Source: Posidonia oceanica
Lineage: Eukaryota; Streptophyta; Magnoliopsida; Alismatales; Posidoniaceae
Direction: 5' to 3'
Length of the DNA: 64,000 bases
Assembly (NCBI GenBank): GCA_037176725.1
Contig: JAZBRS010000035.1
Coordinates: 49,362,001-49,426,000, forward strand
Part shown: positions 1 through 64,000 of the stretch, in pieces
Layout: each line of letters starts with the position of its first letter
How positions within the stretch are numbered: position 1 is the first letter of the stretch
Notes under the pieces: model-generated
The model's input: the letters and a program-made list of their open reading frames with translations, nothing else
Told to the model about the DNA's origin: nothing
The model's database searches: none
Program-made: the position numbers and the translations under genes

Positions 1-2298
1 TCCTTCTATAGTTTAAAAAAGGTTTGATGCCATTTACTTTCAGTCTAGTAGCTTACTTTATTCACATTCAAGTCCTTTAGTTGTTAGAAATCATTTAAAT
101 GTTTGTTTTTATCTTATTACATTACATTTAACTCCAGCAATTTATTTTATTTACACTTGAGTCCTCTGTTGATACATAGAAATCATTTAATCTGCATTTT
201 ATCATATTGCATTGCATTTAGGCCCTCTGATTTATTTTATTTGCTCTTTAGTCCATCTTCAGTTGTTAAAAATCATTTAAATCACATGTTTATCATATTA
301 CATTGCATTTTAGACCCTATCTTTTATTTTATTTACTTTCAGGTCCTATGGTTGATTGAAAATCATTTAAATCTTGCTTTGAATCTTACTGCATTACATT
401 TTACCCCTGTACTTACTTTATTTGCATATTAGTCCTCCACAGTTCATGCATTTCATTTAATCAGTATTTAAAACTATATTGCATTGCAGAAAAACCCATA
501 AAAATAGTTTAATTGCATATCAGTCCTCCACAGTTCATGCATTTCATTTAAATCAGTATTTAAACTATATTGCATTAATAAAAAGCCCAAAAGCAAGTTT
601 TAATTGCATTCCAGTCCTTAGTTCAATCATTCATCATTTAAATCATGTTTTAAAATCTTATTGCATTGCTAAAAAACCCAAAAAACTTGTTTTATTTGCA
701 TTTTAGTCTTCCATGCATTTAAATACCATGTTAGTTGCATTTCAAACCACATTGCATTGTTAAAAAGTCCAATAGTTTTCTGAAATTGTACATAAGTCCA
801 TGTTTTCAACTTTTACAAGTTTGCATGCTTCCTTTGCATTGCATTTAGGCTCTATAAGTTTTCAAAAACTGCATTTAGGTCCTTTTCTTGCATTTTTGCA
901 TGCATTCATCCTAATTAGCATTGCATTTAGCTCATGCACCACTGCATTAGCATTCTTGCATACATTTGAACTGTTTTGCACACACTTAGGGCATTTTGCA
1001 CAAAGGACCCTGTAGTTTTTCTAAATTACACTTAGGTCCCTGCATTGCACTTCTGCATGCATTTGCATTCCCATATCATCAGTCATTGCACTCCTGCATT
1101 CATTCAAACATCCTCGGCATTCTTGGATACCTTTGCCCTATTCTGCACACCCTTAGGGACTATTTGTACTTAGATCCCTACCTTTTCTGGCCCTTGAGCC
1201 TTCTGACTTGAAACCTGAATAACTTTTGATTGGACCGTTGGATTTCCACGATCTGACTGTCTAGGTCTTCCTGGTTGAATGATCTTCCATTCTAACCAAA
1301 GTTATCTCAGATCAGGCCTCAGATTCTCCAGATAAGTCCATCTGAAGCACAACACATCATTCATTTGCATTACTGCATCGTTTTGCGTGCCCACATTTGG
1401 TTTTGCTCGTTTTCGCACCGTTTTGCGTACCTGCTATCGCTTTTGCACCGTTTTGCGTGCCAGTAGCTGTTTTTGCCTGTTTTCGCACAGTTTTGCGTGT
1501 CCATTTTCTTTTTCGCTTATTGTTGCACCGTTTTGCGTGCCTACTTTCGTTTCTTGCACCATTTTACGTGCTTGCTTTCGTTTCTCGCACTGTTTTGTGT
1601 GTTTGCTCCTATTTTCCTTTGCATGCCACCTCGCATTGCATGGTTTTTCCGATGTTTTGTTTTATAGCCTGCATTTGCAATTTGGGCAGTGATGCTTATT
1701 GCTTGGAGTTCTCATGGACTAGGGTTCGCCCGGTTCAGAACACAGATAGCGCTGCTGAGCACTTAGATTGCACGTTTAATTCCTTGCACACATTCTATCA
1801 CTTAGAACACACATTTGAGCATCTAATTAGGCATTCATGGTACTTAGGCATTCAAAGTATGCATTTCCCTGCGTATACGAGCGTAAGCCTAGAAAGATCG
1901 ATTCTCGGACGTGTCGGGGGTGCCTAACACCTTCCCCGCACGTAACAGGAGTCCTTGACCTTTCTCATGGCCCGCAATGACCATATTGCCCTTATCCTAG
2001 GCACGAGTCACATCATTGCATCTCATTTCATTTGCATTGCATCGCATTGCATCTTTTGCTTGGTTTTACGTGTGTATTCACGCATTTCCCCGATTTTCCT
2101 TGTCTCCTGACTTAATAGACACAGTGGCAACTCTGATTTGTCTTATCTTTTCTTTTTCTTGCTCTTTTTTCCCTTTTTTGGTGTTTTCGAGTCAAATCTT
2201 CCTTCTCGGATACACCTGCTAATAGTGAACCTGATTCTGATCGGTGCACACGAGCTTTGGCATCGTGCATGGACGATCCGAACACTGGGATTACTACA
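1..2298 (+). repeat. T1 5' LTR, 3' portion (partial)
   Basis: The segment matches the last about 2.3 kb of the T2 and T3 LTRs. It has a TTGCAT-rich stretch (1-960), the block ending in the position of the leader splice donor (1329-1337, here CAG followed by ATAAGT instead of GTAAGT), a short C/T-rich array of 30-base units (about 1381-1645), the conserved GTGTCGGGGGTGCCTAACAC island, and the terminal sequence ATTACTACA ending at 2298 just before the PBS. The LTR 5' end is outside the window. The open frames in it are low-complexity and are not considered genes. Confidence 0.88.
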
Positions 2299-2299
2299 G

Positions 2300-2317
2300 T
2301 GGCGACTCTACTGGGGG
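2300..2317 (+). promoter_or_regulatory. T1 primer-binding site
   Basis: TGGCGACTCTACTGGGGG starts one base after the LTR terminus ACTACA. It is the minus-strand primer site. It matches the T2 site TGGCGACTCCGCTGGGGA with two changes at the third/fourth C-G positions and one at the end. Tat/Ogre elements are known to use a tRNA-Arg type primer; that assignment is from memory of the group. Confidence 0.85.
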
Positions 2318-3934
2318 GATTGCACTCCAGCTTTCGTTTTGGCTTTTTCGCTGCTTGGGTTTTGCTTCCTTTGCTTGCTTTGTGCCTTTGCCTTGTTTAT
2401 TTGCTCGCTCGCCCGTGTCGATTCCTAGCAAGTCGCACAGTGGCAACTTTGCTAAGGATTCAAACTCCGGCTTTCCTTCTTTGCTTTTTACTTGCATTGT
2501 TTTGCTTGCCTTGCCTACTCTTTGCTCTTCTCTTTCTTTGTGTTTTTCTAGTATTTTCGAGTCGGGTTTTCTCCTCGGATTCACTGCTAGTTGCAACCCT
2601 CCCTCTCCCTCTCACGACACAATCGCATCACGAGTTATGGCAGCGTGCGAGACCCGTTGTGATTGGGCGCAGGAAACAGTCACAGGACAGCAAAAACCCC
2701 GCTGGAGAAACCCGACTCTGGCTTTTGATTTGGCTTTCTCGCCACTTGGCTTTTACATCTTTGTTTGCCTTGTCTGTTTTTGCATGCCTTGTCTGTTTTT
2801 GCATGCCTTGTCTGCTTGCTTAGCTCCCCTTTTATTGCCTCATTCATTTACTTATCGCACTGCTCTTTAATTATTATCTCAGCATTTATTTACTTTATCT
2901 GCTTTATTAGCTGTTTTAATTCAAGTACTTTCTTTATTCTAGCATTCCGTTGCCATGCTTGCGTGATTATTGCTTTAATTCATGCCTTTTGTCTGATGCT
3001 TGGTTTATTTTACACGAGTATGCTATGTCACTACACTGATGGACATGCTATGCCTTACTTGCCTTTTGTCACACTGAGCATGTCCACAACACTAGCACAT
3101 GCCATGCTCATGCCTTTTGCAGTGATGTATGCTGTTTGCTTGCCATGCTTGGGTGATTTTCTTCCCCTTTTTGCATTAAGCCTAAGGACAATTACAGATT
3201 GATTGCTTCTCCCACGGTTAATTAAAAATGGCAAGTAAAAATAAAATCTAGGATCAACTAGAGCCATCAACACACTTGCATCCCCTTGAGTTAATAAAAT
3301 ACGCAAGATAAAAGACTTTAATCATTTGCATGAAGCATCATATAGGGCATGCATCTTCTCATCTGAGTCCACCTATCAGTCTGCGAAGGATGGTCCCGGC
3401 CTCTTGCCCCAATGCTTTGGCATGGCGTAAGTCGGTCAATCTGTCTCCTCTTGTCAGGGGTCGTGTCGGTGCTAGTGGAGGGTACCACCCACGCTTCGGC
3501 GGGGTCGAGGCCACCAACACACCACCCTGTTATTACCTGAGCTTTAGGCCAGGATCTAGACTGGGGACCTACTTTTTTGGCCTGAGTCGGTGACCTGTAC
3601 ACCTATGGGTATCCGAAGTAGACTACCTACTAGGAAGCACTAGATTGGTGAGAGAGAGCATGCTAGAAAGCATACATATCATTCATGCCACAATTTAATG
3701 CATTTGCATTTCATTTTCTGTTACTAATTCCAATTTCTGTTGTATCCCTCGCAGAGTTCAGTAAGCGAGTTCCCTAGCTGGAGCTCGAGTCCCTTCTCTT
3801 ACTGACACCTCTGCTGAGACACCTGTGCTCGACCATCTCCTTTCGAGCTATTCGCTTTTGCGATCATAGCTCCTCCTAGAACTCATCCGCTTTCTGCTCG
3901 TCGCAGCCCTATTTTGACTCGCTCTCGGTCAGCA
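2318..3934 (+). other. T1 untranslated leader between PBS and gag
   Basis: No convincing gene lies in this 1.6 kb apart from a conserved short open frame at 3330-3593. At about 2439-2460 there is a degraded echo of the LTR end plus PBS (CAGTGGCAACTTTGCTAAGG). Another related fragment is near 2690-2730. The segment from about 3180 to 3760 is strongly conserved with the leaders of T3 and T2. It ends in a pyrimidine-rich stretch and CAG at 3752-3754, a plausible 3' splice site, about 180 bases before the gag ATG. Confidence 0.75.
3330..3593 (+). CDS. short conserved leader ORF (87 aa), T1 copy
   Basis: This is an ATG-initiated open frame of 87 codons in the leader. It starts MKHHIGHASSHLSPPISLRR and ends in LSR. 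The same frame is open in T3 (23479-23742, 87 codons, about 78% identical by hand count) and, with compensating small indels, in T2 (40881-41150). No known domain is recognised. Most differences between copies change the amino acid, and the reverse strand is also open over much of the block, so conservation may be for RNA (packaging or splicing) rather than protein. Some Ogre elements carry an ORF upstream of gag, but I cannot show that this is its relic. Confidence 0.35.
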   Translation: MKHHIGHASSHLSPPISLRRMVPASCPNALAWRKSVNLSPLVRGRVGASGGYHPRFGGVEATNTPPCYYLSFRPGSRLGTYFFGLSR

Positions 3935-6480
3935 ATGGCTCAGCACACCATTGAACCCCTGCTTACCCTTGCCTCAGAGGCAATTTCCGCTTCGGTCCCT
4001 CCGACTCCTGCTTCCAACCCTTCTGTACCCCTTGTGACACCAGGGTTTCCCCCTCTGTCGCCTAGGGCACCCCAGTATGTTGTGGGGCATTGGCAGACAT
4101 TCGCCCCTTCGGATCCGGTCGCCGAGTCTATCTTGATGACCACCACTCGCCTTCTGGAGGTGCCTCTGACCCCTCCTTCCCAGGGATACATCACTTTTGA
4201 CACCCCTTATGCTACTGCGGCAACCCTTGCTATAGGACTTCAACCTTCTGGACAGTCTGTTCCTCTTGGCTCTGGCCCCCCACCGGCGCTGCACTTCAGC
4301 GTTCCCATTGACCGGACACCTAAAGAGCAGTACCAGCATCTGATGGAAACTGCCCAGCGGCTGTAGGGCATGGCTCTATCAGTCCATCCTTCTTTCATTC
4401 CTGCTGGTCCTGAGATTCCTGTGCGGCCTGCTCCTGCATATCATGCATTTCATTCTACACTTCCGCCTAGACCATCGTCTCAACTACTCACATTTCCAAC
4501 GGTGGGGGCACGTATCCCGCCTCTTGCATCTGCACAACACCACACACAGCATGCACCTCCGCCACCTAGTGGCCAGTCCTTCGGGCTGGTTGGAGCGTAG
4601 TACCCCGCAGGCTCACCGCCCGGCACCACACCGATGCGGCCACTACTGCTCCAGCACTCTGCACCCACTACACAGCATGTCATCTACCCACCCCTTGCAT
4701 CAGATTCAGACATCAGCATGCATTCCCTCCTACACTCCACCACTGCATGGGTACGCCAGCCATCACGTCGCATCACCAAGCGATGTGATGGTGGATCCGG
4801 AGGAGCACCTCGGTGCGACCCAATCGGCGTACGTGGTCCTTGCCCTCGCTGCCCCATCACCTCTGGCAGCTAATCCGGACCCCATCAATAACAGGATGGA
4901 TGTTCTGAAGAAAGCACTATGTCTAGTGCAGGGTACAGACCACCAGACCTACCAGTTCCGGGACCTCTGCTATTTTCTAGAGGCGGTACTCCCACCATAG
5001 TTCAAGATCCCGGACTTTGAGAAATATGATGGTAGGGGCTGCCCCATAGCCCATCTGAAGGCGTATTGTGGTGATCTCGCCCAGCTTCAGGCTGACAAGA
5101 GGTTACTGATTCGCCTGTTCCAAAAGAGTCTGTCCGGTCCAGCCCTCAAGTGGTTCATGTCACTTGACATGACTGTGATCAAGACTTGGAACGACCTAAG
5201 CCAGGCGTTCCTGGAACAATATTCCTTCAACCTCGACCTGGTCCCAAAGCGCACAGACCTGGCCGCAACCAAGCAGAATCCTGGTGAGCCGTTCGAGGAG
5301 TACGTCGGCCGCTGGCGTGCCCTTGCTTCACAGGTTTGAGATAGGCCCTCTGACGATGAGTCTATCGAGATCGTTATCAAAGGGGCGCAGCCATCCACTG
5401 GAGCTTTGCTTAGCATCCAACTAGTCACGACCTTCACTGCACTGATCCGAGCTGGCACTTGCGTAGAGAGTTCGTTACGGAATGGCAACTTCCCCACACT
5501 CTCTGTGTTTGCCAAGCAGGCCCCCGCCAGTAGTAATAGCCGTGGCAACAGCACCACCAACAACAACAGCAGTAGCAACAACAATCGTCCCAAGAAGAAG
5601 GATCCGCCAAAACCCGCTGTTGCATACGTCGACTCACCTGCTGCGCCTGTTCAGCTGGCGTCTCGGCCTGCCTCTCCTCAGATCTTTTACGCACCTGCAC
5701 CTAGGGCACACCCCATACCACAGATCACTACCACCGCTCGACCAGTCTATCTTGCCGTACCGGTTCAGCAAGGACAATACCAAAGGCAGAGACGACCACC
5801 CACTGAGAAGCAGAAGTTCGCCCCACTAGTGGAACCGCTGAATGCCGTCCTCCCGAAGGTTGCGTTGCTCCTGAGCTTTCCGGAGGTTTGCCTGCCACCA
5901 ATCTCACTACCGCATTGGTATAAGGCGAACCTTTTTGTGCAATTTCCATCGAAGCGTCGGGCATTCGATAGATAATTGCTACACCCTACGGAATGCTATC
6001 CAAGACTTGATTGAATCGGGAACGATTGTGATCGACACACACGAGACGTCCACTTCCACACCACCTCATGCATCTACATTAGCATCTTCCCCAGCTAACA
6101 ATGTTCGCTAGCCCCTGCCGGAGCACTTCTATCCGGGAGGCGCAGGGACCTCGGGAATCCATTCTCTTTTCCCTTCTAGGTCTCCCACGTCTGTGGTAGA
6201 CCCTTCTGAGCTTATCCATGATGTTTCTACCTGCTTTCCAGTCTCCCTCTACCTTGCGGCTATCACCGGCTCCGAGTCAGGCGTTCATATGAACCGACCA
6301 CGCACCAGGCTGGAGTGCTCTTTTGCACCGCCCACCATGCTTCCTCGGGCTCAAGCCCCAGTGCACCTGCTAGGTAGCTCACAGCCAGTATCCCCAGTAC
6401 ATCTCCTAGGTAGGCCTCAGCTAGGGTCTCCTGTACACCTGTTAGGAAGACCTCAGCCTCCACCCGCTTTGCCTTCCTAG
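3935..6480 (+). pseudogene. T1 gag remnant
   Basis: This is a degenerate copy of the Gag region and starts at the ATG in GCAATGGCTCAGC, as in T2 and T3. A proline-rich N-terminal part runs to an amber codon at 4364-4366, which T3 shares. Further lesions include TAG at 4598-4600, a frameshift between 4600 and 4800, TAG at 4998-5000 within the PPKFKIPDF motif, and TGA at 5337-5339. The retrotransposon gag core (nucleocapsid precursor, coat assembly) is recognisable from about 5000 to 5500, for example NDLSQAFLEQYSFNLDLVPK. The zinc-knuckle region near 5930-5975 is frameshifted. It cannot encode a working Gag. Confidence 0.85.
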
Positions 6481-6610
6481 CAACCCCCTTTTCCATGCCC
6501 CCTTAACCAAAAGGCACCCCTGTAGCCCCTCTCGTGCTCACCGCACGCGCTTCCGTGGTTATCACCTAACCCGAGACACCCATCGCGTACCTTACAGCTA
6601 CGCCACAGAA
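6481..6610 (+). other. T1 degraded gag-protease linker
   Basis: This is sequence homologous to the proline-rich linker between the zinc knuckle and the protease in T2/T3, with no open frame here. Nothing else is seen. Confidence 0.6.
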
Positions 6611-7772
6611 ATGTGCGCGGAAGTGACACGGTCGGGGAGGGCCTACAAACCCCCAGCACCGGTGGCTAGACCTAGTCATCCAGAACTTGCAGCACCTTCT
6701 CCCTTAGGCCAACCTGCAACACTGCCACCATCAGGCCAACCTCTTGTACCTACCATAGCTGAACCTGTCCCTAAAGCCACACTTCCTACCACCAAAAAGG
6801 GCCAGCCCAAGGCCGACATTACTTTCGAACTCAAAAAGGTTAAAGCCGACATATCCGTTTGGGACCTGATACACACCTCTGCCGAACACCGCGAGGCTTT
6901 TCTTCGTGTGTTCCAAGCTACCCATGTGTCCCAAGCTATAGAACCTGCCGCCTTGGAAAGCATGGTCGGAATGATTGCGGAACCCCAGGTCATCACTTTC
7001 ACGAGTGATGAGTTGCCTTCGGCAGGGATTAATCATAACCAACCCTTATTCGTCACGATACAATTCAAGAACTTTCGCATTCCCCTTGCGCTGGTCGATA
7101 ATGGGTCAAGCCTTAACGTCTGTCCCTTGCGAATAGCAACAAAGCTCGGATTCAAAGCTGAGGACATTACTCCGGTTATAAAGGGAATGACAGCTTTTGA
7201 TAATAGCCACCATGACGCTCTAGGGATTTTGATTATTCCTCTTATCATTGGCCCGGTCACATTCGATGTAGAATTCTACGTCGTTGACTTGGAGCTTAAC
7301 TTCAACTTTCTGCTTGGGTGCCCTTGGCTCCACAAGCATCAGGTTATCCCCTCGACCCTTCCATCGCATGATCAAGTTTCACCGGGGCGACGATGTCATC
7401 ATTGTCATGGTGGAGAATTTTGAGAAGGAGCGGATCGAGACAGTCTCCTTTGTCTCTTCACAGATTGTCTCCTTTGATCTTGAACTCTCAAATGCTTTAT
7501 ACCGCATTAATCGGTGCGAGCCGGTTAACTTTATACCAGATCTTGAATGTGTCAACTCCTTGGCCATTCACAATAACCCTTTCCAGATGCTCGAAAACGT
7601 CTGCCACAGGTGGGGTTACATCATGGGGACACCGCTTAGGCGATACGGCCAGGGAATCACTGAGCCGATCATGGCAGAGGAGCGAAGAGACAATGAGGGT
7701 CTTGGATACGACCCACAGACTGATGAAAGTAAGCGCCCGCAGCCGAAGAATCAAAGAATGATCATCCCCTAG
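6611..7772 (+). pseudogene. T1 protease remnant
   Basis: This is a retropepsin-like aspartic protease region that would cleave the Gag-Pol polyprotein. An open stretch of 270 codons carries LALVDNGSSLNVCPLR, with the active site D-N-G-S encoded at 7097-7108. The DNGS form, instead of DT/SG, is usual in the Tat/Ogre group. One extra T near 7355-7365 shifts the frame, and the homologous C-terminal part continues in another frame (7284-7772), stopping at a TAG. The neighbours are gag upstream and a long acidic linker and RT downstream. Confidence 0.85.
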
Positions 7773-8861
7773 GACCTCGCTAACTTCACCAGTGTAGGTA
7801 TCCTGGGTTCAAGCGGAGTTCAAGCCGTAGTGCAGTCGGAGCGATGCCAAAGCCCTTCGTTGCCGGGAGAAGACTGAGTCTGCATTGAGGACTACTACTC
7901 AGATGAGGAGCAGTCTGGCACGGTAGGGGTAGCCTGGACCTGCAGCAAGATCTAACTCGGCTTGGCAACATTTCGGTCAGTTTGTCTGGCCTTTCCCTCC
8001 ACAGATCATAAAGCAGCAGCTTTGGCAAGCCCTTTGGCAGAATTGACAGTCACTGATCTTCCTGCAGTCTTATCAGCATCACCAATGCCAGTATAGACAG
8101 CTCTGAAGTCAAGGACACCAGCTCAGGCACAGTTAGTCAATCTGCCCACGGCCGCAGTTGCATTAGTACAACCATCACCCTCTCTGGTGGGTCAATCACT
8201 GAGTTCAGCCAGCAGCACGACTCAGCCCGTTTTAGCAGCCGTGTCACAAGCAATGCCGTTGGCTCAATCAGTCACACATCCTCCTGCCTCAAAACATCAA
8301 CTCTCATGGCAGGCCCCCATGGCGTCAGAGGCTGTGCAGTCACCATCACAACCAGAACCAGAGGCCTTGTCGAGCAGCGCAACCTCCTAGCCATTGGTCT
8401 CCCAAAAGAACAGCTTTGCCTCCCCTCCAACTGCAGCAGTGACTTTGGCAGTGTACCCATCAACGGCGCTGCTGACCAATCTGTTTGGATCACTGATGAT
8501 CAGGTCGCCGCAACCCACCATGCCTACAGGCCAGCCAAAGTAAGCACCCAGAACCGTGGTACATCTAGCAATTGGGCCAGAGCCAGAGGCCCCTGGCGCT
8601 TACTACGTCGACTCACCCTCGGATGAGGAAGAAGGAACGGCAGCCGAGGCCCAGGTCGATGCGTGGATGGGAGACTTAGAGTTGCTGTACTAGGAGCAGC
8701 TCACGTCGCTAACAGAGGACCTGGCAGCATATTAGGTGGCCGTGAAGAAGGGGAAAGCTGTGGCAACAGACCCCTCCTCGTAGAAGGACCATGCCTCTAT
8801 CATTGTCGTTGAAGAAGACTCGGTGGCAGTGGCCTCCACTTGACCGGATGAACTGATCACT
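7773..8861 (+). pseudogene. T1 protease-RT linker, decayed
   Basis: The DNA aligns to the long Ser/Thr/Ala/Gln-rich linker between protease and RT in T2 and T3. An example is the EDYYSDEEQ-like stretch near 7889-7915, and the AYYVDSPSDEEE-like stretch near 8600-8640. Stops interrupt it repeatedly (near 8690, 8734 and 8779). No function is assigned to this linker in any copy. Confidence 0.65.
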
Positions 8862-10615
8862 TTGCAGCCACAAGGCGGGTCTAGGTGGTTGGTGCAGCAC
8901 ATGCCTCACTCCAGCAATATCCCGATTGGCCACCAATCTGATATACCCTCCACAACAAGGAGCATGGAGGGGGAAGCATCAGCAGTACAGGCAGTGACAG
9001 AATCAACTGAATCAGTAGAGCCAGTAGTGGCAGAGTCAATAGCAGTGCCAAAAACAAAGTTAGCAGCAGTGCCATTAGCGGCAGGGCAGGCAGAGGAAAT
9101 TGCCAGGATAGAGGTCGTGCATCCAGGATACAGAAACACTCGAGTAAGCGTGACCATCCTGAAGCGTCACCAGGGCCAAGAAGCAGAACATCTACACTCC
9201 TTTGACATAACAAACTCCACCTTTGAAAAGGAGATCCTCTCGGAACTTGTTGCATACGGAGAAGAAGATGATACCGGTGAGGATGAGAATGATGGACCAT
9301 CGCCCGAGTTCTGGCCCTATGACGACGATCCAGAAGGCTCCAACCTTCATCTCGAGGAGGAGACAGAGGTTGTTAACATCGGCACAGCCGAAGAGGCTAG
9401 AGAAGTTCGCATCAGCGCCCTACTATCGCCCCAAGCCAGAGCAGAGTTCATTGCATTCTTGAAGGAGTATGCAGATGTCTTTGCCTGGAGTTACGAAGAC
9501 ATGGTCAGCCTTGATGTCAAAATAGTAGTCCACAACCTACCCTTGGATCCAGATGCCAAGCCAGTAAAGAGAAGCTAAGAAGATGGCGACCACAGTGGCT
9601 GCTCATGATCAAAGAAGAGATAATGAAGCAGCTCAGTGTCAACTTTCTGAAGGTCGTCCTTTACCCTGAGTGGCTTGTGAACATTGTGCCAGTGCCCAAG
9701 AAGGATGGCCGAGTCCGGATATGTATCAACTACAAGAACCTGAACAAGGCGAGTCCCAAGGACGATTTCCCATTGCCTCATATCGACGTCCTAGTCGTCA
9801 ACACTGCAGGCCACAAGATGCTATCCTTTATGGACGGCTTCTCTGGCTATAACCAGATCAAAATGGCAGAAGAAGACATGGAGAAGACATCATTCATCAC
9901 CCCCTGGGGGGTCTTCTGCTACCAAGTTATGCCGATTGGGCTTAAGAATGCTGGCGCAACTTATCAGAGGGTGATGACTGCAATGTTCCATGACCTCATG
10001 CACCAAGAAGTGGAGGTTTATGTGGACGATATGATTGCCAAAACCAAAGAGCCTGAGGATCACCTTGCCTGTCTAAGGAAGCTCTTTGACTGCTTGAGGA
10101 AATACAAACTACGGCTTAACCCCGGTAAATGCGTATTTGGGGTATCATTTGGCAAACTACTAGGCTACATTGTTAGCCAGAGAGGGAATGAAGTGAACCC
10201 GATGAAAGCAAAAGTCATCGTGGACATGCCACCCCCTAGGACTGAAAAGGAGGTCTGAGGACTTCTTGGGCATTTACAGTATATCAGTCGCTTCATTGCA
10301 CAACTTACGCCCATCTGCGAACCCATATTCAAGCTCCGGAAGAATGCACAAATCGACTGGAGTGAGGGGTACCAAGCTGCATTTGACAAAATCAAACTCC
10401 TCCTGATCAAGCCTCCTGTCCTGGTTCCACCCACGCCAGGGAGACCTTTACTTCTCTACCTTTCTACCACACAGCATTCCATGGGCACTGTCTTGGGCCA
10501 ACATGACGAATCCGGTAGAAAGGAGCGCACCATTTATTACCTGAGCAAGAAGTTCAACGAATGCGAGGCCAGGTACAGCACAATAGAGAAGACCTGCTTG
10601 TCCCTTATCTGCGCT
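8862..10615 (+). pseudogene. T1 reverse transcriptase and start of RNase H, truncated
   Basis: Two open pieces carry the end of the linker (8862-9578) and the RT palm and fingers (9605-10258). The junction between them lost one base near 9570. RT motifs include VPVPKKDGRVRICI, FPLPHIDVLV, MDGFSGYNQIKMAEEDMEKT, and the catalytic YVDD at 10019-10030. A TGA at 10256-10258 ends the second piece. The homology then continues into the first RNase H domain until 10615, where T2 begins. The remaining RNase H, integrase and extra ORF of T1 are displaced beyond the window. Confidence 0.88.
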
Positions 10616-12518
10616 TGTTGACACCCCATTTTGACAGGCTTGAACCAATTGGGACCTTCTGGTGACTTCTGGATCTAAACCTAGGTCAAAACAACCACAA
10701 CCTTTTTCATCTTTCTCTTCAAATCAAGCCTAAACTTGACCTAAGCCTACACCTATTTCCCAAGCCCAAAACTTACCCAAAAACCATAGGAAAACCTATC
10801 ACTCCCAACTTAGCAAACCTACCCAAACACTTAGAAATTTTCAACCCGAAACCATTCCCAAAAACTCTAAAAAACCTAGGTAAAACTACCCCCTTTCTAC
10901 ACCTCAAAACCCTTCCAAAACTTTCTCAAAACTAAACCAAAGCCCTAGAACCAACACTAGAAACCCTAGGATACACATTCCCCAATTTTCACCCCTTTTC
11001 AAAACCTTTAAGCCCTCCATTCACCCAAATTATCCTTTTCTCTCTCTTGGATTATTCTTTTCTCTCTCCTCTCTCTCTCCTGAGTATCCTCCTTCTTTGC
11101 ATCCCCTTTTCTCCTTTTTTCTTGCCTGGCTGTGGGCCCCCTTGTGCTTCTATCTCTTCTCAATCTTATTCCTATTTTTATCCTATTTTTAGCATTTTCT
11201 CTAACTTTCAAAAAATTATTCTCTTTCAACTCCTCTCTTTCCCCTTTATTCCTCCTTTTTTCCCTTTTCTTCTTCCTTCTCCTTTTCTTTTTCTTTCTTT
11301 TGCTAAATCCCTAAAAATCCTTAAAAACCTCTAAAACTCTAAAACAAAAGGGAAACAAACCAAAATCCTAAGAAAAATAATTAAAAAACATTAAACAAAC
11401 AATTAAAAACCTAAACCTAACCAAATCTAGCTAAAATAGAAAACTAAGAGTGCAACCGAAAAAATACAAAATAAACAAAAGAAAATGCTGTAAAATCAAG
11501 AAAAAAACCAAAATACAATCAAAACCAACCAAAAGTGAAAACCCTATCAAAAATAATCAAAAAGCAAACCTTATAAAGAAGTAAAACAATCAAAAACACT
11601 AAGACAAATAATTAATGAAAAACTTAACTAAACAAATCTAAAAAGGAACAATTTAAAAACTTAATTAAAAAGGAAAAGAGAAACAATTAAAGACTTAAAA
11701 ACACTTAATTAAACAAGAAGAAACTTAACTAAAAAACATCAAGAGAGCTTAACAAACAAAAATCAAAAAACAAATCAAAGAAGACTTAAGAAAGAAAGGC
11801 TAAAATCCAAAGATCTAAAACCCACTCTAATTAATTTAAAAACAAACTTTAAAAAAATCCTAATTAACATCCCAAGTACCTAACAAGAAAAAACATAATT
11901 AAAAAACAACTTAAAAGGCTTAACAAACATTTAATCAAAATAAAAAACAAATCAAAAACAAAGAAAACCCTTAAAACCCTAATCAAAACCAAAATCCCTC
12001 TAAACCTAATTAACTAACCAAAAACAATCATTTAAAAAACTTAATCAAGGTCCTAACTTAAAACACAATCATTCTAATAATTTTATCTATTTTTATTTTA
12101 TTTTTATCTAATTTATTTCTCCTCTTTTTCCCTTCCATTTCTCCCTTTTTTCCTATTTCTTTTTCTTTTTCTCCTGCTGGGCTCAGTCCGGCCCGTTCCC
12201 ACCTTCCTTCTTTCTTTTCTTTCTTTCTTTTTCTTTTTCGGCTCGCGGCCCGGCCCGCGCCTTCCACCCCCCTTCTTCCCTTCTGCTTCTTCTTCCTTCT
12301 TCAATTCCTCCTCTCGCGAACGAACTCCCTCCTCTTCTTTCAAATTCAACTTCTTCCCTCTACGTCCAGTCGGCCTACAGATTGCCTTTCCTCTCTCAGC
12401 ACTCAGCGGATCTTCCGGGAAGGCATTTACTGCTCGTCTTCTCGCCGACCGCCTCTCCATCAGCAGCAGTGCTCCCGCCGGTGGGGATTTGAATCCCAGC
12501 GCGCATCTGTCCTCCCCA

Positions 12519-12528
12519 GCTGCTTAAA
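12519..12528 (+). promoter_or_regulatory. T2 LTR TATA-like box (weak)
   Basis: The AT-rich word TTAAAA in a GC-rich setting lies about 1.9 kb into the LTR. T3 has GATAAAAG at offset 1862 and T4 has ATATAAG at offset about 1854. The shared offset is the main evidence; the T2 sequence itself is a poor match. Confidence 0.35.
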
Positions 12529-14946
12529 AACTTCCAAGTCTTCTCCTCCTTCGACTCTTCGCATCGTCCTGAGAGAGAAAGCGTCCAGCACCCAGAATCC
12601 TTGCAATTCTCCTCCCTTTCCTCTGCAAAATTCAAACCTTTTCCTCCTCTTCCTCCCCGCCGAAACCAACACCAGTTCCAGACCATAAACCACACCCAAT
12701 TCCTCCCCCAACCTCTCCTAGAATCCTAGCATCGCAGCCCCTCCATCCCTCAGCCTTTCCACTCCAGAAACCGCCCCCGATCACCCAAAATTCTCAGCAG
12801 AACCCAACTCCTTTCCTTCCAGAAATTCCCGACACCACAGGCCCCCATTTCGTCCCAAACTCCACCCCCTAATCCACCAGATCACCACCTTCCTAAACCA
12901 CCCAAGTCTTCAGCCCAACTCTCACCACAGACCAAGCCTACCACCACAAACACCTACGCCTTTTTTCTGCCCGAAACCACCACACCCGCAAACTCCATCC
13001 TCAGACCTCCAAAGTCCAATTTAATCGCCCAGAACCCTTCACCCAACCTCCAGCAAGTCGCCGGCATCCTCCAACTGATCCAGAGAGCAGCAGACATCCA
13101 TCCCCACCTCCGGTGACCAGCTGTGAACCCACTGAACCCATTTATCGCGCCGGTCATCGCAGCTGCCCTCCGATCATTCAACAAGCTCCGGAGCAACGCA
13201 CTGAGCAGAACCAGATGCCCAGAAGCCATCAGAGACGCCCGCAACAGCCAGGCCGAGCTCACCGCCGACCTCTGGATCAGCCGACGTCGGGAGGACGCTC
13301 CAGCCATGGGAACAGGTATTTCTCTTCATCCCTAGGTTAGTCTCCCTCTTCTCTTGCTTTTCCGCCCATCAGCCTGGGATTTCTCTCTCTCCTGCACCGA
13401 GTCAACGCCAAGTCAACTCTGTCTTCTCCAGTGAGCTTCGAGCTCGTCCCACCGCTCCGGTCTGCAGAACGCCGCTCCAGCAGGCGCCCCAGCTCCGCAC
13501 GGACCCCAGAAGCATGTCCCTGCCGTCAGAACTCGCCGACGCCGCGCTGATCGGCCGGCCTGCCTCCGAGCAGGTCTGCAGACCTCCGGCGACTCCTCCG
13601 GCTTGCTCCAGGCAGCGTCGCTGCTCGCCGATGCTGCTCCGGCCTCCGTCGAGCTCTGGTGAAGCCCGCCCGCCGGTCTACGCCGCACCAGCACCCCCTT
13701 TGCTCCCTCTGTCGGCCACTGGTAGCAACTGCTACAGTGGTCGACGATCTGTTGTTACTGTGCCTTTATTTTTTGCTATCTGTGCTATTTTACCATATAT
13801 TGCATTATTGGTCTCAGTTCTTGCTTTATTGCTCTCAGGTCCTTCATCTGTTTAAATCCATTTAATTTTGAATTAAAACCATATAAAATTGCATGAAAAA
13901 TATGTAGTTCTTTTTATTTGCATGTCAGTCCTTTTACTGTGCTTTCCTTTAGTAATAAATTTGATTCTGGCCCTCCAGCTTTGCATTATTACATGTTAGT
14001 CCTGCAGTTAAATAATCTGATTTAATCCTCTAAGTTTGCCATATAAAATTGCATTTTAGGTCCTTACTGTTTTCCATAATTGCAATTTAGTCCTCTGTCC
14101 TGTTAACTTAGCTTTTATTTTCCAATTTTTGCTTACTACATTGCATCATTTCCCCCATGTTTTTTGATTTTTGCATATAGGACCTTCCTCAATGCACAGT
14201 AGTCATTTTAATGCATATTTTCCTTATAAAATTGCATTTTTGACCTTACATGATTTGAAAATTGCATATTAGCCCTCTGTCTGTCATTTAAATGCATATT
14301 CTGCTTATAAAATTGCATTTTAGCCCCCACATGTTTGGAAAATTGCATATAGGTCCCCCATCTGCATTCCCAGACCCACTAGATCCCTGTTTTGCTGGAA
14401 AAATTGCATTTTGGACCCTAATGATTTCAAAATTGCATTCTAACTTGCCACATGATTTCAAAAGTTTGTCCTGATGCATGCTCATCTTGGAAAATTGCAT
14501 TTTAAACCCTGTCTTTTGTAAAATTGCATGCAGACCCTCCTTTTTCCAAAACCCTTGCATAAAAGTCCTAAACTTTTCAAAATCTTTGCATTTAGACCCC
14601 CATCCTTTCAAAAATTGCATTTAAGTCCCCAATTTTCTGAAAAATCACCCCTAAGTCTTTTCTTGCATTCTGCATGCATTGCACTCATGCATTCTTGCAT
14701 TTGGCATCCTTTGCACACACTTAAGCACTCCTAGCTCCCATTTACATGGGAGGACCTGTTTTGCACACCCCTAGGAGCCCCTGTACACTTAGATCAATTC
14801 TTCTCCCCTGTTCTGGCCCTTCTGCCTTGAAGCTGGGATATCTTCCAATCCGACCGTTGGATCTTCTCAAATAAGCTACCCGGACGACCCCGGCGGAGCG
14901 CTCTTCAGCATGGACTAAGTAGATCTCAGATCAGGCCTCAGATTTT

Positions 14947-14956
14947 CCAGGTAAGT
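14947..14956 (+). promoter_or_regulatory. candidate leader 5' splice site, T2 LTR
   Basis: CCAG followed by GTAAGT is a perfect plant donor consensus. The equivalent site is AAG/GTAAGT in T3 (21145 and 38818), CAG/GTATGT in T4, and a mutated CAG/ATAAGT in T1. This suggests the very long R-U5-leader is spliced before gag translation. Confidence 0.45.
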
Positions 14957-15409
14957 CCTTCTGAACCCCTGCACAGCATTCGTTTGCATACCATTTGCAT
15001 TGCATGCATCATTTTCGCTTTTTGTTTCCTCGAACATGTAGAATAGGACTTCCTCTTCTTATCTATCAATTCTGCTCCCCCTTTCGCGTATTCCCAAGTG
15101 TTTTGTGTCGTGTTTCCCCTAGATTCACCACTTATTGCGACTTTCTTCCCCCTTTTCCACGATCCAATCGCACCGCGAGCTTTGGGCAGCGTGCGAGACA
15201 CATCGTGGGGCGGTTCAGTGGGAAACAGTCACAAAGCGGTGGTAATCCCTCCACTTGCTTATTTTCCCCATTATAGGTCTTCACACCTACTCTGTGTGGC
15301 CCTTAAACAGTGTCTGTTCTCACACACGCACTGTTTGCTTCTCCTTTCGCTTCTCTTGTCCTCTCTCCTTGCATTTGCATCTACGTGGTTTTACCGATGT
15401 TTTATTTTG

Positions 15410-15770
15410 CCGTCTTTGGCACCGTTTTGCATGCCCGCTTCGTCTTTGGCACCGTTTCGCGTGCCCGCTTTGTTTTTGGCACCGTTTTGCATGCCCGCTT
15501 CGTTTTTGGCACCATTTTGCGTGCCTGCTTTGTTTTTGGCACCGTTTCGCGTGCCCGCTTCGTCTTTGGCACCGTTTCGCGTGCCCGTTTTGTTTTTGGC
15601 ACCGTTTTGCGTGTCCGCTTCGCTTTTGACACCATTTTGCGTGCCGCTTCACTTTCTGCACCGTTTTGCGTGCCGCTCCGCTTTCTCGCACTGTTTTGCA
15701 TGCCACTCTCGTTTTCTTGCACCGTTTCACGTGCCGCTCTCATTTCTTGCATTGTTTCGTGTGTTTTACG
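15410..15770 (+). repeat. T2 LTR 30-base tandem array
   Basis: About a dozen units of roughly 30 bases built on TTTGGCACCGTTTTGCGTGC. Because 30 is a multiple of three, the array gives long open frames on both strands (+ 15098-15853, - 15320-15797) that are not real genes. Confidence 0.85.
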
Positions 15771-16428
15771 CCGTTTTCTCTTGCATGTCGCTTGCATTGC
15801 TTGGTTTTACCGTCATTTTGCTTTTTCGCTTGCATTTGCATATAGGGCAGTGATGCTTACTGCCTGGAGTTCTCACGAGCTACGTTTCGCCCTGTTCGGA
15901 ACACAGACAGCACTGCTGAGCATTTAGACTGCACGTTTACTTTCCTTGCATTGCATCCCACCACTTAGAGCACACCTATGAGCATTCATTCAGGCATTCA
16001 TTGGCATTTAGGCATTTAAATCTGCATTCCCCTGCATATGCGAGCGTAAGCCTAGAAAGACCGATTCTCGGGCGTGTCGGGGGTGCCTAACACCTTCCTC
16101 GCGCGTAACAGGAGTCCTTGCCCAGTCTTTTGGCCTGTAATGACCATATCGCCCTTATCCTAGGCATGAGTCATCTCATTTGCATGTATTTGCATTTGTT
16201 TCCCTTTGCATAGCTTTGCTTTGCATTTCTTGCTTGGTTTTGCGTGTTAGTCCATGCATTTCCCTGGTTTTCCTTGTCTCCCGATAATGGACACGGTGGC
16301 GACTCTGATTTGTCTTATCTTCTTCCTTTCTTACCTTTTCTCCTCTATTTTAAGTGTTTTCGAGTTGAGCCCTCCTCCTCAGACATCGCCGCCAATAGTA
16401 AGCCTGATTCTAATTGGGATTACTACAG

Positions 16429-16446
16429 TGGCGACTCCGCTGGGGA
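16429..16446 (+). promoter_or_regulatory. T2 primer-binding site
   Basis: TGGCGACTCCGCTGGGGA lies one base after the LTR end. It is the best preserved PBS in the window and serves as the reference for the other copies. Confidence 0.9.
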
Positions 16447-16776
16447 TAGCAAACTCCGGCTTTCGCCATTGCTTTCGCTCGCTTGCTTTGCGTCTTGGTT
16501 TGCCTTTGTGCCTTTGTCTACCTTGTCTGTTTGCTTGTCTGTCATGTTTTCGCTTTTGCTCGCTTGGGATTCGCTTTCTTTGCTTGCTTTAGTGCCCTCT
16601 TTGCCTGTTTTGCTCGCTTTTCTGTGCAAACTCCTAGCGAGTCGCCTTGTGGCTACTCTGCTTAGGTTTTGCACCTCCTTTGCCTCGGTTTGCGCTCTGT
16701 TTTGCCTTGCTTTGCCTCGGTTGCTTGTTTATTTACTTATTTCCTTGCTTCTGCTCTTACTTGCTTTACAGCTTAC
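16447..16776 (+). other. T2 leader, first part, ending in target duplication CTTAC
   Basis: This is a C/T-rich untranslated leader homologous to T3 22782-23028. A PBS-like echo (GTGGCTACTCTGCTTAGG) occurs near 16648-16667. CTTAC at 16772-16776 is the left copy of the T3 target-site duplication. No gene is seen. Confidence 0.8.
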
Positions 16777-18638
16777 TGTTGACACCCCATTTTGATAGGT
16801 CGGATCGATTGGAACCTTCTGGTGGCTGCTGAACCTGAATCTAGACCCAAACCCACACCTTTCTCTTCCTCTTTCCCCTCAAAACAAGCCCAAAATAGAC
16901 CTAAAATTACCCCCCTTTTCTGAACCTGAAAACTAACCAAAATTCATAGGAAGACTCACCCCTGATGACTTAGTAAACCCACCAAAAAGCCTGCAAAAAT
17001 TCAAACCGGAACCCCTCCCAAAAACCCTAGGAAACTTAGGCAAAACCACCTTTTTCTACACCTTAAAACCCCTCCAAAACCTCCTCGGAATCAAACCTAA
17101 ACCTCAGAACGAGCTCTAGAAACCCTAGACCCCACACCTGCCAAGTTTCACCCCTTTCCGAGACCTCTAAGCCCCCCTTTTGGCCAAATTATCGTTTTCT
17201 CTCTTTGGGATTATCGTTTTCTCTCTCCTCTCTCTCTCCTAATTATCGTCTCCCTTTTCATCCCCTTCTTGCCCTTTTTCTGGCTTGGCTGTGGGCCCCC
17301 TTTGTACTTCTATCCCTTTTCTATATTATTTCTATTTTTATTTTATTTTTAGCATTTTCCCTGAATTTTAAAAAATCATTTCCCTCAAACCTATCTCTTT
17401 TCCCTCCATTTCCCTCCTTTTCCCATTTCTTTCCTCCTCCTCTTTTCCGTTTCTCTCTTTTGCAAAACCCATAAAAATCCCTAAAAATCTGTAAAACCCC
17501 AAAACATAAAAGAGACAAATCAGAGTTCTAAGAAAAACAACTAAAAAACATTAAACAAGCAATTAAAAACTTAAACTTAACTAAATCAAGCTCAAGCATG
17601 CAAACTAAAAAATGCAAAACAAACCAAAAGAAAACACTGAAAAATCGAGGAAAAAACTAAAATAAAATCAAAACCCACCAAAAGTAAAAACCCCCATCAG
17701 AAGAACTAAAAAAACAAACCCTAAAAAGAAGAATTAAAAAATAAACACTAAGATAAGTAATTAAAGAAGCAAAAAGACTTAACCTAATAAACATAAGAAA
17801 AACAACATGAGGACTTAATTAAAAAGGAAAAGGAAAACACGTTTAAAAGACTTAAAAAAACACCCCATCAAGCCAGAGAAATCCAACTAAAAATTTCAAG
17901 AAGAATTAACAAATAAAAAATCAAAACATAATTCAAAAGACTTAAGAAAAGAAAACCTTAAAAGATTAAAACTAAAAGCCAAAACCCACTCTAATTAATA
18001 TAAAAATAAATCCTAAAAATCCTAATTAACATCCTAAAATACTTAACAAGAAAACACAATTTTAAAAAACAATTTAAAAGATTTAACAAACACTTAATCA
18101 AGTGGAAAACAAATTAAAAACAAAAGAAAGCCCTAAAACCCTAATCAAGCCCAAAACACATTAATTAATCCCAAAACAGTCATTAAAAAATCTAATTAAA
18201 ACCCTAACCCACAACACAACCTTTCTAGTATATTCATTTATTTTTAATTTATTTTTTCTAATTTTATTTCCTTTCTTTCCCCTCTCTTTCTTTCTTTCTT
18301 CCTTTTTATTTTCCTTTCTTCCTTACTGGGCCCATCAGCCCGTTTTCCTTTTTCCTTCTTTTTTTCAAAATCCCAGGCCCGGCCCGCGACATCCCTCCTT
18401 CCTCCCTTCTTCTTCCTCCTCTCCCGCCTCTCTGACTTCTCTGAGCTCCTGCCACAGTCAGCCCTGCCATTGCCAGCCCTCGCCAGACCTGCTCTCGCAC
18501 GCCTCCTGCTCGAGCCGGACCGGCGTGCGCCGAACCTCGTCCGTGCTCCTGCCATCGCCCCTCCTCGGCATTCAATTGCCGCAGTCCTACGAAATCAGAA
18601 AAAAGGAGGAGAGATCAGAACCATAACGGGAGGGAGAG

Positions 18639-18646
18639 GATAAAAG
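18639..18646 (+). promoter_or_regulatory. T3 LTR TATA-like box
   Basis: GATAAAAG lies in a purine-rich stretch 1862 bases into the LTR, at the same offset as ATATAAG in T4. Transcription would start about 30 bases downstream, making U3 about 1.9 kb and R-U5 about 4.1 kb. In the 3' LTR the corresponding word reads GAAAAAAG, so one LTR has changed since insertion. Confidence 0.5.
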
Positions 18647-19415
18647 ACAGACCAGAAGCATCCCGGAGAGAGATCTCTCTTGTGTGTGATCCCCAACGAG
18701 AGAGAACAGATAATTCCCCCAGCTCCATTCACAGAAAACGAGTTTTTCTTCGCCCTCTTCCCTTCACTGCTAACAGAGACCAGAACTCCTCCGAAGTCAT
18801 TCGGAATTGGCCCCCGAATCTCATCCAAGCTTCCTGCAACACACCCCTCCATTCCACACAAAGAACGAACCCAGCATTTCCCCCGAATCCCGCTGGAAAC
18901 CGGCAGAACCCAACTCCGATCCCTTTCGGAATTGTCCGCACCACAGACCATCTTTCCTCCCCAAACTTTGCCTCATTACTCACTGAGACACCACCTCCCT
19001 AAGCCACCCAGCCTTCAGCCCTCTCCCTCACCACAGACGAAACCTTCCACCGCAAACACCTACGCCAGCATTCTGTCCAAAACCACCACTTCTGCAACTT
19101 CACTCTCCAGGCCTTCACAAACTCTTTCGACCACCCAGAACCCACCATCGAACCTCCAGCTGCCCACCGGAAGCCTCCGCTCGATCCAGGGAGCAACATA
19201 CCGCTCTCCTCACCTCAGACGACTTCTCCTGCACCCAAAAGTGCTATCTTTTCCGCCGGCCCGCGAAGCTTCAGTCCAATCATCCAGAAAGCTCCGGAGG
19301 GTTGCGTAGAGTCGATCCAAACGCTCGCAAGCCGCTGACGACGCCCGCACGCTCCGGACGATCACCGCCGGCATTTGCAGAGCCCACCTGCGTCGGGGAG
19401 ACGCTCCGGACAGTG

Positions 19416-19426
19416 CAACAGGTATA
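19416..19426 (+). promoter_or_regulatory. alternative leader 5' splice-site candidate in T3 LTR
   Basis: AACAG followed by GTATAT. The equivalent positions are AACAG/GTATTT in T2 (about 13311) and AAAAG/GTAGAC in T4 (about 56800, minus strand). It is conserved in position but is a weaker consensus than the GTAAGT site near 21145. Confidence 0.3.
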
Positions 19427-21140
19427 TTCTTCCACCTTTAGTCTCCCCTTCCTCTCCTCTCGCTTTTCCGCCCCTTAAAAGAGGATTCTGCGGCCGTTTT
19501 CGCGAGGTCAGCGCCGCCGCTGACCTTCTTCCCCGACGAGCTCGACGCTCGTCCCGTCGCACCGAGCTGCAGAACGACCTCCCATTGGTCGTCCTGGCTC
19601 CGCACGGCCTCCTGGACTCCAGCTGCGGCCTCCGCTTCCTCCGTCAGCGCCTCCTCTCGCCGGACTGCCTTCAGATCAGTTCAGACCTCCGGTGGCTCCT
19701 CAGCTCCGCTCCAGACCGCGTCGCCGCTCGCCGGACGTCTCCCGTGCTCTGCCAGGACCTGGCGACTCTCTCCCGCCGGACCACCTTGCCGTCAGTAGCC
19801 ATTTGCCCCCTTTGTCGGCCACTGGTAGCGACTGCTACAGTGGCCGACGGCCTACGATATTACTGTAGCAAAATTTCCTTTTACCTTAATTGTTTTACCC
19901 TAAAATTGCATATCTGGTTTTAGTTTTCATTATTTTGTTTCAGTCCTTATTTCATTTAACTTGCTGCATTGTTGAATCAAAATCATATTAAATCGCATGA
20001 TCTGTTTATGGTTTTTAGTATTTGCATGATAGTCCAGTTACTGTGCTTTCCAGTTGTAAAAAATTAGATTTTGGCTCTTCTATTCTTGATTTTAGCATTT
20101 AGATCCTGCAGTAGTTTATTTAATTTTAATGCTGTAACTTTGCCTTATTGCATTGCATTCTGAGTCCCTGTTGTTTTCTGATTTTGCACTTTAGTCCACT
20201 GCACTGTAGAACTTAGGATTTATTTTCTTATTTTGCTTGTTGCATTGCATATTCTTCCTTCTGTTTTCTCATTTTTGCATGTAGGTCCGTTCCATTGCAC
20301 AGTAGCTATTTCAGTGCATATTTAGCTTATTAAATTGCATTTTTAGCCCTGCATATTGTAAAAATTGCATGTCAGTCCACAGTCTATCCATCCAGAGCAT
20401 ATTTAGCTTATAAAATTGCATTTTTTAGACCCTGCATGGTTTTAAAATTACACATAGGCCCCCTGCATGCTTATAAAAATCATATAAACGCATGTTTGCT
20501 TATGAAATCGCATTTTAGCCCCTATGTTTGAAAGATTGCACGTAAGTCCCCCACTTGCATTCCCAGACTGCTTAGAACCCTGTTTTTTCTGGAAAATTGC
20601 ATTTTAGACCCTAAAGACTTCAAAATCGCTTTCCAACTTGCCACATGTTTTCAAAGCCTGTTCTGATGCATACCCCTCCTGAAATATTGCATTTTAAACC
20701 CCATCCTTTGCAAAATTGCATACAACCCTTTCCTTTTTTCAAAATTCTTGCATGAAAGCCCCAAACTCTTCCAAACTTTTGCATTTAGACCCCCATCTTG
20801 CTAAAAATTGCGTTTGAACTCCCAGTTTTCTGAAAAATCCCCTTGAGTCCTTTTTTTGCATTTTGCATGCATTCTGCATCCATTTAGCTTTGCATTTTAG
20901 CATCCTCTTGCACACACTAAGCTCCACTAGCTTCCAATCACTTGGGAGGACCTGTCTGCACACCCCTAGGACCCCTGAACACTTAGATCTGTTCTTCTCC
21001 CCTATTCTGGCCCTTCTGCCATGAAATTGCGATATCTTCCAATCCGACCGTTGGATCTCCCCAAATAAGCTGCCAGAGCGACCCCGGCGGAGTATTCTTC
21101 AGCATAGACCAATCGGATTTCAGATCAGGCTTCGGATGCC

Positions 21141-21150
21141 CAAGGTAAGT
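21141..21150 (+). promoter_or_regulatory. candidate leader 5' splice site, T3 5' LTR
   Basis: CAAG followed by GTAAGT just upstream of the 30-base array. Paired with the CAG acceptor at 23901-23903, splicing would remove about 2.76 kb containing the array, LTR end, PBS and most of the leader from a subgenomic mRNA. Confidence 0.45.
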
Positions 21151-21209
21151 CCCCCGGAACTTCGGCAGTATTGTTTTGCATATCATTCGCATCGCATGGT
21201 TTTTGCGCA

Positions 21210-22070
21210 CTCTTTTCGCTTTGTCTTGCACCGTTTTGCGTGCCGCTTCTTTGTCTCGCTCCGTTTTGCGTGCCCTTTGGTTTTCTTGCTCCGTTTTGCG
21301 TGCAGCTCTGTTTTCTTGCACCGTTTTGCGTGCCGCCTCTTTGTCTCGCTCCGTTTTGCGTGCCCTTTGGTTTTCTTGCTCCGTTTTGCGTGCAGCTCCA
21401 TTTTCTTGCTCCGTTTTGCGTGCCGCCTCTTTGTCTCGCTCCGTTTTGCGTGCCCTTTGGTTTTCTTGCTCCGTTTTGCACGTAGTTCCGTTTTCTCGCA
21501 CCGTTTTGCGTGCCGCTCCTTTGTCTTGCACCGTTTTGCGTCCCCTTTGGCTTTCTTGCTCCGTTTTACGTGCAGCTTCGTTTTCTCGCTCCATTTTGCG
21601 TGCCCTTTGGTTTTCTTGTTCCGTTTTGCGTGTAGTCTTGTTTTCTCGCTCCGTTTTGCGTGCAGCTTCGTTTTCTCGCTCAGTTTTGCGTGCCTTTTAG
21701 TTTTCTTGCTCCATTTTGCGTGTCCTTTGGTTTTCTTGCTCCGTTTTGCGCGTAGTTCCGTTTTCTCGCACCGTTTTGCGTGCCACTTCTTTGTCTTGCA
21801 CCGTTTTACGTGCCCTTTGGTTTTCTTGCTCCGTTTTGCTTGCAGCTTCGCTTTCCCGCACCGTTTTGCGTGCCCTCTCGTTTTCTCGCTCCGTTTTGCG
21901 CGCCGCCTTGTTTTCTTGCTCTGTTTTGCGCCCCTTTTTGTTTTCCCGCACTGTCTCGCATTCTTGTTCTGTTTCTCGCATCGTTTCGCGTGTCGGCCTC
22001 GCTCCTTACATCGTTTTGCATTCTTGCTTCATTTCTTGCCTCGTTTTGCGTGTTTTACGCCGTTTTCTCT
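21210..22070 (+). repeat. T3 5' LTR 30-base tandem array
   Basis: About 28 units built on TTTTCTTGCTCCGTTTTGCG, with a 90-base higher-order period. Against the 3' LTR array (38890-39740), about two 90-base blocks are gained at the left and lost at the right, yet the total length differs by only one base. No stop codons occur in several frames on both strands because the unit length is divisible by three. Confidence 0.9.
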
Positions 22071-22319
22071 TACGTGTCGATCACATTGCCTGTTTTCCCC
22101 GCTGTTTTGTTTTATCGCCCGCATTTGCATATAGGGCAGTGATGCTTACTGCCTGGAGTTCTCACGAGCCAGGTTTCGCCCGGTTCGGAACACAGACAGC
22201 GTTGCTGAGCGCTTAGATTGCACGTTTATTTTCCTGCACTGCATTCCCTCACTTAGAGCACACCTTTGAACATCTAGATAGGCATTCATTGGCACTTAGG
22301 CATTCAAAGTCTGCATTTC

Positions 22320-22406
22320 CCTGCGTATGCGAGCGTAAGCCTAGAAAGACCGATTCTCGGGCGTGTCGGGGGTGCCTAACACCTTCTCCGCGCGTAACAG
22401 GAGTCC
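22320..22406 (+). promoter_or_regulatory. conserved U5 island (T3)
   Basis: This block spans GCGAGCGTAAGCCTAGAAAG, GTGTCGGGGGTGCCTAAC and GCGTAACAGGAGTCC. It is almost unchanged in T1 (1868-1954), T2 (16030-16113), the T3 3' LTR (39990-40078) and T4 (54152-54238, minus strand), while its surroundings have diverged. It lies downstream of the presumed transcription start in R-U5. A packaging, dimerisation or processing signal is plausible but unproven. Confidence 0.55.
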
Positions 22407-22763
22407 TTACCCTCTCTTGGCCCGCAATGACCATATTGCCCTCATCCTAGGCACGAGTCACATCATTTGCATTCATTTGCATTTTATTTCTTCTGCATTG
22501 CCTTGCATTGTATCTTTTGCTTGGTTTTGCGTGGTTATTCATGCATTTCCCCGGTTTTCCTTGTCTCCCGATTTAATAGACTTGGTGGCGACTCCGATTT
22601 TGTCTTATCTTCTTCTTTTTCTTTCCCCTTTCTCTCTCTTTTAAATGTTTTCGAGTTAGGTCTTCCTCCTCGGACATAGCCGCTAATAGTGAGCCTGATT
22701 TCGATCGGTGCACGCGAGCTTTGGCAACGTGCATGGACGATCCGAACACTGGGATTACTACAG

Positions 22764-22781
22764 TGGTGACTCCGCTGGGGA
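22764..22781 (+). promoter_or_regulatory. T3 primer-binding site
   Basis: TGGTGACTCCGCTGGGGA follows the LTR end by one base. It differs from the T2 site by C to T at the CG, the change expected from methyl-cytosine decay. Confidence 0.88.
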
Positions 22782-24083
22782 TACTAGACTCCGGCTTTCG
22801 CCTTCGCTTTCCCTCGCTTGGGATTTGCTTTCTTTGTTTGCCTTTTGTGCCTTCTTTGCCTGTTTTGCTCGCTTTTCTGTGCAAGCTCCTAGCAAGTCGC
22901 CTCGTGGCTACTCTGCTTAGGTTTTTGCACCTCTTGCCTCGGTTCGCGCTCTGTTTTGCTTTGCTTTGCCTTGGCTGCTTGTTTACTTACTTATTTCCTT
23001 GCCTCTGTTCCTATTTGCTTTACAGCTTACCTGTCTTTACTTTCCTTGTCATATTTGCTTATTATTGCTTTATTTCCCGCATAATGCATGACTACATACT
23101 TGTTTGGCAACAATACATGCCTTTTGAATGATGAATGTTTTCTTTTGCACGTTTGCTATGTCACTACACATGCACATACTCTGTATATATGCATTTTGTC
23201 CTGATGAATGCTTTCCCTTCACCATCATGCTCACGAACACTCGCACATGCCATGCACTTGCCTTTTGCTTTGTTGTATGTTGATTGCTTGCCATGATTGA
23301 TTGATTTTCTTCCCTTTCGCACAATGCCATGCCCAGGATAGTAGAGACTGATTGCTTTTTCTGTGGTTAATTAAAAACGGCAAGTAAAAATAAGATCTAA
23401 GGTAACTAGAGCCATCAACACACTTCCACCCTCTTGGAGTTAATAAAATACGCAAGATAAAAAACTCTAATCATTCGCATGAAGCATCATATAGGGCATG
23501 CATCTTCTCATCTGAGTCCACCTATCAGTTTGCGAAGGATGGTCCCGGCCTCTCACCCCGATGCTTTGGCATGGTGTGAGTCGGTCGGTCTGTCCCCCCT
23601 TGTCCGGGGTTGTGTCGGTGTTAGTGGAGGGTACTTCCTACGCTTAGGCGAGGTTGAGGCCACCAACGCACCACCCTGTCATTACCTGAGCTTTGGGCCG
23701 GGAGTTAGACAGGGGGCCTACTTTTCTGACTTGAGTCGGTGACCCGTACACTTGTGGATATCCAGAGTAGACTACCTATTAGGAAACACTAGATTGGTGA
23801 GAGAGAGAGCATGCTAGAAAGCATACATGTCATTCATGCCATAACTTAATGCATTTTGCATTTCTTCTTTTTTAACCCTAGTTTTCTGTTGTGCCTTTAA
23901 CAGAGTTCAGTAAGCGATCTCCTTAGCCGGAGCTCGGGTTCCTCCCCTTGCTGACATCTCTGCTAAGACACCTGTGCTCGACCATCTTTTTCTGAGCTAC
24001 TCGCCTTTGCGAGCATAGCTCCTCGTAGAGCCCGTCCGCCTTTCCCTTGTCGCAGCCCCATTTGGACTCGCTCTCGGTCAGCA
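22782..24083 (+). other. T3 untranslated leader
   Basis: The leader is C/T-rich at first, then the block conserved with T1 and T2 from about 23340. It contains the short ORF at 23479-23742 and a pyrimidine-rich acceptor-like CAG at 23901-23903. It has no other supported feature. Confidence 0.75.
23479..23742 (+). CDS. short conserved leader ORF (87 aa), T3 copy
   Basis: This is an ATG-initiated 87-codon frame equal in length to the T1 copy and starting with the same 20 residues. No domain is recognised. It lies about 340 bases before the gag ATG and would be an upstream ORF on an unspliced mRNA, but it would be removed by the proposed leader intron. It may be a by-product of a conserved RNA segment. 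Confidence 0.35.
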   Translation: MKHHIGHASSHLSPPISLRRMVPASHPDALAWCESVGLSPLVRGCVGVSGGYFLRLGEVEATNAPPCHYLSFGPGVRQGAYFSDLSR

Positions 24084-24380
24084 ATGGCCCAGCGCACCGT
24101 CGAACCCCCTCTTGCCCTTGCCTCGGAGGTGGTTTCCGCTCCGGCCCCTCCGGCTCCCGTTTCTAACCCCTCTGTGCCCTCTGTAACGCCAGGATTTTCT
24201 CCTCTGTCGTCTGGGGCACCCCAGTTTGCTGTGGGACAGTGGCAGACACTCGCTCCTCCTGATCCGGTCGCCAAGTCTATCTTGATGGCCACTTCTCGTG
24301 TTCTGGAGGCACCATTGACCCCACCTTCTCAGGGATTTGTCACTTTTGACCCCCTTCTGCTGCGGCGACTATCGCCCTAG
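24084..24380 (+). pseudogene. T3 N-terminal gag piece, frameshifted
   Basis: It starts at the conserved ATG (GCAATGGCCCAGC). The Pro/Ala-rich N-terminal part of the Gag polyprotein has no recognised fold. A small deletion near 24345-24350 relative to T1 and T2 shifts the frame, so translation ends at 24380. The original frame reaches an amber at 24509-24511 that T1 also has. The main Gag domain follows in the frame open from 24512. Confidence 0.7.
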
Positions 24381-24646
24381 GACACCAATCTCCTGGACAG
24401 TCCAGATCTCTTGGCTCTGGCTCCTCGCCGGCACTGCAATTCAGTGTCCCCACCGACGGGACACCTGAAGAGCAGTACCAGCAACTGATGGACACTATCC
24501 AGCGGTTGTAGGGTATAGCTCTATCAGTCCGCCCTCCTTCCCCTCCTGTTGTTCCTGAGGTTCCTGTGCGGCCTGCTCTCGCACATCTTGCATTGCACTC
24601 TGCACTTCCGCCTAGACCGTCGTCTCAACTGCTCACGGTTCCGACG

Positions 24647-27600
24647 ATGGGGGCATGTATCCCGCCTCTTGCATCTGCACCACATCACACACAGCATGCA
24701 CCTCCGCCACCTGGTGGCCAGTCATTCGGACTGGTGGGAGCACAGTATCTCGCAGGCCCGTCCCCCGGCACCGCCCCGGTATGGCCGCTGATGCTCCATC
24801 ATCCTGCACCCACCACACAGCATACCATCTATCCTCCCCCTTTGCATCAGGCTCAAAATTCCACATGCATCCCTCCTTGCACTCCACCACAGCACGGGTA
24901 TGCCGGCCATCACCTTGCGTCACCAGGCGATGTGATGGTGGATCCGGAGGAGCACCTCGGTGCGACCCAATCGGCATACGTGGTCCCTGCCCCCGCTGCC
25001 CCATCACCTGTAGCAGCTATTCCAGACCCCATCAACAACAGGATGGATGTTCTAGAGAAGGCACTGCGTCTAGTGCAGGGCACGGACCACCAGACCTACC
25101 AATTCCGAGACCTCTGCTGTTTCCCAGAGGCGGTACTCCCCCCAAAGTTCAAAATACCGGACTTTGAGAAGTATGATGGTAGGGGCTGCCCCATAGCCCA
25201 TCTGAAGGCGTACTGCGGTGATCTCGCCCAACTCCAGGCGGACGAGAGGTTGCTGATCCGCCTATTCCAGAAAAGTTTGTCTGGTCCGGCCCTCAAGTGG
25301 TTCACCTCGCTTGACATGGCTATGATCAAGACTTGGAACGACCTAAGCCAGGCGTTCTTGGAACAATACTCCTTCAACCTCGATCTGGTCCCGAAGCGCG
25401 CAGACTTGATCGCAACCAAGCAGAATCCGGGTGAGCCGTTCGGGGAGTACGTCGGCCGCTGGCGTGCCCTTGCCTTACAAGTTCGAGATAGGCCCTCTGA
25501 CGAGGAGTCTATCGAGATCATCATAAAAGGGGCACAGCTATCTATCGGAGCTTTGCTTAACATCCAACCTGTCACGACCTTCACTGCTTTGATCCGAGCT
25601 GGCACTCGCGTAGAGAGTTCGTTGCAGAGTGGCAACTTCCCCGCACTCTCTGTGCTTGCCAGGCAGGCCCCCGCCAGCAACAACGATAGCAGCAGCAGTG
25701 CCATCAACAACAACAGCAGCCTCAACAACAATCGTCCCAAGAGGAAGGATCCGTCGAAGCCCGTTGTCGCGTACGTCGACTCCCCTGTTGCGCCCGTTCG
25801 TCTGGCGTCCCGGCCTGCCCCTCCTCAGATCTATTACGCACCTGCACCTAGGGCACACCCCACACCACAAATCACTACCACCGCTCGACCGGTCTACCCT
25901 ACCGCACCGGTTCAGCAAGGAAAATTCCAGAGGTCGAGACGGCCACCCACGGAGAAGCGGAAGTTCGCCCCACTGGTGGAACCGCTCACTGCCGTCCTTC
26001 CGAAGGTTGCGTCGCTCCTGAAATTTCCAGAGGTTCGCCCGCCACCAAACCCACTACCGCATTGGTTTAAGGCGAACCTTTTCTGCGATTTTCATCGAAG
26101 CGTCGGGCATTCGACTGATAGTTGCTTCACTCTCCGGAACGCTATCCAGGATTTGATCGAATCGGGAACGATTGTGATCGACACGCACAAGGCATCCACT
26201 TCTGCACCATCTCATGCACCTGCATCAGCATCTATCCCAGCTAATGTTGTCCGCCGACCCCTACTGGAGCACTCCTATTCAGGAGGCACAGGGACCTCAG
26301 GAGTCCACTCCTTGTTTCCTTCTGGGTCTCTCACATCTGTGGTAGATCCTTCCGAGCTTATCCATGATATCTCTACTCCGTTTCCAGTCTCTCTTTATCT
26401 TGCAGCTATCGCCGGTTCCGAGTCGGGCGTTCATATGATCCGACCGTGCACCAGGCCGGAGCGTTCGTCTACGTCAGCCACCATGCTTTCCCGGGCCCAA
26501 GCCCCAGCACACCTGCTAGGTAACCCTCAGCCAGTATCCCCAATACATCTCCTAGCCAGGCCTCAGCCAGAGTTTCCCATACACCTGTTAGCAAGACCTC
26601 AATCCCCACCTAGCTTACCTTCCCAGCTATCCTCCTATCCATGCCCTCCTCAGCCTGTAGCCCCTCTCGTGCTCGCAGCACGTGCTCCCGTGGTTATTAA
26701 CCTAACCCGGGATACCCATCGCGTACCTTACAGCTACGCCACGGAAATGTGTGCGGAAGTGACGCGATCGGGGAGGGTCTACAGACCTCCAGCACCAGTA
26801 GCTAGGCCTAGTCACCTAGAACCTGCAACACTCCTGCCCTTAGTCCAGCCTGCAGCCCTACTACCTTCAGGCCAGCCTCTTGAACCCACCATAGTTGAAC
26901 CTATTCCTAAAACCGTACCACCTACTACCAAGAAATGCCAACCTAAAGCCGATATCACTTCCCAGCTCAAAAAGGTTAAAGCCGACATATCCATCTGGGA
27001 CCTGATACACACTTCTGCCGAACACCGCGAGGCCTTCCTCCACGTGTTCCAAGCCGCCCGTGTATCCCAAGCCATAGAACCTGCCGCCTTGGAAAGCATG
27101 GTCGGAATGATCGCAGAGCCCCAGGTCATCACTTTCACGAGTGATGAGTTGCCTCCGGCGGGGATTAATCACAACCAACCCTTGTTCGTCACGGTACAAT
27201 TCAAGAACTTTCGCATTCCCCTTGCACTGGTCGATAATGGGTCAGGCCTTAACGTCTGTCCCTTGCGAACAGCAACCAAGCTCGGATTCAAGGCCGAGGA
27301 CATTACTCCGGCTGTAAAGGGAATGACAGCTTTTGACAATACTCACCATGACGCTCTAGGGATTCTGATTATTCCTCTGACCATTGGTCTGGTCACATTC
27401 GATGTGGAATTCTACGTCGTCGACTTGGAACCTAACTTCAACTTTCTGCTTGGGCGCCCTTGGCTCCACAAGCATCAGGTTATCCCCTCGACCCTCCATC
27501 GCATGATCAAGTTCCGCCGAGGTGACGATGTTATCGTTGTCATGGCGGAGAATTTTGAGAAGGAGCGGATTGAAGCGGTTTCCTCTGTCTCTTCACGGAC

Positions 27601-29323
27601 TGTCCCCTTTGACCCTGAACTCTCGAATGCCTTATACCGCGTTAATCGGTGCGAGCCGGTTAACTTTTTACCAGATCTCGAATGCGTCAACTCCTTGGCC
27701 GTTCACAACAACCCTTTTCAGATGGTCGAGAACGTCTGTCACAGGTGGGGCTACGTCAAAGGAACACTGCTCGGGCGGTACGGCCAGGGAATCGCTGAAC
27801 CCATCACAGCGGAAGAACGAAGAGACAACGAGGGTCTAGGGTACGACCCTCACACTGATAAAGGCAAGCGCCCGCAAGCGAAGAAGCAGAGAATGATCAT
27901 ACCTCGGAGTTTGGCTAACTTTACAAGTGCAGGTATCCTGGGTTCAAGCGCCGTTCAAGCCATAATGCCGTCGGAGCCATGTCGAACCTCTCCATCCCTG
28001 GAGAAGGACTGGGTCTGCGTTGAGGACTACTACTCCGATGAGGAACAGTCTAGCACAGTAGGGGCAGTTCAGACTTGCAGCGAAAGCCAGCCCAATTCAA
28101 CAGCACATCAGTCGATTTATCTGGCCTTTCCTTCCACAGATCATGAAGCAGCAGATTTGGCAGAACACTTGGCAGATTTGACAGTCTTTGATTCTCCTGC
28201 AGTCATGTCAGCACCATCAGCACCAACTCAAGCACAGTCAGTCAGTCCGCATGCAACCGTTGTCACATCAGTGCAACTACCACCCTCTCAGGAGGGTCAA
28301 TCGCTGAGTCCAGTCAGCAGCATAGCCCAGCCCTTTTCAGAAGCCGCATCTCAAGCAATGCAGCCAGCCCAATCAGTCACGCTTTCTCTTGCCGTAGACC
28401 GGCAACTTTCATGGCAAGATCCTATGACATCAGAGGCCGCGCTCTCATCATCATCACCAGTCACGGAGAACCAACTGAGCATCACGGTCTCCCGGCCCTC
28501 GGACCTTCAAGAGAACACCTCTGCCCATCCTCTGACAGCAGCAGTCACTCTGGCAGCATATCCATCTGCAATCCCTCTGACTAGACCATCTGGGTCTCCC
28601 TCGCCGGGGCTGTCGCAATCAGGTGTGCCCATGAGTCAGAACATACAAGTACCAGAGACAGTAATCCATCTCGCAGCCGAGCCAGTGCCACAGGCCCCCG
28701 GCGCCTACTATGTTGATTCACCTCCAGATGAGGAAGAAGAAGGGGTGATAGAAGCCCAGGTCGATTCGTGGATGTCTGATTTGGAGCTACTTTACCAGGA
28801 ACAGCTCGAATCCATAGCAGAAGACTTGGCACAACACCAAGCCGCAGAAAGGAAGGGAAAAGCCGTGGTTACGGATCACCCTCTACGAGAGGGCCCCACC
28901 TCCATCATGGCCCTGGAAGAAAACTCAAGAATGCCGGACTCCTCTAGACCCGATGAGCTCATCACCATTCAGCCCGAAGGTGGATCTAGTTGGCTTGTAC
29001 AGCACATGCCTCATTCGGGCAGGATAGCAAAGGGCGGCAGTATCCAAGTCAACTGCCAGTCCGATATGCCCTCCACAAGCATGTTAGCAGATTCAGAAGA
29101 AGAGACACCAGTAGATCACACAACCACGGCAACAGAACAGAAAGCAGAATCAGTGACAGAGTTGTCAGAAGTTTCAGTGGCAAAGTCATCAGCAGTATCA
29201 GTTGCGGAGTCGGCAAGGCTTTCAGTAGTATCAGCAGAACATGCAGCAGTATCATCAGCAACAGAGCAGACGGGAGAAGTTATCAGAATAAAGGCCGCGC
29301 GCCAAGGATGCAGAAACTCTTGA
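24647..29323 (+). CDS. T3 Gag-protease polyprotein (about 1558 aa), pol-less
   Basis: The frame is open from 24512, and 24647 is the first in-frame ATG. The retrotransposon gag core is at about residues 164-330 (PPKFKIPDFEKYDGRG, then LSQAFLEQYSFNLDLVPK). A zinc knuckle of C-x2-H-x4-H-x4-C form is at residues 480-493. A retropepsin-like protease with D-N-G-S is at 863-866. It is followed by a Ser/Gln/Glu-rich linker with an acidic YYVDSPPDEEEE stretch. Gag would form the particle and the protease would cleave it. In T2 the same frame continues into RT; here it stops at TGA 29321-29323, exactly at the deletion junction. No stop interrupts about 4.7 kb, unlike T1. Whether it is made from the 24084 start is unclear because of the upstream frameshift and amber. 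Confidence 0.85.
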   Translation: MGACIPPLASAPHHTQHAPPPPGGQSFGLVGAQYLAGPSPGTAPVWPLMLHHPAPTTQHTIYPPPLHQAQNSTCIPPCTPPQHGYAGHHLASPGDVMVDPEEHLGATQSAYVVPAPAAPSPVAAIPDPINNRMDVLEKALRLVQGTDHQTYQFRDLCCFPEAVLPPKFKIPDFEKYDGRGCPIAHLKAYCGDLAQLQADERLLIRLFQKSLSGPALKWFTSLDMAMIKTWNDLSQAFLEQYSFNLDLVPKRADLIATKQNPGEPFGEYVGRWRALALQVRDRPSDEESIEIIIKGAQLSIGALLNIQPVTTFTALIRAGTRVESSLQSGNFPALSVLARQAPASNNDSSSSAINNNSSLNNNRPKRKDPSKPVVAYVDSPVAPVRLASRPAPPQIYYAPAPRAHPTPQITTTARPVYPTAPVQQGKFQRSRRPPTEKRKFAPLVEPLTAVLPKVASLLKFPEVRPPPNPLPHWFKANLFCDFHRSVGHSTDSCFTLRNAIQDLIESGTIVIDTHKASTSAPSHAPASASIPANVVRRPLLEHSYSGGTGTSGVHSLFPSGSLTSVVDPSELIHDISTPFPVSLYLAAIAGSESGVHMIRPCTRPERSSTSATMLSRAQAPAHLLGNPQPVSPIHLLARPQPEFPIHLLARPQSPPSLPSQLSSYPCPPQPVAPLVLAARAPVVINLTRDTHRVPYSYATEMCAEVTRSGRVYRPPAPVARPSHLEPATLLPLVQPAALLPSGQPLEPTIVEPIPKTVPPTTKKCQPKADITSQLKKVKADISIWDLIHTSAEHREAFLHVFQAARVSQAIEPAALESMVGMIAEPQVITFTSDELPPAGINHNQPLFVTVQFKNFRIPLALVDNGSGLNVCPLRTATKLGFKAEDITPAVKGMTAFDNTHHDALGILIIPLTIGLVTFDVEFYVVDLEPNFNFLLGRPWLHKHQVIPSTLHRMIKFRRGDDVIVVMAENFEKERIEAVSSVSSRTVPFDPELSNALYRVNRCEPVNFLPDLECVNSLAVHNNPFQMVENVCHRWGYVKGTLLGRYGQGIAEPITAEERRDNEGLGYDPHTDKGKRPQAKKQRMIIPRSLANFTSAGILGSSAVQAIMPSEPCRTSPSLEKDWVCVEDYYSDEEQSSTVGAVQTCSESQPNSTAHQSIYLAFPSTDHEAADLAEHLADLTVFDSPAVMSAPSAPTQAQSVSPHATVVTSVQLPPSQEGQSLSPVSSIAQPFSEAASQAMQPAQSVTLSLAVDRQLSWQDPMTSEAALSSSSPVTENQLSITVSRPSDLQENTSAHPLTAAVTLAAYPSAIPLTRPSGSPSPGLSQSGVPMSQNIQVPETVIHLAAEPVPQAPGAYYVDSPPDEEEEGVIEAQVDSWMSDLELLYQEQLESIAEDLAQHQAAERKGKAVVTDHPLREGPTSIMALEENSRMPDSSRPDELITIQPEGGSSWLVQHMPHSGRIAKGGSIQVNCQSDMPSTSMLADSEEETPVDHTTTATEQKAESVTELSEVSVAKSSAVSVAESARLSVVSAEHAAVSSATEQTGEVIRIKAARQGCRNS

Positions 29324-29330
29324 GGACATG
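29311..29330 (+). other. internal deletion junction removing RT, RNases H and integrase
   Basis: The sequence passes from the end of the protease-RT linker (homologous to T2 about 46800) straight into the last codons of integrase (homologous to T2 50236). About 3.4 kb is absent. Both parental sides have ACTC at the join, so a 4-base microhomology is likely. That fits template switching during reverse transcription or end-joining. Confidence 0.88.
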
Positions 29331-29390
29331 GACCAGGTCAAGCAGTCTGAGCCGGTTAACATGTGCTACCTCAAGAAGTACTATCAGTAG
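29324..29390 (+). pseudogene. T3 integrase C-terminal remnant
   Basis: Some twenty codons (EDMDQVKQSEPVNMCYLKKY) match the extreme C-terminus of the T2 integrase reading frame and end at the same TAG (29388-29390). They are out of frame with the Gag-protease ORF, which has already stopped. Confidence 0.8.
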
Positions 29391-30676
29391 TCGGGAGTAG
29401 CCATTGCGGATCCTTCCTCCCGCTTGTCATATCTTCACCACTCGCATGTCTTTGCATCTCTATTCGCTCTATCTCCTCCATACTTTACTTCATCCCATTT
29501 CCTACATTCCCTGACATTGCAGCACTCCTGTGCATCCCTGCTCATCCCGTTCACATTCCTCATCAAATCATGCATTGCATGGATGCCCGGTGATGAAAAC
29601 CGGAGGTGCTTGCCTGCTGCGAAAGGAGTCTCCCGACTTCACCTGATACTACTTAGATGTCTTGGCTAGTGAGGGAGCCACTACTCAATGAGAGCGGGCG
29701 AAATGCCCAAACCCCTAAGGACTTACACCTTTAGAAGAGTGCTAGGTATTAGTCAGAAAGCAATACATATTTCAGCCTAGATGCGCAAGAAAAGAGAGAA
29801 AGAGAGAGCCAAAAGTCTGTACCCGAAAGACCCTAACACCCACTTCCTCTAGGGAGGGGACAGCGGAAACCTGTAAGCCCAAAAAAAAAAGAGGAAGAAA
29901 AGAAAAAGAAAAAAAGAAGAAAAAGGGAAAGAAAAAGAATGAAAAAAGGAAAAACAAAAAAAAAACAAAAAAACAAAAAAAAAAAACAAAAAGAGAATGA
30001 TAGAAAAGGAAAGGGTGGGGGACAAAGGCTCCATTCCCACAAAAAAAAAGAGAGAAAGAAGAAGAGAATAAAGGCAGGCAGGGTAACCCCGCACCTCTCA
30101 CCTACCCCAAAAAAAGAGTCAAAGTCCGGACCAGGTCCTCCTTATTTCCAAATTGGGAATGAAGAGAGCCCTGCGCACCGACATAAAAAAGAGAGAAGGA
30201 AGAGGTAGGAGCGAGTGTAAGTCCTTGAGAGTTTGGCATGGAGCCCGTCCACTCTACACCACCACCAAACATCACCGACACCCTTTCCTAGAGTGCCACC
30301 AACAAGTCAGGAGTCTGAGTAGAGTCTGGTGAATCAGGGACCGCTCTTTTCATATACAGCAGGCACCAAAGCACCCCGATACTGAGGGCAAACTACACCA
30401 ATCACGCATGCATCTGCATTTTTCCAGTCATCTCCCCCTTTCTGATCATTCTACTCTGCAAAGGCTTACTCCAGCACTGAGGCAGTACTTCCACTCAGCA
30501 CACGTTGGCACCATCAGGCTGCGACAACCCGGGACTCCCGCCAATCCCCGCCGCATCAACAGAATCTCTTTGCTTACATATGTTCAATTGCCATAGTCTG
30601 AATGTTTACTGTTGAGTGTGTTGGATTGCTTTTACCAGGTTCAAAATCTGCTTTCCGATAATAGTCTTGTGCCTAT
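29391..30676 (+). other. T3 spacer between pol end and extra ORF
   Basis: This is untranslated sequence conserved with T2 50310-51637. An A-rich purine tract (about 29880-30060) sits in the middle and gives only low-complexity frames. The 30090-30676 part is unremarkable apart from an acceptor-like pyrimidine/CAG context before the extra ORF. Confidence 0.7.
29880..30060 (+). repeat. A-rich purine tract
   Basis: Nearly pure A/G with long A runs. T2 has the same tract at 50885-51000 in the same place. It could be a central polypurine tract, an A-rich translation or splice element, or decayed poly(A). The sequence does not decide. Confidence 0.6.
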
Positions 30677-31963
30677 ATGAGATCTGATAATCCACAGTCT
30701 TGGCAACAGGTATCTGAAGATTTTGTGACAGCCGTCCGCCTACATTCTGCAATCTGTGCAATGGGTTTCCCCACTCTAGTGACCCCGACACACTGTTCTG
30801 AGATCCTGCGAGAATGGATCGGCAAGCTTACCAAAGATGACTGTGAGAAGCTGCGCCTGTGGGGCATTCCGACCAAGTTGCTAAAGGCTACTGATGTAGA
30901 AGTAAGCCGCCGTCTTCTGTGTGCTGCTGCGCGATTCTGGAAATCGGCACACCACGTCTTATGTTTCGGTAAAACTGAACTGACACCTACACTAGAAGAA
31001 GTGTGTCGGATCTGTGGCTTTTCCAAGATCCTGGGGCCACCCATCTTCATGAGGCGTGACGGATACATCGCAGTCTTGAAACAGCTGACCGGCCTCTCTA
31101 CCCGAAGTTGCCAGCAGAAACTGATTTGCACTAGCGGGCCCATGCCTCTGCTTCGCCTAGCATATTTTGATGATATTGTGGAAAAGCACGCTGAACTCGG
31201 AGACGAGCTGTGGCTCCGAGGGTTTGTTACCCGTTTCCTAGGCGAGCTGGTCTTTACTCATGGCAAGACCACGATGGCTGTCGAGATCACTGAAATAGCA
31301 CTCGCTGTGGTGACTCGCCAGATAGACTTAGCACCGGTTGTCCTGGCAGAAACATACTGCGGACTGGACCGCATCTCACATCGCTGCTGCCACTTCCATG
31401 GTTGCAGAGCACTCATTCAGGTCTGGCTAGCCGCACACACTGAGATGGACCTTCTGCACCCCCAAGTACATGCTTTCGAGGCCTACTGCAACAGCGGCCA
31501 TGCCAAGACAGTCAAGAGCGTCAAGGAAGAACACGAAAGGCTATCAGGACTGACAGATGACACAGTAACCTAGCGCATCATTCCTTCTGCGGCCGAACCA
31601 TTCACTGTCTTCTTCAATGCGCGCGACATGCGGCTAATCGTGCTACCGAGATTCACTGCGTGTGTGGAATACCACCCTATCAGAGTCATGCGCCAGTTCG
31701 GCTTCCAGCAAGACGCCTTTGTCGACAGCACAGCACCTAGGCTCCTTCAAGAATATCCCCTCAGTACAATTGCCCCGACGAAGGAGCTGGCCAATCTGAT
31801 GCAGTATGGCGTGCGGTCAACAGACATCGCAGCTACGAGAGGCATAGGATGTACCCCTGAGTACATCACCCAGGTGCAGGACCTCTGGCCCATCGACGAA
31901 ATCCCGCCAAGCGGTCCCTTGTTCCCTGACTCTAGAAAATCAAAGAAGGCCCGAATCAGCTAG
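30677..31963 (+). pseudogene. T3 extra ORF: DUF7745/plant-mobile-domain-like protein, one internal stop
   Basis: An ATG at 30677 opens 298 codons to TAG 31571-31573; the same frame continues to TAG 31961-31963 (428 codons in all). The Met at 30761 (MGFPTLVTPTH) is the start best conserved with T2. Features that resemble the plant transposon-associated DUF7745 family are LREWIGKLTKDDCEKL, then AARFWKSAHHVLCFGKTELT, TLEEVCRICGFS, FLGELVFTHG, LAPVVLAETYCGLD and ALIQVWLAAH. The family has no known biochemical role. The ORF lies 3' of pol, as in several Tat-lineage elements, and homologues are in T2 and T4. The internal TAG corresponds to TGG in T2, a G to A change in a CTG (CHG) context, so it is probably recent. 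Confidence 0.75.
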
Positions 31964-32339
31964 GGCCATCATGTAGCTGTCACTCTGTCTTCCTTTCAAG
32001 TTGTGCTGTACTTTTTGGCCTGCCACAGGCATGTAACCAACAGTTCTATCAATGCAAAAGCGTTTTGTGCTGGCTGTTCACAGTTCAAAGCTGATTAATG
32101 CATTCCATGCTCCCCGCCGCTCACATCCGGAGGCCCCTGGCCCGACTTGTTGCCCGCGTGACGAAAGTCCTCAGCAAACGACCCAGGCTCCAGGATCTCT
32201 GCGGACCCATGTCGTCAAATCCTGCTACCGGACATCCGCAGCTGAGTCTTCATTGGGCTGGTACCCCAAACTACTCGTCTGACAAACACGTCAGTTTTGT
32301 ACATCCTTCGCCTTTCGATGCCAGGGACGTTTCGACCAA
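31964..32339 (+). other. T3 start of 3' untranslated zone
   Basis: This is non-coding sequence with homology to T2 52976-53409 and T4 62100-62940. One copy of the unit containing CAGCTGAGTC and ACTACTCGTCTGACAAAC is present; it is partly duplicated in T2 and expanded to a 113-base tandem array in T4. No gene is seen. Confidence 0.65.
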
Positions 32340-32384
32340 CCCCTGGTATCATCCTGATACCAGGGGCATCTTTTCAGATGCCCC
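32340..32384 (+). other. pair of mutually exclusive hairpins (T3)
   Basis: Arms CCCCTGGTATCA (32340-32351) and TGATACCAGGGG (32355-32366) form a perfect 12-bp stem with a 3-base loop. GGGGCATC (32363-32370) and GATGCCCC (32377-32384) form a second 8-bp stem that uses the same GGGG. T2 (53410-53450) and T4 (62060-62099) keep both stems with compensating changes. Confidence 0.75.
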
Positions 32385-32419
32385 GCGGTATCTCATCCAT
32401 GTCACCACCTTCCTCTTTG

Positions 32420-32760
32420 CCGGCCGATAAGTCCGATATCTTATCACCTTTTTCAATCAATCAATCTCATCATTATCTCATCCCCTCTTTGCCGGCCGAT
32501 AAGTCCGATATCTTATCACCTTTTTATCAAGCAATCTCATCATTATCTCATCCCCTTCTTTAGCAATCAATCTCATCACTATCTCACCCCCTTCTTTAGC
32601 AATAGCTCTCATCATTACCTCTTCTCCCTTCTTTAGCAATAGCTCTCATCATTATCTCATCCCCTCTTATCAAGCAATCAATCACTCATCAATCAATCAC
32701 TCATCAGTCAATCACTCAGCAATCAATCACTCATCAATCAATCATTCATCAATCAAGCAC
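32420..32760 (+). repeat. T3 short tandem repeats, GATAAG and TCATCAATC types
   Basis: Two copies of the GCCGGCCGATAAG / CTTATC unit (about 32420-32445 and 32493-32520) are followed by CTTTAGCAAT...CTCATCATTATC units (32555-32670) and by a low-complexity TCAATCACTCA stretch to 32760. The middle units are the same family that is expanded to about sixteen 36-base copies in T4. Confidence 0.75.
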
Positions 32761-33040
32761 TCTCAGGCTGATATCCTAAACTATCTGCTCTCAGGCTGAT
32801 ATCCTAAACTATCTGCTCAGGCTGATATCCTAAACTATCTGCTCTCAGGCTGATATCCTAAACTATCTGCTCTCAAGCTGATATCCTAAACTATCTGCTC
32901 TCAGGCTGATATCCTAAACTATCTGCTCAGGCTGATATCCTAAACTATCTGCTCTCAGGCTGATATCCTAAACTATCTGCTCAGGCTGATATCCTAAACT
33001 ATCTGCTCTCAGGCTGATAACCTAAACTATCATCTTGGCC
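32761..33040 (+). repeat. T3 tandem array of GGCTGATATCCTAAACTATC units
   Basis: About ten units of 24-28 bases (GGCTGATATCCTAAACTATC plus a TGCTCTCA or TGCTCA spacer). Each contains GATA and TATC as inverted arms 8 bases apart, and AGG/CCT as a second, interleaved pair. Confidence 0.85.
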
Positions 33041-33990
33041 GATCCATGGTTGGCCCGCAGTTGTGTTATACGGCTGACATCCAGTAACTGTCACTCGTAA
33101 TTGCCCTTTCCAGTTGATAGGACTGTAAACTATCGTTCCAGTTGATAGGACTGTAAACTATCGCTCTTGGCTGATGACCCAAAACTCATCCTAGGCTGAT
33201 AACCTAAACTATCACTGGCAATTACGTTATACGGCTGATATCCAGTAACTATCCCTTGCAATTGCTCTTTCCGGTTGATAGGACCATAAACTATCGCTAG
33301 GCTGATAACCTAAACTATCGCTAGGCTGATAACCTAAACTATCACTCACAATTGCATTATACGGCTGATATCCAGTAACTATCACTCGCAAACACCCTTT
33401 CCAGTTGATAGGACTGTAAACTATCGTTCCAGTTGATAGGACTGTAAACTATCATTCTCTGGCTGATGATCCAAAACTCATCCTGGGCTGATATCCAAAA
33501 CTATCACGGGTTTGCGTTATACGGCTGATATCCAGTAACTATCCCTCATAATTGCTCTTTCCGGTTGATAGGACCGTAAACTATTGCTAGGCTGATAACC
33601 TAAACTATCGCTAGGCTGATAACCTAAACTATCACTCGCAATTATGTTACACGGCTGATATCCAGTAACTATCCCTCATGGTTTGCCCTTTCCAGTTGAT
33701 AGGACTGTAAACTATCGTTCCAGTTGATAGGACTGTAAACTATCATTCTCTGGCTGATGATCCAAAACTCATCCTAGGCTGATAACCTAAACTATCACTT
33801 GCAACCATGTTATACGGCTGATATCCAGTAACTATCACTCACAACTGCACCTTCCGGTTGATAGGACCGTAAACTATCGCTCCAGTTGATAGGACTGTAA
33901 ACTATCGCTCCGGTTGATAGGACCGTAAACTATCGCCCTTGGCTGATGATCCGAAACTCATCCGGTCGATGAGTCCGACAACTTATCACC
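33041..33990 (+). repeat. T3 ordered array of complementary domains in the 3' untranslated zone
   Basis: The outer arms GCAGTTGTG (33057-33065) and CACAACTGC (33840-33848) enclose five domains, each closed by its own pair: 33097-33105/33217-33225, 33258-33264/33349-33355, 33387-33393/33510-33516, 33547-33555/33638-33646 and 33677-33686/33801-33809. Linkers of 30-32 bases with TTATACGGCTGATATCCAG separate them. Inside are units with GATAG/CTATC, GATGA/TCATC or GATA/TATC arms. A tail of five similar units runs to 33990. It is not coding. Confidence 0.85.
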
Positions 33991-34394
33991 TCCTCCGCGC
34001 GGCTTCGTCCCAAAGGATGGAGCCCCGCATCCTTCCGCGTCTGGGAAAGGGTCCATCTCTCCCGTCGCACTTTTGTGGGCATTGGCCATTCTTCTTTCTG
34101 TAGCAGGTCTGGACTTCCCACCAAGCTCCGCGACGCGCTGCAACGCCCCTCTTCAGCGTCATCGGCATCACCAGCGTCATCCGCGTCATTTTGGCCTCCC
34201 TTCGGTACTAAATTCAGCACTAACTTTTGCATTGCACCCGCATTAGCATGCATCGCATATACTGCATTTCTTGCATCTGCACCTGCACATTGCGCTGCGG
34301 CAACGATCTACGATGTTCGGTGCATCCGCCGAATAAGTGGCTCACGCCGATAACAACCCTCTGCTCTCGCTAGTCAAATGGGATGTCCCGTCAA
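33991..34394 (+). other. T3 unique 3' untranslated segment before the PPT
   Basis: This is moderately GC-rich sequence homologous to T4 59680-60170 (for example GCGCTGCGGCAACGATC and CCGCCGAATAAGTGGCTCAC). Short open frames occur on both strands without conservation. No gene is supported. Confidence 0.6.
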
Positions 34395-34434
34395 CCCTGA
34401 GCAGCGGCCTCGCTTCGCTTGACCTCGCTCAGGG
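34395..34434 (+). other. hairpin abutting the T3 PPT
   Basis: CCCTGAGC (34395-34402) pairs with GCTCAGGG (34427-34434), with an inner AGCG/CGCT pair. T4 keeps CCTGAGC and GCTCAGG at 59635-59641 and 59666-59672 with an inner AGCGG/CCGCT pair. The last AGGG of the stem is the start of the PPT. Confidence 0.65.
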
Positions 34435-34443
34435 AGGGGCATC
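34431..34443 (+). promoter_or_regulatory. T3 polypurine tract
   Basis: AGGGAGGGGCATC immediately precedes the 3' LTR start TGTTGACACC. It is the RNase-H-resistant primer for plus-strand DNA. The same 13 bases, reverse complemented, stand at 59625-59637 in T4. Confidence 0.88.
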
Positions 34444-37400
34444 TGTTGACACCCCATTTTGACAGGTCGGATCGATTGGAACCTTCTAGTGGCTGCTGAA
34501 CTCGAATCTAGACCCAAACCCACACCTTTCTCTTCCTCTTTCCCCTCAAAATAAGCCCAAACTAGACCTAAGATTACCCCCCTTTTCTGAACCTGAAAAC
34601 TAACCAAAATCCATAGGAAGACTCACCCCTGATGACTTAGTAAACCCACCAAAAAGCCTGCAAAAATTCAAACCGGAACCCCTCCCAAAAACCATAGGAA
34701 ACTTAGGCAAAACCACCTTTTTCTACACCTTAAAACCCCTCCAAAACCTCCTCAGAATCAAACCTAAACCTCAAAACCAGCTCTAGAAACCCTAGCCCCC
34801 ACACCCGCCAAGTTTCACCCCTTTCCGAGACCTTTAAGCCCTCCTTTTGGCCAAATTATCGTTTTCTCTCTTCGGGATTATCGTTTTCTCTCTCCTCTCT
34901 CTCTCTCCTGATTATCGTCTCCCTTTTCATCCCCTTCTTGCCCTTTTTCTGGCTTGGCTGTGGGCCCCCTTTGTACTTCTATCCCTTCTCTATCTTATTT
35001 CTATTTTTATTTTATTTTTAGCATTTTCCCTGAATTTTAAAAAATCAATTGCCCTCAAACCTATCTCTTTTCCCTCCATTTCCCTCCTTTTCCCATTTCT
35101 TTCCTCCTCCTCTTTCCCTTTTCTCTCTTTTGCAAAAACCCATAAAAATCCCTAAAAATCTGTAAAACCCCAAAACATAAAAGAGACAAATCAGAGTTCT
35201 AAGAAAAACAACTAAAAAACATTAAACAAGCAATTAAAAACTTAAACTTAACTAAATCAAGCTCAAGCATGCAAACTAAAAAATGCAAAACAAACCAAAA
35301 GAAAACACTGAAAAATCGAGGAAAAAACTAAAATAAAATCAAAACCCACCAAAAGTAAAAACCCCCATCAGAAGAACTAAAAAAACAAACCCTAAAAAGA
35401 AGAATTAAAAAATAAACACTAAGATAAGTAATTAAAGAAGCAAAAAGACTTAACCTAATAAACATAAGAAAAACAACATGAGGACTTAATTAAAAAGGAA
35501 AAGGAAAACACGTTTAAAAGACTTAAAAAAACACCCCATCAAGCCAGAGAAATCCAACTAAAAATTTCAAGAAGAATTAACAAATAAAAAATCAAAACAT
35601 AATTCAAAAGACTTAAGAAAAGAAAACCTTAAAAGATTAAAACTAAAAGCCAAAACCCACTCTAATTAATATAAAAATAAATCCTAAAAATCCTAATTAA
35701 CATCCTAAAATACTTAACAAGAAAACACAATTTTAAAAAACAATTTAAAAGATTTAACAAACACTTAATCAAGTGGAAAACAAATTAAAAACAAAAGAAA
35801 GCCCTAAAACCCTAATCAAGCCCAAAACACATTAATTAATCCCAAAACAGTCATTAAAAAATCTAATTAAAACCCTAACCCACAACACAACCTTTCTAGT
35901 ATATTCATTTATTTTTAATTTATTTTTTCTAATTTTATTTCCTTTCTTTCCCCTCTCTTTCTTTCTTTCTTCCTTTTTATTTTCCTTTCTTCCTTACTGG
36001 GCCCATCAGCCCGTTTTCCTTTTTCCTTCTTTTTTTCAAAATCCCAGGCCCGGCCCGCGACATCCCTCCTTCCTCCCTTCTTCTTCCTCCTCTCCCGCCT
36101 CTCTGACTTCTCTGAGCTCCTGCCATAGTCAGCCCTGCCATTGCCAGCCCTCGCCAGACCTGCTCTCGCACGCCTCCTGCTCGAGCCGGACCGGCGTGCG
36201 CCGAACCTCGTCCGTGCTCCTGCCATCGCCCCTCCTCGGCATTCAATTGCCGCAGTCCTGCGAAATCAGAAAAAAGGAGGAGAGATCAGAACCATAACGG
36301 GAGGGAGAGGAAAAAAGACAGACCAGAAGCATCCTGGAGAGAGATCTCTCTTGTGTGTGATCCCCAATGAGAGAGAACCGATAATTCCCCCAGCTCCATT
36401 CACAGAAAACGAGTTTTTCTTCGCCCTCTTCCCTTCATTGCTAACAGAGACCAGAACTCCTCCGAAGTCATTCGGAATTGGCCCCCGAATCTCACCCAAG
36501 CTTCCTGCAACACACCCCTCCATTCCACACAAAGAACGAACCCAGCATTTCCCCCGAATCCCGCTGGAAACCGGCAGAACCCAACTCCGATCCCTTTCGG
36601 AATTGCCCGCACCACAGACCATCTTTCCTCCCCAAACTTTGCCCCATTACTCACTGAGACACCACCTCCCTAAGCCACCCGGCCTTCAGCCCTCTCCCTC
36701 ACCACAGACGAAACCTTCCACCGCAAACACCTACGCCAGCATTCTGTCCAAAACCACCACTTCTGCAACTTCACTCTCCAGGCCTTCACAAACTCTTTCG
36801 ACCACCCAGAACCCACCATCGAACCTCCAGCTACCCACCGGAAGCCTCCGCTCGATCCAGAGAGCAACATACCGCTCTCCCCACCTCAGACGACTTCCCC
36901 TGCACCCAAAAGTGCTATCTTTTCCGCCGGCCCGCGAAGCTTTAGTCCAATCATCCAGAAAGCTCCGGAGGGTTGCGTAGAGTCGATCCAAACGCTCGCA
37001 AGCCGCTGACGACGCCCGCACGCTCCGGACGATCACCGCCGGCATCTGCAGAGCCCACCTGCGTCGGGGAGACGCTCCGGACAGTGCAACAGGTATATTC
37101 TTCCACCTTTAGTCTCCCCTTCCTCTCCTCTCGCTTTTCCGCCCCTCAAAAGAGGATTCTGCGGCCGTTTTCGCGAGGTCAGCGCCGCCGCTGACCTTCT
37201 TCCCCGACGAGCTCGACGCTCGTCCCGTCGCGCCGAGCTGCAGAACGACCTCCCATTGGTCGTCCTGGCTCCGCACGGCCTCCTGGACTCCAGCTGCGGC
37301 CTCCGCTTCCTCCGTCAGCGCCTCCTCTCGCCGGACTGCCTTCAGATCAGTTCAGACCTCCGGTGGCTCCTCAGCTCCGCTCCAGACCGCGTCGCCGCTC

Positions 37401-40400
37401 GCCGGACGTCTCCCGTGCTCTGCCAGGACCTGGCGACTCTCTCCCGCCGGACCACCTTGCCGTCAGTAGCCATTTGCCCCCTTTGTCGGCCACTGGTAGC
37501 GACTGCTACAGTGGCCGACGGCCTGCGATATTACTGTAGCAAAATTTCCTTTTACCTTAATTGTTTTACCCTAAAATTGCATATCTGGTTTTAGTTTTCA
37601 TTATTTTGCGTTTCAGTCCTTATTTCATTTAACTTGCTGCATTGTTGAATCAAAATCATATTAAATCGCATGATCTGTTTATGGTTTTTAGTATTTGCAT
37701 GATAGTCCAGTTACTGTGCTTTCCAGTTGTAAAAAATTAGATTTTGGCCCTTCTATTCTTGATTTTAGCATTTAGATCCTGCAGTAGTTTATTTAATTTT
37801 AATGCTGTAACTTTGCCTTATTGCATTGCATTCTGAGTCCCTGTTGTTTTCTGATTTTGCACTTTAGTCCACTGCACTGTAGAACTTAGGATTTATTTTC
37901 TTATTTTGCTTGTTGCATTGCATATTCTTCCTTCTGTTTTCTCATTTTTGCATGTAGGTCCGTTCCATTGCACAGTAGCTATTTCAGTGCATATTTAGCT
38001 TATTAAATTGCATTTTCAGCCCTGCATATTGTAAAAATTGCATGTCAGTCCACAGTCTGTCCATCCAGAGCATATTTAGCTTATAAAATTGCATTTTTTA
38101 GACCCTGCATGGTTTTAAAATTACACATAGGCCCCCTGCATGCTTATAAAAATCATATAAACGCATGTTTGCTTATGAAATCGCATTTTAGCCCCTATGT
38201 TTGAAAGATTGCACGTAAGTCCCCCACTTGCATTCCCAGACTGCTTAGAACCCTGTTTTTTCTGGAAAATTGCATTTTAGACCCTAAAGACTTCAAAATC
38301 GCTTTCCAACTTGCCACATGTTTTCAAAGCCTGTTCTGATGCATACCCCTCCTGAAATATTGCATTTTAAACCCCATCCTTTGCAAAATTGCATACAGCC
38401 CTTTCCTTTTTTCAAAATTCTTGCATGAAAGCCCCAAACTCTTCCAAACTTTTGCATTTAGACCCCCATCTTGCTAAAAATTGCGTTTGAACTCCCAGTT
38501 TTCTGAAAAATCCCCTTGAGTCCTTTTTTTGCATTTTGCATGCATTCTGCATCCATTTAGCTTTGCATTTTAGCATCCTCTTGCACACACTAAGCTCCAC
38601 TAGCTCCCATTCACCTGGGAGGACCTGTCTGCACACCCCTAGGACCCTTGAACACTTAGAGCTGTTCTTCTCCCCTATTCTGGCCCTTCTGCCATGAAGT
38701 TGCGATATCTTCCAATCCGACCGTTGGATCTCCCCAAATAAGCTGCCAGAGCGACCCCGGCGGAGTATTCTTCAGCATAGACCAATCAGATTTCAGATTA
38801 GGCTTTGGATGCCCAAGGTAAGTCCCCCGGAACTTCGGCAGTATTGTTTTGCATATCATTCGCATCGCATGGTTTTTGCGCACTCTTTTCGCTTTGTCTT
38901 GCACCGTTTTGCGTGCCGCCTCTTTGTCTCGCTCCGTTTTGCGTGCCCTTTGGTTTTCTTGCTCCGTTTTGGGCGTAGTTCCGTTTTCTCGCACCGTTTT
39001 GCGTGCCGCTCCTTTGTCTTGCACCGTTTTGTGTCCCCTTTGGCTTTCTTGCTCCGTTTTATGTGCAGCTTCGTTTTCTCGCTCTATTTTGCGTGTCCTT
39101 TGGTTTTCTTGCTCCGTTTTGCGTGCAGTCCTGTTTTCTTGCTCCGTTTTGCGTGCAGCTTCGTTTTCTCGCTCTGTTTTGCGTGCCCTTTGGTTTTCTT
39201 GCTCCATTTTGCGTGCAGTCCTGTTTTCTTGCTCCGTTTTGCGTTCAGCTTCGTTTTCTCGCTCCGTTTTGCGTGCCCTTTGGTTTTTTGCTCCGTTTTG
39301 CGTGTAGTCCTGTTTTCTCGCTCCGTTTTGCGTGCAGCTTCGTTTTCTCGCTCCGTTTTGCGTGCCCTTTAGTTTTCTTGCTCCATTTTGCTTGCCCTTT
39401 GGTTTTCTTGCTCCGTTTTACGCGTAGTTCCGTTTTCTCGCACCGTTTTGCATGCCGCTTCTTTGTCTTGCACCGTTTTGCGTGCCCTTTGGTTTTCTTG
39501 CTCCGTTTTGCGTGCAGCTTCGCTTTCCCGCACCGTTTTGCGTGCCCTCTCGTTTTTTCGCTCCATTTTGCGCGCCGCCTTGTTTTCTTGCTCTGTTTTG
39601 CGCCCCTTTTCGTTTTCCCGCACTGTCTCACGTTCTTGTTCTGTTTCTGGCATCGTTTCGCGTGTTGGCCTCGCTCCTTGCATCGTTTTGGTTCTTGCTT
39701 CATTTCTTGCCTCGTTTTGCGTGTTTTACGCCGTTTTCTCTTGCGTGTCGATCGCATTGCCTGTTTTCCCCGCTGTTTTGTTTTATCGCCCGCATTTGCA
39801 TATAGGGCAGTGATGCTTACTGCCTGGAGTTCTCACGAGCCAGGTTACGCCCGGTTCGGAACACAGACAGCGTTGCTGAGCGTTTAGATTGCACGTTTAC
39901 TTTCCTGCACTGCATTCCCTCACTTAGAGCACACCTTTGAACATCTAGATAGGCATTCATTGGCACTTAGGCATTCAAAGTCTGCATTTCCCTGCGTATG
40001 CGAGTGTAAGCCTAGAAAGACCGATTCTCGGGCGTGTCGGGGGTGTCTAACACCTTCCCCGCGCGTAACAGGAGTCCTTACCCTCTCTTGGCCCGCAATG
40101 ACCATATTGCCCTCATCCTAGGCACGAGTCACATCATTTGCATTCATTTGCATTTTATTTCTTCTGCATTGCCTTGCATTGTATCTTTTGCTTGGTTTTG
40201 CGAGGTTATTCACGCATTTCCCCGATTTTCCTTGTCTCCCGATTTAATAGACTTGGTGGCGACTCCGATTTTGTCTTATCTTCTTCTTTTTCTTTCCCCT
40301 TTCTCTCTCTTTTAAATGTTTTCGAGTTAGGTCTTCCTTCTCGGACATAGCCGCTAATAGTGAGCCTGATTCCGATCGGTGCATGCGAGCTTTGGCAACG

Positions 40401-40433
40401 TGCATGGACGATCCGAACACTGGGATTACTACA
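34444..40433 (+). repeat. T3 3' LTR (5990 bp)
   Basis: This is a near-identical copy of the 5' LTR. By eye the A-rich tract (35170-35870) shows no difference, while several changes cluster in the first 150 bases and in the 30-base array (38890-39740). Long open frames (36141-36980, 39003-39887, and reverse-strand frames) are low-complexity or repeat-derived. It ends ATTACTACA at 40433. Confidence 0.95.
38890..39740 (+). repeat. T3 3' LTR 30-base tandem array
   Basis: Same unit as at 21210-22070, with a different order of GCAGCTTCG, GCAGTCCTG and GCCCTTTGG variants. The overall anchor-to-anchor length is 1000 versus 1001 bases in the 5' LTR. Confidence 0.9.
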
Positions 40434-41496
40434 CTTACCTGTCTTTATTTTCTTTATCTTGCTTGCTTATTATTGCTTCATTTCTTGCAATGCATGTCTA
40501 CATACTTGTTTGGCAACAATGCATGCTTTTTGAATGCTGAATGCTTCCCTTACACATTTGCTATGTCACTACGCACGCACATGCCTTGCATATATGCCTT
40601 TTGACATGATGAATGCTTTTTCTTCACTATCATGCTCACGAACACTCGCATATGCCATGCACTGGCCTTTTGCTGTGTTGTGTGTTGTTTGCCTACCATG
40701 TTTGACTGATTTTCTTCCCTTTCGCACATGCCATGTCTAGGATAGTAGAGACTTGTTTGCTCTCCCCATGGTTAACTAAAAACAGCAAGTAAAAGGAACT
40801 TCTAGGGGTAACTAGAGACTTCAAACAATCCTTCACCCCCTTGGGTTAATAAAACACGCAAGATAAAAGACTTTAATCATTTGCATAAGCATCATATAGG
40901 GCATGCATCTTCTCATCTGAGTCCACCTATTAGTTTGCGAAGGACAGTCCCGGCCTCTTGTTCCACCGCTTTGGGCATGGCGCAAGTCAGTCGGTCTGTC
41001 CCCCCTTTGTTCAGGGGTCGTGTCGATGTTAGTAGAGGGTACCACCCACGCTTTGGCAGGGTAGAGGCCACCAACGCACCACCCTGTCATTACCTGAGCT
41101 CTAGGCCAGGAGTTAGGCAGGGAACCCACTTTTCTGACCTGAGTCGGTGACCCATACACCCAGGGATACCCGAAGTAGATCACCCGCTAAGATACACTAG
41201 TTAGGTAAGGGGGGCATACTAGAAAGCATACATATCATTCATGCCATTTAACTTAACTCATTTGCATCCGTCTTTTCAGTTTCTAACCCCAGTTTCCTTC
41301 TGTTTGTGTCAGCGGTGATCGGTAAGCGAGTTCCCCTTGCTAGAGCTTGAGTACCGACCCTTGTTGACACCCCTGTTGCGACCTTATTCGTGACCATTAC
41401 CCTTCTAAGCTATCCGCCTTTGCGACGATAGCTCCTATTAGGAATCGCCGTTTGCATACCTGTCGCAGCCCTATTCTCACGCACTCTAGGTCAGCA
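40434..41496 (+). other. T2 leader, second part
   Basis: The leader carries the conserved block at about 40740-41240, including a short frame at 40881-41150, and an acceptor-like pyrimidine stretch with CAG at 41310-41312. No other gene is seen. Confidence 0.75.
40881..41150 (+). CDS. short conserved leader ORF (89 codons), T2 copy, ATG lost
   Basis: This is the same frame as in T1 and T3 (HHIGHASSHLSPPISLRR near the start, LSR at the end). One base missing in ATGAAG removes the ATG. Two single-base insertions near 40970-41012 shift and then nearly restore the frame. That pattern suggests decay, or conservation at RNA level, rather than a required peptide. Confidence 0.25.
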   Translation: MHKHHIGHASSHLSPPISLRRTVPASCSTALGMAQVSRSVPPLFRGRVDVSRGYHPRFGRVEATNAPPCHYLSSRPGVRQGTHFSDLSR

Positions 41497-43938
41497 ATGG
41501 TCCAGTACGTCAGTGAGCCTCTCTTTACTCCTGTCACGGAGGGTGTTTCCATTCCGGCCCCTCCGGTCGCTCCTTCTGTCCCTTTTGTTCCCCCTCCGAC
41601 GCCAGGGTTTCCTCCCCTAACGCTTCTAGGATCTCAGTATGTCCCGGGACAGTGGCAAGCATCTCTTCCTCCGGATCCGGTCGTCGAGTCTATCTTGATG
41701 ACCGTTACTCGCGCTTCGGAGACGCCACTGCCCCCTCCGTCCCAGGGATACGTCGCCTTTGACATCCCTCCTACCGCTGCTGCGACTTTCATTGTAGAAC
41801 CTTTTCCTCCCGGACAGTCTGTGTCCGTGCCATTTGCCTCTCAACCTTCGCCGGCACTGCACTTCAGCGTCCCCACTGGCGAGACGCCTGAGGCGCAGTA
41901 CCAGCACCTGATGGAGCTTGCCCAGAGACTGCAAGGCATGGCTCTATCGATTCGTCCTTCCTGTGCTCCTGTCGTCCCTGAGGTTCCTTTGAGGCCAGTC
42001 CCTGCATTTCTTGCATCTACCTCCACGCCTCTGCCTCGACCATCGTCTCAACTGCTCACGGTTCCGACGATGGGGGCCCGTTTACCGCCTCCTGCTGCAC
42101 AACACTTAGCACAGCATGCTCCTCTTCCCCCTGGTGGTCAGTCCTTTGGACCGGCTGGAGCCCAGTACCTCACTGGCTCGCTGTCTGGCACCCCGCCTGT
42201 ACAGCAACTGGTGCTCCGTCATCCTACCCCTATCACAGCACAGCATGGCATTTACTCTTCTCCTTTGCAACAAGCCCAGCATCCTGCATACACTCCTGCA
42301 TACACAGTTCCCTAGCACGGATACGCCGGCCATCCCGTTGCTCCACCAGGCGACGCTATGGTAGATCCGGAGGAGCACTTAGGTGCGACCCATTCGGCGT
42401 ATGTGCTCACTACCCCTGCTGATCCCTCCCCTATAACAGCAACTCCGGACCCCATCAACAACCGGATGGACATCTTGGAGAAGGCACTACAACTAGTGCA
42501 GGGTACTGAGCACCAGACCTACCAATTTTGGGACCTCTGCTGTTTTCTAGAGGCAGTACTCCCTCCAAAGTTCAAAATTCCAGACTTCGAGAAATATAAT
42601 GGTAGGGGCTGCCCCGTGGCACACCTGAGGGCGTATTGCGGTGATCTCACTCAGCTTCAGCCTGACGAGAGGTTGCTGATCCGCCTGTTCCAGAAGAGTT
42701 TGACCGGGGCGGCACTCAAGTGGTTTACATCGCTTGATATGTCAGCCATCAAGACTTGGAACGACCTCAATCAGGCGTTCTTGGAACAATACTCCTTCAA
42801 CCTCGATCTAGTCCCAAAGCGGGCGGACTTGATCACAATCAAGCAGAATTCCGACGAGCCGTTCGGGGAGTACGTCGGCCGCTGGCACGCCCTTGCCTCT
42901 CAGGTTCGAGATAGACCCTCTGACGAGGAGTCTATTGAGATCGTCATCAAAGGGGCGCAGCCATCTCTTGGAGTTCTGCTTAGCATCCAACCAGTCACTA
43001 CTTTTGCAGCACTCATCAGAGCTGGAGCGCGCGTGGAGAGTTCTTTGTGGAGTGGCAACTTCCCGGCTCTCTCTGCGTTCACTAAGCAGGCCGCGATCAG
43101 TAGTAACAGTGCCAATAGCAGCGCCTCCAACAACAACAGCGGCAGCAGCAACAACCGCCCGAAGAGGAAGGACTCGCCGAAAACCGCTGTTGCATTCGTC
43201 GACTCCCCTGCTGTGCCTGTTCGCTTGCCATCCCGGCCTACCCCAGCTCAGATGGTGTACGCTCCTGCACTTAGGAATCCACCCACACCACAAATCACAA
43301 CCACCACTAGACCGGTCTACCCCGCCGCACCGGTTCAGCAAGGCTCATACCAAAGGCAAAGAAGGCCACCCACTGAGAAGCGGAAATTCACCCCACTGGT
43401 GGAACCGCTCACGGTCATTTTGCCAAAGGTTGCATCGCTCCTGAAGTTCCCGGAGGTTCGTCCGCTCCCAAATCCTTTGCTGCATTGGTTTAGGGCGAAC
43501 CTCTTCTGCAATTTCCATCGAAGTACCGGGCACTCGACGGACAATTGCTACTCCTTACGGAACGCTATTCAGGATTTAATCGAATCGGGAACGATTGTGA
43601 TTGACACGCACGAGGCATCCACTCAAGCACACACACATGCATCTGCACATTCAGATGTTCCCCCTCATTCTGGCATCATCCACCAACCCTTACCGGAGCA
43701 CTCTTTTCCGGGAGGGGCGGGAACCTCAGGCATTCACTCTGTCTTCCCTTCTGGGCCTACTACCTCTGTGGTAGACCCTTCTGATCTTATCTCTGATATT
43801 TCTGAGCCTTTCCCTGTAAATCTCTATCTTACGGCAGTTGCCGGCTCCGAGTCGGGAATTCACACGATCCGACCACATGCCAGGCCGGAGCGCCCCCCGC
43901 TGTGCTTCCTCAGGCTCAATCCCCTGTACACCTTCTAG
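41497..43938 (+). pseudogene. T2 Gag region, one amber and one frameshift
   Basis: It starts at the conserved ATG (GCAATGGTCCAG). The Pro-rich N-terminal part is continuous with Gag here, because the amber shared by T1 and T3 is a CAA glutamine codon. TAG at 42313-42315 replaces CAG (CHG-type C to T), and the frame continues from ATG 42358. The gag core is at about 42560-43080 (PPKFKIPDFEKY, NDLNQAFLEQYSFNLDLVPK). A Ser/Asn-rich stretch follows. A zinc knuckle (CNFHRSTGHSTDNC) lies near 43505-43550. A net 10-base loss near 43893-43910 shifts the frame into the protease part. Gag would form the particle and bind RNA. Only two lesions separate this from an open Gag. Confidence 0.87.
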
Positions 43939-46900
43939 CTAGGGCCCAGCCTAGATCCCCCATCCACCTCTTAGGCCGACCTCAGCTAGAATCTCCTGTA
44001 CACCTCCTAGGCAGACCTCAACTTGCCCCAGCCTTCCCACCCCAACAACCATACCCTCCAGGTAGACCTCAATACCCAGTAGGTCCCCCTGTAACCCCTC
44101 CTGTGCTCGCAGCACATGCTCCAGTGGTTATTGACTTAACCTTGGACACCCATCGCGTCCCTTACAGCTACGCCACAGAAATGTGTGCAGAAGTAATGCG
44201 ATCGGGGAGGGTCTACAGGCCCCCAGCACCGGTAATTAGGCCAAATCACCCTAAACCTGCTATGCCCCCACCCTCCAACCAACCCGTAGTAGACCCAACC
44301 TCAAATCAACCTGTAGCAAGCCAAATCCCTGCCCAACCTGTAACGGCCCAACTTCCTGCCACTACTCCCTTAGAGCTTGCCAAAACAACCCCTCCTGTTG
44401 CCAAAAAGAACCAACCCAAGCCAGACATAACCTCCCAACTTAAGAAGGTCAAAGCCGACATTTCCATTTGGAACCTGATCCACACCTCTGCCGAACACCG
44501 CGAGGCTTTTCTTCGCGTGTTCCAGGCTGCCCGTGTGTCCCAGTCTATTGAGCCTTCAGCCTTGGAAAGCATGGTAGGGATGATTGCGGAGCCCCAGATC
44601 ATCTCTTTTACAAGTGATGAACTACCTCCAGCGGGGATTAATCATAATCAACCTCTGTTCGTCACGGTTCAGTTCAAAAACTTTCACATTCCCCTAACGC
44701 TGGTTGATAATGGGTCAGGCCTTAACGTCTGCCCCTTGCGTACTACAATCAAGCTCGGATTCAAAGCCGAGGACATCACGCCAGCCGTGAAGGGAATGAC
44801 AGCTTTTGACAACACCCACCATGACGCTCTAGGGATCCTGATTATTCCCCTTGCTATCGGCCCGGTCGTCTTCGATGTAGAATTCTATGTCGTCGACTTG
44901 AAGCCGAATTTCAATCTTCTGCTTGGGCGCCCTTGGCTCCACAAGCATCGGGTCCTTCCTTCGACCCTCCATCGGATGATAAAGTACCGTCGCAGTGATG
45001 ATGTCATTGTCGTCATGGCGGAGAACTTTGAGAAGGAGTGGATCGAAGCAGTCTCCCCCGTGTCTTCACAAGCTATCCCGTTTGACCCCGAGACTTCTGA
45101 AGTTCTATATCGTGTTAATCGGTGCGAGCCGGTTAACTTCATTCCTGATCTTGAACGTGTCAACTCCTTGGCCATTCACAGCAACCCCTTCCGAATGGTC
45201 GAGAATGTATGTCACGGGTGGGGTTACATAAAGGGTACACCGCTCGGGCGTCACGGCCAGGGGATCGCAGAGCCGATCGCAGCGATGGAGCGGAGGAAAT
45301 CTGAAGGCCTCGGTTACGAACCCAAGCTCAACGAAGATCACTACCTTCAGCTCAAGGATCAAGAGCCAGCCATCCCTAGAGATCTCACTAACTTCACCAG
45401 TGCAGGGGTTCTGGGATCGACCGATGATCAAGCCGCGGTGCCGGCAGAAGGTTGGGTCTGCATTGAGGACTACTACTCGGATAAGGAGCAGTCTGGCACA
45501 GTAGAGGCAGTCCCAACTGGCAACAAGGCAATGATCAGCACAGAGGCACCACAGTCAGTTTGTTCAGCTCTCCCTCCTGCGAATACAGCAGACAGCTCAG
45601 CAGGCTCTATGGCAGAACTGGCAAGCTCTCACACTTTTGCAGCCACATCCGCATTACAAGTACAGGCAACAGTGGTACAGAAGTCAGAGACACTCCTTCT
45701 GGTAGAATCGGGCAGGCTACCTGCAGTCGCAGTCGCACCAGTGCCACTGTCACTCTCTCTGGAGCGACAGTCGATCAATTCAGTCAGCAACGCGACTTGG
45801 CCTACTCCAGCGGCCGCATCATTGAGAATGCAGTCGGCGCAGTCTGCTTCGCATCTTCCTGACGCAAAACAACAACTCTCATGGCAAGCCCCCATGGCAT
45901 CAGAAGCCGCACTCTCACAGTCACAACCAAATGCAGAGGACCAACTAAGCACCATAGTCTCCTGGCCCTTGAGCCCTCAGAAGAGCATCTCTGCCTGCCT
46001 TCCACCTGCAACAGTGACTCTGGCAGCATACCCATCTGTGGCCCCGCTGACCAGTCTGTTTGGATCTCCTACGCCAAAGCTGCCATTATCAGGCGCGCCC
46101 GTGAGTCAGATCATGCAAATTCTGAGGGCAGCAATCCGTCTTGCAGCCGAGCCAGTGCTGCAGGCCCCCGGCGCCTACTACGTCGACTCACCCTCAGACG
46201 AGGAGGAAGGAGTGGCGATAGAAGCCCAGGTCGATTCATGGATGTCCGACTTAGAGCTACTTTATCAAGAACAAATCAAGTCGATAGCAGAAGACCTGGC
46301 AGAGCATCGAGTCACAGAAAGGAAAGGGAAAGCCGTGGTTACGGACCCTTCTCTGCAAGAAGACCATGCCTCTATCATGGTCCTGGAAGAAGGCTCAGCA
46401 ACGTCGGACTCCCCTAGACCAGATGAGCTCATTACTCTCCGACCAGAAGGCGGGTCTAGGTGGTTTGTGCAACACATGCCTCACCGGGGCAGCATAGCGA
46501 GCGGCGATGCCCAAATCAGCCACCGGTCCGGCATACCCTCCCCAAGCACACTAGAAGACCTAGAGGAGGAAGCACTAGCAGTCCAAGCAGCAGCAGTAAC
46601 AGAGCAGAAAGCAGAATCAGCAACGGAGTTGTTAGCAGCCTCAGTAGCAGAATCATCAGCAGTATCAACAGCAGTATCAACAGCAGAATCAACAAGGTCC
46701 TCAACAGTATCAGCAGAACACTCAGCAGAATCAGTCAGGCTAGAGCAAACAGTAGAAGGAGTTGCTGGGACGGAGGTCGCGCGCCGAGGCTACAAGAATA
46801 CTCGAGTGAGCGTGACCATCTTGAAGCGTCACCAGGGCCAAGCAGCAGAACATATACACTCTTTCGACATCACAAGTCCTTCCTTTGAGGAAGAGATCCT

Positions 46901-48590
46901 CTCGGAACTTATTGCTTATGGAAAGGAGGATGATACGGGCATGGATGAGATTGACGAACCATTGCCCGAGTTCCGGCTCTATGATGACGACCCAGAAGGC
47001 CCCAACCTCCATGTTGAAGAAGAAACAGAGGTTGTCAACATCGGCACAGCTGAGGAAGTCAGAGAAGTTCGTATCAGTGCTCAGCTGTCCTCCCAGGCTC
47101 GAACAGAGTTCATCGCATTCTTGAAAGAATATGCGGATATCTTCGCCTGGAGTTACGAGGATAAGGTTGGCCTTGACATAGAGATAGTGGTGCACAATCT
47201 GCCCTTAAACCCCGATGCCAAGCCAGTGAAGCAGAAACTAAGAAGATGGCGACCGCAGTGGCTGCTCATGATCAAAGAAGAGATAATGAAGCAGCTCAGA
47301 GTCAACTTTCTGAAGGTCGTTCTTTATCCTGAGTGGCTGGCAAACATTGTACCTGTGCCCAAGAAAGATGGCCGAGTTCGGATCTGCATCGACTATAGGG
47401 ACCTGAACAAGGCGAGTCCCAAGGATGACTTCCCCTTGCCTCACATTGATGTCCTAGTCGACAATACAGCGGGCCACAAGATGCTCTCCTTCATGGACGG
47501 CTTTTCTCGATATAACCAAGTTAAAATGGCAGAAGAAGACATGGAAAAGACTTCATTCATCACCCCTTGGGGAGTCTTTTGCTACCAAGTCATGCCATTC
47601 GGTCTGAAGAATGCTGGTGCGACCTATCAGAGGGCCATGACTACGCTGTTGCACGACCTCATGCACCAAGAAGTAGAGGTCTACGTAGACGACATGATTG
47701 CTAAAACTAGAGAGCCTGAAGACCATCTTGCCTGTCTAAAAAAGCTCTTTGATCGTCTACGGAAATACAAATTGCGCCTGAATCCCAAGAAGTGTGTATT
47801 CGGGGTGTCTTCTGGCAAGCTGCTCGGCTACATTGTTAGCCAAAGGGGGATTGAGGTGGACCTGATGAAAGCGAAAGCCATCGTGGACATGCCACCCCCC
47901 AGAACTGAAAAGGAGGTCAAAAGTCTGCTTGGGCGTTTACAGTATATCTGTCGCTTTATTGCACAGCTTATGCCCATCTGTGAACCCATATTCAAGCTCC
48001 TCAAGAAGAATGCACAAATCGACTGGAGCGAGGAGTGTCAGGCTGCATTTGCCAAGATCAAGCAGCTATTGATCAAGCCTCCTGTCCTGGTTCCCCCTAC
48101 ACTAGGGAGACCTTTGCTTCTCTACCTTTCTACCACGCAGCATTCCATGGGCGCCGTCTTGGGCCAACATGACGAATCTAGTAGAAAGGAGCGCGCCATC
48201 TATTACCTGAGCAAGAAATTTAATGAATGCGAAGCCAGGTACAGTACACTAGAGAAGACCTACTTGTCCCTTGTCTGGGCTGCACAGAAACTAAGGCACT
48301 ACATGATGACATACCCAGTTCAGCTCTTATGCCGACATGATCCTATCAAGTTCCTCTTTCAAAAGCCGGCCATGGTAGGCAGATGTGCTAAGTGGCAGGT
48401 GTTATTGTCTCAGTACGACATCACCTTTGTCACACAAAAATCCATGAAGGGTCAGGCCATGGCAGACCATCTTGCTGATCTTCCTCTGCCTGAATACCAA
48501 CCCCTCCAGACGCAGTTCCCTGACGAGGACATCCTCTTCGCAATGGAGGACTCTGAGGAGAAAAATCCTGAAAAACAAGAGGAATGGTAG
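43902..48590 (+). pseudogene. T2 protease, reverse transcriptase and first RNase H (1562 codons)
   Basis: The frame is open from 43902 to the TAG at 48588-48590. The protease active site DNGS is at residue 269. The linker has acidic YYVDSPSDEEEG. The RT has VPVPKKDGRVRICIDYRDLN, FPLPHIDVLVDNTAG, FITPWGVFCYQVMPFGLKN, and the catalytic YVDD at 47682-47693. The first RNase H (about 48080-48430) has LYLSTTQHSMGAVL where active domains usually keep LxxDAS, so its first catalytic Asp appears lost. That is expected in Tat elements, which carry a second RNase H. This part would make cDNA in the particle. The terminal TAG is CAG to TAG and only interrupts the polyprotein before the second RNase H. It is classed as pseudogene because the full polyprotein is broken at three or more points. 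Confidence 0.88.
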
Positions 48591-50309
48591 CTCTACTTTG
48601 ATGGCGCTGTCAACAAAAAGGGCCGAGGCGTAGGTGCAGTGCTGACCACGCCCCAGGGACAGATGATTCCTTTCGCGAGGAAGCTGACTTTCACCTGCAC
48701 AAACAATGAAGCAGAATATGAAGCATGCATCCTAGGGTTGAAAGTCGCCCTCGAGCATAAGGCGCGGAAGCTGCATGTGCACGGTGATGCCATGCTAGTG
48801 ATTTCTCAAGTGAACGGCGACTGGAGGACAAAAGATCCCAAACTTGTGCCGTATCACGAACACCTGCTGAGGCTGATGGAAGAGTTTGAGAGCATTTGCT
48901 TCATATACATGAATAGAGCAAAGAACGCGTACGCAGACGCGCTAGCAACTCTGGCATCCTGGCTCACTATACCTGAAGACAGCACAGTGGATATATCTAT
49001 TACCCGCATTGAGCAGCCTGCATACTGCATGAACATAGAAGAGGCGGATCCAGCAGAGGAGCAGCCCTGGTATCAAGACATAAAATCTTTCCTGGAGTCT
49101 GGCAGCTTTCTTCCTGAAACCGCGGCAGCAGACAAGAGAACTCTGGCATGTCTGGCGTCAAAATATGTGTTGGGGGCTGGGCAGCTGTACAGAAGGTCAT
49201 ATAATCAGATGCTACTACGCTGCCTGAACAGATCAGAGGCTGACATGCTGATGCTTCAAGTGCACGCAGGGACCTGTGGCCTGCACATGAACGGAGTCCT
49301 CCTGGCCAAGAAGGTCATGCTCCAAGGATATTTTTGGCAGACCATGGAAGCAGACTGCTGCCGATTCATGCGTAGATGCCACAACTGCCAGATCCATGGT
49401 AACTTCATCAAGGCCCCCCCACAACAGCTGCATAACATGTCTTCGCCATGGCCTTTCTCCACCTGGGGGATCGATGTCATTGGTGCCATCCACCCGGCTG
49501 CTTCAAATGGTCATCGCTACATTCTGGTAGCGATCGATTACTTTACCAAGTGGGTGGAAGCAGCCTCTTATAAGACAGTCACCGCTGTGGCAACAGAAAA
49601 GTTTATCAGGAACAATATCGTTGCCCGATATGGGGTCCCGCACTCTGTCATCTCTGATAATGGCACAAACTTCATTGCCAAAAGGATCAAGGAATACCTG
49701 CAGAGTCTCAAGATCAAGCATCATAGATCCTCGCCCTATCGGCCACAGATGAACGGAGCGGTGGAGTCTGCAAACAAGAACATTGTTAAAATCCTGAAGA
49801 AGATGGCAGAAACCCACAAGGATTGGCATGACAAGCTCCCGTACGCGCTCTGGGCGCACAGGACATCAATCCGGACCTCGACGGGAGCCACCCCGTATTC
49901 TCTGGTATACGGCATGGAAGCGGTGTTACCTGTCGAAGTAGAGATCCCCTCACTGCGGATCCTGCGAGAAGCTGAGTTGGAAGAGGCAGAATGGGTTGAA
50001 GACCGCTGCGTCCAACTAAATCTGATTGATGAGCACAGACTGCAAGCTATGCACAACGCTCACTGCTACCAGAAGCTGATGGCCAGAGCATTCTTGAAGA
50101 AGGTCTAGCCCAGAAACTTTTAGCCAGGGGACCTCGTTTTGCGTGCCATTCACTTGCCTGACGGTCGAGGCAAATTCTGACCTAATTGGCATGGCCCCTT
50201 TGTGGTCAAGCAGATCTTCTCGGGAGGCGCTGTAACTCTTGAGGATATGGACCAGGTCGAGCAGTCTGAGCCCGTCAACCTCTGCTATCTCAAGAAGTAC
50301 TATCAGTAG
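48591..50309 (+). pseudogene. T2 archaeal-type RNase H and integrase
   Basis: It continues in the frame of RT after the single TAG. aRNase H (about 48591-48960) has LYFDGAVNKKGRG, NNEAEYEACILGL, HGDAMLV and NAYADALA, which supply the D-E-D-D set. Integrase follows: the HHCC finger with HAGTCGLHMNG and CHNCQIHG (49260-49400); the core with D in STWGIDVIG, D in SVISDNGTNF and E in GAVESANKN (49460-49790); and then TPYSLVYGMEAVLPVE. After 50108 the C-terminal end has TAG 50106-50108, TAG 50120-50122 and TGA 50178-50180 before the natural TAG at 50307-50309. The core is complete but the C-terminal tail is cut. Confidence 0.9.
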
Positions 50310-51637
50310 TCGAAGGCGGCCCCATTGCAGATGCCCTTCTCCCACCTACACACTTGCGTTCTCACTTCTTGCACTCTCATCCTACCTGCATCTGCTATCT
50401 TGATCCTCACCTTTTGTTCTGGAACTTGCGCTTATACTTCTTCTATCCTATTCTTGCATCAATTCTCTTCAAATCATCATCGTCATCCCCTCAAATCATG
50501 CATTGCATCTTGGCCCGGTGATGAGAATCGGAAGTGCTTGCCTGCTCTGGAAGGAGTCCGCCCTACCTCACCTGGCACTACTTAGATGTCTTAGCTAGTG
50601 AGGGAGCCACCACCAATCAGGACAGACGAACTGCCTAAACTCGTAAGGACATACACCTCTGAGGGAGAAAAAATGTTAGGATGTGAATTTGGAAAAAGTG
50701 AGAGTAGACATCTAGGCATGGGCACGTCCAAGGAACAGAAGACGAAGACAGAAGCCGACCCTAGAGATAGGGGTGTGCAGTCTAACCCTGCTCCTTCTAC
50801 CCATCACACAGCAGACCCAAAGCAGAGACTCATCACAACTCAAACACCCTTCTTTTTCCACCAAAATGGGGATAGCAAAAGCCTGAAAAAAAAAAAGAGA
50901 AAAAAGGAATCAAACAAGCAAAAAAAAGAGATAGTACAAAAACAAAAAAAAAGGAGAAAAAGCAAGCAAAGAAAAAAAAAGAAGAAGAAAAAGGGCAAGA
51001 TTCAGCCCAAAAATGCAGGCACCATCATCCCCCCCGTACCTTACAAGAGACCCAAGGGTGTAAGCCTAAAAGGGTCTACCACTTCCCTCTAAAAGCAAAC
51101 ACTTACCCTCTCCTAGCTAGGGGCAGAGAAAGACTGCATACCTATGAGGGAGAAATCAAAAAAAAAAGAGAGAGCAGAAAGAATAGGTGTAGGTCCTGAG
51201 AGTCCGGCAAGTAGCCTGTCCTCACCACACCACCACCTGTATAGTGCCAACACCCGTTCCGGAGTGCCACTAGCGAGCCAAGAGTCTAAGTAGGGCCCAG
51301 TGAGCCGGGGACCACTCCCTTCCTTTGCAGCAGGCACCAAAGCACTCCGTATGCTGAGGGCACCCAAGCATACTAATCATTTCATAAGCATACCGACCTG
51401 CATCATGCATACATGCATCCTCAATTATCCCTTCTTTCTTATCAATCGTTCCGCTCTGCAACTCACTTCGACTCTGAGACAGTACTTCTTGCCTAGAACG
51501 CGTTGACGCTGCTCGAGCTGCGCTGGTCTAGATCTCCTTCTAGCCCTTGCCCCTGTGCCCACAAGACTGCTGCAGATTCCCTTTGCTTATCTATATGCTT
51601 AACTGCTATATTCTGACTTTAGCTGCTGGATGCATGT
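50310..51637 (+). other. T2 spacer between integrase and extra ORF
   Basis: The spacer is homologous to T3 29391-30676, with an A-rich purine tract at 50885-51000. Short frames such as 50598-51092 are Lys-rich translations of that tract. No gene is supported. Confidence 0.7.
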
Positions 51638-52975
51638 TTGAACTACTTTATCAGCCTCGGATTCTGCCTTCTGTCAGAGATTATATGCCTGTGTGATCTG
51701 ACTGTTTACAATGCTGATAACAGGTACCTTCAAGCTCTACAGCTATCTGCCTGTACCCCTGCGATCTGTGCAATGAGCTTCCCTACCCTGTTGACCCCAA
51801 CACACTTCTCAGAGACCCTGCGAGAATGGATCGGTGAGCTTACCCAAGAAGACTGCGAAAAGCTGCGCCTGTGGGGCATTCCAACCAAGCTGCTGAAGGC
51901 TGCTGATGTGGAAGTAAGCCGCCATCTTCTGTGTGCCGCCGCAAGGTTCTAGAAACCGGCACACCACGTCTTTCGCTTTGGCAGAACTGAACTAACACCC
52001 ACACTGGAAGAAGTGCGTCGGATCTGCGGCTTCTCCAAGATCATGGGGCCACCTATTTTCATGAGGCGTGACAGATATCTCGAGGTCCTGAGCCAACTGA
52101 CTGGGCTCCCTACTCAAAGCTGCCAACAAAGACTGATCTGCACCAGCGGACTTGAACCTATGCTTCGCCTAGCGCACTTTGATGATGTCATGAAGAAGCG
52201 CATCGAACTCGGAGATGAGCTGTGGCTCTGAGGGTTTGTCATCCGTTTCCTAGGCGAGCTGATCTTTACTCATGGCCGACTGACAGTGGCCATTGAGGTT
52301 GCAGAAATAGCACTTGCTGTGGTGACCCGGCACATAGACCTGGCACCAGTTGTTCTGGCAGAAACATACCGCGGGCTGGACCGCATCTCACATCGCTGCC
52401 GCCACTTCCACGGCTGTAGGGCACTTATACAAGTCTGGCTAGCCGCACACTTAGAGATGAACCTTCTGCGCCCCCAGGTACATGCCTTTGAAGCCTACTG
52501 CAACAGCGCCCGTGCCTAGACAGTCAAGAGCGTCAAAGAGGAATATGAGAGGCTATCAGCATTGACCGACGACTCAGTAACCTGGCGTATCATCCCCTCC
52601 ATCGCCGAGCCATTCACTGTCTTCTTCAACGCACGCGACACGCGGCTGATTGTACTATCAGGACTCACGGCGGGTGTGGAATACCATCCCATCAGGGTTA
52701 TGCGCCAGTTTGGCTTCCAGTAGGGCGCCTTTGTTGATAGCACAGCGCCCGAGCTTCTTCAGGCATACCCTCTTAGCACAACTGCCCCGACAAAGAAGCT
52801 GGCCGATCTGATGCAGCATGGGGTGCGATCAACAGACATCGCAGCTGCGAGAGGTGTAGGATGCACCCTTGAGTATGTGACTGAGGTCCAAGAGCTCTGA
52901 CCCATCAATGAAATACCGCCAGGCGGCCCTCTATTCCCCGACTCCAGGCAGTCAAAGAAGGCCCGAACCGGTAGG
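51638..52975 (+). pseudogene. T2 extra ORF: DUF7745-like remnant
   Basis: It is homologous along its length to the T3 and T4 extra ORFs, in one frame. The conserved Met is at 51773 (MSFPTLLTPTHFSE). It has TLEEVRRICGFSKIMGPPIF, LAPVVLAETYRGLD and ALIQVWLAAH. Stops break it at 51950 (TGG to TAG), 52229 (CGA to TGA), 52517, 52721 (CAG to TAG) and 52898 (TGG to TGA). Most are C to T or G to A changes in CG or CHG contexts, as expected for methylated DNA. The terminal stop is lost through a small indel near 52970. Confidence 0.75.
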
Positions 52976-53535
52976 GCACTTGTGCAGCCGATATGTGGTT
53001 TCCTTTCAAGTTGTGCTGTATATTTTGGCCTGCCACAGGCATGTACTCAACAGTTCTTTCAATGAAAAAGTGTTTTCTGCTGTCTGCTTGCACTTCAAGA
53101 CCTGCTTAATGCATTGCATAATCATTGCCCGCCTCATCCTGGGCCCTCTGGCCAGACTTGCAGCCAACACAACGCAGGAAAGTCCTCAGCGGCCAATCCG
53201 GAGTCCAGAATCTCTGCAGACCCGCGCCGTCAAGCCAAGCCATCCAGCGTCCCCAGCTGAGTCTCCGTCGGGCTGGCACCCCCAATTGCTTGGCGATGGG
53301 TCCGTCAACCTGTCATCATCTTCAGGCTGGTATCCCAAACTACTCGTCTGACAAACATGACAGTTTTGTCTTCATCCCTTGCTTTTGATGCCAAGGACGC
53401 ACTGGCCAACCCCTAGTGTCATACCGACACCAGGGGCATCTTTTGATCGCCCCTTGGTATCATTCTCTCCCTCTTTCCCCCATGATATTCCTGGTATCAT
53501 GGGATGATTCGCTCTCACGAAACCCATTCAATTGC
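52976..53535 (+). other. T2 start of 3' untranslated zone, with hairpins
   Basis: It has two diverged copies of the CAGCTGAGTC / GGCTGGCACCCC unit (53262-53345). Then comes the conserved hairpin pair (CCCCTAGTGTC 53410-53420 with GACACCAGGGG 53426-53436; one mismatch), followed by a perfect 9-bp hairpin CCCATGATA (53479-53487) / TATCATGGG (53495-53503) with loop TTCCTGG. No gene is seen. Confidence 0.7.
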
Positions 53536-53845
53536 CGGCCGATAAGTCCGATATCTTATCATCCCTTCATCCCCTCTTTGCCGGCCGATAAGTCCGATAT
53601 CTTATCATTCTATTCTTTTATCCCTTTGTCGGCCGATAAGTCCGATATCTTATCATTTCTTTCCCTTTGCCGGTCGATAAGTCCGATATCTTATCATCTC
53701 TTTCCCTTTACCGGTCAATAAGTCCGATATCTTATCATCTCTTTCCCTTTGCCGGCCGATAAGTCCGATATCTTATCATCTCTTTCCCTTTGCCGGCCGA
53801 TAAGTCCGATATCTTATCATCCTCTCTTCCCCTCTGCCGGCTGAT
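53536..53845 (+). repeat. T2 GATAAG/CTTATC tandem array, cut by T4
   Basis: Seven units of about 42-46 bases are built on GCCGGCCGATAAGTCCG followed by ATATCTTATC and a TC-rich spacer. Each contains perfect GATAAG/CTTATC arms and an interleaved CGG/CCG pair. An eighth begins at 53836 and is interrupted after CTGAT by T4. Confidence 0.88.
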
Positions 53846-55218
53846 TGTAGCGATCCCGATCGGAATCAGGCTCGCTATATTCAGCGGCGATTGAGATCTG
53901 AGGAAGAGGCTCAACTCGAAAACACTTGAAATCGAGGAGAAAAAGGAAAGATAAGACAAATCAGAGTCGCCACCATGTCTATTAACGGGAGACAAGGAAA
54001 ATCGGGGAAATGCGTGAATTAACACGCAAAACCGAGCAAAAAATGCAAAGCAAAGCAATGCAAAGGAAAACAAATGCAAACAAATGCAAATGAGATGACT
54101 CTAGCCTAGGATAAGGGTAGTACGGTCATTGCAGGCCGAAAGACAGGGTAAGGACTCCTGTTACGTGCGGGGAAGGTGTTAGGCACCCCCGACACGCCCG
54201 AAAATCGGTCTTTCTAGGCTTACGCTCGCATACGCAGAAAAATGCAGGATTGAATGCCTATGTGCCTATAAATGCCTGAATGAATGCTCAAGGTGTGCTC
54301 TAAGTGGGAAGAGACAAAGCAAAGAAGTAAACGTGCTCTCTAAGTGCTCAGCTGCGCTGTCCGTGTTCCGAATTAGGCGAAACCTAGCTCGTGAGAACTC
54401 CAGACAGTAAGCATCACAGCCCTATATGCAAATGCAGGCGAGAAAGCAAAACAACGAGAAAACCATGCAATGCAGTCGGCATGCAAGGGAAAACGGCGTA
54501 AAACACGCAAAACTAGACGAAAAAAGAGCAAGGCATGCAGAACGGAGCAAAAGAACAAAACCGGCGCGCAAAACGAGCGAGAAAGCAAGGTAGCACGCAA
54601 AACGAGACAAGAAAACAGAAGGGCACGCGAAACGGTGCAAAAGAACGAAACCGGCACGCAAAACAAGCGGGAAAACAAGGCAGCGCACAAAATAAGGCAA
54701 GAAAACAGAAGGGCACGCGAAACGGTGCAAAAGCTAGAGCGGGCACGCGAAACGGTGCCAAAACAGCGAAGCAAAAACCTCAGAAAAGCCATGCGAAATG
54801 CAAGAATGCAGAAAAGATCAAAAGAGGCCAAAGGAGGGCAAAACAACGTGTGTGTAAGAACAGACGTCGTTTAGGACCACTCGGAGTAGGTGTGAAGACC
54901 TACAGAGGGGAGAGTGTGCAAATGGAGGGATTACCACTTCTTAGCGACTGTTTCCCACTAAACCGTTCCACGGTGTGTCTCGCATGCTGCCCAAAGCTCG
55001 CGATGCGATCGGATCGTGGAAAAGGGAGAAGAAAGCCACATTAAGTGATAGATCCAGGGAAAACTCAACACAAAACACTCAGGGGTACGTGAAACGGGGA
55101 TTGGAAGATACAAGCAGAAAGGGGAGGCCCTATTCTACATGCTCAAAGAGACAGAAAGCGAAAACAAGGAAAACTTGTGCAAATGGTATGCAAATGAATG
55201 CAATGCAGGGGTTCAGGA

Positions 55219-55229
55219 GGACATACCTG
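55219..55229 (-). promoter_or_regulatory. candidate leader 5' splice site, T4 LTR
   Basis: On the reading strand CCAG is followed by GTATGT, at the same place as the GTAAGT sites of T2 and T3. Confidence 0.4.
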
Positions 55230-57763
55230 GAAATCCCGGAGCCTGATCTGAAATCTGTTTGGTCCATGCTGAAGAACGCTTCGCTGCGGTCGCCTGGGCA
55301 GCTTACTTGAGAAGATCCAACGGCCGGATTGAAAGATATCGCGGCTTCAAGGCTGAAGGGCCAGAACAGGGGAGAAGAACAGATCTAGGTGTTCAGGAGG
55401 TCCTAGGGATGTGCAAAAGGTCCTCCCAAGTGAAAGGGAGCTAAAAGTGCTTGGTGTGTGCAAGAAGATGCTAAAATGCAAGACTAGATGAGTGCAGGAT
55501 GCATGCAAAAGCAAGAAAAAGCAATGATAAGAAACTGGGAAAAGCCAGGAGTTCAGAAGGCATTTTGAAAAAGAAAAGGGGCTAAAAATGCAAATTTCCC
55601 AGAGAACAGGGTTCCATGGGAAAGGATTTTGAAAACAGGGGAAGACAGAGGTCTATTTGGCAAAAAACTAGACTCAGAAAGTTGTTTTGAAAAGAGGGTA
55701 TGCATTAAAAGAGGTTTTGAAACCAAAAAGGGATCAGAAAGCAATTTTAAGAAAATTGGGGTCTAAAATGCAAATTTTCTAGAAAACAAGGTTCTGGGGA
55801 GTTTGGGAATACTAGTGGAAGGTCTATATGCAATTTGGTAGGCAGAGGAGCTAGAATGCAACCTAGGGGCAAAATGGTCTTTTCACATGATTTTTTAAGA
55901 GATGCAAGGACCTATGTGTGATTTTGAAATCATGCAGGGGCCAAAAATGCAATTTAGTATGGAAAACATGCTTTGAAAATCAAATAACAGGACTGTAGTG
56001 TAATTTTTAGAAAGAATAGGGTTGAAAATGCAATATAATAAGCTAAAATTCATGCAGCATAGTTACTGTCCATTTAAAATGGACCCAACTGCAAAAATGC
56101 AAAACTAGAAGGCAAAATATGCAATGCAGTATGCAAAAATTAAAAATAAAAGCTAAGTTCCTACAGTGCATGGACCTACATGCAAAATCAGAAACTTGCA
56201 GGGACTTAGAATGCAATGCAGTATGGTAAAATATATGCAAATAAATGAACTGATTTAGTGCAGGACTTATATGCAAAAAATGAAAACAGAGGGGCTAAAA
56301 TGCAAAATATTATAACAGCACAGCACAGTAAATGGACCAAATTGCAAATAATGAAAACCATAAACAGATCATGCAATTTAGTATGATTTTGATTCAAAAA
56401 TACGGCAGATTAAATGAAATAAGGACTGGAATGTAAAATGACAGAAACTTAAACCAAATATGCAATATTTACCTAAAAACTTTAGCTAGAACAAAATAAA
56501 CGCACAGTAACTGGTCGATGGCGACGAGTACTGTAGCAGAACGCCGGCAGTACTCGTGGCCGCCGACAGGGGAGGCTGAGGAGGCGCGGGAGGGCGGAGC
56601 TTGATGCTGGCATTCGTGCGGAGCTTCGGAGACTGCCGGAGCGGCATTCTGTTGGTCGGAGCGTCCGGAGGATCAGTAGCCGGCGCCGGAGAAGGAAAGG
56701 TGACCGGCGAGTCGAGGACGGAGCAGAAGGATCGGAAAACCTATTCTAAAGGCTGGGGAAGCAAGAGAAGAGGAAGAGGAGGCTAAGGGAAGCAAGGTCT
56801 ACCTTTTCCCGCGCCTGAGTCGTTCCCCCGACGTCAGTGGTTCCTGAGGTCGCCGGTGGAGTCCGTTTGATAGCTGCGGGTGCTGTCGGCTGCTCACGAG
56901 GGCTGGAGTCGATTCAGGATGATCCTCCGGAGCTTCCCAGACGTCCGGACTGGAGCTCTACAGCTCGGAGGAGGATTCGGCACTTTTGGGTTCAGGGGAT
57001 ACTGCCGGAGGTGGGGAGAAGTTGTTGCTGCTCGTCTGGTAGAGCGAAGCCCTCCGGGAGGTTGCTGGAGGTGCGGGGAGTGGATTTGGATGACTGGCTT
57101 AGGTTTCTAGAAGGTGTGGAGTGGAATTGGAGCTGGGTCGAATTTCTGGTCAGTGGCTGATGCAGGTGTTTGTTGTGTTGTTTGGGATTTGTGGTGGGAG
57201 TTAGGGCCGGAGGTTAGGGGCTCTGGAGAGGTGGATGTATGGTGAACATCTGGGTAGAATTTGGGAGAAGGTGGTGGGCTGGAGTGGAGGAAATTGCAAA
57301 GGGAGTTAGGTCGGGTTGCAGTTGGCTTCAGATGGTGTTTCATAGCGGTTTAGGTGGTGGAATGGCTGGGGAATGATGCTGGGAAATGGCTGGGTTTTGG
57401 GTGAACTTTGGGGGAGTATTTGGGAGAAAGATGGGGGTCTGAAGTGGTGCTGGGGGATTGGAAAAGAAAGAAGGACGTTTGCTGAATTTTTCAGAGAAGA
57501 AAAGAGGACTGGGTGGGGGGATTGGGCTCTGATGAGGGCTTCTCTCCGGGATGTCGAAGACTCACAAACACTCTCTTCTCCTCTCTCATTTCTCTGGAAT
57601 TGAAAGAAGTGCAGAGGAGAAGGAAGGCCGCACAGGTGGAAGGAAAATCCGGATTTTGGTCTCTCTCTGGGTTTACTCTGATTGCTCTGGATTGCTCACT
57701 CTGGCTCGCTCACACTGGCACTAGCAACTGGCACACTACTCATTGAAAGGAAGGAGCGGGAGG

Positions 57764-57770
57764 CTTATAT
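57764..57770 (-). promoter_or_regulatory. T4 LTR TATA-like box
   Basis: ATATAAG on the minus strand lies in a GC-rich context about 1.85 kb from the LTR start. It is the best TATA match among the copies and agrees in offset with T3. Confidence 0.5.
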
Positions 57771-59624
57771 CCGGAGCTGCTGCTGCTGGGCGCGAGCTGG
57801 GAATTCAAACTCGGCCGGCGATTACTGCGGCGGAGGGGACAGGGCGACCGGCTCCGGATTTGGTGCTGAGATGGAGGAGACGGCGGGCTGCTGTAGACTG
57901 AAATGATGGAGCTTTAAAATTCAAATGGGAGGAGGGAATGGTAGCCGGCCGTCGCGGGAAGAACTGCAGAAGAAGTTTGCAGAAGGAGAAGGAGGAAGAC
58001 GGAGTGCGTGGGCCGGACTGCTGCGGGCCGAGAAAAAAGAAAGAAAAAAGAAAAAGAAGAAACGGGCCGGATTGAGCCCAGTAAGGAAAGAAAGAAAGAA
58101 AGAAAGAAAGAAGGAAGAAAGAAAGAGAGGGTAGAATGGGGAAATAAAATAGGTAAAAATATTAGAAGAGTTGTGCTGTAGATTAGGATTTTAATTAAGA
58201 TTTTTAATGCTTATTTTGAGTTGATTAATGTGTTTTGGGCTTGATTAGGTTTTTAGGGCTTTGGTTTTGTTTTTAATTGATTTTCACTTGATTAAATGTT
58301 TGTTAAACCTTTTTTAAATTGTTTTAAAAACTGTATTTCCCTTGTTTGACACTTAGGATGTTAATTATGATTTTTTAGGATTTATTTTCCTATTAATCAG
58401 GGTTGGTTTTAGGTTTTTAAGTTGTAGTCCTCTTAGGGTTTTTCCTTCTTAAGTCTTTTAAGTTATGTTTTGATTTTTATTTTGTTGATTTTTCTTGAAG
58501 TTTTTAGTTAGATTTTTCTGGTTTGATAGGGTGTTTTTTAGGTCTTTCAGATGTGTTTTTCTTTTCTTTTCTAATTAAGCTTTTAACTTGTTTTTCTTAT
58601 GTTTACTAGGTTAAGTCTTTTGCCTTCCTTAATTACTTGTTTTAATATTTGATTTTTTAATTCTTCTTTTTGGGTTTGTTTTTTAATTCTTCTGATGGGT
58701 TTTTACCTTTGGTGAGTTTTGATTTTATTTTAGCTTTTTCCTTGATTTTTCAGTGTTTTCTTTTGATTTGTTTTGCATTTTTTAGTTTGCATGCTTGGTT
58801 TTCTTTTTAGCTTGCTTAAGTTAAGTTTAAGTTGTTAATTGCTTGTTTAACATTTTTTGATTGTTTTTCTTAGGGTTCTGATTTGTTTCTTTTGTGTTTT
58901 GAGATTTTACAGATTTTTATGGGCTTTTGTGGATTTTTGCAAAAGGGGGAAAAGTAAAAGAGAAGGAGTAAAGAAATGGAAAAAGAGGGAAATAAAAGGG
59001 AAAGAGATAGGTTGGAAGAAAACGATTTTTTAAAATTCAGAAAAAATATTAAAAATGAAGTAAAAATAGGGATAAGATAGAGGAAGGATAGAAGCACAGA
59101 GGGGGCCCACAGCCAGACCAGAAAAAGGATAAAAAGGGATGGAAAGAGAGATGATAATCAGGAGAGAGAGAGGAGAGAGAAAATGATAATCCCGGAGAGA
59201 GAAAAGGATAATTTGGGTGAAAGAGGGTCTTAATGGTCTTGGAATGGGGTGAGAATTGGTGAGTGGGTAGTCTAGGGTTTGAAGTCTTGGTTCTAAAGTT
59301 TTGGTTTGATTTTAAGGGGGTTTTGGAGGGGTTTCAAGGTGTAGAAAAAAGGTAGTTTCACCTAGGTTTTCTAGGGTTTTTGGGAATGGGTCAGGTTTGG
59401 AAATTTCTAGGTTTTTGGGTAGGTTTGTTGAGTGGATAGTGGTGGGTTTTCCTATGGTTTTTGGTTAGGTTTTGAGGTTGGGAAGGGGGGCAAAGGTCTG
59501 GGCCAGAACAGGCTGATTTTGGAGGGTAGAGAGGAGGGTTAGGGTTAGGGTTTGGTCGGGGTTTGATCCAGCAATCACCAAGAGGGCTCCAAGGGTCCGG
59601 GCCTGCCAAGATGAGGTGTCAACA

Positions 59625-59637
59625 GATGCCCCTCCCT
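59625..59637 (-). promoter_or_regulatory. T4 polypurine tract
   Basis: GATGCCCCTCCCT on the plus strand is the reverse complement of AGGGAGGGGCATC, next to the LTR start. It is identical to the T3 PPT. Confidence 0.88.
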
Positions 59638-59672
59638 GAGCGAGGGCAAGCGGAGCGCGGCCGCTGCTCAGG
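59635..59672 (-). other. hairpin abutting the T4 PPT
   Basis: CCTGAGC (59635-59641) and GCTCAGG (59666-59672) form a 7-bp stem with an inner GCGG/CCGC-type pair. It matches T3 34395-34434 in position and outer stem, while the inner sequence differs. Confidence 0.6.
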
Positions 59673-60169
59673 ATTGACAAGACACCCCATCTGACCGGCG
59701 GGAGCAGCGGGTTGCTATGGGCGTGAGCTACTTATTCGGCGGATGCACCGAAGATCGTAGCCCGTTGCCGCAATGCAAGATGCCAGTGCAGATGGATGCT
59801 GTGCTGTGTGTATGCATGCTGATGCGAGTGCAATGCAAGAGTTAGTTTAAAAGTTAGTGCAGCTAGAAGAAAATGCTGATGCTGTGCAAGTGATACTGAA
59901 GTAATATGCAGTGCTAGCTAAGAAAGTGCAGAGATGATGCAGGAAAAATGATAAAAAGGAGCGATGTGGCGCGAATATCTGGCAGGGAGGCCAGACCTGC
60001 GCGACAAAGCAAGGGAAAGCAGGGTGCAGCTGGTCCCCGCCCGGGGAGCAAGCTAGCAGAGAGAAGAGAAAGGGGCGCGAGGGGAGAGAGGCCAACTCTC
60101 CTATCGTAGAAAGGGGGTGCGTGACTTCGTCTTCCTGGGACAAGGCCACGCCGAAAAGGAGAAAAAAAA
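59673..60169 (-). other. T4 unique 3' untranslated segment
   Basis: This is homologous to T3 33991-34394 and non-coding. A GATAAG/CTTATC unit with a different loop sits at its right end (60170-60190). Confidence 0.6.
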
Positions 60170-61170
60170 TGATAAGGTGACGGGCTTATCGTCCGGATAG
60201 TTTACGGTCCTATCAACCGGGAGTGACAGTTTACGGTCCTGTCAACCGGAGGCAGTTGTGAGTGATAGTTACTGGATATCAGCCGTATAACATGGTTGTG
60301 GGTGATAGTTTAGGAGTATCAGCCTAACGACAGTTTACGGTCCTGTCAACCGGTGGATAGTTTACAGACCTATCAACTGGAGGATAGTTTACAGACCTAT
60401 CAACTGGAACCCACAAACCATGAGGGATAGTTACTGGATATCAGCCGTATAACGCAATGCCGGATAGTTTACAGTCTATCATCTGGAGCGACAGTTTACG
60501 GTCCTGTCAACTGGCGGATAGTTTACAGACCTATCAACTGGAGGATAGTTTACAGTCCTATCAACTGGAAACGGCATTGCGAGGGACAGTTACTGGATGT
60601 CAGCCGTATAACATGATTGCGCGTGGTAGTTTACAGTCCTACCAACTGGCGGATAGTTTACAGACCTATCAACTGGAGCGACAGTTTACGGTCCTGTCAA
60701 TCGGCGGATAGTTTACAGACCTATCAACTGGAAACGCGCAATGATGAGGGATAGTTACTGGATATCAGCCGTATAATGCAATTGCGGGTGATAGTTTAGG
60801 AGTATCAGCCTAACGACAGTTTACGGTCCTGTCAACCGGTGGATAGTTTACAGACCTATCAACTGGAGGATAGTTTACAGTCCTATCAACTGGAAACCGC
60901 AATTGCAAGGGACAGTTACTGGATGTCAGCCGTATAACATAATTGCACGCGATAGTTTACAGACCTATCAACTGGAGCGACAGTTTACGGTCCTGTCAAC
61001 CGGTGGATAGTTTACAGACCTATCAACTGGAAAAGTGCAATTACGAGGGACAGTTACTGGATGTCAGCCGTATAACACAACTGCGGGCCGACCATGGATC
61101 GACCAGAAGATAGTTTAGGAATATCAGCCTGAGATAGTTTCGGATATCAGCCTAGCACGAGTGATTGATT
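60170..61170 (-). repeat. T4 ordered array of complementary domains
   Basis: Outer arms GCAGTTGTG (60252-60260) and CACAACTGC (61076-61084) enclose five domains closed by 60291-60302/60410-60422, 60454-60461/60573-60580, 60616-60624/60734-60742, 60778-60787/60897-60906 and 60940-60948/61035-61043. Linkers are 30-35 bases with CAGCCGTATAAC. Inner units show GATAG/CTATC, GACAG/CTGTC, GGTAG/CTACC, GATA/TATC and GACA/TGTC arms. The topology equals that of T3 33041-33990, but the stem sequences differ. Confidence 0.85.
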
Positions 61171-61990
61171 GATTGATAAGAGGAGGCAAGATCATGATGA
61201 GAATGATAAGATATCGGACTTATCGGCCGGCAAAGAAGGGTTGAGATAATGATGAGAAATTGATCTAAAGAGGGGGATGGGATCATGATGAGAAACTAAG
61301 CTAAAGAGGGGGATGAGATCATGATGAGAAACTAAGCTAAAGAGGGGGATGAGATCATGATGAGAAATTAAGCTAAAGAGGGGGATGAGATCATGATGAG
61401 AAGCTAAGCTAAAGAGGGGGATGAGGTCATGATGAGAAATTAGGCTAAAGAGGGAGATGAGATCATGATAAGAAATTAAGCTAAAGAGGGGGATGAGATC
61501 ATGATGAGAAATTAAGCTAAAGAGGGGGATGAGGTCATGATGAGAAGCTAAGCTAAAGAGGGAGATGAGATCATGATGAGAAATTAAGCTAAAGAGGGGG
61601 ATGAGGTCATGATGAGAAATTAAGCTAAAGAGGGAGATGAGATCATGATGAGGAATTAAGCTAAAGAGGGGGATGAGATCATGATGAGAAGCTAAGCTAA
61701 AGAGGGAGATGAGATCATGATGAGAAGCTAAGCTAAAGAGGGGGATGAGATCATGATGAGAAGCTAAGCTAAAGAGGGGGGTGAGATCATGATGAGAAGT
61801 TAAGCTAAAGAGGGAGATGAGATCATGATGAGAAAGGTTGATTGATAAGATATCGGACTTATCGGCCGGCAAAGAGGGGGTAAGGGAATGATGAGAAATT
61901 AAGCTAAAGAGGGAGATGAGATCATGATGAGAAAGGTTGATTGATAAGATATCGGACTTATCGATCGGCAAAGAGGGGGTAAGGGAATGA
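61171..61990 (-). repeat. T4 36-base tandem array
   Basis: About sixteen copies of a 36-base unit (AAGCTAAAGAGGGGGATGAG then ATCATGATGAGAAATT), bounded by GATAAG/CTTATC units at 61205, 61850 and 61943. The period is divisible by three, which produces the 309-codon reverse frame 61192-62121 with a 12-residue repeat; this is not considered a gene. Confidence 0.92.
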
Positions 61991-61999
61991 TGAGAAGAA

Positions 62000-62105
62000 A
62001 CTATCCCCATGACGCCAGGAACGTCATAGGGGAAAGAGGGAAAGAATGATACCACGGGGCGATCAAAAGATGCCCCTGGTGTCGGGATGACACCAGGGGT
62101 TGGCC
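62000..62105 (-). other. T4 covarying hairpins
   Basis: CCCCATGACG (62005-62014) pairs with CGTCAT-A-GGGG (62022-62032) around the loop CCAGGAA. CCCCTGGTGTC (62073-62083) pairs with GACACCAGGGG (62089-62099). Both have counterparts in T2, and the second also in T3, with base-pair-preserving substitutions. Confidence 0.72.
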
Positions 62106-62179
62106 AGCGCGTCCATGGCATCGAAAGCAGAGAGTGATGACAAGAGTGTCGTGCTTGTCAGACGAGTAGTTTGGGGTAC

Positions 62180-62690
62180 CAGCCTGCAAGGGACTCAGCT
62201 GAGGGCGATCAGCTGGGGACTCAGCTGGGGATGACCAGCTGAGAAGAGTGTCAGGTTGACGGACCTTTCGCCGAGCAGTTTGGGGTGCCAGCCCGTAGAG
62301 ATAATGATCCAGCTGGGGGCGACCAACTGGGGACTCGACTGGGGTGATCAGCCGAGAGGAGTGTCAGGTTGACGGACCTTTCGCCGGGCAGTTTGAGGTG
62401 CCGGCCTGCAGAGATAAGGATCCAGCTGGGGGCGACCAACTGGGGACTCGACTGGGGTGATCAGCCGAGAGGAGTGTCAGGTTGACGGACCTTTCGCCGG
62501 GCAGTTTGGGGTGCCGGCCCGCAGAGATAAGGATCCAGCTGGGGGCGACCAACTGGGGACTCGACTGGGATGACCAGTCGAGAAGAGTGTCAGGTTGACG
62601 GACCTTTCGCCGGGCAGTTTGGGGTGCCAGCCCGCGGAGGACAGCGGTCCAGCCGGGGATGACCAGCTGGGGACGCCGGACAGCGGAGCT
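62180..62690 (-). repeat. T4 113-base tandem array
   Basis: About four units spaced exactly 113 bases apart, with GTCAGGTTGACGGACCTTTC, GGCAGTTTGGGGTGCC and GATCCAGCTGGGGGCGACC. T3 has one and T2 about two diverged copies of the core. The short reverse frames repeating at 113-base steps are by-products. Confidence 0.88.
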
Positions 62691-62947
62691 GAGTGTCGCG
62701 GGCCTGCAAATGCTCTAGGCTCCGGATTGGGTGCTGAGGACTTCGCCGCGTTGGGATGTCTGCAAGTCTGATTAGAGGGCCCAAGATAATGATGATGATG
62801 ATATGCAATGCAGCAAAGAGTCTTGATGTGCAAGCAGAAAGCAGAAATAGTTTCCATTGATATGATCTTGGTGAGTACAATGCCTGCGGCAGGCCAGAAA
62901 TGTACAGCACAATTTGAAAGAGGACCACATGATGGTCGCACAAGGGC
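62691..62947 (-). other. T4 untranslated sequence after the extra ORF
   Basis: Homologous to T3 31964-32200 and T2 52976-53230. No feature is supported. Confidence 0.55.
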
Positions 62948-64000
62948 CTAGTCAACCCGGGCCTTCTTTGGCTGCCTGGAGTCGGGGAATAAGGGGCCGC
63001 CTGGCAGGACTTCAGTGATTGGCCAGAGCTGTCAGACTTCAGCTTCATAATCAGGAGTGCATCCAGTACCTCTCACAGCTGCAACGTCTGTAGATTGGAC
63101 CCCATGCTGCATCAGACTAGCAAGCTTCTTGGTTGGGGCAGTGGTGCTGAGAGGATAAGTCTGTAGAAGCTCGGGCGCTGTACTGTCAATGAAGGCGCCC
63201 TGGTGGAAGCCGAACTGGCGCATGACCCTGATTGGATGGTACTCTACGCCTGCTGTGAAGCCCGGAAGAATGATCAGCCGCGTGTCACGTGCGCTGAAGA
63301 AGATTGTGAATGGCTCTGCTGCAGAGGGAACGATGCGCCAGATCACAGCGTCGTCAGTCAGTGCTGACAGCCTCTCGTACTCGTCTTTGATGCTCTTGTC
63401 TGCTCTGGTACGGGCGCTGCTGCAGTAGGCTTCGAAAGCATGCACTTGAGGGTGCAGAAGGTCCATCTCTAAGTGCACGGTTAGCCAGACTTGTATGAGT
63501 GCTCCGCAACCGTGGAAGTGGCGGCAGCGATGAGAAATGCGGTCCAGCCCGCGATAAGTCTCTGCCAAGACAACTGGTGCCAGATCTATATGCTGGGTCA
63601 CCACAGCTAGTGCAATCTCTGCGACCTCGATGGCCACTGTCAGTCGGCCATGAGTGAAGATTTCACCCAGAAAGCGGATGACAAACCCTCGGAGCCACAG
63701 CTCATCTCCGAGGTCAGCACGCTTGTTCAAGATATCATCAAAGTGTGCAAGGCGAAGCATAGGCTCTGGTCCATTGGTGCAGATTAGCTTCTGTTGGCAG
63801 TCTTGAGTGGAAGAGCCCAGTCAGTTGGCTCAGGACCCGGAGATATCCGTCGCGCCTCATGAAAACAGGCGGCCCCAATATCTTTGAAAAGCCGCAGATC
63901 CGACGCACCTCTTCCAGTGTAGGTGTCAGCTCAGTCTTGTTGAAGCGGAAGACATGGTGCGCCGGCTTCCAGAATCTCGCGGCGGCACACAGAAGGTGGC
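62948..64000 (-). pseudogene. T4 extra ORF: DUF7745-like, partial, frameshifted
   Basis: It reads right to left. An open 242-codon frame (63760 to 63032) carries LRLAHFDDILNKRADLGDEL, FLGEIFTHGRLTVAIEVAEI, LAPVVLAETYRGLDRISHRC and VEYHPIRVMRQFGF. A TGA near 63034 precedes the homologous terminal stop at 62948-62950. Upstream, one extra base near 63800-63815 shifts the frame, and the homologous N-terminal part (TLEEVRRICGFSKI) continues to the window edge. The 5' end is outside. It is closest to the T2 copy. The conserved sequence in three diverged elements argues that the protein mattered to the family. Confidence 0.75.

Follow-up and report, generated by a model that had tools for sequence, protein, structure and literature searches.

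A very abundant Ogre-type retrotransposon of Posidonia oceanica carries tandem repeats close to its 3′ end. Are they repeats without function, a structure of the DNA, or a folded RNA? In Tat/Ogre elements such 3′ arrays are abundant in many plants and are a source of satellites (PMC7004042), and in Retand elements they are family-specific, with origin and function called unknown (PMC11963269). The first-pass annotation of the window, by which we mean the whole stretch of 64,000 nucleotides analysed, read one such zone as a multibranch, covarying fold of RNA or of cruciform DNA, kept up by selection or by a palindrome-correcting mechanism. Permutation, comparison with other copies and folding bear out the multibranch, covarying fold; cruciform DNA and palindrome correction are disfavoured on other grounds given below. 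The zone is very probably a structured cis-acting RNA that is under selection and forms part of the genomic RNA of an Ogre/Tat element. It would be built at three levels, namely an outer helix, up to five helix-closed domains joined by a recurring linker, and strings of inner two-stem units.

Host element and plan of the zone

The window consists of stacked long Ty3/gypsy elements, one of which, T3, contains the zone (Table 1). The attribution of T3 to the Ogre elements in the first-pass annotation agrees with the domains found and with the literature, according to which the pol order of Ogre/Retand elements is RT, RNase H, second RNase H, integrase, and an extra plant mobile domain ORF is present in 57% of Ogres (PMC6317226). 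An intron between gag-protease and RT is another mark of Ogre elements. The pol of the element T4 is ordered RVT_1, RT_RNaseH_2/RT_RNaseH, RVT_3, H2C2, rve by Pfam, so that the additional RNase H precedes integrase as the rule demands, and the mobile domain (PF10536) is present. Neither Pfam nor tblastn with the pol proteins of T4 gave a match to RT, RNase H or integrase anywhere in T3. Judging from its sequence, T3 is a non-autonomous Ogre-like element in which pol was not found, and a fairly young one, its LTRs being 97.4% alike. The zone sits between the mobile-domain ORF and a purine-rich stretch preceding the 3′ LTR, and in all four further loci for which 8 kb upstream were inspected, pol and then the mobile-domain ORF precede the zone.

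Some other features of these elements are recorded here as well. T3 is 23.7 kb long, and its gag/G-patch frame is open over 1603 residues. The G-patch domain lies 3′ of the protease at 24512-29323 in T3 and at 43806-48590 in T4, in the latter before RT and in one open frame with it; betaretroviral proteases have a comparable arrangement, with a G-patch behind the protease. The G-patch part is a possible nucleic-acid-binding partner. A-rich tracts are found 5′ of the mobile-domain ORF (29881-30012 in T3, 50885-51000 in T4), and the LTRs contain 30-bp (90-bp) repeat arrays with the core CGTTTTGCGTGCC at 15411-15735, 21215-21930, 38888-39617 and 54504-54733.

Structured units reach past the coordinates of the first-pass annotation, to about 32345-33980. 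All six complementary word pairs that it listed are found at their positions, and a 27-nt linker, present six times, marks every domain boundary. The alternating domain lengths that it had noticed arise because the inner units number 4, 3, 4, 3 and 4.

Table 1. Positions of the host element, its zone and related features, numbered within the window.
Feature	Position	Strand	Remarks
T3, complete Ogre/Tat-type LTR retrotransposon containing the zone	16777..40433	+	LTR pair, target-site duplication
T3 LTRs	16777-22762 and 34444-40433	+	97.4% identity over 5993 aligned positions
T3 target-site duplication CTTAC	16772-16776 and 40434-40438		read from sequence
T3 ORF: gag, protease-like, G-patch	24512..29323	+	Pfam; protease match under curated cut-off
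Plant mobile domain ORF, 5′ of zone	30665..31573	+	PF10536 E 5e-13; relatives genome-wide
H1 hairpin GGTATC/GATACC (some other copies GGTGTC/GACACC)	32345..32361	+
Two P-type two-stem units, S1 CGG/CCG, S2 GATAAG/CTTATC	32421-32445 and 32493-32517	+
B1-type unit array, S1 AGG/CCT, S2 GATA/TATC; nine complete and one with altered S1	32760..33032	+
Outer closing stem, 5′ strand GCAGTTGTG	33057-33065	+	pairs with 33840-33848
Linker 1, S2 GACA/TGTC	33066..33092	+
Domain 1, closing stem CGTAATTGCC/GGCAATTACG, four two-stem units	33096..33226; words 33096-33105 / 33217-33226	+
Linkers 2-6, S2 GATA/TATC	33227-33253, 33357-33383, 33517-33543, 33647-33673, 33810-33836	+
Domain 2, closing stem TGCAATTG/CAATTGCA, three two-stem units	33257..33356; words 33257-33264 / 33349-33356	+
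Domain 3, closing stem CGCAAAC/GTTTGCG, four two-stem units	33387..33516; words 33387-33393 / 33510-33516	+
Domain 4, closing stem CATAATTGC/GCAATTATG, three two-stem units	33547..33646; words 33547-33555 / 33638-33646	+
Domain 5, closing stem CATGGTTTGC/GCAACCATG, four two-stem units	33677..33809; words 33677-33686 / 33801-33809	+	one-base bulge
Outer closing stem, 3′ strand CACAACTGC	33840-33848	+
Three more A-type units 3′ of outer stem	33855..33934	+
P-type unit array at the end of T4	53532..53845	+	ends at start of minus-strand element's LTR
Second domain zone, element on minus strand	60252..61084	-	identical six-stem plan

Several further repeats were seen in the surroundings of the two zones. 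Directly upstream of each lies a pyrimidine-rich array of 36-nt repeats (32458-32683 on the plus strand; 61238-61835 on the minus strand, with 16.6 copies). Two upstream hairpins are found at 32345-32384 (GGTATC/GATACC vs GGTGTC/GACACC) and at 62094-62056 on the minus strand (GGGGC.../...GCCCC), the first of which covaries between copies: among 12 matches to H1, nine read GGTATC...GATACC, two GGTGTC...GACACC and one AGTGTC...GACACC. A 113-bp repeat at 62196-62674 (minus) has arms resembling a hairpin (CAGCTGG...CCCAGCTG, with variants); it also contains stretches of the form GGGCTGGCACCCC...TGCC that look like additional two-stem units.

Pairing and folding of the closing stems

With the words 3′ of the linkers called L1-L6 and those 5′ of them R1-R6, the proposed fold pairs Li with Ri+1 and L6 with R1. 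In T3 this pairing tops all 720 permutations on both scales, with a duplex energy of 68.2 (61.2 for the runner-up, 33.7 on average) and a Watson-Crick run of 50 (45 for the runner-up, 27.2 on average), and in the minus-strand copy (61084-60252) it is again the best of 720, with an energy of 70.6 (next 65.5) and a run of 50 (next 46). The words of domains 3 and 4 in the minus-strand copy are wholly unlike those of T3, the remaining words being partly different or identical. Domains 3 and 4 have own-pair energies of -11.0 and -10.3 in T3 and of -7.2 and -17.1 in the minus copy, and crossing their words between the two copies yields -2.3 to -3.6; in the other four stems pairing persists on crossing (-7.8 to -14.6).

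The sample was then 40 loci on one contig, found by exact linker match, together with the two copies of the window. Linkers sought with up to 4 edits numbered 175 in these 42 loci (1-6 per locus, six in ten loci). Wherever two linkers lay less than 160 nt apart, the words between them were paired, and 32 loci contributed 100 such pairs, 62 of them distinct. A duplex of -7 kcal/mol or better is formed by 96 of the 100 adjacent word pairs, and four are weaker. For the 62 distinct pairs the mean duplex is -12.85, against -6.76 (sd 0.40, best -7.94) in 500 re-pairings, and within loci right partners average -13.1 (n=100) and wrong partners -5.8 (n=282). The outer stem, formed from the first right word and the last left word found, has an energy of at least -8.3 at 26 of the 41 loci, the other 15 being uninformative since the first linker found there is not the zone's first. 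The first-pass annotation had asked whether flanking words in relatives might be non-complementary, and whether shuffled orders might match equally; other copies retain complementary words, and shuffled orders yield fewer matched pairs.

Folding without pseudoknots points the same way. In all ten six-linker copies every one of the six closing stems appears in the MFE structure with 7 or more of its 11 pairs, at a mean pair probability of 0.74-1.00. The folding z-scores of the whole zone are modest, at -1.86 (1 of 20 shuffles folds equally well) and -3.60 (0 of 20). A plain tandem repeat or satellite should show an identical word at each boundary and no covariation, and this is not what we find.

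Could the arms nevertheless have been kept alike in tandem repeats that do nothing, by template switching at hairpins, which is palindrome correction, or by the exchange of whole domains as blocks? The tandem repeats of these elements are thought to stem from illegitimate recombination or strand transfer (PMC7004042), and an exchange of whole domains moves both words jointly, which leaves fewer independent changes to be counted. On the other hand, the word pairs include a CATGGTTTG/CAACCATG class of 16 stems, every one of which retains a one-base bulge, with 0 perfect versions among the 100 pairs, and this disfavours the palindrome-correcting mechanism because correction would be expected to erase the bulge. 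About a dozen distinct complementary word pairs of differing sequence, by a count made by eye, and interleaved stems of 3-6 bp that covary inside single units (see below) also argue against a zone without function, which we regard as the least probable of all the readings considered here.

Inner units, linkers and their record in the genome

The domains are filled with units of ~21-25 nt, unnoticed in the first-pass annotation, each of which has two interleaved stems in the geometry of an H-type pseudoknot, as in C-CGGT-T-GATAG-G-ACCG-TAAA-CTATC. S1 has 3-5 bp and S2 4-6 bp, and L1 of the unit is short and L3 A-rich. Each stem occurs in several forms in which both sides change together, S1 as CGGT/ACCG, CAGT/ACTG, TAGG/CCTA, TTGG/CCAA, GGG/CCC and CGG/CCG, and S2 as GATAG/CTATC, GACAG/CTGTC, GGTAG/CTACC, GATGA/TCATC, GATAAG/CTTATC, GGTA/TACT and GGCA/TGCT. 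A scan for this geometry finds 31 non-overlapping units in 1290 nt of T3, against 0-5 in 20 dinucleotide shuffles, and 20 units in 1000 nt of the minus copy, against 1-6; in other 2000-nt pieces of the window the scan gives 0 (LTR), 7 (gag) and 4 (LTR repeat). The reversed sequence (18 units vs 31 in T3, 14 vs 20 in the minus copy) was dropped as a null for these counts, because pairing is symmetric and is retained on reversal.

For covariation we collected 590 copies of unit A (114 distinct), 185 of B1 (26), 83 of B2 (16) and 279 of P (43), the B2 set being 99 matches less 16 that start with A, in another register. The search anchors were mostly unpaired letters (TAAA, AAAC, the linker), plus GG/CC of S1 in B and P, so that the constancy of these letters is no test. 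The observed value for paired cells is reached by none of 1000 column shuffles in types A, B1 and P. The same test is weak for B2 (reached in 1 of 1000 shuffles with all forms, in 80 with the three recurrent forms), and for the linker (124 and 511 of 1000) it is weak because few linker forms exist. When the structure is given in pseudoknot brackets, all 26 distinct B1 forms together have a covariation score of 0.296 (shuffled 0.175), and the score is 0.157 for the 26 of 114 A forms seen at least 3 times (shuffled 0.117), values reached by 0 of 500 shuffles in either case, and slid structures score far below the true one. Two of five covariation measures were not above the shuffles, namely changes on both sides (341 of 500 for B1, 53 of 500 for A) and the number of further pair types (401 of 500 for B1, 474 of 500 for A).

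Where neighbouring A units differ, pairs taken within the own unit match in 139 of 162 cases for S1, 87 of 90 for the S2 pair 8/22 and 18 of 22 for the S2 pair 7/23, and pairs taken across units match in 23 of 162, 3 of 90 and 4 of 22. Roughly one A copy in three has a non-standard S1 pair 4/12, and 10 of the 26 B1 forms leave the outer pair of S1 open. Two interleaved stems that both covary within the unit, one mark of an H-type pseudoknot, are found, with the reservation that some measures are not above shuffles. Our model has both stems forming simultaneously. Rough pseudoknot energies, from approximate stacking values and penalties, are about equal to those of the best nested hairpins and often slightly worse, and the two stems could alternate instead of forming together.

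Rfam gave 0 matches in the window at the gathering score; in 31900-34450 there are 5 matches up to E 5, all to snoRNA models on the other strand (best E 0.29). The B2 units at 33460-33482 and 33751-33773 read CTGATGA...AAAAC (GAAAC in some copies) and look like the hammerhead core, CUGAUGA...GAAAC. A hammerhead ribozyme was rejected for B2, as there is no Rfam ribozyme match and the GATGA of the would-be core pairs with TCATC.

The linker has one variable S2 pair, which among exact copies genome-wide is T-A in 67,537, C-G in 45,303, T.G in 227 and C.A in 920; it is T-A or C-G in 112,840 of 113,987, and one-sided forms number 1,147 against 54,827 expected under independence, all of these being counts of copies in one genome that mostly reflect descent and not independent events. 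One-sided linker forms failed to spread, as these counts show. The excess of C.A over T.G is the reverse of wobble tolerance and fits a presumed cytosine decay at a CHG site. No exact linker match was found in viral_contigs. Like those for the linker, the other counts given here are of copies, all from one genome, and not of independent events.

Independently of the zone, the family was sampled with the mobile-domain protein as query against the genome that encodes it; out of 66,544 first-look candidates 130 were scored, and 30 loci were listed. P units with at least 5 of 6 S2 pairs are present at all 29 listed loci besides that of the window, as are B1 units downstream (29 of 29), in what are the closest relatives of T3 and no random sample of the family. 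Zones behind these matches were inspected at six of the 20 places initially chosen, on six contigs, and linkers are present in all six (4, 4, 4, 4, 5 and 6). All 18 word pairs across gaps of less than 160 nt reach -9.8 or better there; of three wider gaps, in which a linker is lost or altered, two pair (-9.2, -10.7) and one fails (-2.3).

RNA or DNA, the role of the zone, and known systems

In 28 distinct unbulged stems, chosen for having at least 7/9 Watson-Crick pairs, we count 10 G.T mismatches, 10 A.C and 11 others. With G.T and A.C equally common, the mismatches give no sign of wobble on the sense strand and do not indicate which strand matters. A structure that works as single-stranded or cruciform DNA, for example in minus-strand cDNA, would sit well with this lack of strand preference, and the reverse complement also gives many units in the pseudoknot scan (20 vs 31 in T3, 11 vs 20 in the minus copy). 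However, the interleaved inner stems of 3-6 bp cannot share one cruciform, which disfavours the cruciform of the first-pass annotation, and short AT-rich stems would probably be weak as DNA. We consider a DNA structure very unlikely, and infer that the pairing is selected in RNA of the sense strand.

As to what a selected RNA would do, we suggest that the zone could be a multivalent platform for Gag, an RNA-binding protein that the element itself encodes, perhaps acting jointly with the G-patch part, and that this recognition would pick full-length RNA for packaging. Nothing in the present sequence data connects the zone to Gag. We tentatively favor packaging as the likeliest job, ahead of export or stability but short of an even chance, because modular, family-specific arrays of variable domain number suit additive multivalent binding by an element-encoded partner. 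That the zone is retained in the pol-less T3 is expected of a cis element.

Alternatively, the zone might let full-length RNA leave the nucleus or escape decay. It lies between the last ORF and the 3′ LTR, the far-downstream ORF suggests a spliced mRNA, Ogre elements are partly spliced (PMC6317226), and the MusD element, with pseudoknot and kissing-loop motifs, is a precedent (PMC12786077). The family-specific repeats of Retand (PMC11963269) would nevertheless be easier to reconcile with a partner encoded by the element than with a host factor that is conserved, and we hold an export or stability element to be possible but doubtful. A role in translation or at the RNA 3′ end, akin to the upstream pseudoknot domain of tobacco mosaic virus (TMV), which acts in replication and translation (PMC4683447), is suggested by the tandem H-type-like units in the 3′ untranslated region of a plant RNA. 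Such a role is unlikely, since a 6-kb LTR lies 3′ of the zone, which is thus not the RNA end. In addition, the RNA is presumably polyadenylated, which counts against a 3′-end element.

One such array carries base-level signs of a selected fold at three levels, and its linker, with over 100,000 copies in a single genome, offers a ready mutational record. The purpose of Tat/Ogre 3′ repeats thereby becomes directly testable by probing and binding assays, and descriptions as repeats only may mask structured RNA. It is conceivable, though we would not expect it, that the hypervariable repeats of Tat/Ogre elements are in general fast-evolving RNA machines, strings of pseudoknot beads on a scaffold of covarying helices, tuned to the Gag of each family as a code for self-recognition and packaging, and that plant satellites derived from them inherit folded RNA units.

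The 3′ repeats of Tat/Ogre elements were reportedly first described by Macas in 2009. The hypervariable 3′ repeats of Tat/Ogre/Retand elements are like the zone in place (pol to 3′ LTR) and in being tandem, family-specific and variable in number, but they are published as repeats and sources of satellites, whereas the zone here has a probable RNA fold (PMC7004042, PMC11963269). The accessible parts of both articles describe no RNA fold of the arrays; the words 'hairpin' and 'pseudoknot' are absent from PMC11963269, as is 'hairpin' from PMC7004042. Titles and the starts of abstracts in the open-access PMC literature, to which we confined ourselves, contain no report of such a fold in Tat/Ogre arrays, and the sole pseudoknot met with in open-access literature on Ogre retrotransposons and pseudoknots is that of MusD, in a review. 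The 3′ array region is thus already known, and its RNA architecture was not found described in the open-access material covered.

Repeated pseudoknots are known from other RNAs. In a picornavirus 5′ UTR two to four repeated pseudoknot units of ~48 nt, thought to have originated by duplication, are required for infectious virus; these are far fewer units than in the zone, and closing-helix domains go unmentioned in the source text at hand. The upstream pseudoknot domain of the TMV 3′ UTR has consecutive pseudoknots in a plant RNA, as is proposed for the zone, but it has few units, lies near the RNA 3′ end and belongs to a genome unrelated to Ogre. The MusD transport element, to be compared along with the retroviral constitutive transport elements, belongs to an LTR element and is a folded RNA that includes a pseudoknot motif (PMC12786077), as the zone would be. 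It is not known to be a repeat array. Export, an established function of MusD-type elements, is a candidate role for the zone.
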